From: a virus
Length of the DNA: 38,955 nt
Reading direction: 5' to 3' (one strand)
IMG/VR virus record: IMGVR_UViG_3300036766_000225
Coordinates: 1 to 38,955 of that record
Shown: positions 1 through 38,955 of the stretch, one piece after another
Layout: every line of letters begins with the position of its first letter
How positions within the stretch are numbered: position 1 is the first letter of the stretch
The notes under the pieces: generated by a model
Told to the model about the DNA's origin: nothing
Seen by the model: only the letters and a program-made list of their open reading frames with translations
Database searches by the model: none
Made by a program: the position numbers and the translations under genes

Positions 1-127
1 GCCGCCGGAGATAGTTGGACAGGCAACAGCAGAACCATAATCATCAATAGTGACAGTCTGGGACGCGGGCGATGGCCAATTCGTAACTGTGGTCCCGCGC
101 TTGATGTAATAGACATTACCTGCCCCA
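1..127. repeat. Direct terminal repeat, left copy (contig overlap)
   Basis: These 127 bases are identical to 38829-38955. The exact length equals a common maximum assembler k-mer, so this is most simply the overlap left when a circular or circularly permuted genome is assembled. A genuine short terminal repeat of the virion DNA cannot be excluded, but an open reading frame runs through the joint, which argues that the sequence is continuous here. Confidence 0.95.
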
Positions 128-300
128 TACGTAATGGATGCTCCTGTATTAAATGCCCCGGCGGCACCCCCGGAAATCGCGCAATCCTCAGCCGCGCCAG
201 TCCCATTAAATGCACATGAGGTATCGAGATATACATTCGCCCCCCACGCCCACATCGGCACAAGGAGGAATAGGAGGGGGAGGAGGTGTCTAAATATCAC
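1..300 (-). CDS. Secreted/periplasmic hypothetical protein, N-terminal part (gene crosses the contig joint)
   Basis: The gene starts with GTG at 300, overlapping the stop of the upstream gene as GTGA. It reads 100 codons to base 1 and continues in frame at 38828 down to a TAA at 38658-38660. The joined protein has 156 residues. Residues 1-21 are a clear signal peptide: an Arg near the start, a Leu/Phe-rich core, and an Ala-Trp-Gly-Ala end that would suit signal peptidase I. The remainder is Gly/Thr/Ala-rich with several cysteines (residues near 30 and 42 and in the C-terminal third), so disulfides in the periplasm are possible. No family is recognised. It sits between virion genes and is probably expressed late. 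An export signal in a virion operon is unusual. It could be an envelope-acting factor or a virion surface protein. Confidence 0.7.
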   Translation of the reverse strand, partial: MIFRHLLPLLFLLVPMWAWGANVYLDTSCAFNGTGAAEDCAISGGAAGAFNTGASITYGAGNVYYIKRGTTVTNWPSPASQTVTIDDYGSAVACPTISGG

Positions 301-773
301 AGCACCACCCGGCATCCATAGAACGCCGCCGCAGTCGGTGTAGTGCTTCCTAGCTTCACCACCACGGGCAACACCGTTTTAATCCGTGTCGTGCCGTCCC
401 AGACGTGCGTCATGGTTTCGCCAGCTAAAGTACATTTATCGACATTCGTGGATACTGCACCAGCCTTAAGCGTTGCAATCCCAGATTCAATCTCATCGCA
501 GTAAGCATCGAGCAGTAATCCGAGTGCGGTTTCATCGTCAGCAACGGTAGACCACGCCACTATCAAAAATTCATCGGTCGGCAGTTTCGGGGCGCTAATC
601 TCGAACAACAGGAACCCCGTCGCGTTCTTAATCGCGTAACTCGTGAATGTCGGATTACCGCCGCCTGTGCGAGCGGGAGCAACTGCATTGAACGAGTACT
701 CATCGCCGAGCACGGTATCCGCGAGCAATACGCGCTGCGTTTCGTCACCGTTGAAATCGAAAAAGCTGCTCAT
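297..773 (-). CDS. Hypothetical virion-region protein
   Basis: This 158-residue protein starts with ATG at 773, four bases after the stop of the adaptor gene, and its TGA overlaps the next GTG start. It has no signal peptide, membrane segment or motif that I recognise. The composition, rich in Thr, Ala and Val with alternating hydrophobic residues, suggests a beta-rich fold. The position directly after the tail adaptor gene suggests a virion or head-tail junction component, but that rests on context alone. Confidence 0.75.
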   Translation of the reverse strand: MSSFFDFNGDETQRVLLADTVLGDEYSFNAVAPARTGGGNPTFTSYAIKNATGFLLFEISAPKLPTDEFLIVAWSTVADDETALGLLLDAYCDEIESGIATLKAGAVSTNVDKCTLAGETMTHVWDGTTRIKTVLPVVVKLGSTTPTAAAFYGCRVVL

Positions 774-777
774 GATG

Positions 778-1398
778 TTACCTTATGAGGGATTCGGTTC
801 TGGAAAGAAACTCACCGCCGCGCACAATCAACAACTCATCGCTATCGATTTCGTCTGGCGTGCCTTCCTGTGTATCGGTTTGCTCGGCTTGTGCGAGCTG
901 GAACGTGTAGAGCGCTGACATGGCATCCATCAGCGATTTAGACTTGGTAATAGGCATCGCCAAATACATGGCGATATTCGCGCAGAGCGTTACTTTGAAC
1001 CCATCGCTAAACTGGGCCGGAGACTCGACACGCGCGATGTAGCGAATGTTAAGACTGGACTCATCGGCATAGAGCACACGACCTTCGACCCGATACGAAA
1101 TGTAATTTTCGGTTTCCAACACCCGCAGACAATAAGGCACAGTCGGCAACGTGAACCCGTAGGTGTATCCCCAGATTGGGGCATCTGCATCAGACGAGGC
1201 TAGCGGAGTCCCGAGCGCCTTCCGCTTGGTTGCGAAGTTCCACGGGTACGCTGACATCACGGTGTCGCGACATTGCGAATAGAAGAGGTTGCAGAGAATC
1301 GCGCCTTGACTGGTGTCCGTGGTCAGATCGGTGATGCGTGCAGCGCCGAGCAGCGATAGCGCGGCGTTGCAGACCTCCACCTCTCCTGACCAGGACAC
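778..1398 (-). CDS. Head-tail adaptor, tail tubular protein A-like (T7 gp11 type)
   Basis: The 206-residue product begins with GTG at 1398, with GGAG eight bases upstream. The N-terminal pattern, a short helix with Cys-Asn-x-Ala-Leu-x-x-Leu-Gly (about residues 10-18), then a long helix with Cys-Arg-Asp and Tyr-Pro-Trp-Asn-Phe-Ala (about residues 44-57), is the signature of the tubular-tail protein A/gp11-like adaptor family. These proteins form a dodecameric ring below the portal and join it to the short tail. The length matches the family's roughly 200 residues. It follows the capsid and decoration genes, as expected in a podovirus morphogenesis block. The family assignment is strong. The exact contacts are inferred. 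Confidence 0.88.
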   Translation of the reverse strand: MSWSGEVEVCNAALSLLGAARITDLTTDTSQGAILCNLFYSQCRDTVMSAYPWNFATKRKALGTPLASSDADAPIWGYTYGFTLPTVPYCLRVLETENYISYRVEGRVLYADESSLNIRYIARVESPAQFSDGFKVTLCANIAMYLAMPITKSKSLMDAMSALYTFQLAQAEQTDTQEGTPDEIDSDELLIVRGGEFLSRTESLIR

Positions 1399-1413
1399 CG
1401 GCTAGGCTCCTGT

Positions 1414-1962
1414 TTAACGGTTGTCGGCGTAAATCACTTCAAGCACAACAGTCCCCGCTGCGCCCGGAATGGTGGTAATCGTCCCGCATACGTCGAACTC
1501 GCCGCCGGGATCTGCGGTCAACCCGCCGTACTCCCAGGCCATCTTTTCCGACTTATCGATATTGGTGACGCCGGCTTCGTTGATGATTTCGGATTTCGTC
1601 AGCACCGACCCGATGGCTTGCGCGGACGCAAAGCAATCCTTGTCAACTTCGATGATAGTCGCGACATCGGTCCCGCTGGAAATGCCCCCGCCGAGCTTGG
1701 TCGGTTGTGGGTAGTACAGCCCGACATCCATCGCCCCGGTGGTGATCGCGCCATCGCACGATAGCCGCACATTCACAATCGCACAGTTAGACGGAATTCG
1801 GCAGAACTTCCAGATACTGGTTGCAGTATCGTTGGTGACATCCGCCTCAATCATCCCAACCGCACGCTTGAGTGTGCCATTCGCAAAAGCGGCGTTGGCG
1901 ATTGCGACCGGGATGGTCTCCATGTTCGTCAGCGCCGCGCTTTTCTTGATCCCTACTGCCAT
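1414..1962 (-). CDS. Putative capsid decoration / head-associated structural protein
   Basis: The protein has 182 residues, starting at ATG 1962 with AGGAGAG seven bases upstream. It is Gly/Ala/Thr/Val-rich, without membrane segments, and looks beta-structured. Its segments include a Trp-Glu-Tyr-Gly-Gly stretch near residue 145 and a hydrophobic C-terminal strand. It lies immediately downstream of the major capsid gene, where phages of this type often encode a head decoration or stabilising protein. I recognise no diagnostic motif, so the role is inferred from place, size and composition. An alternative is a minor head or tail protein. Confidence 0.7.
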   Translation of the reverse strand: MAVGIKKSAALTNMETIPVAIANAAFANGTLKRAVGMIEADVTNDTATSIWKFCRIPSNCAIVNVRLSCDGAITTGAMDVGLYYPQPTKLGGGISSGTDVATIIEVDKDCFASAQAIGSVLTKSEIINEAGVTNIDKSEKMAWEYGGLTADPGGEFDVCGTITTIPGAAGTVVLEVIYADNR

Positions 1963-1987
1963 GATGGCTCTCCTAAAAAGTTAAAAA

Positions 1988-2848
1988 TTATTCGAGGCAA
2001 GCCACTTGGACAAGCTGCGCGTCTTCAATGCGGGTCGCCGCGAGGCTTGCGCTGACGTAGACCTGTGTCGCGTTCCGCTTGTCTGGACGTTCGCCAATCT
2101 TGACCGTGAGGTCTTTGCCCATCCCGACGCCGAGCGCCGAGTGCGTGTAGCACAACACGAATCGACTGGTACTGACTTTTAACAGCCGTTCAGTGCGGAT
2201 GAACTTGAAGCCCATGAAGGTATCCAGTGCGCCCTGCGCCAACGCCTTGACGGTGTTGTAGTCGCTGGATTTAATTTCGGTGGTGTTGAGTAGGTCGGTG
2301 ACCTGTTTCGCCGACAGTGCGCAGTAGCGCGGGAGATCGGGATCTACGTCAGCGGCGTCAAGTAACTCGCGAGCGTTTAACAACTTGGCGAGCGTCAACC
2401 CGGCGGATGCCACGGCCACCTTTTGCGCGGACGGCAAGGCGGTGGTGGTCGCCCCCGACTGGCCTTCGTAACTGTTGCCGTTTGCAGCGGAGATAATGAC
2501 ATCATCCACCGCGCGACCCACGGCCCACGCGCCGTTCATGGCGTAGGGATTGGTAGGATCGTAGAGGGTGCGGATGCGGTCGGTGTCGTCAATCAAGTCC
2601 GCCCAATCCCAATCCGTCATTTCTGCGCGACGACGGGAGTGGAGTGTATTGGTCAGCGGGGTATCCGCGTGGCGAGTCGTGATTTGCGAAGCGGCAGTGC
2701 CGCCAATGCGTTCGTAGTACACGGTACGGCCAATGACCGAGCCATCGTTGCGAACAGTGCCGAGAAGTAGCGAGCCCTTCTGTTGGGCCAGCATGATCAC
2801 ATTCGAGCGGTACATCTCGACATGTGCAGCGGAAATATTGATAGACAC
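1988..2848 (-). CDS. Major capsid protein
   Basis: The protein has 286 residues and starts with GTG at 2848, preceded by a GGAGGG ribosome binding site nine bases upstream. It resembles podovirus major capsid proteins of the HK97 fold. Features are an N-terminal arm, a segment with Trp-Asp-Trp-Ala-Asp-Leu-Ile-Asp-Asp (about 77-87), and a mid-region helix with Leu-Leu-Asn-Ala-Arg-Glu-Leu-Leu-Asp (about 154-162) followed by a Pro-Arg-Tyr-Cys-Ala-Leu-Ser strand. It ends in a Phe-Ile-Arg-Thr-Glu-Arg-Leu beta segment and a lysine/arginine-rich loop. It directly follows the scaffold gene, the standard order. Its ribosome binding site lies in the 3' arm of a strong hairpin (2859-2890), which may tune translation. 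Confidence 0.88.
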   Translation of the reverse strand: MSINISAAHVEMYRSNVIMLAQQKGSLLLGTVRNDGSVIGRTVYYERIGGTAASQITTRHADTPLTNTLHSRRRAEMTDWDWADLIDDTDRIRTLYDPTNPYAMNGAWAVGRAVDDVIISAANGNSYEGQSGATTTALPSAQKVAVASAGLTLAKLLNARELLDAADVDPDLPRYCALSAKQVTDLLNTTEIKSSDYNTVKALAQGALDTFMGFKFIRTERLLKVSTSRFVLCYTHSALGVGMGKDLTVKIGERPDKRNATQVYVSASLAATRIEDAQLVQVACLE

Positions 2849-2858
2849 GGTATGGTGC

Positions 2859-2890
2859 CCTCCGAAAGTTTAAGGTGAAACTCTCGAAGG
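2859..2890 (-). promoter_or_regulatory. Hairpin that sequesters the capsid gene ribosome binding site
   Basis: Read on the minus strand, arms 2878-2890 and 2859-2871 pair over 13 positions (11 Watson-Crick, 2 G-U) around a 6-nt loop. The GGAGG of the capsid Shine-Dalgarno sequence is the end of the 3' arm. There is no U-tract after it, so it does not look like an intrinsic terminator. It could be an RNase III-type processing site or a translational switch. Confidence 0.6.
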
Positions 2891-2902
2891 ACTACCCGGA
2901 AC

Positions 2903-2965
2903 CCGGACCCCTCTTGCTGGATAGTGCCAGCCGCGCCGACCGCTTTAGTCGAAGCACCGGACCCC
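2903..2965. repeat. Two direct copies of CCGGACCCC in the capsid leader
   Basis: The nonamer occurs at 2903-2911 and 2957-2965 in the 148-bp gap between the scaffold and capsid genes. Between them is a small hairpin, GCTGG/CCAGC on the minus strand. The meaning is unknown. The repeats may simply be part of a folded leader. Confidence 0.4.
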
Positions 2966-2988
2966 GCAGGACTCCCCGGTTAATCTGC

Positions 2989-3017
2989 TATATACGCTAG
3001 GCGGCGCGTTCCTGCAA
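2989..3017 (-). promoter_or_regulatory. Weak candidate sigma70-type promoter before the capsid gene
   Basis: On the minus strand TTGCAG (3012-3017) and TATATA (2989-2994) are separated by 17 bases. The match to consensus is 3/6 and 4/6. It lies in the largest gap of the structural block, immediately upstream of the capsid leader, so an extra start for capsid transcription would make sense. The evidence is weak. Confidence 0.3.
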
Positions 3018-3917
3018 GGCAGCCTTCTGGTTGAAGAGTGCTTCCATTTTGGCGAGCAGTGATTTATGCGCGGGATCGAGGCGATTGCCGTACGCTGGAT
3101 TTTTCTGAATTTCCGCAATCTTCGACTCAAGTTCAGTCATGGTATCCGGCAATCCGTGGTTCGGCCGCTGACCAGGAACGAACCTATCTTCCCCCACGTA
3201 ATCCGCCACTCTGTCTAAGAGCTGGAACAGCATCGGCGCATTGCCGAGCCCCACGGCTTCGACCTCGGTTTTGAACTTGGCCGCCTTATCCGCCCCTAGA
3301 ACCGGCACCAGCGTGCCCATCGCGCGCGCGAGGCGTTGTTCATAGCCAGCGCCCCATTCGGTCCGCAGGGCATCAGCAGCGGCGGTTTGAGCTGATTCAG
3401 CGGCCTCTCCTGCGGCTTGCACGGAACCCAACCATTCCTTACGAACGGCAGTCGCTTGTCCTGGGGTAAGGTTCGCCTTGTGCGCAATCGGCGCGAACCA
3501 CTGGTCAAGGTTATTGCCGATTTCCTCGGGGATGCCTTCTACCGCGCTGAACTTATACTCGGTGGGGGCACTAGGAACGCCAAGGCGTTGGTGGAATGTC
3601 TTCCAGCCTTCCGCGTCACCGTCACCAGGGAGGCGCACCAGCCCCGGAACTTTCTCGGCGAGGCGCGCATCGAATTTCGCGATATCCTCTTTACCCGCAT
3701 CGACGCCCGGAATCCGGATAGACGTGCCCATAAAGGACTGCGCTTCGAGGTAGGCTTTGGCTAACCCGTTCGCATCCGTGATGCCGGTCTTCGACACCGC
3801 CTCGCGGAATTCAGGCGCGAGCGAGTCTACGAATCCGCCGGCAGCAGCGACAGGCAGAGTACCGTCACCGCTCCCACCATCAGCACCAGCCCCGTTAGCA
3901 TTGTCACCTTCGCTCAT
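2997..3917 (-). CDS. Scaffolding (head assembly) protein
   Basis: The 306-residue protein begins at ATG 3917, overlapping the upstream gene's stop as ATGA. The N-terminus is a Gly/Asp/Ala-rich low-complexity segment (residues 1-25), followed by an alpha-helical, acidic body. The C-terminal part (about 260-304) has a charged helix ending in Lys-Ala-Ala-Leu-Gln-Glu-Arg-Ala-Ala, suited to capsid binding. The region around residues 105-135, with Phe-His-x-x-Leu-Gly-Val-Pro and Tyr-Lys-Phe, is typical of podovirus scaffold/head-assembly proteins. The place between portal and capsid genes agrees. Scaffold proteins diverge quickly, so the call leans on composition and context. Confidence 0.8.
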   Translation of the reverse strand: MSEGDNANGAGADGGSGDGTLPVAAAGGFVDSLAPEFREAVSKTGITDANGLAKAYLEAQSFMGTSIRIPGVDAGKEDIAKFDARLAEKVPGLVRLPGDGDAEGWKTFHQRLGVPSAPTEYKFSAVEGIPEEIGNNLDQWFAPIAHKANLTPGQATAVRKEWLGSVQAAGEAAESAQTAAADALRTEWGAGYEQRLARAMGTLVPVLGADKAAKFKTEVEAVGLGNAPMLFQLLDRVADYVGEDRFVPGQRPNHGLPDTMTELESKIAEIQKNPAYGNRLDPAHKSLLAKMEALFNQKAALQERAA

Positions 3918-4153
3918 ACAACCCCCAGATTTGCCGCTTCAACAATTGTTCGCAGGGCTCTAACGACGCTGCGCTGCCCTTCGATGTAATACGCTCGGAA
4001 CGGGTGCGGGATTTCCGCAACCTGCAATTCCACTGATTCACTAAGCCGGTGATGGTAGACCCGCTCCATGTCGTCCAGCACGCCGATGCCGTTAACCCGC
4101 GAAAACACATCCGCGTAAAGGCGCACGATATCGTCTCGCTCTTCTGGCGTCAC
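3914..4153 (-). CDS. Bbp19-like small phage protein
   Basis: The 79-residue protein is coupled on both sides by ATGA overlaps (start 4153 in the portal stop, stop 3914 in the scaffold start). Two helical parts can be seen: an N-terminal Leu-Tyr-Ala-Asp-Val-Phe stretch followed by Val-Leu-Asp-Asp-Met, and a C-terminal Tyr-x-Glu-Gly-Gln-Arg-Ser-Val-Val motif. The last is the hallmark of the Bbp19-like family, named after a gene of Bordetella phage BPP-1, which is found between portal and scaffold genes. Its molecular role is not known. An overlapping shorter frame at 3904-4110 is a shadow. Confidence 0.8.
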   Translation of the reverse strand: MTPEERDDIVRLYADVFSRVNGIGVLDDMERVYHHRLSESVELQVAEIPHPFRAYYIEGQRSVVRALRTIVEAANLGVV

Positions 4154-5772
4154 GCTGCCGCCTGTGTCGGGACTTTGCTCGCTTTTGACGCCACATCCGC
4201 CGTAAGCGCCACATCCTGCCTATCTTGCATCGCTTGTGCCTGTTCTGCGCGTTGTGCTCGAATTTGCGCCACTTCATCCTCATCGCGCAGCACTTCCGAG
4301 GGCACGCCTTGCAGCATCGCTGCACGTTTCACCGCCTCATCTGCATCGAGTAAGTCAAAGGGAGCGGGATCTCCGGTCACCGCCGCGATATTGGCGGCCG
4401 TCTGGAACGCGCGCTCGATGGCAATCACATCCGGCATTTGCTGCGCGCGGGCAAGCGGGCCGATGTATTCGATATCGATTTCTTGATCGTTCAATTCCTG
4501 CGGCGGCGGGGGCAACATGCCCGCGCGCATCATTAGGCCGAACACGCGCTCTAGCACCGGGTTCAGCAATTCCGTCTGCAAGCGGCCGAGTGTCGGCCCC
4601 ATGAGCCGTTCCATCAATTCCCAGCGAATTTGAATCTCGGTCGCTGTCATCGGTTGTGACTGCGGGGGCGGTAAGCGCAAGTGATCGGCATAAAAGCAAG
4701 AACGAATCTGCGCCTTGATATCCGCGATATCGAATTGAGCGAGATCCATCCGTGCGCCGCTGGTGAGGTATTCCATGCGTGAATTGGCGCGCAGATAGGT
4801 GATGCCATTCGGGACGGTGCGGACTGAGCCAATCACGCCCTTATCATCGATGATGAGCGGGGGGTCAATGTCTTTGGCGGCAGCCCGGTGCATCATGCGC
4901 TTGGCCGCATTGAGTGACCGGATATCGGGCATCGCGGTGAATGCTGGTCCACGGCCCCAGCCATCATCATCCGAGGTTACACGCCAGCGCGTGACGTTCG
5001 CCGGCATTTCCTCATAACCGCCTTCTGCCATCACTACCCGGTCATCCACATTCACGTAGCACGATGCAAACGGCATATTGGCCTGACCGCGTTGGCGGGG
5101 ATCGTATTTCGTGCGCGGATAGATGGCTTGAATAATGCTGACGGATTTGTGCTTGTCTTCGGGTTGTGCGAATTCAGTGGTCGCTTTCATCACCGTGGGG
5201 CCAAGTTCGCGCTTACCCGGATGATTCTGGAACCGCTCGATAATCTGAGCCGGCGTCATGGTGAACTCGCGGTAGATGGTATTTGCGCGCCCGGTGGCAT
5301 CCATCGCGAACGTATATTCCCGCACCGCCCACGTCATGAAGTGCAGCCGGCCGTTCACCATTTCGGTATAGGGGCAGGCGGTTGCGAAGCCCACCAAGTC
5401 TAGATACACCTCATCGATTGCAAGATAGAAATTCGACTTTGCCATCGCGCTTAGCATCAAGTCGCGACAATCCTCGCACCAGTCCCTGATTGCGCGGCGC
5501 ATGTTCAACTGTTCGTTAGCGACGCCGAGCGAAAACCATGCGGCCGCTTGTGGGGTGAGCGTCGCGGCAAGGTTGCCCGCGAGGATTTCCGCCGCTTCAA
5601 CCGCAGTGGAGTCGTAGCGATTAACACCCCGTCGCGTGCCTGGTTGTTCGAAGCGCGTGACGTTGCTCCTGTCCGGGAGCACGTAGTCCACAATTTCTTG
5701 AAAGAACGTTGAAACCCCTGACTTTTGCAGCCGGAGATACGATGCCTCCCGGATGATGTCGTCGGCTTTCAT
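4150..5772 (-). CDS. Portal protein (head-to-tail connector, T7 type)
   Basis: The protein has 540 residues, the usual length for T7-like connectors, starting at ATG 5772 and overlapping the upstream stop as ATGA. The N-terminal half has the family's features: Arg-x-x-Tyr-Asp-Ser-Thr near residues 52-56, then Ala-Ala-x-x-Leu-Ala-Gly-Asn-Leu and a Leu-Thr-Pro...Trp-Phe stretch (about 60-81). The C-terminal half has Met-Thr-Ala-Thr-Glu-Ile-x-x-Arg (near 377-385) followed by the Leu-Gly-Arg-Leu-Gln-Thr-Glu-Leu-Leu helix. It forms the dodecameric DNA channel at the unique capsid vertex, to which terminase docks. The C-terminal tail is charged and alanine-rich. Confidence 0.92.
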   Translation of the reverse strand: MKADDIIREASYLRLQKSGVSTFFQEIVDYVLPDRSNVTRFEQPGTRRGVNRYDSTAVEAAEILAGNLAATLTPQAAAWFSLGVANEQLNMRRAIRDWCEDCRDLMLSAMAKSNFYLAIDEVYLDLVGFATACPYTEMVNGRLHFMTWAVREYTFAMDATGRANTIYREFTMTPAQIIERFQNHPGKRELGPTVMKATTEFAQPEDKHKSVSIIQAIYPRTKYDPRQRGQANMPFASCYVNVDDRVVMAEGGYEEMPANVTRWRVTSDDDGWGRGPAFTAMPDIRSLNAAKRMMHRAAAKDIDPPLIIDDKGVIGSVRTVPNGITYLRANSRMEYLTSGARMDLAQFDIADIKAQIRSCFYADHLRLPPPQSQPMTATEIQIRWELMERLMGPTLGRLQTELLNPVLERVFGLMMRAGMLPPPPQELNDQEIDIEYIGPLARAQQMPDVIAIERAFQTAANIAAVTGDPAPFDLLDADEAVKRAAMLQGVPSEVLRDEDEVAQIRAQRAEQAQAMQDRQDVALTADVASKASKVPTQAAA

Positions 5773-6908
5773 GCGGCGAGCTTCGTTGAGCCACCAAGCA
5801 ACGTCGGCCGTTTAATCATCGGCGCGAGCAGGGTATTGCCCCACGTGTTATTGGTTTGCGTGATGCGGCGGCGGCGCTGTTCTTTCTCGCGCTGCAATTC
5901 TTCCTCTGTGGTCGCGACCGCTTGCGGTGGGGATGCGGTAATCCCGCTTGGGGTGCCGGTGCTTGATGTCAGTGCAACTGCGGCACCGCCTGCGACCGCA
6001 GCACCTGCCAGCAGTGAGCGTACGCCCAGCCCGAGGTTGACGGCACTGACAGCGGTATCGACGTTGCTCGCCGCGCCCTTAGCCACGCCAGCCGCTTTAG
6101 TCAGCAGTGTTGCCCCTTGGGCTGCTTTACCTGCACTCGCCGCCCCTGCGACGCCTGACGCGGTGCCAGTGCCCTCCACAATCGGCGCGGACTTGCTGAA
6201 CAGCGAGCCGAACGTGCTTTGAATCCCGCCGCCGGCAATGAACTGCGTGCCTTTGCCGATGCCATAGCCGGAGAGCGCGCCAGTCAGTGCGCCTAATGGC
6301 CCGCCGGTGAGTCCGCCTGTCACTGCACCAATGCTTGCCGAAATTGCGGGGCCGACACCAGGGATAAAACTCGCGGCAATCTCGGCCCCCACGGTGAGGA
6401 CTTTCCCGATGGTGCTATCGAGAAATGAGCTGGACTTATCCATCCGTCGGGATAGATCGCGGTAATACCAATCAACGGCGTTGTAGCGGCCCGCATCGGT
6501 GTTGACGTTCCAATTCTCTTTGGTAGCCGCCGCGCCTATGCGTGTGGAGAAATCGGTATCGGTGCCAATCTTGGCGTCGTACACCGCTTTGATATTGGCG
6601 TTGACATTGGGCGAGTTGACATCGATACCCTGTGCCCAGAGCCCCGCGCCAGCCTCGTTGATGTTGAACCCGTTGTCATTATTCGCCCCGAGTCCCGCGC
6701 CGAATTTAGCCGAGCCGCGCACCGTGCCCTTAGCCGGTGGCGTGTAGCCTGGGGTTGCAGTGGCGAGAGTGTTGGATGGTGTTGCAGTCGGCCCAGGCAG
6801 TGGAGTTGCTGCACTGCGACGATACCCAGTCCCGAATACGCCTGACTGTAACGGCCCCATGATGGGATCGTACGGGTCGCCCGGTTTGCGGAACAGGTTA
6901 ATTGCCAT
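5769..6908 (-). CDS. Gly/Ala-rich virion-associated protein between terminase and portal
   Basis: I chose ATG 6908 (379 residues), which has GAGAGG ten bases upstream and overlaps the terminase stop by 11 bases. The open frame extends to 6962 without a better site. The protein starts with a basic segment, then has a Pro/Thr-rich linker and an Asn-rich part. From about residue 180 it has a long Gly/Ala/Ile stretch resembling an amphipathic or membrane-inserting glycine-zipper region, and it ends in a charged Glu/Arg helix and a basic tail. No family is recognised. The membrane-active Gly-rich middle recalls small ejection proteins, but the position next to the portal also fits a packaging or minor head role. 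Confidence 0.75.
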   Translation of the reverse strand: MAINLFRKPGDPYDPIMGPLQSGVFGTGYRRSAATPLPGPTATPSNTLATATPGYTPPAKGTVRGSAKFGAGLGANNDNGFNINEAGAGLWAQGIDVNSPNVNANIKAVYDAKIGTDTDFSTRIGAAATKENWNVNTDAGRYNAVDWYYRDLSRRMDKSSSFLDSTIGKVLTVGAEIAASFIPGVGPAISASIGAVTGGLTGGPLGALTGALSGYGIGKGTQFIAGGGIQSTFGSLFSKSAPIVEGTGTASGVAGAASAGKAAQGATLLTKAAGVAKGAASNVDTAVSAVNLGLGVRSLLAGAAVAGGAAVALTSSTGTPSGITASPPQAVATTEEELQREKEQRRRRITQTNNTWGNTLLAPMIKRPTLLGGSTKLAA

Positions 6909-8403
6909 AATGCTGGTGCCTCTCAGTGCCGAGGAATTGATCAAGCGTGTTGCGCTGCGCATAGCCTACCGCGAGCGGATCGAAATCGCTAATCGCGGTC
7001 TGCTGTTGATGTCGGATGTCAGCGAGGGTGGAGAGGCCGAGGATGCGGTCACCGACTAGTTCCACTGCACCATATTGCAGCGCATCATGAGGGTGACTGT
7101 ACTTGTTCTTATCGGGCTTCTCCGCGTGCCGCTCTATCCCGCCTCCAATCGCGAGCCGGCGATAGTGGTACTCGCCTTGGAATCCTTTGCGGGTGCGCGT
7201 GCAGCGTGGATGGAGGAGGAACCCAGGCTCACCGCCCATCGCAGTCCGCAGTAGATGGCGCACTGCTTCGAGTCGCGTGGTGGGCTCCTGGACGCCAGGT
7301 AGACACCACACCCCAGCCGCCTCCATGATTTGATAGCAGCTCCGCTCATCGTCGATGCCCTGTCCGGTTGAGCCGTACTCACCGGAGGGATCTCCGATAT
7401 CCCGAATCAACTCGCCGCGCGCCCAGGGGTATTGTTGCGTGGTGTGCTTCACTACCAGCGGCGTAAACGCTTTGATGCCCGCTCTATCGCTCACAATTTC
7501 ATCGAACTGCCGCACTTGGCCCGTCGGGGTGACTTGCAGGAACACGCACGCGGGGGTGAGTCCGAAATCCCAGCACCGCAGTACCGGGTAACGGCCGACC
7601 TCGAATTCTTTGCAGTGCCAGTTGTCCTTGTAGTCGGGATACACGGGCTTGCCGCGTTTGAGGAACCCGTACTCACCATCGACATAGACGCGAATTTCAT
7701 CCTCGCCCATCGTTTCTATCATTCGCTCGTAGTAGCCCTCAGGCAGATTACGCAGGTTTTCGGCCTGGGGACTACGCCCGCTAGGCTGTTTGAACAACTC
7801 ACATCCCGCAGGCTTGGCAACCTCGAACATCTGGTAAAACCAACTATCCTCGCTCGCGTCCGGTGGATTAGTATCCATCCACATCATGTAGTTAAATTCG
7901 CCGACATCCTGGCGACGCGGGAAACGGCCGAGACGGCCACGCAATGGCCCGATGATTTCTTTCGGGATTTCGCGACACTCGTTGAGATACGCATGGGAGA
8001 ATTCGCCGCCCAGCATCTTCTGCACATGGTCGGGCCTGTCTAGTGCGCGGAACATCAGTTCCAGTTCGAGTTCCTTAAACCCCTGAATCATGTAGCTGTG
8101 ATTCTCGCTGTTCGTGATACCCCATTTGGAGGGTGGCAGCCAGTCATAGACGGTGCGCATGGTGGTGTCGCGTAGCTCGCCGTAGGTGTTGCGCACAATC
8201 ACGATGCGGACGTGTCTGATGCCATCAGGTGACGGTGGCATCTGGTGAGCGATTTCAACGCCCTTGACTACCGCGCCGACTGTTTTCCCAGAGCCGAACG
8301 GCCCCATGATGGCCTGCACCGGGGTACGACAATCGATGAATCGCTCGACTGTTGGACTGCCGAGTAAATCGTATTCGGTGATGCTCGCGCCGATGGGTTT
8401 CAC
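6898..8403 (-). CDS. terL: Terminase large subunit
   Basis: The protein has 501 residues, with GTG 8403 overlapping the small-subunit stop as GTGA. ATPase domain: Walker A Gly-Pro-Phe-Gly-Ser-Gly-Lys-Thr at 34-41 and a Walker B-type Ala-Tyr-Leu-Asn-Glu at 138-142, whose Glu is the likely catalytic carboxylate. The nuclease domain has Cys-Trp-Asp-Phe-Gly at 277-281 (first metal-binding Asp279) and Ser-His-Pro-His-Asp-Ala-Leu at 436-442 (third acidic residue, Asp440). It cuts and pumps DNA into the prohead through the portal encoded two genes downstream. The assignment is certain. The type of packaging end cannot be read from the sequence. Confidence 0.96.
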   Translation of the reverse strand: MKPIGASITEYDLLGSPTVERFIDCRTPVQAIMGPFGSGKTVGAVVKGVEIAHQMPPSPDGIRHVRIVIVRNTYGELRDTTMRTVYDWLPPSKWGITNSENHSYMIQGFKELELELMFRALDRPDHVQKMLGGEFSHAYLNECREIPKEIIGPLRGRLGRFPRRQDVGEFNYMMWMDTNPPDASEDSWFYQMFEVAKPAGCELFKQPSGRSPQAENLRNLPEGYYERMIETMGEDEIRVYVDGEYGFLKRGKPVYPDYKDNWHCKEFEVGRYPVLRCWDFGLTPACVFLQVTPTGQVRQFDEIVSDRAGIKAFTPLVVKHTTQQYPWARGELIRDIGDPSGEYGSTGQGIDDERSCYQIMEAAGVWCLPGVQEPTTRLEAVRHLLRTAMGGEPGFLLHPRCTRTRKGFQGEYHYRRLAIGGGIERHAEKPDKNKYSHPHDALQYGAVELVGDRILGLSTLADIRHQQQTAISDFDPLAVGYAQRNTLDQFLGTERHQHYGN

Positions 8404-8813
8404 GTGGAACTATCCGGCAGTCGTCGGACAACGCGGAACTCGCCGGCTTTCGTCACGTCCTGCATTTGTCTAATCAGTAATCCGTGGAGCATGGCAATGG
8501 TTTTGTAACATGAAGCGGCAGCGCTCCATCCGTCGCCTTGTCTGGCTTCCTTAGCGGTATCGACGAGATCTTTAGTCAGCCCTTCAACCGTGATAATCGT
8601 TTTATCCGCAATTTGCTGCAATGCGTTTTCAATCCGTGCCTTAATCTCACCGTGCTTGAGTAAATCAGTGACCCGACGGTTTATCGTCGTTGGCATCATT
8701 TTTGACGTGTCGTATGCTTGCCGATATGCCTCAGCGCCGTTCCCTGTTTCTAGATAGACAGCGAGGAATTTAGCCTGCTTTGGGGTGAGCTGCTTCAAGT
8801 TCCTCACGCTCAT
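8400..8813 (-). CDS. terS: Terminase small subunit (Terminase_2 type)
   Basis: I use ATG 8813 (137 residues). A longer form from TTG 8852 is possible but lies deeper inside the preceding gene. Near the N-terminus, Leu-Thr-Pro-Lys-Gln-Ala-Lys-Phe-Leu followed by Tyr-Leu-Glu-Thr-Gly-Asn-Gly-Ala-Glu-Ala-Tyr is the typical helix-turn-helix start of the Terminase_2 family, which recognises the packaging site on DNA. A central helix carries Ile-Lys-Ala-Arg-Ile-Glu, and a C-terminal tail probably contacts the large subunit. It overlaps terL by GTGA, so the two subunits are likely made together. Confidence 0.9.
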   Translation of the reverse strand: MSVRNLKQLTPKQAKFLAVYLETGNGAEAYRQAYDTSKMMPTTINRRVTDLLKHGEIKARIENALQQIADKTIITVEGLTKDLVDTAKEARQGDGWSAAASCYKTIAMLHGLLIRQMQDVTKAGEFRVVRRLPDSST

Positions 8814-9009
8814 CCATCGTCGGGGCGTTCTCGGGGGTATATCCGTGCTCAATGAGCCACACCCCCGCCATGATGATTTCAGCGGCCCCCATTTTGGTGG
8901 AGTAGGTTTCAGGCATCCGCAAGACGAGGGTGATTAAATCGATACAGCGTTTGCGCTCGAAGGCGATTGCCTTATCGAGAGTCGGCGGCGGTGTATGAGT
9001 TTTAGTCAT
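8770..9009 (-). CDS. Small hypothetical protein upstream of terS
   Basis: I chose ATG 9009, which has GGGAGA five bases upstream, giving 79 residues. The upstream in-frame start at 9030 lacks such a site. The sequence is helical and charged, with one mildly hydrophobic helix (Ile-Ile-Met-Ala-Gly-Val-Trp-Leu-Ile) and an acidic C-terminus. No motif is recognised. It overlaps both the 42-aa gene before it (8 bases) and terS after it (44 bases). Context suggests a packaging- or nucleic-acid-related accessory protein, but this is only a guess. Confidence 0.65.
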   Translation of the reverse strand: MTKTHTPPPTLDKAIAFERKRCIDLITLVLRMPETYSTKMGAAEIIMAGVWLIEHGYTPENAPTMDEREELEAAHPKAG

Positions 9010-9130
9010 GAAATCTCCCAATAAACACATGGGCAGCCCAGAGTAACGCCGCGATGAATGCGGTAGATAGCATCCACTCTACCACGTGGGCCACGGCCCA
9101 GAGCAAGCAGCGTTCGGTGTCGGAGGTCAT
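9002..9130 (-). CDS. 42-aa small membrane protein
   Basis: This short frame starts at ATG 9130, overlapping the nuclease gene's stop as ATGA, and ends with TAA at 9002-9004 inside the next gene's start region. The translation has a hydrophobic stretch over roughly residues 20-37 (Leu, Ile, Phe, Ala, Val, Trp), enough for one membrane span. A second, weaker hydrophobic part lies at residues 8-17. Tight coupling on both sides supports a real gene. The role is unknown. A membrane micro-protein is out of place in a packaging block. Confidence 0.55.
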   Translation of the reverse strand: MTSDTERCLLWAVAHVVEWMLSTAFIAALLWAAHVFIGRFHD

Positions 9131-9453
9131 CCACGGAGATTATCCCCCATCGCCTCACGCCAGGTCGAACCTTTTACGACGCCAAGCACACTCAAAGCTT
9201 CCTCCAATGACTTCACGACATGCACGTCCGCATGCTGTTTAGCGGCCCATGTTTTCTGTCCGCCCCTGAGCTTTCGAGCGCTTGGCGGCTTTGAGCCGTC
9301 CTTAACCTCAATCAAAAACCATCGGTTCCGATAACTCACCACCAAGTCAGGAAAGCCCTCTCCAATACCTGAGGTGTCCGTTACGGCGGCCCCAGCCGTG
9401 CGGAGGGCCATCACTATCTCAGATTGGTTTGCATCGGTTCTACGGGCTCTCAT
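9127..9453 (-). CDS. VRR-NUC-type nuclease
   Basis: The protein has 108 residues, starting at ATG 9453 (ATGA overlap). It shows the PD-(D/E)XK pattern of the VRR-NUC family: an N-terminal helix with Glu12, then Gly-x-Pro-Asp-Leu at 33-37, Glu-Val-Lys-Asp-Gly at 49-53 and Gln66 in Gly-Gly-Gln-Lys-Thr-Trp. Stand-alone phage VRR-NUC proteins act on branched or flap DNA. Here the gene sits between the replication initiator and terminase, a good place for a junction-resolving enzyme that prepares concatemers for packaging. All expected catalytic residues are present. The substrate is inferred. Confidence 0.88.
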   Translation of the reverse strand: MRARRTDANQSEIVMALRTAGAAVTDTSGIGEGFPDLVVSYRNRWFLIEVKDGSKPPSARKLRGGQKTWAAKQHADVHVVKSLEEALSVLGVVKGSTWREAMGDNLRG

Positions 9454-9938
9454 GCGGTTCTACGGCCATCCTGGTACGCCTCCACTGCTCGCCGTGCGCG
9501 TTCCTTCGCTTCGAGGCTTTTCTGTTCCGATAGCCTGTCCGTCTCTGCATCGATTTCCTCAGCACTGGCTTTGGGATCGTATGGAAGCGGAATTCCGAAT
9601 CCCCCGGTGAGCTGTTTGCGGAGCAGTTTCAGCATGTCCAGCTTGTCTTCCTTCGACTCCAGACCGTGTGAGGCGCGCAATAGTGATCCCCACATGTCGT
9701 CTTTGTGGCGTGTGAAAAATTCATCTCGCGCCACGTTGTGATGATGTTCGCCTTGCTCGTAGCAGGATTTGCAGATATGCCCGCCATTAGCCGAGCGTCC
9801 GATGATGTAGTTTCCATCCGGCTTGGCGGCTTTGAAATTCGGATAGATAAACTGGTAGGAGCACATGGCGCAAACTTGAATATCGGGGCCTTTGGGCTCG
9901 TCCTCACCCATGCTTTTGCTTTTCGAGAAATTAGCCAC
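9450..9938 (-). CDS. Zinc-binding hypothetical protein
   Basis: The 162-residue protein starts at ATG 9938, overlapping the initiator gene by 8 bases. Cys-Ala-Met-Cys (about 23-26) and Cys-Lys-Ser-Cys (about 56-59) form a four-cysteine zinc site. A His-His-His follows shortly after. The C-terminal half is a charged helix with Glu and Arg runs. The combination of a zinc knuckle and a helix suggests nucleic-acid or protein binding. Its place between the initiator and the nuclease suggests a helper in replication or recombination. No exact family is recognised. Confidence 0.75.
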   Translation of the reverse strand: MANFSKSKSMGEDEPKGPDIQVCAMCSYQFIYPNFKAAKPDGNYIIGRSANGGHICKSCYEQGEHHHNVARDEFFTRHKDDMWGSLLRASHGLESKEDKLDMLKLLRKQLTGGFGIPLPYDPKASAEEIDAETDRLSEQKSLEAKERARRAVEAYQDGRRTA

Positions 9939-10716
9939 GGTGATATTTCCCTTCGACGACTTTGGCCACGTTGGCTGGCCGTATCAGCCATTCGAGATCG
10001 GCAACAAAGGGTGGCTTTCCGTTTGTGGGTTGCGCGCGACCCGTCAGAAACTTCGAGGCTTTCACGGATTTAAAGTACGTTCGCCAGTCCTCGAGGATCG
10101 GCTCTTCTTTCCAGCGTTGGCGCAATAACGCTTTGCGGGCATCCGTCAGCACCTGGAACCTGGGCAGTTCAGGAAGGGTTTCGTGGTAGAGATCTATGAT
10201 TTGCTGGTACGGGCAGCCCTTCGCAGAAGGGTGAGATGTAGCTTTAGCTACATCGATAATAAGATCTGCCTCTGCCTCTGCCTCTGCTTCTGCTTCTGCT
10301 TCTGTATGGGCAGACATTGCGGGACATTGCGGGACAATTGGGACATTCCGTGACATGTCCCTTTGTTTGCGTTTCCTGACTCGCTCGTATTCTTTTCTGG
10401 CTTCTTCGTCCCGCATATCCCGGAAACGCTCATAATTCAGGAGGTTCCAGCCGCGATCTGTGACTTCAATTCGACGCCCTTCATATTCTCTGCTCCGAGA
10501 ATACTCGTCAGGGCCGCTCAGTGTTTCGATAGCTTTCAGGGTTCCCTCGATTGAGACCCTAGCTCTGGCTGCCAGTCCTGGGATGCTGGCTCCGACATAT
10601 CCGTGCTGATCTGCCATCGCGAGCATGGTGATCCAGACGATTCGGGTATCGTTGGGCTCGGCCCAGATGGTCGAATCCGTGATGGATGAAAACAGTTTTG
10701 AGTATGTCTCGGACAT
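9931..10716 (-). CDS. Replication initiator / helicase-loader-like protein
   Basis: The protein has 261 residues, starting at ATG 10716. Residues 5-60 resemble the winged-helix start of phage replication proteins (Asp-Thr-Arg-Ile-Val-Trp-Ile-Thr-Met-Leu-Ala-Met-Ala-Asp, then Ala-Arg-Val-Ser). A basic helix (about 103-123) follows, then a linker with a Glu-Ala run at 139-150 and a C-terminal domain rich in Trp, Arg and Pro (about 170-261) of the kind that contacts the helicase loader or helicase. The gene contains a cluster of repeats (10235-10361) that could be the origin, as in lambda O. The fold assignment is from pattern only. DnaD-like or O-like are the main alternatives. Confidence 0.7.
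   Translation of the reverse strand: MSETYSKLFSSITDSTIWAEPNDTRIVWITMLAMADQHGYVGASIPGLAARARVSIEGTLKAIETLSGPDEYSRSREYEGRRIEVTDRGWNLLNYERFRDMRDEEARKEYERVRKRKQRDMSRNVPIVPQCPAMSAHTEAEAEAEAEAEADLIIDVAKATSHPSAKGCPYQQIIDLYHETLPELPRFQVLTDARKALLRQRWKEEPILEDWRTYFKSVKASKFLTGRAQPTNGKPPFVADLEWLIRPANVAKVVEGKYHRG
10235..10361. other. Candidate replication origin inside the initiator gene
   Basis: Four elements lie in 127 bp: a perfect 9-bp inverted repeat with a 2-bp spacer (10235-10254), a short A/T stretch (10254-10264), seven hexamers of the TCTGCC/TCTGCT type (10265-10306), and five iteron-like units beginning GACA at 10313, 10323, 10333, 10342 and 10352. The first two units are identical (GACATTGCGG). 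The last unit, GACATGTCCC, recurs exactly over the gene's start at 10712-10721. The layout resembles lambda-type origins embedded in the initiator gene. Function is inferred. Confidence 0.45.
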
Positions 10717-10721
10717 GTCCC
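10712..10721. promoter_or_regulatory. GACATGTCCC element at the initiator start codon
   Basis: This is an exact copy of the last iteron-like unit at 10352-10361, centred on the palindrome GGACATGTCC that contains the ATG of the initiator gene. Binding of the initiator here would block its own translation start region or a nearby promoter, a common autoregulation scheme. This is inferred from the shared motif only. Confidence 0.35.
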
Positions 10722-10748
10722 GGACACTACCTTATTGCGGTGTTAGAT

Positions 10749-10937
10749 TCAAGCGCCGATGCTCTTCACAGATAGCCCAGGTTTGAGTCTTTCCTTCGCC
10801 CGCTTCAACACCTGAGAGATACGTGCCGGACTCACGTGATATTTTTCTGCCAGCGCATCGAGCGTCATGGTTTTGCGATCCTCGATCAGTTGCGCTTCGC
10901 GTTCTGCGGTCCAGTACAAAGCAGGGGAGCGGTTCAT
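10749..10937 (-). CDS. Small helix-turn-helix protein (sigma-70 region 4-like)
   Basis: This 62-residue protein starts at ATG 10937 (ATGA overlap with the HNH gene). Residues about 27-50 form a clear helix-turn-helix: Leu-Asp-Ala-Leu-Ala-Glu-Lys-Tyr-His-Val-Ser, turn, Ala-Arg-Ile-Ser-Gln-Val-Leu-Lys-Arg. This is close to the pattern of sigma factor region 4 and related small regulators. A Trp-Thr-Ala-Glu-Arg-Glu segment precedes it. It lies just before the replication gene and could regulate it or serve as a late activator. No other late-gene regulator is evident in the genome. Confidence 0.75.
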   Translation of the reverse strand: MNRSPALYWTAEREAQLIEDRKTMTLDALAEKYHVSPARISQVLKRAKERLKPGLSVKSIGA

Positions 10938-11614
10938 TGTTCAGTTTTCTTGATTTCATCCGCATGGATTCCAGAAGAATCCAAATACTTCCATATTTTT
11001 CTTTTCCGAATCGCCGAAATAAGCGACGGGGTAACCTTATAATCATGAGCTAACTTCACGCCTGAATCATTCTTAGTTGCCAGAATAGTGAGCACCATTT
11101 CTTCCGTTAACTTTGCCATTCCGTTTGATGTACCGCGTGGTTGCGTGCCCATCTTTATCTTGTCGTCAGAATTGTCTTGCAAAGTTCCCCAACGCAAATT
11201 TTCGATCCGATTGTTACGAACGTCCCGGTCTGGATAATGAAGGCTATGCGCTCCTGGCGGACGCTCGCCTGCGAATGTTTCAAGAATAAGATGTGCTACC
11301 TTCCATCTTTTCGATTTCCCATTTTTATACATTGCAATCCATAAATAACCGTCCTTGTCTGAGTATTCCGGGCGTCTCAACCATTCCGCCATGAAACCAC
11401 TCCGTCCACCAAATTTTCGGCATGACCAAATAGATCCATCTTTGCGTGCCGCATACCCGGAAAAGCCGGGAATTGCACACATTCCGACTAAAAGAGGCGG
11501 GATTACGTCACAAGGCTCTGCCGCGCCACACCTCCACCACCGTTCATAGTGCTTATTGCAGTACCCGCGAGCGTATAATTTAGTTTCACAGTTTCCTATT
11601 GAACATTGTTTCAT
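10934..11614 (-). CDS. HNH endonuclease (free-standing homing type)
   Basis: The protein has 226 residues. An N-terminal zinc knuckle (Cys4, Cys9, Cys19, His22) is followed by a NUMOD4-like part (Ile-Pro-Gly-Phe-Ser-Gly-Tyr to Gly-Ser-Ile-Trp-Ser, about 48-63). Then comes an HNH nuclease core with His108, His126, Asn134/135 and Asn139 and the typical Leu-Arg-Trp-Gly-Thr ending (140-144). A C-terminal helix-turn-helix (about 168-206) gives DNA specificity. This domain order is typical of phage homing endonucleases. It is joined to its neighbours by ATGA overlaps and no split host gene is visible. By eye it is more A/T-rich than its neighbours, which suits recent arrival. Confidence 0.9.
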   Translation of the reverse strand: MKQCSIGNCETKLYARGYCNKHYERWWRCGAAEPCDVIPPLLVGMCAIPGFSGYAARKDGSIWSCRKFGGRSGFMAEWLRRPEYSDKDGYLWIAMYKNGKSKRWKVAHLILETFAGERPPGAHSLHYPDRDVRNNRIENLRWGTLQDNSDDKIKMGTQPRGTSNGMAKLTEEMVLTILATKNDSGVKLAHDYKVTPSLISAIRKRKIWKYLDSSGIHADEIKKTEQ

Positions 11615-11862
11615 TTCTGATTAGTTCTCTTGTTTTTTTGGATCTCAAACCACTGCATTTCCGATATACACATCACATCCCATCGCCCAGGCCGTGTACG
11701 GGCTTGGTAGCACTTCGGCATTGGGGGTGGGGTTTGAGGCACCTGTTGTAATAGCCATTCCTGAGCACTACTTGGTGGCTCAGCACTCGCCACCACATGC
11801 CACAACAACCCCACAAGCAGGATGATGATGACGAACAGCGCGAGTTTGACTGGCTCGTTCAT
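11611..11862 (-). CDS. Small membrane-anchored hypothetical protein
   Basis: The protein has 83 residues, starting at ATG 11862 with an ATGA overlap. Residues 7-27 form a single strongly hydrophobic segment (Leu, Ile, Val, Phe) ending in Ala-Ser-Ala-Glu. It could be a signal peptide with a signal peptidase I site, or an anchor. The rest is a Pro-rich stretch and a short domain with Cys51 and Cys65, perhaps disulfide-linked in the periplasm. Position downstream of early regulators suggests early expression. A host-envelope or exclusion role is possible but not shown. Confidence 0.65.
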   Translation of the reverse strand: MNEPVKLALFVIIILLVGLLWHVVASAEPPSSAQEWLLQQVPQTPPPMPKCYQARTRPGRWDVMCISEMQWFEIQKNKRTNQK

Positions 11863-12095
11863 ACCAACCCCGCGTGATATTTCTTAGCCTCGTCTGCGCT
11901 GTCGAAATGTTTAATCGGTTCCTTGCCATGCCAGAGCTTATATTTCGGTGTCTCCAGGCCGGCTTTCGTGATGGTGTACTCGTCGCATTTGATGCAGTAG
12001 TCGCTGATTTTTACCCACTTGATAGGCTTAGGCGCGCTCCCTCGTGCGAGAGCTTTGAGCTTTTGGAGTTCGGCGAGGCCGAGGTCGCGGTTCAT
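11859..12095 (-). CDS. Small hypothetical protein
   Basis: This 78-residue basic protein starts at ATG 12095 and overlaps the next gene as ATGA. A Cys-x-x-Cys pair (Cys34, Cys37) and a C-terminal segment with Trp-His-Gly-Lys-Glu-Pro and Asp-Ser-Ala-Asp-Glu-Ala-Lys can be seen. The latter part has the look of a small alpha/beta domain for nucleic-acid or protein contact. No family is recognised. It lies directly downstream of the helicase-methyltransferase gene after a 36-bp gap. Confidence 0.65.
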   Translation of the reverse strand: MNRDLGLAELQKLKALARGSAPKPIKWVKISDYCIKCDEYTITKAGLETPKYKLWHGKEPIKHFDSADEAKKYHAGLV

Positions 12096-12131
12096 TTCAC
12101 AGATGCCATTTAGCGTAATCGGTTTCTTCGA

Positions 12132-14327
12132 TCATCCGACTAGCTCAAGCATGTTCTGCTGTTGCGACGCACCATGTAGGTTTTTGCACGCCTGACCAAA
12201 GTAAGATTTCTTGAGTTCAACCCCCAGGAATCGGCGCCCCATCTGAATCGAGACATAGCCTTCTGATCCAATCCCCGCGAATGGTGACAGCACGAGATCA
12301 TTCGGGTTTGACCATAACATCAGCGCGCGGCGGATGACTTCAAGCTGCAGCGGGCAAATGTGGCGTTCGTCATTGTGTTCACGCGCGCTCATATATTGCA
12401 GCGTGTCTGAGGGGTTGATATCCATCCAGACGGGCGAGGCGATTTTCTGCCATTCGTGAACAGGGAAGGATTCGTTCGTATGTTCGACGCGCTCGAGATT
12501 TTCTCCGGGTTTGCGCATGGTCACGAGATAGTCGGGGATGCCTTGACGACTCATGCACGAGTCTTTCTTGAGTTGTTTATGGAGCAATCCGAGCGCTTTA
12601 GTGCGCTGCATGGCGGTGACGGGATCTTTCCAGATGCAGACTTCGGAGTGATACAGCCAGCCCGCATCCTCATGGGCCTTGATGAGTTGTCCGCGAAAGT
12701 CCCGGATGCCGATATGGCCGTGGTGGGTTTTTGTAGTCGGTAAATTCATGCAGTGGAAGCTCACCAGTCGGCCTGGTTTCGTCACGCGATACAGTTCACG
12801 CACGAGGTACAGATAGTGCTGAAAGAAGTCCTCGGTGTCTTTGCAATTCCCCATATCGCGATCGCTGTTGCTGTACGTGTAGAGCGAAGCAAAAGGAGGT
12901 GAGTAAACAGTGAAGTCGATTGATTCATCGGCCAGCTTTGCGACGTGTTCAACACAATCCCCAAGGCGCATTTCCCAACCCGCGCCAGTAGTCGATATCT
13001 CTGTGTATTCGGTAGTCATGCGGGCGGTCCCTTCTTTTAGATTGCGTTCGTTAAGCGTGTGCATGTGTTCGATCATGGATTCCGCCATACGGTTAGCTTC
13101 GGCCTCTTTGCGTTTGAGATTCACCAGGATCGCGCCTTCAGTTTCAGCGCAGACGAGGTACACATTAACCGGCTTTTTCTGGCCAAAACGCCAGCATCTT
13201 CGGACTGACTGGTAATACTGCTCAAAGCTATCATTGAGCCCAACGAAGGCCATGTGATTGCAACATTGCAGATTTAGGCCGTAGCCAAACATCGAAGCTT
13301 TGGAAATCAGGACACGCAAACGGCCTTCGGTGAAATCCAGGATCGCTTTCTCTTTTTTCTCGTTGTTGTCCGAGCCTTTTACATCAACCGATCCGGGAAT
13401 GGCTTTGCGCAGATCGTCCGATTCCTGATTCAGATTGCACCAGACGATAAACTGCTTTTCGGACTGATTCACGATAGCGGCGCAATCTTTCACACGCTCT
13501 GTCAGCGTGTCCCTGCGGGCCGCGATGCGTTCCTGCAAGGTTACGGCCTCCACAGGGAATAGAAAGCCTTGCGTTGCACGTTCCACTCGCACTGTGATTT
13601 CATGCGCGATTAGCTCTGGCAGCTCAAAGCCTTTTGATTCATAGCCGAGATCGGAAGGCTTGCGAATCATCACCGCCCACGAGGCCAGCCATTGCCAGAA
13701 ATCCTGCTCTGCGTGGCCTTTCAAGCGCCATTTTTGCGTTTCGCCGCCGTCATGGACAAAGAACGTCGCGAGCATTTCGACGCGGGTCATCGCGTCCAGA
13801 AACTCCGCATGATTGCCAAGCTCCATGTAATCGTTAGGCGCTGGCGTGGCCGTACAGGCGAGCTTATACGGAACGCGCTCAAACGCATTAATGATCATCG
13901 TGCGGGTCGCGCCGTCGTAGGATTTCAGGATCGAGGACTCGTCCAGAACAATGCCGGTAAATGCGTTCACATCGAAGTGCGATAACATCTCGTAGTTCGT
14001 GATATTGATGCCAGGTCTTACGTCAGATTGTGACCTGCAGGGAGTTACGTGAATCCCGATCTTAATGCCTTCGCGCACTGTTTGATTCGTGACCGCTAGC
14101 GGCGCGAGGATTAGGACATCGCCGGGAATGTGTCGCGCCCATTCGATCTGCATAAAAGTTTTACCCAACCCGCAATCTGCGAAGATTGCAGCGCGCCCTC
14201 GGCGCAATGCCCACTTGACGATGTCACGCTGGAAATCAAACAACATCGGCGACAGTTCGGGGACATCGACAATGCCGACTGGCGGCGCAGTGAATCGTTT
14301 CTGTGCGAGAAATTCAGCGTATTCCAT
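12132..14327 (-). CDS. SF2 helicase fused to a DNA methyltransferase
   Basis: The protein has 731 residues, starting at ATG 14327 with AAGGTG upstream. Residues 25-410 are a superfamily 2 ATPase: Walker A Asp-Cys-Gly-Leu-Gly-Lys-Thr (51-57), Asp-Glu-Ser-Ser box (129-132), Thr-Ala-Thr-Pro motif III (159-162) and a Gln-x-x-x-Arg-x-x-Arg-Phe-Gly-Gln motif VI (373-383), close to the SNF2-like type. Residues 450-715 are an amino-methyltransferase of beta order: motif IV Ser-Pro-Pro-Phe (476-479) first and the AdoMet motif Phe-Ala-Gly-Ile-Gly-Ser (683-688) last, with a target-recognition part between. It could modify phage DNA against host restriction, with the motor moving the enzyme, or act in replication. 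N4-cytosine or N6-adenine specificity is open. Confidence 0.9.
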   Translation of the reverse strand: MEYAEFLAQKRFTAPPVGIVDVPELSPMLFDFQRDIVKWALRRGRAAIFADCGLGKTFMQIEWARHIPGDVLILAPLAVTNQTVREGIKIGIHVTPCRSQSDVRPGINITNYEMLSHFDVNAFTGIVLDESSILKSYDGATRTMIINAFERVPYKLACTATPAPNDYMELGNHAEFLDAMTRVEMLATFFVHDGGETQKWRLKGHAEQDFWQWLASWAVMIRKPSDLGYESKGFELPELIAHEITVRVERATQGFLFPVEAVTLQERIAARRDTLTERVKDCAAIVNQSEKQFIVWCNLNQESDDLRKAIPGSVDVKGSDNNEKKEKAILDFTEGRLRVLISKASMFGYGLNLQCCNHMAFVGLNDSFEQYYQSVRRCWRFGQKKPVNVYLVCAETEGAILVNLKRKEAEANRMAESMIEHMHTLNERNLKEGTARMTTEYTEISTTGAGWEMRLGDCVEHVAKLADESIDFTVYSPPFASLYTYSNSDRDMGNCKDTEDFFQHYLYLVRELYRVTKPGRLVSFHCMNLPTTKTHHGHIGIRDFRGQLIKAHEDAGWLYHSEVCIWKDPVTAMQRTKALGLLHKQLKKDSCMSRQGIPDYLVTMRKPGENLERVEHTNESFPVHEWQKIASPVWMDINPSDTLQYMSAREHNDERHICPLQLEVIRRALMLWSNPNDLVLSPFAGIGSEGYVSIQMGRRFLGVELKKSYFGQACKNLHGASQQQNMLELVG

Positions 14328-14505
14328 TTTTCACCTTTGCGTGGATTTCGAGTAATTGAACGCCGACTGAGTATTTAGGCTGATGAACCTCACCTCGAGC
14401 GAGACGATTCATATGCTGCCAGTCTGAATTCACTTCGCGAGCGACAGCGGTCATGCTGATACCGCTGGCTCTAATCTCATTCGTTATTTTCGACCAGTCG
14501 ATCAT
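14314..14505 (-). CDS. Small Cro/C1-like DNA-binding protein
   Basis: The protein has 63 residues and starts at ATG 14505 (ATGA overlap). An N-terminal helix-turn-helix is visible: Ile-Ser-Met-Thr-Ala-Val-Ala-Arg-Glu-Val-Asn, then Gln-His-Met-Asn-Arg-Leu-Ala-Arg-Gly-Glu, resembling small lambda-repressor-like folds. The C-terminus has a Tyr-x-x-Gly-x-x-Leu-Leu-Glu-Ile helix typical of these proteins. It is third in the block of regulators leading the leftward operon. It probably binds phage or host promoters. The target is unknown. Confidence 0.72.
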   Translation of the reverse strand: MIDWSKITNEIRASGISMTAVAREVNSDWQHMNRLARGEVHQPKYSVGVQLLEIHAKVKNGIR

Positions 14506-14696
14506 CGCACTAATCGATAACTGGCGACTCTCGCATCACCCACCTGAATTAATTCAGAGATGATGTTGTAACCGCGAGCCTTAAGTGAATGAATTCGTGC
14601 GCCCAATCTAAATGATCCGACTTCTCTGAGTGCTTCGAGCGGCGTAATCGCGCGACCGCTTTTTAGGATAGTTAGAATTTGCTGCTCTTGGCTCAT
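14502..14696 (-). CDS. Helix-turn-helix domain protein (HTH_39-like)
   Basis: The protein has 64 residues, starting at ATG 14696 with an ATGA overlap. The pattern Gln-Ile-Leu-x-x-Leu-Lys-x-Gly-Arg-Ala-Ile-Thr-Pro-Leu-Glu-Ala-Leu, then Phe-Arg-Leu-Gly-Ala-Arg-Ile-x-x-Leu-Lys-x-x-Gly-Tyr-x-Ile, covers nearly the whole protein. It is the signature of a small winged-helix family common in phages (HTH_39). Such proteins are excision or transcription factors in some elements. There is no integrase here, so a regulatory role in this operon is more likely. Confidence 0.78.
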   Translation of the reverse strand: MSQEQQILTILKSGRAITPLEALREVGSFRLGARIHSLKARGYNIISELIQVGDARVASYRLVR

Positions 14697-14899
14697 GCAA
14701 CACCCCGCTTATGCTCTTCCATTATCCGCCGCGATAGTTTCACCCCAAGTCTGAGCGCGCAGCCGATTATCTGATCTGATTTCTCGCGCGAGAGTAAATC
14801 CGGCCATTGTTCATAAGCCTGCCGAGTAATAGACATTGCTTGAAGCAAGGCCGCTTTGTTCCCAAACAATCTGAGCGCTTGTTGTTTTTGCATAGCCAT
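14693..14899 (-). CDS. P22 Cro-like repressor
   Basis: The protein has 68 residues from ATG 14899. A second ATG at 14893 is equally good and would give 66. The opening Gln-Ala-Leu-Arg-Leu-Phe-Gly-Asn-Lys-Ala-Ala-Leu-Leu-Gln-Ala-Met, then Ile-Thr-Arg-Gln-Ala-Tyr-Glu-Gln-Trp, follows the P22 Cro family helix-turn-helix closely. It is the first gene of the leftward block, facing a region with four GCAAG half-sites. There is no Shine-Dalgarno sequence, and the likely -10 box touches the start, so the mRNA may be leaderless. It most likely represses one or both divergent promoters. Confidence 0.82.
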   Translation of the reverse strand: MAMQKQQALRLFGNKAALLQAMSITRQAYEQWPDLLSREKSDQIIGCALRLGVKLSRRIMEEHKRGVA

Positions 14900-14900
14900 T

Positions 14901-14928
14901 ATAATAGAGGGTAAAAATAAATATGCAA
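14901..14928 (-). promoter_or_regulatory. Candidate leftward promoter
   Basis: On the minus strand TTGCAT (14923-14928) and TATTAT (14901-14906) are spaced by 16 bases. A TATAAT (14898-14903) overlaps the second. Transcription would start about at 14894, next to the ATG at 14893, giving a leaderless message. The -35 box holds a GCAAG half-site. Confidence 0.5.
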
Positions 14929-14952
14929 GAAGCCTTGCGCAAGATAACTTGC
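14925..14952. promoter_or_regulatory. Operator cluster of four GCAAG half-sites
   Basis: GCAAG occurs at 14925-14929 and 14939-14943. Its complement CTTGC occurs at 14934-14938 and 14948-14952. The middle two form the perfect palindrome CTTGCGCAAG. The sites overlap both -35 boxes of the divergent promoters, so one regulator, probably the Cro-like protein, could control both directions. Confidence 0.5.
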
Positions 14953-14963
14953 GGTGCTATTCT
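14935..14963 (+). promoter_or_regulatory. Candidate rightward early promoter
   Basis: TTGCGC (14935-14940) and TATTCT (14958-14963) are separated by 17 bases, and TGC immediately before the -10 box gives an extended -10. The start would fall near 14970, about 30 bases before the first gene of the plus block. Confidence 0.45.
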
Positions 14964-15001
14964 CTCTCAGCCGAACACCTCGGCACCAGGGGAGAGAGCA
15001 C

Positions 15002-15181
15002 TTGAACAGATTGAAAATCGAGATCGAGCGATTCTCTGACTTCGCTCAAGTCACCTGCATAGCTAATGACGGGACCAAATTCACTTGGTTTATGGACAAG
15101 TTCATCCTGCCGTCAGATCCGCGCATTCAGAAGCTCAAGAGTCGGTTGGTGCATCGGCCTTATGCGGAGGTGGCGGTATGA
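15002..15181 (+). CDS. Small hypothetical protein, first gene of the rightward operon
   Basis: I chose the TTG at 15002 because a strong GGGGAGAG ribosome binding site lies just upstream. The open frame begins at 14954 but that would place the start inside the promoter. The product has 59 residues, mixed alpha/beta, basic at the C-terminus, with a Phe-Thr-Trp-Phe-Met-Asp patch. No family is recognised. It is translationally coupled to the ligase gene by an ATGA overlap. First-expressed small phage proteins often target host machinery, but nothing specific can be seen. Confidence 0.7.
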   Translation: MNRLKIEIERFSDFAQVTCIANDGTKFTWFMDKFILPSDPRIQKLKSRLVHRPYAEVAV

Positions 15182-15735
15182 GCACGCAAATGCAATTTAG
15201 AGAGTTCCAAAAAATCCCACGTTTATTTCGTGAAGTCATCGTCACTGAAAAAATAGATGGCACGAATGCGTGTGTGGTCATCGGTGAAGATGGCAGCATT
15301 GGCGCTCAGTCACGTACGCGCCTGATCACCCCTGGTGATGACAATTACGGCTTTGCCTATTGGGTGGAGCAGCACGCCGACGAACTCCGTGAACTTGGGC
15401 ATGGTCACCACTACGGCGAATGGTGGGGGCTCGGAATCAACCGCAATTATGGCCTAACTGAAAAACGCTTTTCGTTATTCAACGTCTCGCGGTGGGGCGA
15501 GAATCGCCCGCCCTGTTGTCACGTCGTTCCCGTCTTGGCGATCGGTTCTCCGGCCGAGAGTTTCACAATTGTTGCCGAACAGCTTTGGCGCCTACGCATA
15601 ACTGGCAGTGCAGCGGTTCCTGGCTTCATGAAGCCAGAAGGCGTCATCGCTTTCCACGTGCGAGGCAATCTGCTTTTCAAAGCCACGATTGAGCGTGACG
15701 AAGAATACAAGAGAAAGCAGAAGGTGGTCGTATGA
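15178..15735 (+). CDS. RNA ligase-family nucleotidyltransferase (Rnl2/ligase-like)
   Basis: Starting at ATG 15178 (ATGA overlap), the protein has 185 residues. It has the motifs of the covalent nucleotidyltransferase superfamily: motif I Glu-Lys-Ile-Asp-Gly-Thr-Asn at 24-30 (Lys25 takes the AMP), Ser-Arg-Thr-Arg at 45-48 (motif Ia), Tyr-Gly-Glu-Trp at 79-82 (motif III), Glu-Gly-Val-Ile at 154-157 (motif IV) and Phe-Lys-Ala-Thr at 167-170 (motif V). This is a bare catalytic domain without an OB fold, as in small phage RNA ligases. No polynucleotide kinase or tRNA gene accompanies it. It could repair nicked RNA after host tRNA cleavage. A DNA ligase role is less likely. Confidence 0.85.
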   Translation: MSTQMQFREFQKIPRLFREVIVTEKIDGTNACVVIGEDGSIGAQSRTRLITPGDDNYGFAYWVEQHADELRELGHGHHYGEWWGLGINRNYGLTEKRFSLFNVSRWGENRPPCCHVVPVLAIGSPAESFTIVAEQLWRLRITGSAAVPGFMKPEGVIAFHVRGNLLFKATIERDEEYKRKQKVVV

Positions 15736-15956
15736 CTAACAATTCCCCAGTGTCGCAGGCGCGCTGTTGTAACGACTCGTCCCTTACCTCTCCCCGAGGC
15801 CCAAGCGAGTCGAGCCTGCATCCATTAGGTGGCGACTACCGCCGCTTCCGCGCTGAAGATCAAATCTCAGAAATGATCGCGCGTGTCGTGGTAGTCGTCG
15901 TGTTGCTCGCGGTCTGCATGGATTGGGAGCCGGTACTGGCTTGGGTGTGGCCATGA
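15732..15956 (+). CDS. Small membrane protein
   Basis: The protein has 74 residues, coupled by ATGA at both ends. The first 45 residues are polar, Ser/Pro-rich and contain Cys-Cys. Residues about 48-66 form one hydrophobic helix with a run of valines, followed by a short Trp-rich tail. This suggests a C-terminally anchored inner-membrane protein. The family is unknown. It is in the early block and so may act on the host envelope early in infection. Confidence 0.6.
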   Translation: MTNNSPVSQARCCNDSSLTSPRGPSESSLHPLGGDYRRFRAEDQISEMIARVVVVVVLLAVCMDWEPVLAWVWP

Positions 15957-16381
15957 GCGAATACGATGAAGGTTACAACGCAGGCTGGAACGCTGGAATC
16001 AAAGCCGAAATGAACCAATTCCAAGACTATCTCTCGCGTACCAGCGCCGACGACTGGCGCGATCTAACGCATCGCGACATCTGCCAACTCTGCGCGCTGT
16101 GGATTGCAGAAAACCGCTATGACTTCGAGGACTGTATCTGGCGCTTAGAGCCCAATAATGCCATGGCGACTCAGACGATCGAGATGTTCGGCGCACTGAA
16201 GCGCTGCGACAACGCGCATGCCGCAGCATTGAGATTGTCAATTGCCGACTCGATTAAGGACGCCGTGATCGAACAGGCCAAGCAATCCGCCGAGTCCTGG
16301 CTACGCATGCGCCGCAGCTGGCTCAGAGAATTAACCCGTAACAGCGCCAATGCGCGTGAACCTGAAAAATTGGAAGGATAG
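15953..16381 (+). CDS. Hypothetical helical protein
   Basis: I chose ATG 15953, which overlaps the previous stop as ATGA, giving 142 residues. The open frame begins 30 bases earlier. The N-terminus, with Tyr-Asn-Ala-Gly-Trp-Asn-Ala-Gly repeats, is common in small phage proteins. The remainder is alpha-helical and rich in Asp, Arg and Trp, with Cys residues at about 42 and 61. No enzyme motif is recognised. Confidence 0.72.
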   Translation: MSEYDEGYNAGWNAGIKAEMNQFQDYLSRTSADDWRDLTHRDICQLCALWIAENRYDFEDCIWRLEPNNAMATQTIEMFGALKRCDNAHAAALRLSIADSIKDAVIEQAKQSAESWLRMRRSWLRELTRNSANAREPEKLEG

Positions 16382-16384
16382 GAA

Positions 16385-16609
16385 ATGACGACTCGTGTTT
16401 ACCACGTTCAAATGACTCTCGACGATAAAATCGAGCGCCCCGCACGCCTCGTGCGGGCCAATAACCGCGCCCAGGCCGAGCGGCATGTGATCAAAGGCTG
16501 CTTGGTGACTCGGGTGGCCACCCAAAACGACATGATTGAGCTATACAAGCCGGGTGGGGTTGAAGTGGCCGGCGAAACGGACGCCGAAGAAGCGGGCGTT
16601 TTCGACTAG
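16385..16609 (+). CDS. Small hypothetical protein
   Basis: The protein has 74 residues. Its ATG is three bases after the previous stop and has GGAAGGATAGGA upstream. The fold looks alpha/beta: strand Val-Tyr-His-Val-Gln-Met, helix Asn-Arg-Ala-Gln-Ala-Glu-Arg-His-Val, strand Val-Thr-Arg-Val-Ala-Thr, then an acidic tail. Similar small proteins that reprocess arguments such as Arg-Ala-Asn-Asn-Arg-Ala-Gln-Ala-Glu are frequent in phage early operons next to recombination genes, with no known function. Confidence 0.72.
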   Translation: MTTRVYHVQMTLDDKIERPARLVRANNRAQAERHVIKGCLVTRVATQNDMIELYKPGGVEVAGETDAEEAGVFD

Positions 16610-16611
16610 CC

Positions 16612-17244
16612 ATGCTCACGTTCGACGCCGAGCAGCACGAATATCGCGTCGATGGCGCGAGGGTTCCGCATGTCACCCAGATCACTGGGGAGTTGCAGAG
16701 CTATTTCGGCGTCCCGGAATCAGTCATGGCGATCAAGCGCGATATTGGACAGGCCGTGCATTTGGCGACGCAGTACCACGACGAAGGCGATCTTGATATC
16801 GACTCGCTGCCGGACATTATCCGGCCGTATGTCGATGCGTATATCAAGTTCCGCACACACACGGGGTTCGTGCCATCGGCAATTGAGCAGCGTGTGTATT
16901 CGCCACGATACAAGTACGCGGGGACCCTAGATCGTGTTGGCAATTTCAATTCTCTGAAAGGCATCAAGCCAAACCAGGGCGCAGTCGTAGACCTCAAGGC
17001 CACGTACACCATAGCGCCGGCAGTTGGTCCGCAAGTAGCTCTCTATACAGAAGCATGGAACGAACAGGAGCACACCGCCATCACACGCAGGTTCGCGTTG
17101 CAGCTTAAGCCGGACGGGACTTACAACCTGCACGAATGCAAAGACGCTTACGACTTATCCGTCGCGCTGTGCTCGTTGAGCCTCATAAATTGGAAAGCGC
17201 GCCACATCAAAGGAAAACAGAATGAACGCACCGCTGAAATTTGA
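16612..17244 (+). CDS. PD-(D/E)XK exonuclease (RecE/Cas4-like)
   Basis: The protein has 210 residues. The metal-binding pattern of this exonuclease superfamily is complete: Gly-Gln-Ala-Val-His near 46-50, Glu92, Gly-Thr-Leu-Asp at 104-107, Val-Asp-Leu-Lys at 126-129 and a Gln-x-x-x-Tyr at 141-145 in the last helix. Together with the Bet-type annealase and SSB downstream it should form a two-component recombination system, making single-stranded ends that the annealase pairs. The stop overlaps the next start by 23 bases. Confidence 0.88.
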   Translation: MLTFDAEQHEYRVDGARVPHVTQITGELQSYFGVPESVMAIKRDIGQAVHLATQYHDEGDLDIDSLPDIIRPYVDAYIKFRTHTGFVPSAIEQRVYSPRYKYAGTLDRVGNFNSLKGIKPNQGAVVDLKATYTIAPAVGPQVALYTEAWNEQEHTAITRRFALQLKPDGTYNLHECKDAYDLSVALCSLSLINWKARHIKGKQNERTAEI

Positions 17245-18022
17245 TCCCGAGGTATTAGCCGAGGCAGAAGGCGCCGGCCAAGCACTAGAGGCTGCCAAGA
17301 TCTATCGAGTGACTTCGATCATTGAATACGAGGCGGCCGGCGAGGAACTTAAGCAGATCAAAGGGCGCATGAAACGGCTTGAGGACATGCGTACGAAGTT
17401 GATCGCGCCGGTATTGGCGACACAGCGCGCGATCAATGAGTTTTTTGCCGGCCCTAAGGCGCTACTTGAGCAGGCCGAGAAAGCGATCAAGGGCGCGCTT
17501 GGGGTCTTCGACGCCGCACAGCGCGAATTGCGCGAAAAAGCCGAGCGTGAGGCCGCTGAGGCCGCCCGGAAGGAGCAAGAGCGCCTACGCATGGAGGCCG
17601 CCAAGCAAGAGCAGGCTGCCCGCGAGAAGCGCGAGAAAGAGGAAGCCAAGGCCCGCGAACTGGAAGCGCAAGGGAAGCAAGCCCAGGCCGACGCTAGGCG
17701 CGAAGCCGCCGAAGCCGCTGAGGCCGCGCGGCTGCAAGACGCCGAAGCCAAACGCATGGCCGCCGAGATGATGCCAACGGCGCCAGTCGTCCACATGGAG
17801 ACACCAAAAGTCTCCGGGTTATCGTCACGCGAAAACTGGTCCGCGCTGGTCACGGACAAAATGGCGCTGATCAAAGCCGTCGCCGCGGGCGAGGCCCCAG
17901 CCGAATTGATCGATATCAACACCGCCACCCTCAATCGTCTCGCAAAGGCGCTTAAGAATGGCCTGAACTATCCAGGCGTGAAAGCGGTCAGTGACCGAAG
18001 TTACGCCTCGCGCAGCGCATAA
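17222..18022 (+). CDS. Coiled-coil protein of the recombination module
   Basis: The protein has 266 residues, starting at ATG 17222 with GGAAA upstream. Residues about 98-183 are an almost pure Ala/Glu/Arg/Lys stretch, a long single helix or coiled coil. The N-terminal 95 residues are helical, and the C-terminal 75 residues form a small domain with Leu-Ser-Ser-Arg-Glu-Asn-Trp and a basic Asn-Arg-Leu-Ala-Lys end. Such coiled-coil proteins often lie between the exonuclease and the annealase in phages, but their role is not settled. The very A/E/R-rich codon run creates long false frames on the other strand. Confidence 0.8.
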   Translation: MNAPLKFDPEVLAEAEGAGQALEAAKIYRVTSIIEYEAAGEELKQIKGRMKRLEDMRTKLIAPVLATQRAINEFFAGPKALLEQAEKAIKGALGVFDAAQRELREKAEREAAEAARKEQERLRMEAAKQEQAAREKREKEEAKARELEAQGKQAQADARREAAEAAEAARLQDAEAKRMAAEMMPTAPVVHMETPKVSGLSSRENWSALVTDKMALIKAVAAGEAPAELIDINTATLNRLAKALKNGLNYPGVKAVSDRSYASRSA

Positions 18023-18032
18023 GGAGCACGAC

Positions 18033-18866
18033 ATGGCAGAACAAGCATTACAAGCAGTTCAGGCGCCGAGCCTGCTTGCCAAAATCGCGGCGCGTTACAG
18101 CGTAGATCCCGCAAAACTCATGAGCACACTCAAGGCTACGGCATTCAAAGTTCGCGAAGGTGAAGTTACGAACGAACAAATGATGGCGCTCTTGATCGTC
18201 GCCGATCAATATCACCTGAACCCGATCACTCGTGAGCTTTTCGCCTTCCCGGACAAGGGCGGAATTGTGCCGGTCGTGAGTATCGACGGCTGGGCGCGAA
18301 TCATTAACGACAATCCTGCACTAGATGGCATTGAATTCAATGATGGACCAGAAAACGAGCAAGGAATCCCGGAGTGGATTGAGTGTGTGATTTATCGAAA
18401 AGATCGCTCGCACCCTACGCGGTTACGTGAGCGCTTCCGCGAAGTGCGCCGCGATACACAGCCCTGGAAATCACACCCAGCACGCATGATGCGTCACAAG
18501 GTGCTAATTCAATGCGCTCGCGTGGCATTTGGGTTTTCAGGAATTTACGACCAGGACGAAGCTGAACGAATTGTAGACGTGTCGCAAACCGCGCAGGTCG
18601 TCGAACGCAAGCCGCTCACCGTCCAGGTTCGTCGCAAGTCCGAAGTTGAGAAAGCGCCGAATGAAGATGTCAATCGAACGCTTGAGGCCGCCCCTGTTCT
18701 GCTGAGTCTTGAGTCTTTGCTGGTTGAGCTGCAGCAAGCGGAATCTGACGAACGGATTGACTACCTCTGCTCAGTGGCTAAAGAAAATCTTACAAATGGC
18801 GGGCTCAAGGCATTTCAGAACGCCGCGACGAATCGCGCTAAAGAATTGAATGGAGAAGCGTCATGA
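18033..18866 (+). CDS. Single-strand annealing protein, RecT/Bet family
   Basis: I use ATG 18033 with AAGGAG seven bases before it (277 residues). The frame is open from 17991 but the upstream ATG lies inside the previous gene. Residues 20-100 follow the lambda Bet pattern: Tyr-Ser-Val-Asp-Pro, Thr-Leu-Lys-Ala-Thr-Ala-Phe, Ala-Asp-Gln-Tyr-His-Leu-Asn-Pro, then Gly-Gly-Ile-Val-Pro-Val-Val-Ser-Ile-Asp-Gly-Trp. It anneals complementary single strands, fed by the exonuclease and in cooperation with SSB. The C-terminal 80 residues are less conserved and helical, as usual. Confidence 0.92.
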   Translation: MAEQALQAVQAPSLLAKIAARYSVDPAKLMSTLKATAFKVREGEVTNEQMMALLIVADQYHLNPITRELFAFPDKGGIVPVVSIDGWARIINDNPALDGIEFNDGPENEQGIPEWIECVIYRKDRSHPTRLRERFREVRRDTQPWKSHPARMMRHKVLIQCARVAFGFSGIYDQDEAERIVDVSQTAQVVERKPLTVQVRRKSEVEKAPNEDVNRTLEAAPVLLSLESLLVELQQAESDERIDYLCSVAKENLTNGGLKAFQNAATNRAKELNGEAS

Positions 18867-18943
18867 GATATCTGCGCGGTTTGGCGAGGTTGGGTGGGGA
18901 ATGGCAGTGTCTTTCTCGGAAGTCGCCTAAATGGCCGGCGTAA
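18863..18943 (+). CDS. Possible 26-aa micro-gene between annealase and SSB
   Basis: ATG 18863 overlaps the annealase stop as ATGA and the frame runs 26 codons to a TAA inside the SSB gene, 13 bases past the SSB start. The peptide is basic, with Arg, Trp, Gly and one Cys. The arrangement imitates the coupling of other genes here, but the frame may only carry ribosomes to the SSB start, because SSB itself lacks a clear Shine-Dalgarno sequence. Confidence 0.35.
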   Translation: MRYLRGLARLGGEWQCLSRKSPKWPA

Positions 18944-19395
18944 ATTCATGCCACTTCGTGGGATTTTTAGGGAAAGATCCTGAATTACGTTACACCGCTA
19001 GCAATCAGGCCGTCGCGAATTTCTCCGTCGCGTGTAACGAGACATGGAAGGACGCGAACGGCGATAAGAAGGAACGCGTTGAATGGGTGCGCTGTCAGGC
19101 ATGGGGAAAGCTTGCGGAAATCGTAGGTGAATTTTTACATAAAGGTTCTCAAGTCTACATTTCCGGCCGCATGCAAACCCGCAAGTACGAGAAAGATGGA
19201 TCGGACCGATACACCACTGAAATCGTGGTGTCAGAAATGAAGATGCTTGGCGGAAAGTCGGAAGGCGGTTATCAACCGAAAGACGAAGACGCACCACCTG
19301 AATCGAGACGCGCTGCGCAGGCGCCAGATACGCGCCAACCCGCTCAGCAAGCGACGCTGGTCGATGACGGGTTTGACGATTCGATCCCGTTTTAG
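18931..19395 (+). CDS. ssb: Single-stranded DNA-binding protein
   Basis: The protein has 154 residues. The OB-fold is recognisable: an N-terminal strand with Gly-Phe-Leu-Gly-Lys-Asp-Pro-Glu-Leu-Arg-Tyr (about 11-21), Phe-Ser-Val-Ala-Cys-Asn-Glu (about 31-37), Trp-Val-Arg-Cys-Gln-Ala-Trp-Gly-Lys-Leu-Ala-Glu (about 52-63) and Gly-Ser-Gln-Val-Tyr-Ile-Ser-Gly-Arg (about 72-80). A disordered Pro/Gln/Arg linker leads to the acidic tip Asp-Asp-Ser-Ile-Pro-Phe, which recruits host replication and repair proteins. It is the last gene of the recombination module, before the gene-free stretch. Confidence 0.96.
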   Translation: MAGVNSCHFVGFLGKDPELRYTASNQAVANFSVACNETWKDANGDKKERVEWVRCQAWGKLAEIVGEFLHKGSQVYISGRMQTRKYEKDGSDRYTTEIVVSEMKMLGGKSEGGYQPKDEDAPPESRRAAQAPDTRQPAQQATLVDDGFDDSIPF

Positions 19396-19710
19396 CTAGA
19401 ACAAGGTTTAAGAACTTCACCACCCGCACGCAGCACGGAACGGTTGGCGGACCATAACGAACCGCTGTGAGTGTTGTTCCGCACTTGCCAGAGCGTTCCC
19501 TCGATCACGCTCGATCATGCCAGCTTAGGGCTGGCCGCGCGCGGTGGTGATTATGAACTGATGGGTGGGTGAGCACTCTCCCTTAACGGCTGGCCTGGGA
19601 GTCAGGGAACTACATGGCTGCGCGATACCAGCAATAGTGCCATGAGCAATGCCGGTGCAACAGTGAGTGCTTAGGAGCGTCGCGAGCCTAAACAGCGGCA
19701 TTGAACAATG
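19396..19710 (+). ncRNA. Candidate structured non-coding RNA
   Basis: Between SSB and the next gene (start 19759) lie 363 bases without a frame: every ATG on the plus strand meets a stop within about ten codons. The region can form many perfect stems: 19417-19427 with 19541-19550 (10 pairs, one bulge) closing a domain that holds 19436-19441/19476-19481, 19441-19445/19460-19464, 19491-19495/19508-19512 and hairpin 19519-19524/19530-19535. A second domain has 19572-19578/19665-19671, 19578-19582/19597-19601, 19613-19618/19639-19644 and 19671-19675/19687-19691, and an alternative long pairing 19647-19654/19696-19703. No known RNA family is recognised. Strand is assumed from operon direction. Confidence 0.45.
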
Positions 19711-19758
19711 AGTATCGAGGGGAATATGCGCGGCAGTTCGCTGATGCGGAGGGATGAG

Positions 19759-19935
19759 ATGGACACGCTTTTTAATGTTGTTGCCGTGAACATTCGCACT
19801 GGCGTTCAGCGCATTTTATGTACAGGGAAGACTGAACGGAACGCTGACGCTTTCATTTCAATGACGGTAATTAGGCGAGGTGTTGAAACAGAATTCTATA
19901 AGGCCATTCCAGCGACAGAGAGCCTAAAATTATGA
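19759..19935 (+). CDS. Small hypothetical protein
   Basis: I chose ATG 19759 because GGAGGG lies five bases upstream. The frame is open from 19708 but earlier starts fall inside the structured region. The product has 58 residues: strand-rich N-terminus (Phe-Asn-Val-Val-Ala-Val-Asn), a central helix with Asn-Ala-Asp-Ala-Phe, and Arg-Arg-Gly-Val-Glu-x-Glu-Phe-Tyr near the end. Small proteins of this pattern are common in phage early regions, with unknown function. It overlaps the next gene as ATGA. Confidence 0.7.
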   Translation: MDTLFNVVAVNIRTGVQRILCTGKTERNADAFISMTVIRRGVETEFYKAIPATESLKL

Positions 19936-20126
19936 CCCCACCCAAGCCCAGCGAGCGGGAAGAGTTTGAATTAAAGTTAAGCGAACGAATGGGCGCCCTC
20001 TGTCTGAGCGATCTGAGCGATAAAAAAGGAAAACGCACATATCTATGGCCATGCAAACAGAGCGACTTAGATTTAGCTTGGGCCGGCTGGTGCGCTGCTC
20101 GGGGAATTGAGGAGGATTCGAAATGA
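19932..20126 (+). CDS. Small hypothetical protein
   Basis: The protein has 64 residues, joined to both neighbours by ATGA overlaps. It is charged at the N-terminus and ends with Asp-Leu-Ala-Trp-Ala-Gly-Trp-Cys-Ala-Ala-Arg-Gly, a motif often found in small phage proteins of the same sort (a helix with Trp-x-x-Trp and Ala-Ala). The function is unknown. Confidence 0.68.
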   Translation: MTPPKPSEREEFELKLSERMGALCLSDLSDKKGKRTYLWPCKQSDLDLAWAGWCAARGIEEDSK

Positions 20127-20284
20127 ATCTAATTGACCGCGTCTGCATTGTTATTCCTCTCGGTTTCATAATTTTCCTTTTAGGAGCGGTGTTCCAAGCT
20201 AAAAAATATGAGGACAAGTGCTTGTCGGGTGAGCCGCTGGTAATTCAAGCACAAGTCTTCCACTGCGAACCTGGCCAGGACTAA
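20123..20284 (+). CDS. 53-aa small membrane protein
   Basis: ATG 20123 overlaps the previous stop as ATGA and has GGAGG eight bases upstream. The frame runs 53 codons to TAA at 20282-20284. Residues 7-24 (Cys-Ile-Val-Ile-Pro-Leu-Gly-Phe-Ile-Ile-Phe-Leu-Leu) form one membrane helix near the N-terminus. The outer part has two cysteines (33, 48), suggesting a periplasmic disulfide. The role is unknown. Confidence 0.68.
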   Translation: MNLIDRVCIVIPLGFIIFLLGAVFQAKKYEDKCLSGEPLVIQAQVFHCEPGQD

Positions 20285-20297
20285 AGGAGGATTGATC

Positions 20298-20531
20298 ATG
20301 ACCGACAAAACCCTGCGAGAAGCGATTTTAGAAACCGTCATTGACGGAATAATGAAAGGGCACACCGAAATCGAAAGAACGGAATCAATGTTGGGAACTC
20401 TCCGTGATTTCACCCTAAGCGATGCCCTAATCGAAACCATTGAAGCCGAAGCGCAAGCCCCAACGGACGACAGCGTGCAAGGGCGGTGGCGTTTCATGAC
20501 CCAAGCCGCGATCAATGAGCAGCAGTCATGA
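20298..20531 (+). CDS. Small hypothetical protein
   Basis: I chose ATG 20298 with AAAGGAGG seven bases upstream, a strong site. A TTG at 20292 is in frame but too close. The 77-residue product is acidic and helical, without motif. It overlaps the next gene by ATGA. The function is unknown. Confidence 0.7.
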   Translation: MTDKTLREAILETVIDGIMKGHTEIERTESMLGTLRDFTLSDALIETIEAEAQAPTDDSVQGRWRFMTQAAINEQQS

Positions 20532-20893
20532 ATGACGAACAAATTGAACAACAGGCCGCTCAAGCTGTCTGGCTGCTTGGAGAATGCGAACGTCTAAGGG
20601 TCCAGCTCGCCGAAGCTGAGCGGGCGCGGGATGAGTTGAAACAAAAGTACGAATGCCAAACCCCAGAACGAGGCGGCCCGTATTGTGGCGCGTCCAATGC
20701 CTGTTACGAATGTTTTCGCAAATTTGCCTTTGAGAACGAGACTGAAGTCGAGCGATTAGAGCAGGCGATTGGTGCGCTTGGAGTAATCGGTGGCGGCTAC
20801 TGTTTTTGTTCCAGCAATCGTGACCCAGAGAAAACAGAGCATGAACCTGAATGCAGGGACTTACGCCAAGTCCTCGCGGAGACGAAGTCATGA
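20528..20893 (+). CDS. Cysteine-rich coiled-coil hypothetical protein
   Basis: The protein has 121 residues and is coupled on both sides. Residues 15-42 form a charged helix (Leu-Ala-Glu-Ala-Glu-Arg-Ala-Arg-Asp-Glu). A middle part holds several cysteines (Tyr-Glu-Cys, Pro-Tyr-Cys, Ala-Cys-Tyr-Glu-Cys), and a further Cys-Phe-Cys pair comes near residue 92. The spacing could bind zinc. No family is recognised. Confidence 0.68.
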   Translation: MNDEQIEQQAAQAVWLLGECERLRVQLAEAERARDELKQKYECQTPERGGPYCGASNACYECFRKFAFENETEVERLEQAIGALGVIGGGYCFCSSNRDPEKTEHEPECRDLRQVLAETKS

Positions 20894-21078
20894 TCAATGA
20901 ATTCGGCTTCACTTGGGGGCCGATAACGATTGAGCGCGCGTGTTCGGACGAAAAGAAAGGCTGGCGTCTACTCATCGTAAAGACTGCGCGCCATCCAAAT
21001 GGATTACAAATCTACGTCACCAAAACCGGGAAAGTGCGGGTATTCGATAACAAGAATAGAACGGAGTGGAAGCCATGA
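20890..21078 (+). CDS. Small hypothetical protein
   Basis: I chose ATG 20890, overlapping the previous stop as ATGA (62 residues). The upstream extension lies inside the previous gene. The sequence looks beta-rich (Trp-Gly-Pro-Ile-Thr-Ile-Glu-Arg, Trp-Arg-Leu-Leu-Ile-Val, Leu-Gln-Ile-Tyr-Val-Thr-x-Thr-Gly-Lys-Val-Arg-Val-Phe) and ends basic, like a small beta-barrel nucleic-acid binder. This kind of short protein recurs in phage early operons. The function is unknown. Confidence 0.7.
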   Translation: MINEFGFTWGPITIERACSDEKKGWRLLIVKTARHPNGLQIYVTKTGKVRVFDNKNRTEWKP

Positions 21079-21473
21079 GCCGCGCAGCGTTTATCGAATG
21101 GTGTATTAGCCAAAATGGTGATCGCGAAGATATCGAACGCGAGATGAATCTCCGTAGCGGCACTGTGGCGGGTATGTCGGCCGCTTGGCAAGCCTGCGAA
21201 CAGCGCATGCAGGCCGAACTCGAAGCGTTAAAACTAGCTAATTTGGAAGCGGCGGAAGAAATTAAAAGGCTGGACTCTGAAGTCGAAGCGGCGCGGGCGG
21301 ATGCGGAGCGGCTTGATTGGTTAGAATCCAAGGGTGATAGCACCGATTGGGTTGCTCGGAAATCTATGACAGGTCGAGGATACCGACTGCACAACACTGG
21401 TTTCCGAATATTAGAAGATAGTCACAGAACTGTTCGAGCCGCCATCGACGCCACCATGAGCCGGCCAGAATGA
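21075..21473 (+). CDS. Hypothetical coiled-coil protein
   Basis: I chose ATG 21075 (ATGA overlap; 132 residues). The N-terminus is a short alpha-helical domain with Phe-Ile-Glu-Trp-Cys. Residues about 45-83 form a heptad-like coiled coil (Leu-x-x-Leu-Lys-Leu-Ala-Asn-Leu-Glu-Ala-Ala-Glu-Glu-Ile). The C-terminal part, with Glu-Arg-Leu-Asp-Trp-Leu-Glu and Tyr-Arg-Leu, then Val-Arg-Ala-Ala-Ile-Asp-Ala, is the pattern of a small phage domain (Glu-Arg-Leu-Asp-Trp-Leu) often found in such operons. The function is unknown. Confidence 0.74.
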   Translation: MSRAAFIEWCISQNGDREDIEREMNLRSGTVAGMSAAWQACEQRMQAELEALKLANLEAAEEIKRLDSEVEAARADAERLDWLESKGDSTDWVARKSMTGRGYRLHNTGFRILEDSHRTVRAAIDATMSRPE

Positions 21474-21646
21474 AGCTATACAACGGCGCTGTGATGTTAG
21501 ACGACCACCTAGCCGCCATGCGCAAGGCTGTTGAGAGGGCCTATTGGCATGGTTGGGGACAACGTGATTTCTTATCGATGCCGCATATTCTCGCTGAACT
21601 CAATGTACTGTTCGAGACGATTATTAAAGAGGCGCAGGAAAGCTAA
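21470..21646 (+). CDS. 58-aa hypothetical protein, last gene of the rightward operon
   Basis: ATG 21470 overlaps the previous stop as ATGA, and the frame runs 58 codons to TAA at 21644-21646. The protein is helical with a Trp-His-Gly-Trp-Gly-Gln-Arg-Asp patch and Leu-Ala-Glu-Leu-Asn-Val-Leu-Phe. It ends 34 bases before the converging spanin gene. The function is unknown. Confidence 0.65.
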   Translation: MKLYNGAVMLDDHLAAMRKAVERAYWHGWGQRDFLSMPHILAELNVLFETIIKEAQES

Positions 21647-21680
21647 CCCATGCGCCCCACAGCCAAGGCGAACGGAATGA
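21647..21680. other. Point of convergence of the two gene blocks
   Basis: Only 34 bases separate the last rightward stop from the last leftward stop. I see no hairpin with a T-run on either strand, so the two transcripts probably run into each other or end at a factor-dependent site. Confidence 0.6.
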
Positions 21681-22007
21681 CTACTGACAACTCTTCGAGA
21701 ATTCCTCCCAAGCGTCCACGCGGGCCTTCAAGGCCCATAACAGCGATTGAAGCAATGTCTCGGATTGAGGCGATAGGCAAGAGGATGCCGTCAGACTTCC
21801 GCTTGAGGATTCAAATATCGGCAGGACCGATTGGAATGGCTTTAGAAGTTCAGGGGGAGGCTGGCATGGCACTCGAACCGGGACCTCAACCACAGGCCCA
21901 GGCTCGTGAATCACAAGGGGCGGCGCGTGAGCGCAACTTGCAAGAGCCAAGCATCCTATGGCCACTTGCAATGTTCGGCCCAGGGGAGCCATACCTATAT
22001 TAATCAC
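21681..22007 (-). CDS. Outer-membrane spanin subunit (Rz1-like lipoprotein)
   Basis: The protein has 108 residues from GTG 22007 with GGGAA upstream. An internal ATG (21992) is also possible. Residues 7-25 make a signal peptide ending in a lipobox Leu-Ala-Ser-Cys with Cys25 as the lipid-bearing residue. The mature part begins with a proline-rich stretch (Ala-Pro-Pro, Pro-Gly-Pro, Pro-Pro-Pro), as in Rz1 proteins. It overlaps the inner-membrane spanin by 8 bases. With its partner it fuses inner and outer membranes at the end of lysis. It is longer than lambda Rz1, as in many two-gene spanins that do not overlap fully. It is the last gene of the leftward block. Confidence 0.82.
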   Translation of the reverse strand: MINIGMAPLGRTLQVAIGCLALASCAHAPPLVIHEPGPVVEVPVRVPCQPPPELLKPFQSVLPIFESSSGSLTASSCLSPQSETLLQSLLWALKARVDAWEEFSKSCQ

Positions 22008-22356
22008 CGAACAATTCCCGCACGAACCGATTCATGACGTCAGGCCCATGCCCCTCTATTTTCGGAGCGGGGCGCATTAGAACCGCCTGAGACGCTTTCT
22101 GAGCGGCTTTCTCTTTAACCTGCCCCTGGGTAGCCAGTGAGGCGATTGCTTGATTCTGAGTCGCTATGCGCTGGACTAAGCCACTGTTTGCAGCCAGTGC
22201 TTCGTCTCTCACGTGTACCGCAGCATCCAATAGTCGGCCAGTCTCGGCAATTTCGAGCTGCGCGGAGTGGAGCCGCCATGTTTGAATGCCAATCCCTGCC
22301 AGCCCGAACACTGCCACCAAGATGGGCACCAGGAACGGGCGTAGCAGGGTGAGCAC
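22000..22356 (-). CDS. Inner-membrane spanin subunit (Rz-like)
   Basis: I chose GTG 22356 because AAGGGATAGGA precedes it (118 residues). A GTG at 22401 would add 15 residues and overlap the gene before it. An N-terminal membrane helix (about residues 6-25: Phe-Leu-Val-Pro-Ile-Leu-Val-Ala-Val-Phe-Gly-Leu-Ala-Gly) is followed by a long charged helix with Ala, Gln and Glu heptads, suited to a periplasmic coiled coil. This is the structure of the i-spanin. It precedes the lipoprotein partner, as expected for a two-component spanin. Confidence 0.8.
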   Translation of the reverse strand: MLTLLRPFLVPILVAVFGLAGIGIQTWRLHSAQLEIAETGRLLDAAVHVRDEALAANSGLVQRIATQNQAIASLATQGQVKEKAAQKASQAVLMRPAPKIEGHGPDVMNRFVRELFGD

Positions 22357-22361
22357 AAGTC

Positions 22362-22568
22362 CTATCCCTTCGCTGCCTTCGCGTTCGCCTCGCTGTCCCA
22401 CCCCGCGACGGTAGTCATCACGGCTTCTACAGCCGGAGTCACCACCATTGCTTGCAGTTCGAGCAAATGAGCATAGGTGAGCCCGTTCTGTTCAAATACA
22501 ATCCGTTGTGCGACGGAGCCATCTTGACGGCTCACCGTGCATTCAATCTTCATTCCTGCATTGTCCAT
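22362..22568 (-). CDS. Small hypothetical protein in the lysis cassette
   Basis: I chose ATG 22568, with AGGAG seven bases upstream (68 residues). The frame is open much further (to 22829) but that part overlaps the holin gene and the 32-aa gene. It is mixed beta/alpha, with Ile-Val-Phe-Glu-Gln-Asn-Gly and Leu-Leu-Glu-Leu-Gln-Ala-Met-Val, without signal or membrane segment. It lies between holin and spanins. The function is unknown. Confidence 0.65.
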   Translation of the reverse strand: MDNAGMKIECTVSRQDGSVAQRIVFEQNGLTYAHLLELQAMVVTPAVEAVMTTVAGWDSEANAKAAKG

Positions 22569-22663
22569 GACATATCTCCTGTTGAAACTTCTAGCTAACA
22601 ACACCAGTCGAATAGGCCAGCAAGTCGCTCCCATTAACGACAGTCGCAGCGCCGCCTGAAACC

Positions 22664-22762
22664 CTATCGCCTGAGTCGAATATCTATCCACCACCAAATT
22701 GCCCCGAGTCCCAGGCAAGCAGCGGCAATTATCATGCTCGATAGCGAAACAATTGAGCCCAT
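22664..22762 (-). CDS. 32-aa membrane micro-protein after the holin
   Basis: The start ATG (22760-22762) overlaps the holin stop as TAATG. The frame runs to a TAG at 22664-22666. Residues 9-25 (Met-Ile-Ile-Ala-Ala-Ala-Cys-Leu-Gly-Leu-Gly-Ala-Ile-Trp-Trp-Trp) make one membrane helix and the end is basic (Arg-Leu-Arg-Arg). Size and topology suit an antiholin or small holin partner. This is inferred from position only. Confidence 0.5.
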   Translation of the reverse strand: MGSIVSLSSMIIAAACLGLGAIWWWIDIRLRR

Positions 22763-23169
22763 TAGCGGGCGTCGGTTCCGCTTGTAGAATCTTTCTTCTC
22801 CAACTCTTTAATAATGTTGATGGCGGCAATTTCCTGCTGTGGAGAGAGCCCTAGATATTTTGTTAGAAACTGCTCTAGACGAAAAAGGCCGCGTGTCCCC
22901 ATGTGCGAGGAAATACCGACAAGTGCGGCGGTGACAAGTTCTGGTGTGTTGGCTTGTTCAGCGATGAGGAAAGTTAGCACCCCAACAAATGCGCTGACCG
23001 CAAGCTCGCCAATCATTTCAATGAAGTTGAATGCTCTCACTTTCCCAGCCCTCACTTTCTGAACGAAACTCACGAGTCCGCCCCACATAGACATCGCGAG
23101 CACCCATGCCCACGTGAACATGGTGTAGTCGGCAAGCCCTTTGGTGGTTTCAATTTCTGGTGTTGGCAT
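22762..23169 (-). CDS. Holin (LydA / holin_3-type)
   Basis: The protein has 135 residues. It contains three hydrophobic segments: about 18-38 (Phe-Thr-Trp-Ala-Trp-Val-Leu-Ala-Met), 52-70 (Glu-Leu-Ala-Val-Ser-Ala-Phe-Val-Gly-Val-Leu-Thr-Phe-Leu-Ile) and 77-90. A Ser-Ser-His-Met-Gly-Thr-Arg-Gly motif follows the last segment, typical of LydA-like phage holins. It permeabilises the inner membrane at a set time so that the endolysin encoded before it reaches the cell wall. The place between endolysin and spanins agrees. Confidence 0.85.
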   Translation of the reverse strand: MPTPEIETTKGLADYTMFTWAWVLAMSMWGGLVSFVQKVRAGKVRAFNFIEMIGELAVSAFVGVLTFLIAEQANTPELVTAALVGISSHMGTRGLFRLEQFLTKYLGLSPQQEIAAINIIKELEKKDSTSGTDAR

Positions 23170-23188
23170 GATTACGCTTTCTTATTGG

Positions 23189-23545
23189 TTATTTACGACC
23201 GTCATATGTAAGGCTGTAATGGTTACCATCTGGCTTTGGTTTGAATCTTCCCCCCCATGCGCAATCCTCGGCGAGCGTTTCCCAATACTTGCCAAGCGGT
23301 CGATGGTGCTCAGAGCCGTCCAGATAGGTGCCGTTGCGGAACAGGTTTAAATCGATTGCCAGCCGATCGCAATGGAGGCTGTTCACAATCCCCGTGCCTT
23401 TCTTCTGCGCGTTCCACGCGGCCTGTTCAGCCGTGCGCCAAGCTTCGCCGAATGCGAGTTCGTAGCCGTTGGCATAGGCATAGTCGATCAGTTTCGCGAC
23501 GAGTCTCACGAAACGCGCTTGCTTGGTGCGGAGTTCGGTCACCAC
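23189..23545 (-). CDS. Endolysin, M15-type peptidase (L-Ala-D-Glu / D-Ala peptidase-like)
   Basis: The product has 118 residues from GTG 23545. The next GTG at 23542 gives the GTGA overlap with the previous stop and may be the true start. The zinc-peptidase pattern is clear: Ser-Leu-His-Cys-Asp-Arg-Leu-Ala-Ile-Asp-Leu at 56-66 (ligands His58 and Asp65) and Gly-Asn-His-Tyr-Ser at 107-111 (His109). It cleaves peptide bonds in peptidoglycan stems. There is no signal peptide, so it depends on the holin for release, as usual in this class. Confidence 0.9.
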   Translation of the reverse strand: MVTELRTKQARFVRLVAKLIDYAYANGYELAFGEAWRTAEQAAWNAQKKGTGIVNSLHCDRLAIDLNLFRNGTYLDGSEHHRPLGKYWETLAEDCAWGGRFKPKPDGNHYSLTYDGRK

Positions 23546-24039
23546 GTCACCGCCGCAATTTCCGCCGGGTTCTTGGCTGCGGCGATTGCGTTCTTAAGCG
23601 CTGCCTGCTTATTCCATACCGCTTGCTGCGCTAAGAACACTGATGCGCCCATCTGCACTAACTCTGCAATCGTCAGCGTGCGGTCTTTGTTATCGTAGGT
23701 GCGCCAAGCGATTGCGTCCGGGGTCGCCAATCCAATCAGCTTGGCTTGTACGATCATCGTCAAAGCGTTCGCAATGCGTGCGCTTGTCGCCTCGTCGGCG
23801 TCCCAGGTGTCGCCGTCCCAGGTTGCCGTGAGGCCCAGCAACGCGGCGTTGCGTGCCTGCGTGATGTTGGCAGCCGACACGAATTTAGTTTCGACGAGCG
23901 TGCGCTCTGCGTCTGGTTTGTTTCCTTTGCCGACCCACGCGGAGTACTCTTGCCAATCCGTGTTGGCTGAATCAGCTGGGATGAAAGCGCCATCTTTGGT
24001 GCGGACGACGCCGCTACTGGCGAGTTTGTAATCGTTCAT
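23539..24039 (-). CDS. Tail fibre assembly-like protein (DUF4376 domain)
   Basis: I chose ATG 24039, overlapping the fibre stop as ATGA (166 residues). The frame is open to 24060. The C-terminal half carries the DUF4376 pattern: Gln-Ala-Arg-Asn-Ala-Ala-Leu-Leu, Trp-Asp-Gly-Asp-Thr-Trp-Asp-Ala-Asp, a helix, then Trp-Arg-Thr-Tyr-Asp-Asn-Lys and Leu-Thr-x-Ala-Glu-Leu. Proteins of this type are found next to the fibre gene and may help fold the fibre or bind its tip. The position fits exactly. Confidence 0.82.
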   Translation of the reverse strand: MNDYKLASSGVVRTKDGAFIPADSANTDWQEYSAWVGKGNKPDAERTLVETKFVSAANITQARNAALLGLTATWDGDTWDADEATSARIANALTMIVQAKLIGLATPDAIAWRTYDNKDRTLTIAELVQMGASVFLAQQAVWNKQAALKNAIAAAKNPAEIAAVTW

Positions 24040-25838
24040 AGTTCTGCGCTCGCTATCCAATTGCCACCAATGGTGGCCGACGCCGTCACGGTGGTGAATA
24101 TCGCGGTAAAAGATTGCTCTGCAACGTTTACGACTGAAGGGGTGCGCGCGGCACCACCTCCGTCACGCCAAGTCGTCGTAGCGCCGCTAGTGGGGTCATA
24201 CAGCGTCACGGTGGGCGCGGCGCGTTTACGTTCTTTAAAAGGACAAGTAACTTCTGCGGTTCCGGCAGAGTTCGCGATAGATCCATTCTGCCCAACCCCG
24301 GTGGCGGTGCCAGGGACAACGGATACTTCAAAAGATTTCTCGTAGTAGCGCTGGCACCGCGCGAACAACGCCCCATAGTGAATACGTTCAAACTCAGTAG
24401 CCGCGCTGCCGGGTTCCAGCTGCACACCCGTAATGTCGAGAGTCGCGGCAAGTGTACCGATTAGCGAAACAGCCCCAGTGACACCGATGACGTTGGCCGT
24501 CGCGGTCCATGCGCTCGCGGCGGCGCGGAAGGTGGCACCCGCCCCGAGATCCAAATAAATCCGGCCCCACTTCGAGGAGTCCGCGGGCCATGTGCCAGAG
24601 GTGTCGCCGGCGATTGCTACGGTTTTAGTTTCCCACGTGTTGGCGGCGTTGATCGTGTAGTTGAACGGGTACGTGCGATTGCCCGCCGCATTGGCGAGCG
24701 CCCCGCTGAACGCCCCCGTCAGCGACGACCGTACACGGAACGAGAGCGTGACGGTTTGCGCGCCCGCGCCCCCGAAGGCGAAATCTGACGCGTTAAACCC
24801 TTCGATCGGAAGTTCGAGCCCGTACGTCTGCCCGGCGCCGATGGCGGCGTCGGCTGTCGTTATCGTGGCGCGGAAGAAATGGGAGAAGCCCGTCGGCGGG
24901 GTGGCGGTGCTGCGCGCGATTGAAAACACCCCATCGGCGGCTTGACCGAAGCCGCGCCACATATCTGCGCCAAAGAAGTTCGCAGTGGTATTCACGACGA
25001 CGGCAGCACCGGCATTGCGTTGGTCGATGCGCGCATCGCCGTTGGTGATTCGGTTTTTAAACGCCGGCCCCGAGTTTGTCACGAACGCCAGCCAGATAGC
25101 AGCACCCACACTGGCATCGATGCAGTCATAGATAATATTGGCAGTAATATCATACCAATGCGATCCCACGCTGTATCCGTCGCCGCTATCGTCGGTGACG
25201 GTTGGGGATACCGTCTGTCCAAAAGCGTGTAGTTTAGTAAAAAACGACCCGCCCGCCCCCTCGCCCAGATTCGTACGTGCTGCGGCTGCTGTAATCCCCC
25301 CGGTGCCACCATCGATGACCGCGATAGGCGTCACTATGGGCGACCCAGTTAACGTGCTGAGTGCGCCCCAGAGAAGTGTCAGACCGTCCGCCGAATAAAG
25401 CACGGTCCCCGCAGTAGGATCTGGCAGCGTGAGGCCGGTCAATGCTGTGACCTCCTGCAATGTCACCGCTCGCTCGCTTAGCTCCGCGACTTGCTGGATT
25501 AGCCGCACGTTGCGGTCGAGTGCACCTTCCAGGGTCTCGGCGGGCAGCGCGTCGCCGTCCCTCAAGTCCACGCCTTGCGTGTACGCGATCTGACTCTTGA
25601 TCAGTAGCGTCTCGCCGCTGGCGGGTGCCGTCAGCATGGTGATGCTGCCGCCAGACGCCCACGGCGATGCACTCACCGTGTAGTGCGTGGTCAACGTTTT
25701 GACGGTCTCGTCGCCTGCGCTGTCGCGCAGCACCACGCGCAAGTCAGCTTCGGCAGTGATAGGGAACGCGAAGGCAAAGGCTGTGGTGGAGCCGTTGCCG
25801 GCGTAGCTCACCTTGTTAGTGGAGACACTGACAGTCAT
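24036..25838 (-). CDS. Tail fibre protein (T7-like N-terminus, receptor binding)
   Basis: The protein has 600 residues. The first about 130 resemble the virion-attachment domain of T7 gp17: Ser-Tyr-Ala-Gly-Asn-Gly-Ser-Thr-Thr-Ala-Phe-Ala-Phe, Leu-Lys-Ser-Gln-type strands and Leu-Glu-Gly-Ala-Leu-Asp-Arg-Asn-Val-Arg-Leu-Ile-Gln-Gln, the helix that trimerises. From about residue 255 there is a carbohydrate-binding-like part common in fibres: Asn-Arg-Ile-Thr-Asn-Gly-Asp-Ala-Arg-Ile-Asp-Gln-Arg-Asn, later Gly-Val-Gln-Leu-Glu-Pro-Gly and Cys-Gln-Arg-Tyr-Tyr-Glu-Lys. The C-terminal 110 residues probably form the receptor tip. Confidence 0.88.
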   Translation of the reverse strand: MTVSVSTNKVSYAGNGSTTAFAFAFPITAEADLRVVLRDSAGDETVKTLTTHYTVSASPWASGGSITMLTAPASGETLLIKSQIAYTQGVDLRDGDALPAETLEGALDRNVRLIQQVAELSERAVTLQEVTALTGLTLPDPTAGTVLYSADGLTLLWGALSTLTGSPIVTPIAVIDGGTGGITAAAARTNLGEGAGGSFFTKLHAFGQTVSPTVTDDSGDGYSVGSHWYDITANIIYDCIDASVGAAIWLAFVTNSGPAFKNRITNGDARIDQRNAGAAVVVNTTANFFGADMWRGFGQAADGVFSIARSTATPPTGFSHFFRATITTADAAIGAGQTYGLELPIEGFNASDFAFGGAGAQTVTLSFRVRSSLTGAFSGALANAAGNRTYPFNYTINAANTWETKTVAIAGDTSGTWPADSSKWGRIYLDLGAGATFRAAASAWTATANVIGVTGAVSLIGTLAATLDITGVQLEPGSAATEFERIHYGALFARCQRYYEKSFEVSVVPGTATGVGQNGSIANSAGTAEVTCPFKERKRAAPTVTLYDPTSGATTTWRDGGGAARTPSVVNVAEQSFTAIFTTVTASATIGGNWIASAEL

Positions 25839-28800
25839 TCGACCACCTCATAGCTTTTCGCTTTATCCGACAGCCGTTGCAAACTCTCGCGGCGCACCAT
25901 TTTTGTGTTTGCCATCTTTACAGGATCTGCGCCATCCGCAAGCCCCCGCTTCTCTCCCATTTCCAAGATTTTGTCTACGAGATCTGGAAATTCCGACATC
26001 ATTTTAGCCTGCGCATCTTCTAGATAAAGTTGTCTGACCTCAGAAACCATCCCCACTTTCTGACCGGGCGGATCTGCGCCATCGGTAGCGCGTTTATAGG
26101 CTTTGTCTTTAAACAATTCTCCGAGCGCTTCCCACATCCCTAATCCGGAAAGATCAAGTTTTACTCGGGTATGATCTTTAAATCCTACGCCGAAATACTG
26201 TGTCCCTACAGGTTTTTTGAGCGCATAACCCACCAATTGCTGATAACGGTCATACTGTTTTTCGTCTAACTCGACCCCCCGCAAGTTTTTGGACGGCCGT
26301 GAGAATGACATTTCCAGGCGAAAGAGTTCATCGGCCACGGGATCGGGTTTATCGTCCGCAACGGACACTCCGAAATACTGCTCTATCTTGATTGGCTTGC
26401 CTGAAATACTCCGAATGAGCGGCAGCGCTTTCCGCCCTTCGACGCTGCTACGCTTCGTAAGCTCTTCGCCGATGGTGACGGCGCGGCGTAAATAGGGGTC
26501 TTGTTCCGCCACGATTTGCGCTACCAAATTGGGCACTAGAATACCGGCTTGTCGTTGTAACCACCGCTGATATTGTTCAGGGTTGTAACTGGTGAAAACT
26601 TCCATCGCATCAGCGGTGGATTGCATGTAGGACTTGTTCACAACATTGTTCCCAATGCCAGCGATCAGAGAAGCGCCGAACTCTTCCGCCGTTAAGTCGT
26701 CCATCAGGCTCATTAAGATCACAGAGTCGGCGGCGATCCCTAAAATCTGTCCGCCGGGATCAAGGCGCGAGTATTGTGCCCACTGGCCACCTTTACCCCC
26801 TATCCGAATCGAGTTCGGTTTATATCCGCGTTCCAGCCAAAGTGCTTTAGCGGCGGGTCCGGTTGGCCCGCTCCCGGTGATGATAATCGGAGCGTTGTCG
26901 TCTTCTTCGTATCCAGAGCGCGCCGCAGCAAAAGCGGCAGCCCAGACGAGCGCCCCCGTGGAGGCTTTAGCCATCGCGAGATCACGTTCTGCGAGATCTT
27001 CACTGAACAATTCTCGCCACCACACGGGGCGCACCGGGAAAGCAACTCGCTGCGTACTAAAGTCGAGAATGTTAGCGGTCACTCGAACGAAGGGGGCAAT
27101 GACGACCCCCGCGCCTGACTGCCCTATCAAGTTCATGCCACGGCCGAACTTTCCTTGCAGTTGTTCAGACATCGTAACAATGCGCGCGAACTTCTCGGCA
27201 GCCGCTTCCTGGGTCGGCGTCAGGAAGTTAACGCCTTGATCGACATAATCACGCAACTCTTTACCCCGAAACCCGGCGTTGATGCCTTCTCGGGTTAATT
27301 CGGTGGCCGCTTTCCCCCGATAGGCGAGCGTTTTCCAGAATTGATCGACCGCCCCAAGGAGTCGCCCCGATGCGCGAGCTGTCCCGCCTATTCCGTCAAT
27401 GATCAGGGACATCAGATCCGTCATGCGACCTAACGCACCACGTTCCCCGGTGCTGGCGGGATCTGCGGTAGTGCGTGCGTCTTTAATCCCCAGCTTGCTT
27501 TTAACTGCGCTGGCCGTTTCTTTGACACTTGCGATCACATTCGGCCCGGTAATCGCGGGTGGCCTGCCGGTTGAGAGTTTCGCGCCTGTCCCTTCTGCGC
27601 CAGAGGCAATCTGCTGGGCTTCCTGTGGGCTGGATTTCCAGACTTCTTTAAGAGACATCGGCATCCGATAGCCGACCTGCGAGCCGACGCTTTCATTGTG
27701 GCGCAGTGCGAAATTGAACAGCTTGAAGGAATCGTGTAACGCGCCCCAATACGCGGACACCATCGCGGCGGCTTCGCCTTCCTGTACCCCTTGCTTCATC
27801 CCGACCATGCCAAACAGTTTGCCCCACTTGGCGGCGACCGCGTGCTCGGCGGTTGACATGAACAGCGCCGAAGCGTTGCCGAGAAAGTTACGTTCTTGCG
27901 TTTGAAGCCCGCTTAACGCTGAGCCGTACCAAACTTCGCGGAGCATATCGCCCGCACCAGGACGGGTGACGGCGCGCGCAAAAGCGTTCTTTTCGGCAGA
28001 GGTTGTGAGGGACCGATTCTTTTCAATCATGTCAAGAATCCCTTCAAGGCCACCCATTGAGTCCAACTGCGCTTGTGCGTCTCTCGCGGCCGAAGTGTCA
28101 ATTTTCGAGGCCATCGCATCGAGACTTTCAGCAGAGAGAGATCCCCCCGTCACTTTCTGTTTGAATTGTTGCAGTGCACGACCCGCTTCCGCAGTCATGC
28201 CGTTAAGTTGTAGTTGCACCGCAGCATTTAGAGATAACGAACGCAGGTAGGCGAGTTGCGTACTCTGCCCATTGTCGCCGGCAAGAATTTGCTGTTCTAG
28301 CTGAAAGGTGCGATCCCGTGCCGAGGCCAATACCATGCGCGTAGACTTAACCTGCTCGGCATTGAACGCCTGTCCGACATTTCGCCCCAGCATGAACCCT
28401 TCGTCTCGAGCGAATAGCGCATGGGCATTTTCGGTCGTCTGCGCGGCCGATACCACGCCGCGCGTGGCTTCCTCGGTTCGCGCCTCGCCGAGCATGGTCG
28501 CCACGTCCATGATCAAGCCATTGATTTGATCTGGGGCTTCGAGCTTTTCAAGATTGATGTTGGCGGCGTATTTCGGCAATGGCCCCACATGGCCCATGCG
28601 CGTTAACATTTGTTCTTGCTTAGCCAGTGCTTCACGCGAGGCATCCACTGCCAACGGAGACACGCCTTTTGCGAGCAGCTTCAACCCCTCCGCAAACGGC
28701 CCCCCGGCAGCCACCTCAACGCGGTTCCCCGCCTCCGGGTAGAACGCCCCGGCAAAGGGGTTGTCACCTTCCAGTGGTTCAGGCGACGGTTTTACGGGCT

Positions 28801-28918
28801 GTAGCGCGCCTTCTTTGGCTTGCGGCCCTTCGTTGGCGTAGACAGTCACCTCGGCATCGACGCCAGGCTCTGCGGACGGCGTGGACGCGGGCGAAAGCAA
28901 CTTAGCTTTAGAGGTCAT
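25835..28918 (-). CDS. Large internal virion (ejection) protein
   Basis: With 1027 residues it is the largest protein of the genome. The N-terminal 60 residues are Pro-rich and disordered. The remainder is long and mainly helical, with several amphipathic and moderately hydrophobic stretches (for instance about 640-680, ending in Ala-Ala-Phe-Ala-Ala-Ala-Arg) that could insert into membrane. No catalytic motif is recognised. Size, place among internal virion genes and composition fit the T7 gp16-type role of forming a DNA ejection conduit. The transglycosylase domain found in gp16 is not seen here. It overlaps both neighbours by ATGA. Confidence 0.78.
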   Translation of the reverse strand: MTSKAKLLSPASTPSAEPGVDAEVTVYANEGPQAKEGALQPVKPSPEPLEGDNPFAGAFYPEAGNRVEVAAGGPFAEGLKLLAKGVSPLAVDASREALAKQEQMLTRMGHVGPLPKYAANINLEKLEAPDQINGLIMDVATMLGEARTEEATRGVVSAAQTTENAHALFARDEGFMLGRNVGQAFNAEQVKSTRMVLASARDRTFQLEQQILAGDNGQSTQLAYLRSLSLNAAVQLQLNGMTAEAGRALQQFKQKVTGGSLSAESLDAMASKIDTSAARDAQAQLDSMGGLEGILDMIEKNRSLTTSAEKNAFARAVTRPGAGDMLREVWYGSALSGLQTQERNFLGNASALFMSTAEHAVAAKWGKLFGMVGMKQGVQEGEAAAMVSAYWGALHDSFKLFNFALRHNESVGSQVGYRMPMSLKEVWKSSPQEAQQIASGAEGTGAKLSTGRPPAITGPNVIASVKETASAVKSKLGIKDARTTADPASTGERGALGRMTDLMSLIIDGIGGTARASGRLLGAVDQFWKTLAYRGKAATELTREGINAGFRGKELRDYVDQGVNFLTPTQEAAAEKFARIVTMSEQLQGKFGRGMNLIGQSGAGVVIAPFVRVTANILDFSTQRVAFPVRPVWWRELFSEDLAERDLAMAKASTGALVWAAAFAAARSGYEEDDNAPIIITGSGPTGPAAKALWLERGYKPNSIRIGGKGGQWAQYSRLDPGGQILGIAADSVILMSLMDDLTAEEFGASLIAGIGNNVVNKSYMQSTADAMEVFTSYNPEQYQRWLQRQAGILVPNLVAQIVAEQDPYLRRAVTIGEELTKRSSVEGRKALPLIRSISGKPIKIEQYFGVSVADDKPDPVADELFRLEMSFSRPSKNLRGVELDEKQYDRYQQLVGYALKKPVGTQYFGVGFKDHTRVKLDLSGLGMWEALGELFKDKAYKRATDGADPPGQKVGMVSEVRQLYLEDAQAKMMSEFPDLVDKILEMGEKRGLADGADPVKMANTKMVRRESLQRLSDKAKSYEVVE

Positions 28919-29496
28919 GCGGCTTGGCTCATGAAATCTAGGAGATCTTCGAGATCGTGACGGTCTGATTCTATAACGGCCGCCAGGGGCAGTACGACGA
29001 CTACCGGCAAGCGGCGTTTAGGCGTCTTTGTCTTCCAGCGGGGGCGATAATGCTCCACGTGCGCGTTGCGGATGCTGGTATCGATCCCGGCTGTGGACTC
29101 CGCAGGAACGCTGAACGGCGTGTAGATGAGATCTGCGGCGGCTGGCACTAGGCTCAACGCCACGGCCCCGGTGAGCGTGTGCGTGGTATCCGCATCCATC
29201 GCAGCCCCTGGGACCATCGTTAAGGTGACTGCGCCCGCTAGCGTATGTTCACGGTCCAAGTCGAATGTGGCCGCAGGAGTCAGAGTAAGTATGACGGCTC
29301 CCGCTAAGATGTGCTCGCGATCTAAGTCGAACGCCGCTGCCACCGACATGCTGAAAGCGACTGCGCCGGTTAGGGTGTGGCTCGCAATCGAGGTAGCCGT
29401 ACGCTCTTGCGAAACTCGCCCGCCTGTTCCTCGCGTAAGCGAACTGCTGGTTTCTTGCCGTACTCGACTACCACGGCCTCGCGTGATTGCAGCCAT
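28915..29496 (-). CDS. Repeat-containing structural protein
   Basis: The protein has 193 residues and is joined to the previous gene by TAATG. The N-terminal 35 residues hold two copies of Thr-Arg-Gly-x-Gly-x-Arg-Val-x-Gln-Glu. Residues 40-127 are four 22-residue repeats starting His-Thr-Leu-Thr-Gly-Ala-Val (His40, His62, His84, His106), with alternating hydrophobic residues as in a beta-solenoid. The C-terminal tail is basic, then acidic. The role is unknown. The protein lies between the beta-helix protein and the large ejection protein, so a virion part is likely. Confidence 0.75.
   Translation of the reverse strand: MAAITRGRGSRVRQETSSSLTRGTGGRVSQERTATSIASHTLTGAVAFSMSVAAAFDLDREHILAGAVILTLTPAATFDLDREHTLAGAVTLTMVPGAAMDADTTHTLTGAVALSLVPAAADLIYTPFSVPAESTAGIDTSIRNAHVEHYRPRWKTKTPKRRLPVVVVLPLAAVIESDRHDLEDLLDFMSQAA
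29116..29379 (-). repeat. Four 66-bp coding repeats
   Basis: Four in-frame 66-bp units encode the 22-residue repeats of the protein at 28915-29496. The middle two protein units agree best. The DNA units have diverged, so the repeat is old and held by selection on the protein rather than recently copied. Confidence 0.7.
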
Positions 29497-30863
29497 TAGG
29501 CGAGTCCTACAATTTTCGGGGTGACATAAACGGTGGCGCTCGCTAGCCCTACCATCACCCGCGCGCTAATGTCGCCGATCTCAGCCGGAGTAAAGCTGCT
29601 AGCGGGGGCAAGTTTCCCAAACCATGCCGTGGCGTTCTCGCCGGTCCAATCGCTAGCGCCAAGACTTGAGGAGGCTTGATTTGCACCCGTGCCCGCAACG
29701 GCTACGCGGTCGTTCACCAGGGTCGCGGTGGGGAATCCCGTTGTGCCTTTGTAAGCCCACTCGCCCCACACCTCATCATCTTTGTAAGCTGTGGCGCTGC
29801 CATCTCGCAAGCATTCAAAGTACGGGGTAATTGCCGTGCTGATATCCGAGTTGTACGCATCAATCCAAGGACTCACGAACGGGGTATAGGTACTGCAATT
29901 CGCGGTGGTAATTATTTTCCACGAATAGGCATTCGTGCCGTCATAGAGCGCTGCCGCATTCTGGTAGATTCCGCTGCTGACAATGAGGCTGCCGAACGCA
30001 TCGTGGTACTCAAACGCTGAGTGCGTGTCGCCACTCGCGCAATCAGATAACCAGACCTTGACCGATCCTTTATTCGTGGGGTTTGGGGTTCCTAAAACGA
30101 CAACACCAGCTCCCAGTTTGCAGCGATCAAACCTGAACTGAAACTCCCCTGTAGTTGCAGTCCCGGAAACCAACGTCCCAGTCACAATACCAAAATTGCA
30201 ACCAATCGCATTAAAATTCGCTGGATTATTATCGCAGGTAAATAGCGTGGTCGGAGTTGATCCAGCGCTGGACAGAACACAACCCTCCAACTCAACAGCC
30301 CCCACCCCAACTTGCACTTTCTGCGCAGTATTCCCTAGTCGGAATGTACAGTCCATGAAGCGCGAATAGCTGTTCTGGGCTGCCGTATTGGTATCTCGGC
30401 CTATATTGATCGACGAGGATGAAGAGGTATTGCCGTGCCAAAAATAGCAAGATTCCCACTCGTAGTGTAGGCCGTCAGTCCCACACAACTGCATTAGATC
30501 AGAAATAGACCCGGCCGTACGCACTGTTAACCCATAGATGTGCGCCTTGAACGCGCCAGCGAACACTACAGTGCGATTCAACGTACTGTGGCCAATCCAA
30601 CTACCAGTTCCCATCGCGGTGGGAGTCACCGTCGCGCTTCCGCTATTCGTCGAGCAGATAAGGGAGATTGCAGCCGCGAATGAGTAAGTTACGTCGACAG
30701 CATTTTCCGCGTCGCCTGCCGGCACGCCATCGTATTGAATAATTACACGGTCGCCGGTAGCAGTGGCGGCCGCTAATGCAGTGGCGAGACTCCTGGCTGC
30801 CTTTGCCCATGTTTCATAGGGCGCGGTGTCTGAACCGCCTGTGGCAACAAAATAATCAGCCAC
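29496..30863 (-). CDS. Beta-helix protein (tailspike- or appendage-like)
   Basis: The protein has 455 residues from GTG 30863 and overlaps the upstream gene by 8 bases. The start, Tyr-Phe-Val-Ala-Thr-Gly-Gly-Ser-Asp-Thr-Ala-Pro-Tyr-Glu-Thr-Trp-Ala-Lys-Ala-Ala, is the capping pattern of right-handed parallel beta-helix proteins. The middle has repeated short strands with Asn, Gly, Cys and Ser ladders (Cys-Tyr-Phe, Cys-Thr-Phe, Cys-Asn-Phe), as in pectate-lyase folds. It has no clear catalytic motif. It may be a tailspike with enzyme activity, or a non-enzymatic appendage. Confidence 0.8.
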   Translation of the reverse strand: MADYFVATGGSDTAPYETWAKAARSLATALAAATATGDRVIIQYDGVPAGDAENAVDVTYSFAAAISLICSTNSGSATVTPTAMGTGSWIGHSTLNRTVVFAGAFKAHIYGLTVRTAGSISDLMQLCGTDGLHYEWESCYFWHGNTSSSSSINIGRDTNTAAQNSYSRFMDCTFRLGNTAQKVQVGVGAVELEGCVLSSAGSTPTTLFTCDNNPANFNAIGCNFGIVTGTLVSGTATTGEFQFRFDRCKLGAGVVVLGTPNPTNKGSVKVWLSDCASGDTHSAFEYHDAFGSLIVSSGIYQNAAALYDGTNAYSWKIITTANCSTYTPFVSPWIDAYNSDISTAITPYFECLRDGSATAYKDDEVWGEWAYKGTTGFPTATLVNDRVAVAGTGANQASSSLGASDWTGENATAWFGKLAPASSFTPAEIGDISARVMVGLASATVYVTPKIVGLA

Positions 30864-31221
30864 CGAGTTTAGCCTCGACTGCCACGACTTTGGATTCAGA
30901 AGCTTTCAGCGCTGAAATTTCATCGTCAGTGAGTTTCACCGAAGATTTCAAAACTGCATCGTCTTGCGCGCGAAGGTAGTCAAGGGACTTAGTTTCGGCA
31001 TTTGCCGTATCGACTTCGCGTTTGCGACGAACTCGACTATCTGCGAGTTCCTGTTCGAAGATTGGCACATAAGCGGCGACGTGCTTGTCGAGATCTAAGT
31101 CCTTGGCCGCAAAATAACTCCGCATGTACTCTACGCCTGCGTCGTCTATATAGCGTTCGACAACGTGCCGCGAGCCGTCAGCTTGCGGACTGGACTCAAT
31201 AGAAGTGGTGACGATAGCCAC
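30856..31221 (-). CDS. Small helical virion-region protein
   Basis: I chose GTG 31221, one base after the previous stop (121 residues). The open frame goes on to 31443 but that part has an Arg/Pro-rich sequence typical of a shadow of the neighbouring gene. The protein is charged: a beta part (Val-Ala-Ile-Val-Thr-Thr-Ser), Arg-His-Val-Val-Glu-Arg-Tyr-Ile-Asp-Asp-Ala-Gly-Val-Glu-Tyr, then long helices. Nothing specific is recognised. Probably a virion accessory protein or chaperone. Confidence 0.7.
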   Translation of the reverse strand: MAIVTTSIESSPQADGSRHVVERYIDDAGVEYMRSYFAAKDLDLDKHVAAYVPIFEQELADSRVRRKREVDTANAETKSLDYLRAQDDAVLKSSVKLTDDEISALKASESKVVAVEAKLGG

Positions 31222-31222
31222 T

Positions 31223-31630
31223 TTAGGCGTGCGTATTATTCGGCGTGATTTTGTAGGTATCGCCCGCGCCCATCGTGTACGGCCCGGACGCATCAACCTC
31301 AATCGCGAGAATGCGCTTAGTGCCGCCCGCCGCTTTGGTGTTGATGAAGTACCCCTGAATGCTGCCAGTCCAACCACCCGCCCCGGCAGTGAAGGTTTGC
31401 TGGGCGTAGGCGCGAGCATCGGCGGCCCCTGTCCAACTCGCATCGGTTAAGGTGATGCGCGCGTAGCCGGTGCCGGTGGGCTCGGTGAGTGCGGAGTGCG
31501 CAATCGTTTCACCGGGGGCGACGTTCGTGAATAAGCCAAGTTCTAAATCTGCATCGCGGTCGGTCAGCACCCGCTTCCACGTCAGATTAGCGATGGTCGC
31601 CTCACCTTCATCAGGACAGAATCCAGCCAT
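31223..31630 (-). CDS. Hypothetical virion-region protein
   Basis: The protein has 135 residues, starting at ATG 31630 two bases after the preceding stop. It is beta-rich with many Gly, Thr and Ala: Leu-Glu-Leu-Gly-Leu-Phe-Thr-Asn near residue 31, Trp-Thr-Gly twice, and Gly-Gly-Trp-Thr-Gly-Ser-Ile-Gln-Gly-Tyr-Phe near 87-97. Proteins of this kind are found in phage tails beside beta-helix proteins. No family is recognised with confidence. Confidence 0.7.
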   Translation of the reverse strand: MAGFCPDEGEATIANLTWKRVLTDRDADLELGLFTNVAPGETIAHSALTEPTGTGYARITLTDASWTGAADARAYAQQTFTAGAGGWTGSIQGYFINTKAAGGTKRILAIEVDASGPYTMGAGDTYKITPNNTHA

Positions 31631-31631
31631 G

Positions 31632-31883
31632 TCAGCCCCCTAGCTCGGGGAAATAGGACGCGGGAAGATTGCGCCCGATCCCAGGTTTCGTATCGTCTCG
31701 AATCAACACGGCATAGCCGCGCTTCTCCATCAACCGCTTAAACGACTGCGCGTCGTCCGTTGCACCCGCTTCTCCTCGATAGTTGAAGAAAAGCCCAGAG
31801 TCTAGTTTTTCTCCGGTTGATAAAACTGACACATTTAGGAGTTCACCGTAAGCAGTTACACTCATGTAAATATGTTGCGCCAT
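31632..31883 (-). CDS. Small hypothetical protein
   Basis: The protein has 83 residues, starting at ATG 31883 with GGAGG upstream. It is mixed alpha/beta with Phe-Phe-Asn-Tyr-Arg-Gly-Glu-Ala-Gly and Phe-Lys-Arg-Leu-Met-Glu-Lys-Arg-Gly-Tyr-Ala-Val-Leu. It lies between the ART-domain protein and a virion-region gene. The function is unknown. An accessory or immunity-type partner of the preceding protein can be imagined because of the adjacency, but nothing in the sequence shows it. Confidence 0.68.
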   Translation of the reverse strand: MAQHIYMSVTAYGELLNVSVLSTGEKLDSGLFFNYRGEAGATDDAQSFKRLMEKRGYAVLIRDDTKPGIGRNLPASYFPELGG

Positions 31884-31886
31884 TAT

Positions 31887-33782
31887 CTAAGCCTCCACAA
31901 TTTTGAACGTCTTCGCGCGTCCGGTTTCATCCCGTGACGCCACTTCGATTGTCGTGCCTGCCGCCAACTTAGCCCCGCTCGCTTTACCTTGCGCGGCTAC
32001 CGCAGTTAACACCTGTTCGAGCATATCGCGAAGCGCTTTCGGATCTTCGCCCTGTGGTTCCGGTTTTGCAGGCTCGATAGGCTTGTCGTTACGCTTTAAC
32101 ACTTTCGCGTGTTTATCATCGAACAGAACAAGATTGTGCGTATCGCCGCTTGCGCTACGACTGCCGGCATCTTTGTACTTGATACCCGGCACGCCCGCTT
32201 TGTCGAGCGCATCGGCTGCCATCTTCCAGGCGGTCTGCTCGTCAACGCCTTGAGTAGTAGCAATCTTGCGCGCGAGCGTTTCATAAACCTGTTGGCCGGT
32301 CGCGTCTTTATCGAGCCCCAGGAATTGAGTCAGCGGCTTGACTGCTTTGCGAATGGCGGGCGTTTGTTCGTTTAGGGGTTGATCCCAATGCAACATCTTA
32401 TCGACGACTTCATCGGGAATATCGACGGTGTAAAGCCCACCCGTCGCTTCTCCAACTTTCATCTTAACCGCGCCGGGGAGCATTAGTTTTTTACGCAATG
32501 TTTTTGCGGCAGCGATCAAGCTTTGATCATGTTCAGGATCGTAGTAATTCGCGATTCGTTCATCTAGTTTCTTAACAACAAATTCTTGCGCGCCTTTCTC
32601 GCCACCTGTGCTGTACGCAGCGCGTAAGCCAGAATCGTCGATCAATACGTCTTCTGCGAATGAAGACAACACGCTTTCTTCATCACTGTTGTTACGGGGA
32701 CCATAATCAAGCCATTTTTCGCCACGTTTTAACGGCTTTGAACCTATCGTTAACTTTTCTAGTTCAGGTTCACCCGCAAGCCGCTCGTGATACCCGCCAG
32801 CAATTTCTGGGTTCTCCGAAAAATACAAACCATGTCCGTATGCCGATGCCCCTTCGCCCGTCCCAATCTTCGTCTTATCAAACTTGTCGAACGTGTGCGG
32901 CGAACCATGAAAGGCCACCATGCCTTTCTGTGCGGCGATTGGACCGGGGCCTATCTCACCCGCGTACGCGCGGACATGTTTCAACGCTTTCGCAGTGAAT
33001 AAGAGACCTTCGACGGTAGCGCCCATCGCCGTGCCAACCGGCGCATTAACGAGCGCGGCTTTAATTCGGTTCGCCAGTGCCGTTTCCGAAGACTTCCCCA
33101 TCCCCGGCAATAAGGATTCAACGGTGTCACTGCCTAGGTAGTCTTTAAGTTCTTGCTCAAATCCGCTTTCTTTCGCAATTTTGAATAGATTATTTTCGAT
33201 GGGATCGAAAGCGGCGAAATCAACCGGCGCTGATAAGGCGGCATTTTTAGCGAGCGACTTAGCCACCCCGGACTTTCCTACTGCGTCAAACAGTTTTGCG
33301 CCGGCCAGCAATTTACTGATCGCGACAAAAGGCCCCATGAATTGGGCAGTGCCAGAAACGAAGGTTTCTAGCTTCCCTTTGTTCTGAACTAAATCTGGCA
33401 TCGGGCCAGGGTCTGGAATATGAACCCCGGACGGCTTCAAGTTGTCTGGTGTAACGGGCTCACCTTCGATATTTACCAATGGCGAATTGGTGGCGATAAA
33501 GTCCGCTATCTCCCGCACCGTCCGCCCCAACTCCCATACTGAGCGCGCTACGCCCTCACCAGCGCTCGCGGCCAGTCGTCCCGGCGTGTTGGTGTCAGGT
33601 TCAGACGTGGACGGCGTGGCGGGCGTCTCCGGCGGCTTAACGGCGTACTTTGCGAGGTAGGCGTCGCTGTACGCTTGCAGGTAGGCTTCATCCGGCAGCG
33701 CCCCTACATCATCCGCAATGAGCTGCCCCCCCGCGCTGGCACCATCGTGGCGAGCTTGGTAGGCGTTGACTAACCCGGTCAC
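31887..33782 (-). CDS. Virion protein with an ADP-ribosyltransferase-like domain (ART-PolyVal type)
   Basis: The protein has 631 residues, from GTG 33782 (GTGA overlap). Residues 1-270 are a helical, partly Gly/Ala-rich virion part, with a hydrophobic stretch at about 140-165. The domain at about 288-560 opens with Val-Ala-Phe-His-Gly-Ser-Pro (289-295), then Gly-His-Gly-Leu-Tyr-Phe-Ser-Glu (316-323) and ends with Asn-Leu-Val-Leu-Phe-Asp-Asp (550-556). This is the pattern of phage polyvalent-protein ADP-ribosyltransferases, in which the first His and the Tyr bind NAD. Residues 570-631 are linker and tail. Carried with internal virion proteins, it may be ejected with the DNA to modify a host target. 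Activity and target are inferred. Confidence 0.78.
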   Translation of the reverse strand: MTGLVNAYQARHDGASAGGQLIADDVGALPDEAYLQAYSDAYLAKYAVKPPETPATPSTSEPDTNTPGRLAASAGEGVARSVWELGRTVREIADFIATNSPLVNIEGEPVTPDNLKPSGVHIPDPGPMPDLVQNKGKLETFVSGTAQFMGPFVAISKLLAGAKLFDAVGKSGVAKSLAKNAALSAPVDFAAFDPIENNLFKIAKESGFEQELKDYLGSDTVESLLPGMGKSSETALANRIKAALVNAPVGTAMGATVEGLLFTAKALKHVRAYAGEIGPGPIAAQKGMVAFHGSPHTFDKFDKTKIGTGEGASAYGHGLYFSENPEIAGGYHERLAGEPELEKLTIGSKPLKRGEKWLDYGPRNNSDEESVLSSFAEDVLIDDSGLRAAYSTGGEKGAQEFVVKKLDERIANYYDPEHDQSLIAAAKTLRKKLMLPGAVKMKVGEATGGLYTVDIPDEVVDKMLHWDQPLNEQTPAIRKAVKPLTQFLGLDKDATGQQVYETLARKIATTQGVDEQTAWKMAADALDKAGVPGIKYKDAGSRSASGDTHNLVLFDDKHAKVLKRNDKPIEPAKPEPQGEDPKALRDMLEQVLTAVAAQGKASGAKLAAGTTIEVASRDETGRAKTFKIVEA

Positions 33783-35239
33783 TTAGCCGGCCCTCCCGGC
33801 GTGGCCCCGTTCAGTTTGAACAATTCCGCCTCGTTGTTGAATTCGCGATCAGTGATATCCCCCCGGCGATAAGCGTCTCTTAGTTCCAGCAGTGAGGGAT
33901 AACGCGGTTTTGGCTGTTCTCCTTTCGTTTCATACCGCGCGATGATATCGACGGCAGTTCCCGCCGCATCGAAATTCTCGTCGGCTACTGCACGCTGATA
34001 AAATTCTCGCAAGGCAAGGCCGGCGATGACGTTAGTGCGGCCTTCTTCCCCATGTCTCATGTCGCCAGGAATAACGCCCAGAGCTTTCTCAATGGTCTTC
34101 GCGCCTTCCTTGTAATCGCGCGTAGTGGTGGCCGCCGCGCCGTTCTGGAGAATTTGCAGAAGGCCGTCTCGCTCCTTCCCGCTGATTGCAGACGGGCCGT
34201 CAAGCGCCCCTAGCACGTCCCCCACGGACAGGTTCCCCCGGTAGGCTTGCAGCTCCATCCGCTTGGCGTTGGTCGGATCTCCGGGCCCCCCAGCTTGCAG
34301 GTAAGCGCGTTGCGTGTCGTACAGAGTCCGGTACTGCTTGCTATCGATTTCCCCGTTTCGGCGAGGGGTTTCCAGGTCGAAGTATTCGCCCTTGTTAATC
34401 TGACCCATGTATTCGCCATAGTTCAGTTCTTGCGTGGCTTTGTGATCGCGCAAGTTCTTAGCTTCGTCATGGGTTTGCTGCGCCACATTCTGCCGTGCCA
34501 AGGCTTCCGAGCGTTTCTCGGCGTTGATGGTTAGTCGCTGACGAGACTCTACCGTCATCGCGTTATAGCGACCCGCGTACAAGTCTTCGAGCACACTGTC
34601 GGGATCGTGGTACACGCGCAGATTCAACTCATCTTCCATCGTGCCATCGACGAACGCGCGGGCTTTTTTCTCGGCATCCAGCGGAGATATATAGCCGGCT
34701 GCGGCGGCACCTTGGAGCATGTTCATGGTCTGGCCCATGAGCCGGTTACGCTCTTCCGGGATCTGACCTGCCATCTCTTGACGACGCTGAAAGAGTTGAT
34801 CTTCCAAGGCACCACGCGACCAGGCGATTTGCTGCACGATCTGCGTCTTCTGCGCTTCGAGTCCTTGCGTGACGGAGAATTCGGCGACCTCCTGTGCAAT
34901 GGCAGCTTGGGAGAGGGGATCGTCAATCCCCTTCAAAGCCATCTCTCCGACTTTGGTCAGCGCTTCGTTAGAGTCCTTGGCGAGCGTATTGAAGTTTGCG
35001 GGATTGGCCGAGCGCTGCACCCACCATTCCCCGTAGGCTTTGCGCATCCCGAGCGTGCGCAGTGCAACATCGGTGGTCCGCTGCGCGGCCTGTGCGCGTT
35101 CAGCGCGTTCCAGCGTGGCTTGTTGCAGGACATTCAATCCACGCGCGGCCCCTTCTTCGGCCACGCCCGCCCCTTGGCGGAGGACGCCTCCGGCCGAGTC
35201 AGGTTCTACGGCCTGCCGCGAATAGGGTTGAATCCGCAC
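33779..35239 (-). CDS. Internal virion protein, helical
   Basis: The protein has 486 residues, from GTG 35239. It is almost fully helical, with high Ala, Gln, Glu and Arg and coiled-coil-like stretches (about 30-70 and 230-275), no membrane segment and no enzyme motif. Composition, size and position between two other internal virion genes fit a T7 gp15-like ejection or core protein, but no direct sequence mark proves it. It overlaps the ART-domain gene by GTGA. Confidence 0.75.
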   Translation of the reverse strand: MRIQPYSRQAVEPDSAGGVLRQGAGVAEEGAARGLNVLQQATLERAERAQAAQRTTDVALRTLGMRKAYGEWWVQRSANPANFNTLAKDSNEALTKVGEMALKGIDDPLSQAAIAQEVAEFSVTQGLEAQKTQIVQQIAWSRGALEDQLFQRRQEMAGQIPEERNRLMGQTMNMLQGAAAAGYISPLDAEKKARAFVDGTMEDELNLRVYHDPDSVLEDLYAGRYNAMTVESRQRLTINAEKRSEALARQNVAQQTHDEAKNLRDHKATQELNYGEYMGQINKGEYFDLETPRRNGEIDSKQYRTLYDTQRAYLQAGGPGDPTNAKRMELQAYRGNLSVGDVLGALDGPSAISGKERDGLLQILQNGAAATTTRDYKEGAKTIEKALGVIPGDMRHGEEGRTNVIAGLALREFYQRAVADENFDAAGTAVDIIARYETKGEQPKPRYPSLLELRDAYRRGDITDREFNNEAELFKLNGATPGGPAK

Positions 35240-35243
35240 GCGC

Positions 35244-35591
35244 TCAACCCGGTGGCGTGTTCCGGTTCACCGGGAGTTCGCGTGACATTTTGTACTGAAT
35301 CCCCACTCCGGTTGACGTAATCGCCTGCTTAGCCAAGCAGAGCAACCGATGCTGCGCGAGGCGATCTGTCGCTTCCGTAATCACCTGCGCCACCTGTTCG
35401 CTATTCAAGGTCGATACGTCGGTCCACGAAATGCCTTGATTGGTCGATTTCTGCAACTTCACCGTGTTGCTGGCGTCCAGCCCGATAATATCCAGAGTGA
35501 AGCCGGGTTGAAACGCGCCTGACTCGCTGAAACTTTGCAGCGGGGTGCTCGCTTCGCCTGCGCGAATAAATGTGCCCATCACCGTACCCAT
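35244..35591 (-). CDS. Small virion-region protein
   Basis: I chose ATG 35591 (115 residues), with GAGG eight bases upstream. The frame is open to 35624 but lies in the previous gene. It begins with a beta-type pattern (Thr-Phe-Ile-Arg-Ala-Gly, Phe-Thr-Leu-Asp-Ile-Ile-Gly-Leu) and ends with a helix with Cys-Leu-Ala-Lys-Gln-Ala-Ile. The Val-Lys-Leu-Gln-Lys-Ser-Thr-Asn-Gln-Gly-Ile-Ser-Trp-Thr-Asp segment resembles small head or tail-attached domains. The function is unknown. Confidence 0.7.
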   Translation of the reverse strand: MGTVMGTFIRAGEASTPLQSFSESGAFQPGFTLDIIGLDASNTVKLQKSTNQGISWTDVSTLNSEQVAQVITEATDRLAQHRLLCLAKQAITSTGVGIQYKMSRELPVNRNTPPG

Positions 35592-35596
35592 CGTCT

Positions 35597-36226
35597 TTAC
35601 CTCGCTGCGGTCACCGGACGCCAACCAGCGCCCCCAGGGACCGCGTTTGCCTGTGCCCTTGAATAGTTCGGCCGCGTCACTCGGCGCGGTGTCGCAGTAG
35701 CCGCCTCAGTCACTGCTGCGTCATCTTCTGGTGTCCACGGCGCGCCATAGTTTACCCGCCCCGTGCTGTTGATTAACGTCGCGCCGAAATTCGACAGCGC
35801 CTGAGTGCGCATCGCATTGGCCTGTCCGTGTGCTTGCCAGATTGCGTTAGCCGCCTCGGTTTTCCGCCGTTTGTCTTCGGCGACTGCCGTATCGTACAGC
35901 GCATGTTGATCTAACGATTGCCGATAGATGAAGTCGTTTAAGACTTCCATTGGCGTGCCTTCCAACGTCACCCCAGACTTCGCATAGTTCGCCGTCTGCG
36001 TCTGATTAAACAGCCGCTGTTCGTTACGAAGAATCTGCGCCTTGTCCTGATACGAACGCCACGAGGCCGCCGCTTCATCCCGCCATACCTCGGCATTGAA
36101 GCCGGCTTGTTTCTCTAACGCGCTCGCGCCTTGGTAGGACTTGACGGTGGATAGTAAGCCGAGCCCAGCCGATACCCACGGCAACGCTTTGGTAAAAATA
36201 CTCCCGACAGTAGAAAGTAGGCTCAT
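35597..36226 (-). CDS. Internal virion protein A-like
   Basis: The protein has 209 residues and is coupled by ATGA to the tube-like gene. An N-terminal hydrophobic, Gly-rich segment (about 8-28) is followed by a long helix (Ala-Ser-Ala-Leu-Glu-Lys-Gln-Ala-Gly-Phe-Asn-Ala-Glu-Val) and a repeat of Gln, Asn and Arg. Gly-Val-Thr-Leu-Glu-Gly-Thr-Pro-Met-Glu-Val-Leu at about 85-96 is a pattern seen in internal core proteins of podoviruses. It probably takes the place of T7 gp14, which opens the outer membrane. Confidence 0.78.
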   Translation of the reverse strand: MSLLSTVGSIFTKALPWVSAGLGLLSTVKSYQGASALEKQAGFNAEVWRDEAAASWRSYQDKAQILRNEQRLFNQTQTANYAKSGVTLEGTPMEVLNDFIYRQSLDQHALYDTAVAEDKRRKTEAANAIWQAHGQANAMRTQALSNFGATLINSTGRVNYGAPWTPEDDAAVTEAATATPRRVTRPNYSRAQANAVPGGAGWRPVTAAR

Positions 36227-38235
36227 TCGTCTTCGACCACTAAGTTACCCACTAACGATAACACGGTCGCGGGCAAGGGTAAGTCCGCCTCGATAGTGAC
36301 TTGCGCTTCCTCATCCCAGCCCGCGAGCTGGACCTCGCGCAAGCCGGTGAATGGTTGCAAGGGGGCCCCCATGATATCGGCGGCCGTGCGCATCGCGGTG
36401 CGTTCGCCATTGATGAGCAAGCCGATAGTGCGATAGAGCCGCGCCTTGAAACGACCCCACGACTTGAACTTGCCCTGCGTGCTGCCGTCCTGTGCGCCGA
36501 CGATACCGGGAAGGGTGACTAGACGAGACGTGTAGGCCAAGCCTACAGCGGCTTTAGTCACGGCCAGGGTGAGGGTGATCGCGCCGCCCGAGACGGTTCT
36601 ATCAGGCTGCACGGCCCCATTACCCAATACCGCAACGGTTTGGCCTTCCAGGTGCGTCAATCCGCTTAACGTGAGGGTACTAGCCCCGTCGTAGACGAGC
36701 CCGCTATCGACGAAGAAAGCGTCTTCAATATCGTCCACTAAATCGAACGGTGGCGAGAAATATTCGACATAACGCTTGGTGGAACTGTTGATCGTCCGTT
36801 TCACGCTCACCCACGTCTGCGTGTAGCCCTCGGTGCCGTTGGCCGCTGTCACCGGAATGCACGCCACGGACTCGACAATGGCGTCCCCGGTGCCGAACGC
36901 GCCGCCTAGGACATGCCGTCCCCAAGCGACTATCTCCTGCTCTCGATCGTAGGTCAGGGCGAGCAATATCCCGTCCGCGCGCGTTTCCCAGACAATGGAG
37001 TCCGGTTCTTTGGCATAGGCGAATTGCGTGACGCCCGGCGACGTAATGTGTTCGGCGAGCAAGGACACATCTGGAGCGCGGTAGGCGTCGTCTTTGAACT
37101 CGAAGGACAGTTCTCTAATCTTGCGCTTAGAACGCGACAGGAACAGCACCACATTGCCGGCGACAATCGGCATCAGGTACGCGCTGCCGTGTTCGGTCTG
37201 CGGCGTGATGCGGACATTCGTCGGAGTCAACGGTTCGGACGGACTGCCGGCCGTGAATTCAGCGTTAGCCGTGCCGACAAAGAGAATATCTTTCGCGCGC
37301 AACCACTGAATGGCATTCATGGTCTGACTGCTGATCGTATAGTTCACCGCGTCGGTATCGCCCACCCCCGGCGTCATGTCTTCGTAATCCGCGACCGCCG
37401 AGCCCCACAGCGTTTGCGGCTGGAATAATGAACCCCCGAAGTACAAGCGTTGCTCAAAGAATGAGACGGCGCGCGGGAAGCCTCGATAGGTGGACCATGC
37501 GCCCTCACGCCAAGTCGTCACCGCAGTGGTGTTGCCGAATGTCACTAACACCGTGGCATTGACGAGCGTCGATGAGGTAAAGCCGGTAATGACAGCCACG
37601 CCCCGAGTGCCGCCATGCGTGATACTGATCAGCCCACCAGGTTCAGTGCCGGTCGGCCCCATCGTGGTGACGAAGTACGCGACCGAGGCGGTAATTGTGA
37701 TCGCCCCCGTCGTCGCACTCGGGGCCATCGTCGTGGCCGTGGCGTTATCCGGGAGGTACGGTCCGTCCGTGAACACCACTTCGGTAATCGTCCAGGACGT
37801 GTGCGCAGTACGTGAGAGTTTGCGCGGCCAGTGAGAGCGATGCGCGAAGTACATCAAGTCCGCCGTCTGCGCGAACTGCAACTCGAACAGCACCGCTTCG
37901 GCAAACTCGGTCGTTAGTTCGTAGGGAACGCCAGGGGCGGTTTCTATCTGTCCGTTGTCGCGATAGAACCGAATAACGAGGTTACCGAATTCCAGGATGT
38001 AGGCTTGTTCAACACTATACTCGAAGGGGAGTAGACGGCCTTTGACGGCCGAGCTTTTTTCTTCTGAGACGAACACGCTGCCAGTGCGGCGGTCAGCGCC
38101 GCCGTGCGGCATGATTAGAAAATTCTCTAGTTCTGAAACTCCCGAGCCGTAGCGCGCAATATCCTCGCGGCCAAGCAAACGGGGCGATAGTTCCCCGGCT
38201 GTAAAATTAGTCTGGCAAGGAGCAACACGCGCCAC
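36223..38235 (-). CDS. Tail tube / stabilisation-like protein (tail tubular protein B type)
   Basis: The protein has 670 residues, from GTG 38235. The first 70 residues (Phe-Thr-Ala-Gly-Glu-Leu-Ser-Pro-Arg-Leu-Leu-Gly-Arg, Tyr-Gly-Ser-Gly, Glu-Asn-Phe-Leu-Ile-Met-Pro-His-Gly-Gly, Arg-Arg-Thr-Gly) are a strong signature of podovirus tail tube/stabilisation proteins. It continues with beta-rich domains including Arg-Val-Ala-x-Phe-Glu-Gln-Arg-Leu-type (Ser-Phe-Phe-Glu-Gln-Arg-Leu-Tyr-Phe-Gly-Gly, about 257-267). It closes the tail below the adaptor and holds DNA in. It is the best recognised protein of the tail region. Confidence 0.88.
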   Translation of the reverse strand: MARVAPCQTNFTAGELSPRLLGREDIARYGSGVSELENFLIMPHGGADRRTGSVFVSEEKSSAVKGRLLPFEYSVEQAYILEFGNLVIRFYRDNGQIETAPGVPYELTTEFAEAVLFELQFAQTADLMYFAHRSHWPRKLSRTAHTSWTITEVVFTDGPYLPDNATATTMAPSATTGAITITASVAYFVTTMGPTGTEPGGLISITHGGTRGVAVITGFTSSTLVNATVLVTFGNTTAVTTWREGAWSTYRGFPRAVSFFEQRLYFGGSLFQPQTLWGSAVADYEDMTPGVGDTDAVNYTISSQTMNAIQWLRAKDILFVGTANAEFTAGSPSEPLTPTNVRITPQTEHGSAYLMPIVAGNVVLFLSRSKRKIRELSFEFKDDAYRAPDVSLLAEHITSPGVTQFAYAKEPDSIVWETRADGILLALTYDREQEIVAWGRHVLGGAFGTGDAIVESVACIPVTAANGTEGYTQTWVSVKRTINSSTKRYVEYFSPPFDLVDDIEDAFFVDSGLVYDGASTLTLSGLTHLEGQTVAVLGNGAVQPDRTVSGGAITLTLAVTKAAVGLAYTSRLVTLPGIVGAQDGSTQGKFKSWGRFKARLYRTIGLLINGERTAMRTAADIMGAPLQPFTGLREVQLAGWDEEAQVTIEADLPLPATVLSLVGNLVVEDE

Positions 38236-38237
38236 GT

Positions 38238-38654
38238 CTAATCAATCACGACACCGAAGACGAAGATGTCAGCGGTACACGCCCCGGTGCTGCCGGTGGT
38301 AAGCGCGAAGTACAGCGGATTAGCTGACAACCCTACTGCAAGCGCTGCAATAGTTGCCGCTATAAATCCTAACGTACCAGTCACCGCAGTCCACACTTGC
38401 GCAGCGGCGACCATTGCAGTGCCGGCTTTGCTCGCCGCAGTGTAGATGCCTCCTGCACATGCCACGGTGACGCCGCCAGTCTTGCGCACACCGAATACAC
38501 GAGTCGGGATGTAGTTTGTGCCTTGGAAGACTTTCGTCAACGCTTGATCAGTAGTAATTGCCATATTGAGGCCGCGACCCACGAATAAAAGTTGCTCAAC
38601 TTGTGGCGCTGGGACAGCATACGGAGTAGGTAAAGACTTGCGAGCGATGAGCAT
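38238..38654 (-). CDS. Hypothetical virion-region protein
   Basis: The protein has 138 residues, starting at ATG 38654, three bases after the stop of the joint-crossing gene. A start at 38564 (108 residues) is an alternative. The middle is Ala/Gly/Thr-rich with a hydrophobic stretch (about 85-110). It ends with Cys-Thr-Ala-Asp-Ile-Phe-Val-Phe-Gly-Val-Val-Ile-Asp. It has no signal peptide. It lies between the secreted protein and the tail tube gene. The function is unknown. Confidence 0.65.
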   Translation of the reverse strand: MLIARKSLPTPYAVPAPQVEQLLFVGRGLNMAITTDQALTKVFQGTNYIPTRVFGVRKTGGVTVACAGGIYTAASKAGTAMVAAAQVWTAVTGTLGFIAATIAALAVGLSANPLYFALTTGSTGACTADIFVFGVVID

Positions 38655-38657
38655 GGC

Positions 38658-38955
38658 TTAGCGTCCGATAAAAGGGGTATCAGTGCGGCATTCGTAAGCG
38701 CCAATTGGAGGTGGGTACTTAAACGGAATGCCAGCATAATCAAGCAGACCAGCAGACACCCAAACTCCTGCACGACATAACGGGCTCTCTGGTTGAGGGA
38801 TAAACCCCTCGGCCGTGGTCGGGGTTAGGCCGCCGGAGATAGTTGGACAGGCAACAGCAGAACCATAATCATCAATAGTGACAGTCTGGGACGCGGGCGA
38901 TGGCCAATTCGTAACTGTGGTCCCGCGCTTGATGTAATAGACATTACCTGCCCCA
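38658..38955 (-). CDS. Secreted/periplasmic hypothetical protein, C-terminal part (continues at base 300)
   Basis: This is the remainder of the gene that begins with GTG at 300. The part 38658-38828 is unique and gives the last 56 residues before TAA. The part 38829-38955 is the second copy of the terminal repeat and repeats codons already counted at 1-127. The tail of the protein has Pro-rich stretches and cysteines. The full protein is 156 residues. Confidence 0.7.
   Translation of the reverse strand, partial: GAGNVYYIKRGTTVTNWPSPASQTVTIDDYGSAVACPTISGGLTPTTAEGFIPQPESPLCRAGVWVSAGLLDYAGIPFKYPPPIGAYECRTDTPFIGR
38829..38955. repeat. Direct terminal repeat, right copy (contig overlap)
   Basis: Identical to bases 1-127. 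Removing one copy gives a 38828-bp circle with an intact reading frame across the joint. Confidence 0.95.

Follow-up and report, generated by a model that had tools for sequence, protein, structure and literature searches.

An ART-PolyVal-like domain in a putative ejection protein encoded by a podovirus record

Does the open reading frame at 31887-33782 of the IMG/VR virus record IMGVR_UViG_3300036766_000225 encode an ADP-ribosyltransferase (ART) that is carried in the virion and enters the host with the phage DNA? The whole 38,955-base record was analysed and is referred to below as the window. T4 Alt is an ART that enters the cell with phage DNA, and it serves as the model of action for the ARTs of phage polyvalent proteins, which are the commonest predicted protein-modifying enzymes of those proteins (PMC5512222). 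Injection of polyvalent-protein ARTs was predicted, by analogy with T4 Alt, by Iyer et al. 2017 (PMC5512222), with Alt placed in the R-S-E clade and the polyvalent-protein ARTs in the H-Y clade. Head-packaged ARTs may be widespread, approximately 44% of phage ARTs being found in head-packaging-like contexts (PMC9503650). A sequence-only reading of the window had put forward such an enzyme "in a podovirus of this kind"; that idea was already in print, the published prototype being the vRNAP ART of Roseovarius Plymouth podovirus 1 (CBX87992.1), also an ART in a podovirus virion protein, and relatives of the window protein carry ART-PolyVal names in UniProt. The unusual features here are the signature of the active site and a split gene arrangement. 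We propose, with moderate confidence, that the product of the gene is an ejection (internal virion) protein with an ART-PolyVal-like enzyme domain that would be injected, use NAD+ and modify the host.

The open frame is real and lies on the minus strand (33782→31887), a strand that the sequence-only reading had left unstated; the plus strand across 31887-33782 is full of stop codons. Its GTG start is preceded by a GGGAGG Shine-Dalgarno-like stretch and overlaps the stop codon of the gene at 33779-35239 by 4 bp (GTGA), and for these two reasons the ART gene and its upstream neighbor, encoding a 486-aa protein, are probably translationally coupled. The first 127 bases of the window are identical to the last 127 bases, as expected of a complete genome. 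The gene order is that of a podovirus, with the structural genes all on the minus strand and crossing the record's join:

6898-8403, minus strand, terminase large subunit (structural block)
4150-5772, minus strand, portal (structural block)
2997-3917, minus strand, scaffold (structural block)
1988-2848, minus strand, major head protein (structural block)
778-1398, minus strand, tail tubular A (last before the join)
36223-38235, minus strand, tail tubular protein B, 670 aa (phrog_376, E 9e-190; 47% to Pelagibacter phage HTVC035P)
35597-36226, minus strand, internal virion protein (IVP) A-like, 209 aa (phrog_418, E 2.8e-11)
33779-35239, minus strand, ejection-type protein, 486 aa, in the IVP-B position upstream of the ART gene (gene order and overlap)
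31887-33782, minus strand, ART-bearing ejection-type protein, 631 aa, GTG start (open reading frame and translation)
28915-31883, minus strand, cassette of small genes (83, 135/195, 455 and 193 aa) between the ART and IVP-D genes
25835-28918, minus strand, internal virion protein D-like, 1027 aa (phrog_6651; internal virion protein D of HTVC011P and ProddE)
24036-25838, minus strand, tail fibre (follows the IVP-D-like gene)

The tail/ejection operon order, the shared strand and the overlap with the upstream gene bear out the earlier placement of the protein among ejection proteins. No database match was found for the 486-aa protein itself; counterparts occupy the same place in L081 (521 aa) and L105 (723 aa). 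The cassette genes at 28915-31883 likewise gave no family or database match, and the 193-aa protein among them contains a repeated 'HTLAGAVxLTxxPAAxxDxDxxH'-like unit. The terminase resembles its counterparts in Vibrio phage VA-RY-3, Cronobacter phage Ss1 and BcepC6B (39-42%); for tail tubular B the resemblance is to Pelagibacter phages of the HTVC035P/HTVC010P type (up to 47%). A DNA-level search against phages returned zero matches.

The earlier reading had combined a virion-type N-terminus with an ART-like domain, and the residue numbers it gave for two motifs (HGSP at 292-295 and GHGLYFSE at 316-323) are exact. The features within the gene are:

32967-33359, minus strand, ejection-protein segment, residues ~142-272, N-terminal to the ART domain (IVP-D segment homology)
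32070-32933, minus strand, ART-like domain, residues ~284-571 (own profile, sub-threshold PF18760 match, 58-sequence alignment, AlphaFold2)
32898-32909, minus strand, motif 1, HGSP (292-295), first strand, H292 invariant
32814-32837, minus strand, motif 2, GHGLYFSE (316-323), second strand, Y320 invariant
32115-32195, minus strand, motif 3, GVPGIKYKDAGSR...NLVLFDD (530-556), with invariant S541-R542 and N550

The Pfam family ART-PolyVal (PF18760) matches residues 288-333 with an E value of 2.1e-5 and 25.8 bits (up to 27.4 bits), below its curated cut-off of 31.2 bits, and the match is confined to motifs 1 and 2. The same family is matched by 49 of the 58 members of our alignment (best E 7.9e-12). 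None of 20,000 shuffles of the window protein contained the spaced pattern HG[ST]P...GxGxY...Y, so the motif pattern is not due to chance. A profile of the whole 289-aa domain, built from four sequences, detected at least 574 relatives in viral-contig stretches; whole-domain relatives are present in five named phage records and in 89 bacterial-assembly stretches, mostly inside proteins of 1000-4500 aa. No close relative came up when viral and genome contigs were searched with the whole protein as a single query, and NCBIfam and PADLOC gave no match for the ART protein. Across the 58 diverse sequences the invariant residues are H292, G293, P295, G307, G309-G311, G316, G318, Y320, Y331 (11 residues past motif 2), D467, S541 and R542.

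Other assignments were considered and set aside. PDB sequence-profile matches to helical proteins (HIV gp41 constructs, BipD) were judged to be chance, and cholix toxin appeared in that search with an E value of 0.13 only. The Pfam assignments RES and DUF3990 both fall below their cut-offs and are retained as hints only. The label 'endolysin' (phrog_873, residues 438-567) was passed on from a multidomain family of 1277 aa, whose C-terminal part (1091-1206) is the part matched, overlapping the ART domain here. Membership in the T4 Alt family was also rejected: the Alt-type (R-S-E) Pfam family gave no match to the window protein at E values up to 1, and an H-Y-type signature is found instead, with a His in the first predicted strand (H292) in 58 of 58 sequences and a Tyr in the second (Y320) in as many. 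The parallel with Alt drawn by the earlier reading holds as a functional analogy and fails as kinship, since the two belong to different ART clades; Alt is moreover a myovirus head protein.

In the AlphaFold2 model of the window ART domain (pLDDT 85.2, pTM 0.75; pLDDT 91 for a shorter homologue), H292 is located in the first predicted strand and Y320 in the second. A viral structure library yielded matches down to E 1e-17, the best of which are phage proteins, several of them named ART-PolyVal. Against the PDB, ART toxins take all of the first seven places for the window model, at weak E values of 0.11-0.76; the smaller homologue has PARP1, a RES toxin and a diphtheria-toxin homologue of ART fold among its top 10, also weak (E 0.14-1.9). 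Taken alone, the PDB fold evidence is suggestive only. The comparison with ART folds proposed by the earlier reading was answered in part as regards the split beta-sheet and its NAD pocket, with PDB matches that are ART-led but at E 0.1-0.8, and with a motif 3 that lacks the canonical acid; the domain assignment itself is upheld by the sub-threshold Pfam match, the relatives, the confident model and the ART-PolyVal-named viral fold matches taken together.

Motif 3 is where the window domain and the known family part. The window domain shares with ART-PolyVal / Tox-ART-HYD2 (PF18760) the HG-[ST] of motif 1, the G-[LIF]-[YF]-F of motif 2, the virion-protein context and the proposed injection. 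It differs in scoring below the Pfam cut-off (27 versus 31.2 bits), in being larger, with a helical insert, and in its signature (GTGEGAQAYGHG, WDKPL, GSR, and a motif 3 Asn without Asp-Gly). The canonical ART-PolyVal copies compared, from Roseovarius Plymouth podovirus 1, Dinoroseobacter phage R7L, Roseobacter phage RD-1410Ws-07 and bacteria (the bacterial ones scoring 71-91 bits), all contain [YFH]DG, and the next strand usually begins with Glu or Gln; the ART of Roseovarius Plymouth podovirus 1 resides in a 3760-aa N4-like virion RNA polymerase, with a Phe in its second motif and a Glu in its third. At the [YFH]DG position, by motif order that of the clade's strand 5 aspartate, members of the window family carry G-[IV]-[PKR]-G (GPG in the window protein), and Asn stands at the Glu/Gln position. 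This equivalence was drawn by eye, because the profile-profile alignment of the two families (probability 94%, E 1.4e-7) covers motifs 1 and 2 only and stops short of motif 3. N550 is Asn in all 150 sequences that have that column, near-copies included (76/76 viral and 74/74 bacterial-assembly). The Asn in place of Glu/Gln, together with the missing [YFH]DG aspartate, makes transferase activity uncertain.

The two types of domain also occur side by side. In L188 a canonical ART copy is followed approximately 155 residues later, in one polypeptide, by a window-type copy, and a ~2787-aa protein of Pseudomonas chengduensis (L177 / G005:C18) carries four canonical ART-PolyVal copies and one window-type copy. 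Since both are found within single polypeptides, canonical and window-type ARTs are, as judged from their sequences, distinct subfamilies and not variants of one locus. A further, tentative reading is that the window type is a distinct and very common ART subfamily (H-Y-Y plus invariant Asn) with non-canonical chemistry, such as the hydrolysis or phosphorolysis of NAD+ or the modification of a small molecule or nucleic acid, which may have been slotted repeatedly into ejection proteins for delivery at entry, in phages including one with an archaeal host assigned. In a tree of 64 ART domains the window domain adjoins those of L051, L035, L010, L105 and L107 with weak support (61/84), and the ARTs fused to IVP-D do not form one group; repeated shuffling of the ART domain is possible, though not proven. 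We found no description of the window-type signature, the IVP-D split or the IVP-D fusions in the open-access literature searched, nor any proteomic or biochemical data or tested activity for the family. The ART family seen here is widespread in phages, and its biochemistry is only predicted.

The same Asn speaks for an alternative, namely that the ART fold is kept while the protein hydrolyzes or phosphorolyzes NAD+, transferring nothing to a macromolecule, so that injection would lower host NAD+ or generate a signalling metabolite. In the RES family Y and N replace S and E, and NAD+ is phosphorolyzed (PMC9503650); an invariant Asn replaces the acid in all 150 sequences here, the window protein and one relative have sub-threshold RES matches, and a RES toxin is among the weak fold matches of the homologue. 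Against this, the RES scores are below cut-off, the rest of the signature (HG, Y, Y) belongs with the H-Y type and not with RES, and depletion of NAD+ at entry would harm the phage too. We regard this alternative as unlikely.

The ejection context of the ART gene is well supported by homology and gene order. The virion-type N-terminus seen by the earlier reading corresponds to a segment homologous to phage IVP-D proteins: a profile of a ~112-residue IVP-D segment, built without the window, matched residues ~142-272 of the ART protein at 28-30 bits (E ~1e-8, 100 sequences), compared with 5.4 bits for the best of 200 shuffles, and BLASTP aligned residues 142-272 to L070 with an E value of 0.002. 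The downstream gene product, of 1027 aa, has homologues in the internal virion protein D/gp16-type ejection proteins of HTVC011P, ProddE and Roseobacter (CRP) phages, and a segment of CRP-125 gp38 is homologous to the N-terminal segment of the window ART protein; no ART match was detected in these phages. An ART and an IVP-D homologue form one polypeptide in the viral contigs L081, L070, L085 and L025 and in a fifth locus, L163, from a Gemmatimonadaceae assembly. Residues 107-991 of the window IVP-D align to residues 695-1458 of the L081 protein (E 4e-72), and in L081 the genes for tail tubular A and B are followed by those for a 136-aa protein (IVP-A position), a protein of 521 aa (IVP-B position) and the ART/IVP-D fusion. 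Because ART and IVP-D are joined in five other loci and an IVP-D segment lies at the N-terminus here, the window arrangement is, on this comparative evidence, a split and rearranged ART/IVP-D polyprotein, its halves separated by a few small genes.

Other loci vary the same theme. In L019 (6581-10759) the ART is the C-terminus of a 1392-aa IVP-B/lysozyme-type protein upstream of an IVP-D gene; by eye, that protein also has peptidase-like and lysozyme-like regions. L105, the closest relative among the matches listed (41%), has tail tubular B, a 387-aa protein, a 723-aa protein and then the ART. A virion or packaging marker accompanies 61 of 160 ART relatives; all 91 separate marker ORFs among the 160 lie on the ART strand and none on the opposite strand, and in 14 ORFs the marker region is inside the ART ORF itself. 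No ART was present within the stretches examined of the structural-module relatives L090 and L094-L098, which makes the domain an accessory and not a core ejection component. Late-operon position alone is no proof of packaging, and phiGT1 and many contigs have a stand-alone ART gene beside the terminase or portal; a late-made ART that stays unpackaged and acts within the cell that makes it, whether on components of host or phage or by excluding other phages, would account for these facts. The five ART/IVP-D fusions and the IVP-type N-terminal segment speak against it, and we consider it quite unlikely. The fusions in sister phages make co-ejection with the DNA, as the sequence-only reading had suggested, likely.

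In the explanation we favor, an injected host-modifying ART, the protein would be produced late and packed alongside the other ejection proteins, and would enter the cell as infection begins. There it would bind NAD+ through an H292-Y320/Y331 pocket and attach ADP-ribose to a macromolecule of the host, in the simplest case a protein, in favor of the phage. Candidate targets are the transcription machinery, suggested by the fact that no RNA polymerase gene was recognized among the window genes examined, or a factor of host defence. The phage ART AcrIF11 works as an anti-CRISPR (PMC12421852), which makes a defence target as plausible as RNA polymerase. A virion-borne ART modifying a host macromolecule at entry is, we infer, the most economical reading, although the weak PDB ART matches, the motif 3 Asn and the relatives L090 and L094-L098 without an ART count against it. 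An ART domain that has lost catalysis and acts in the ejection apparatus as a module for folding or packing would fit the lost third acid, the weak PDB fold scores and the lack of a tested family enzyme activity in the literature searched, but is highly improbable given the strict H292, Y320, Y331, S541, R542 and N550 across divergent mobile copies, unexpected for filler, and the sister structural modules that have no such domain.

Among named phages, Sulfitobacter phage phiGT1 gene 5 and vir555_00054 share the ART subfamily of the window protein, with which they are 28-32% identical. They differ in layout: in phiGT1 the ART is a 387-aa stand-alone gene near the portal, and in vir555 (L003, BK063671.1) it forms part of a polyvalent protein of 1974 aa encoded in the ejection-protein region. 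The host of vir555 is given as Methanomicrobiales, and window-type ART domains may therefore act in archaea too. The window offers a convenient form of the enzyme, a 631-aa protein with a single ART in a ~39 kb genome as against polyproteins of 2000-3000 aa, and so compact an ART protein would permit a direct test of injection and of the modified targets. The IVP-D split here and the fusions elsewhere show effector domains plugged into the ejection apparatus by phages.

The ART domain has a GC content of 50.9% compared with 55.8% for the genome, and a GC3 of 0.52 compared with ~0.7 in core genes; the lower values fit acquisition from elsewhere and prove nothing. Between the terminase and portal genes, 5769-6962 (minus strand) encodes a 397-aa protein that has a glycine-rich hydrophobic stretch, GVGPAISASIGAVTGGLTGGPLGALTGALSG, and no family match; it is possibly another ejected membrane-active protein. 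Outside the virion operon, 12132-14327 (minus strand) encodes a 731-aa protein that joins a SNF2-type helicase to an N6/N4 DNA methyltransferase (phrog_16; PF01555, PF00271), a fusion which recalls the methylase-helicase dyad of polyvalent proteins. On the plus strand, an RNA ligase domain (PF09414, E 2.8e-11) is encoded at 15085-15735, in a block that also holds RecT (17991-18866) and SSB (18931-19395).
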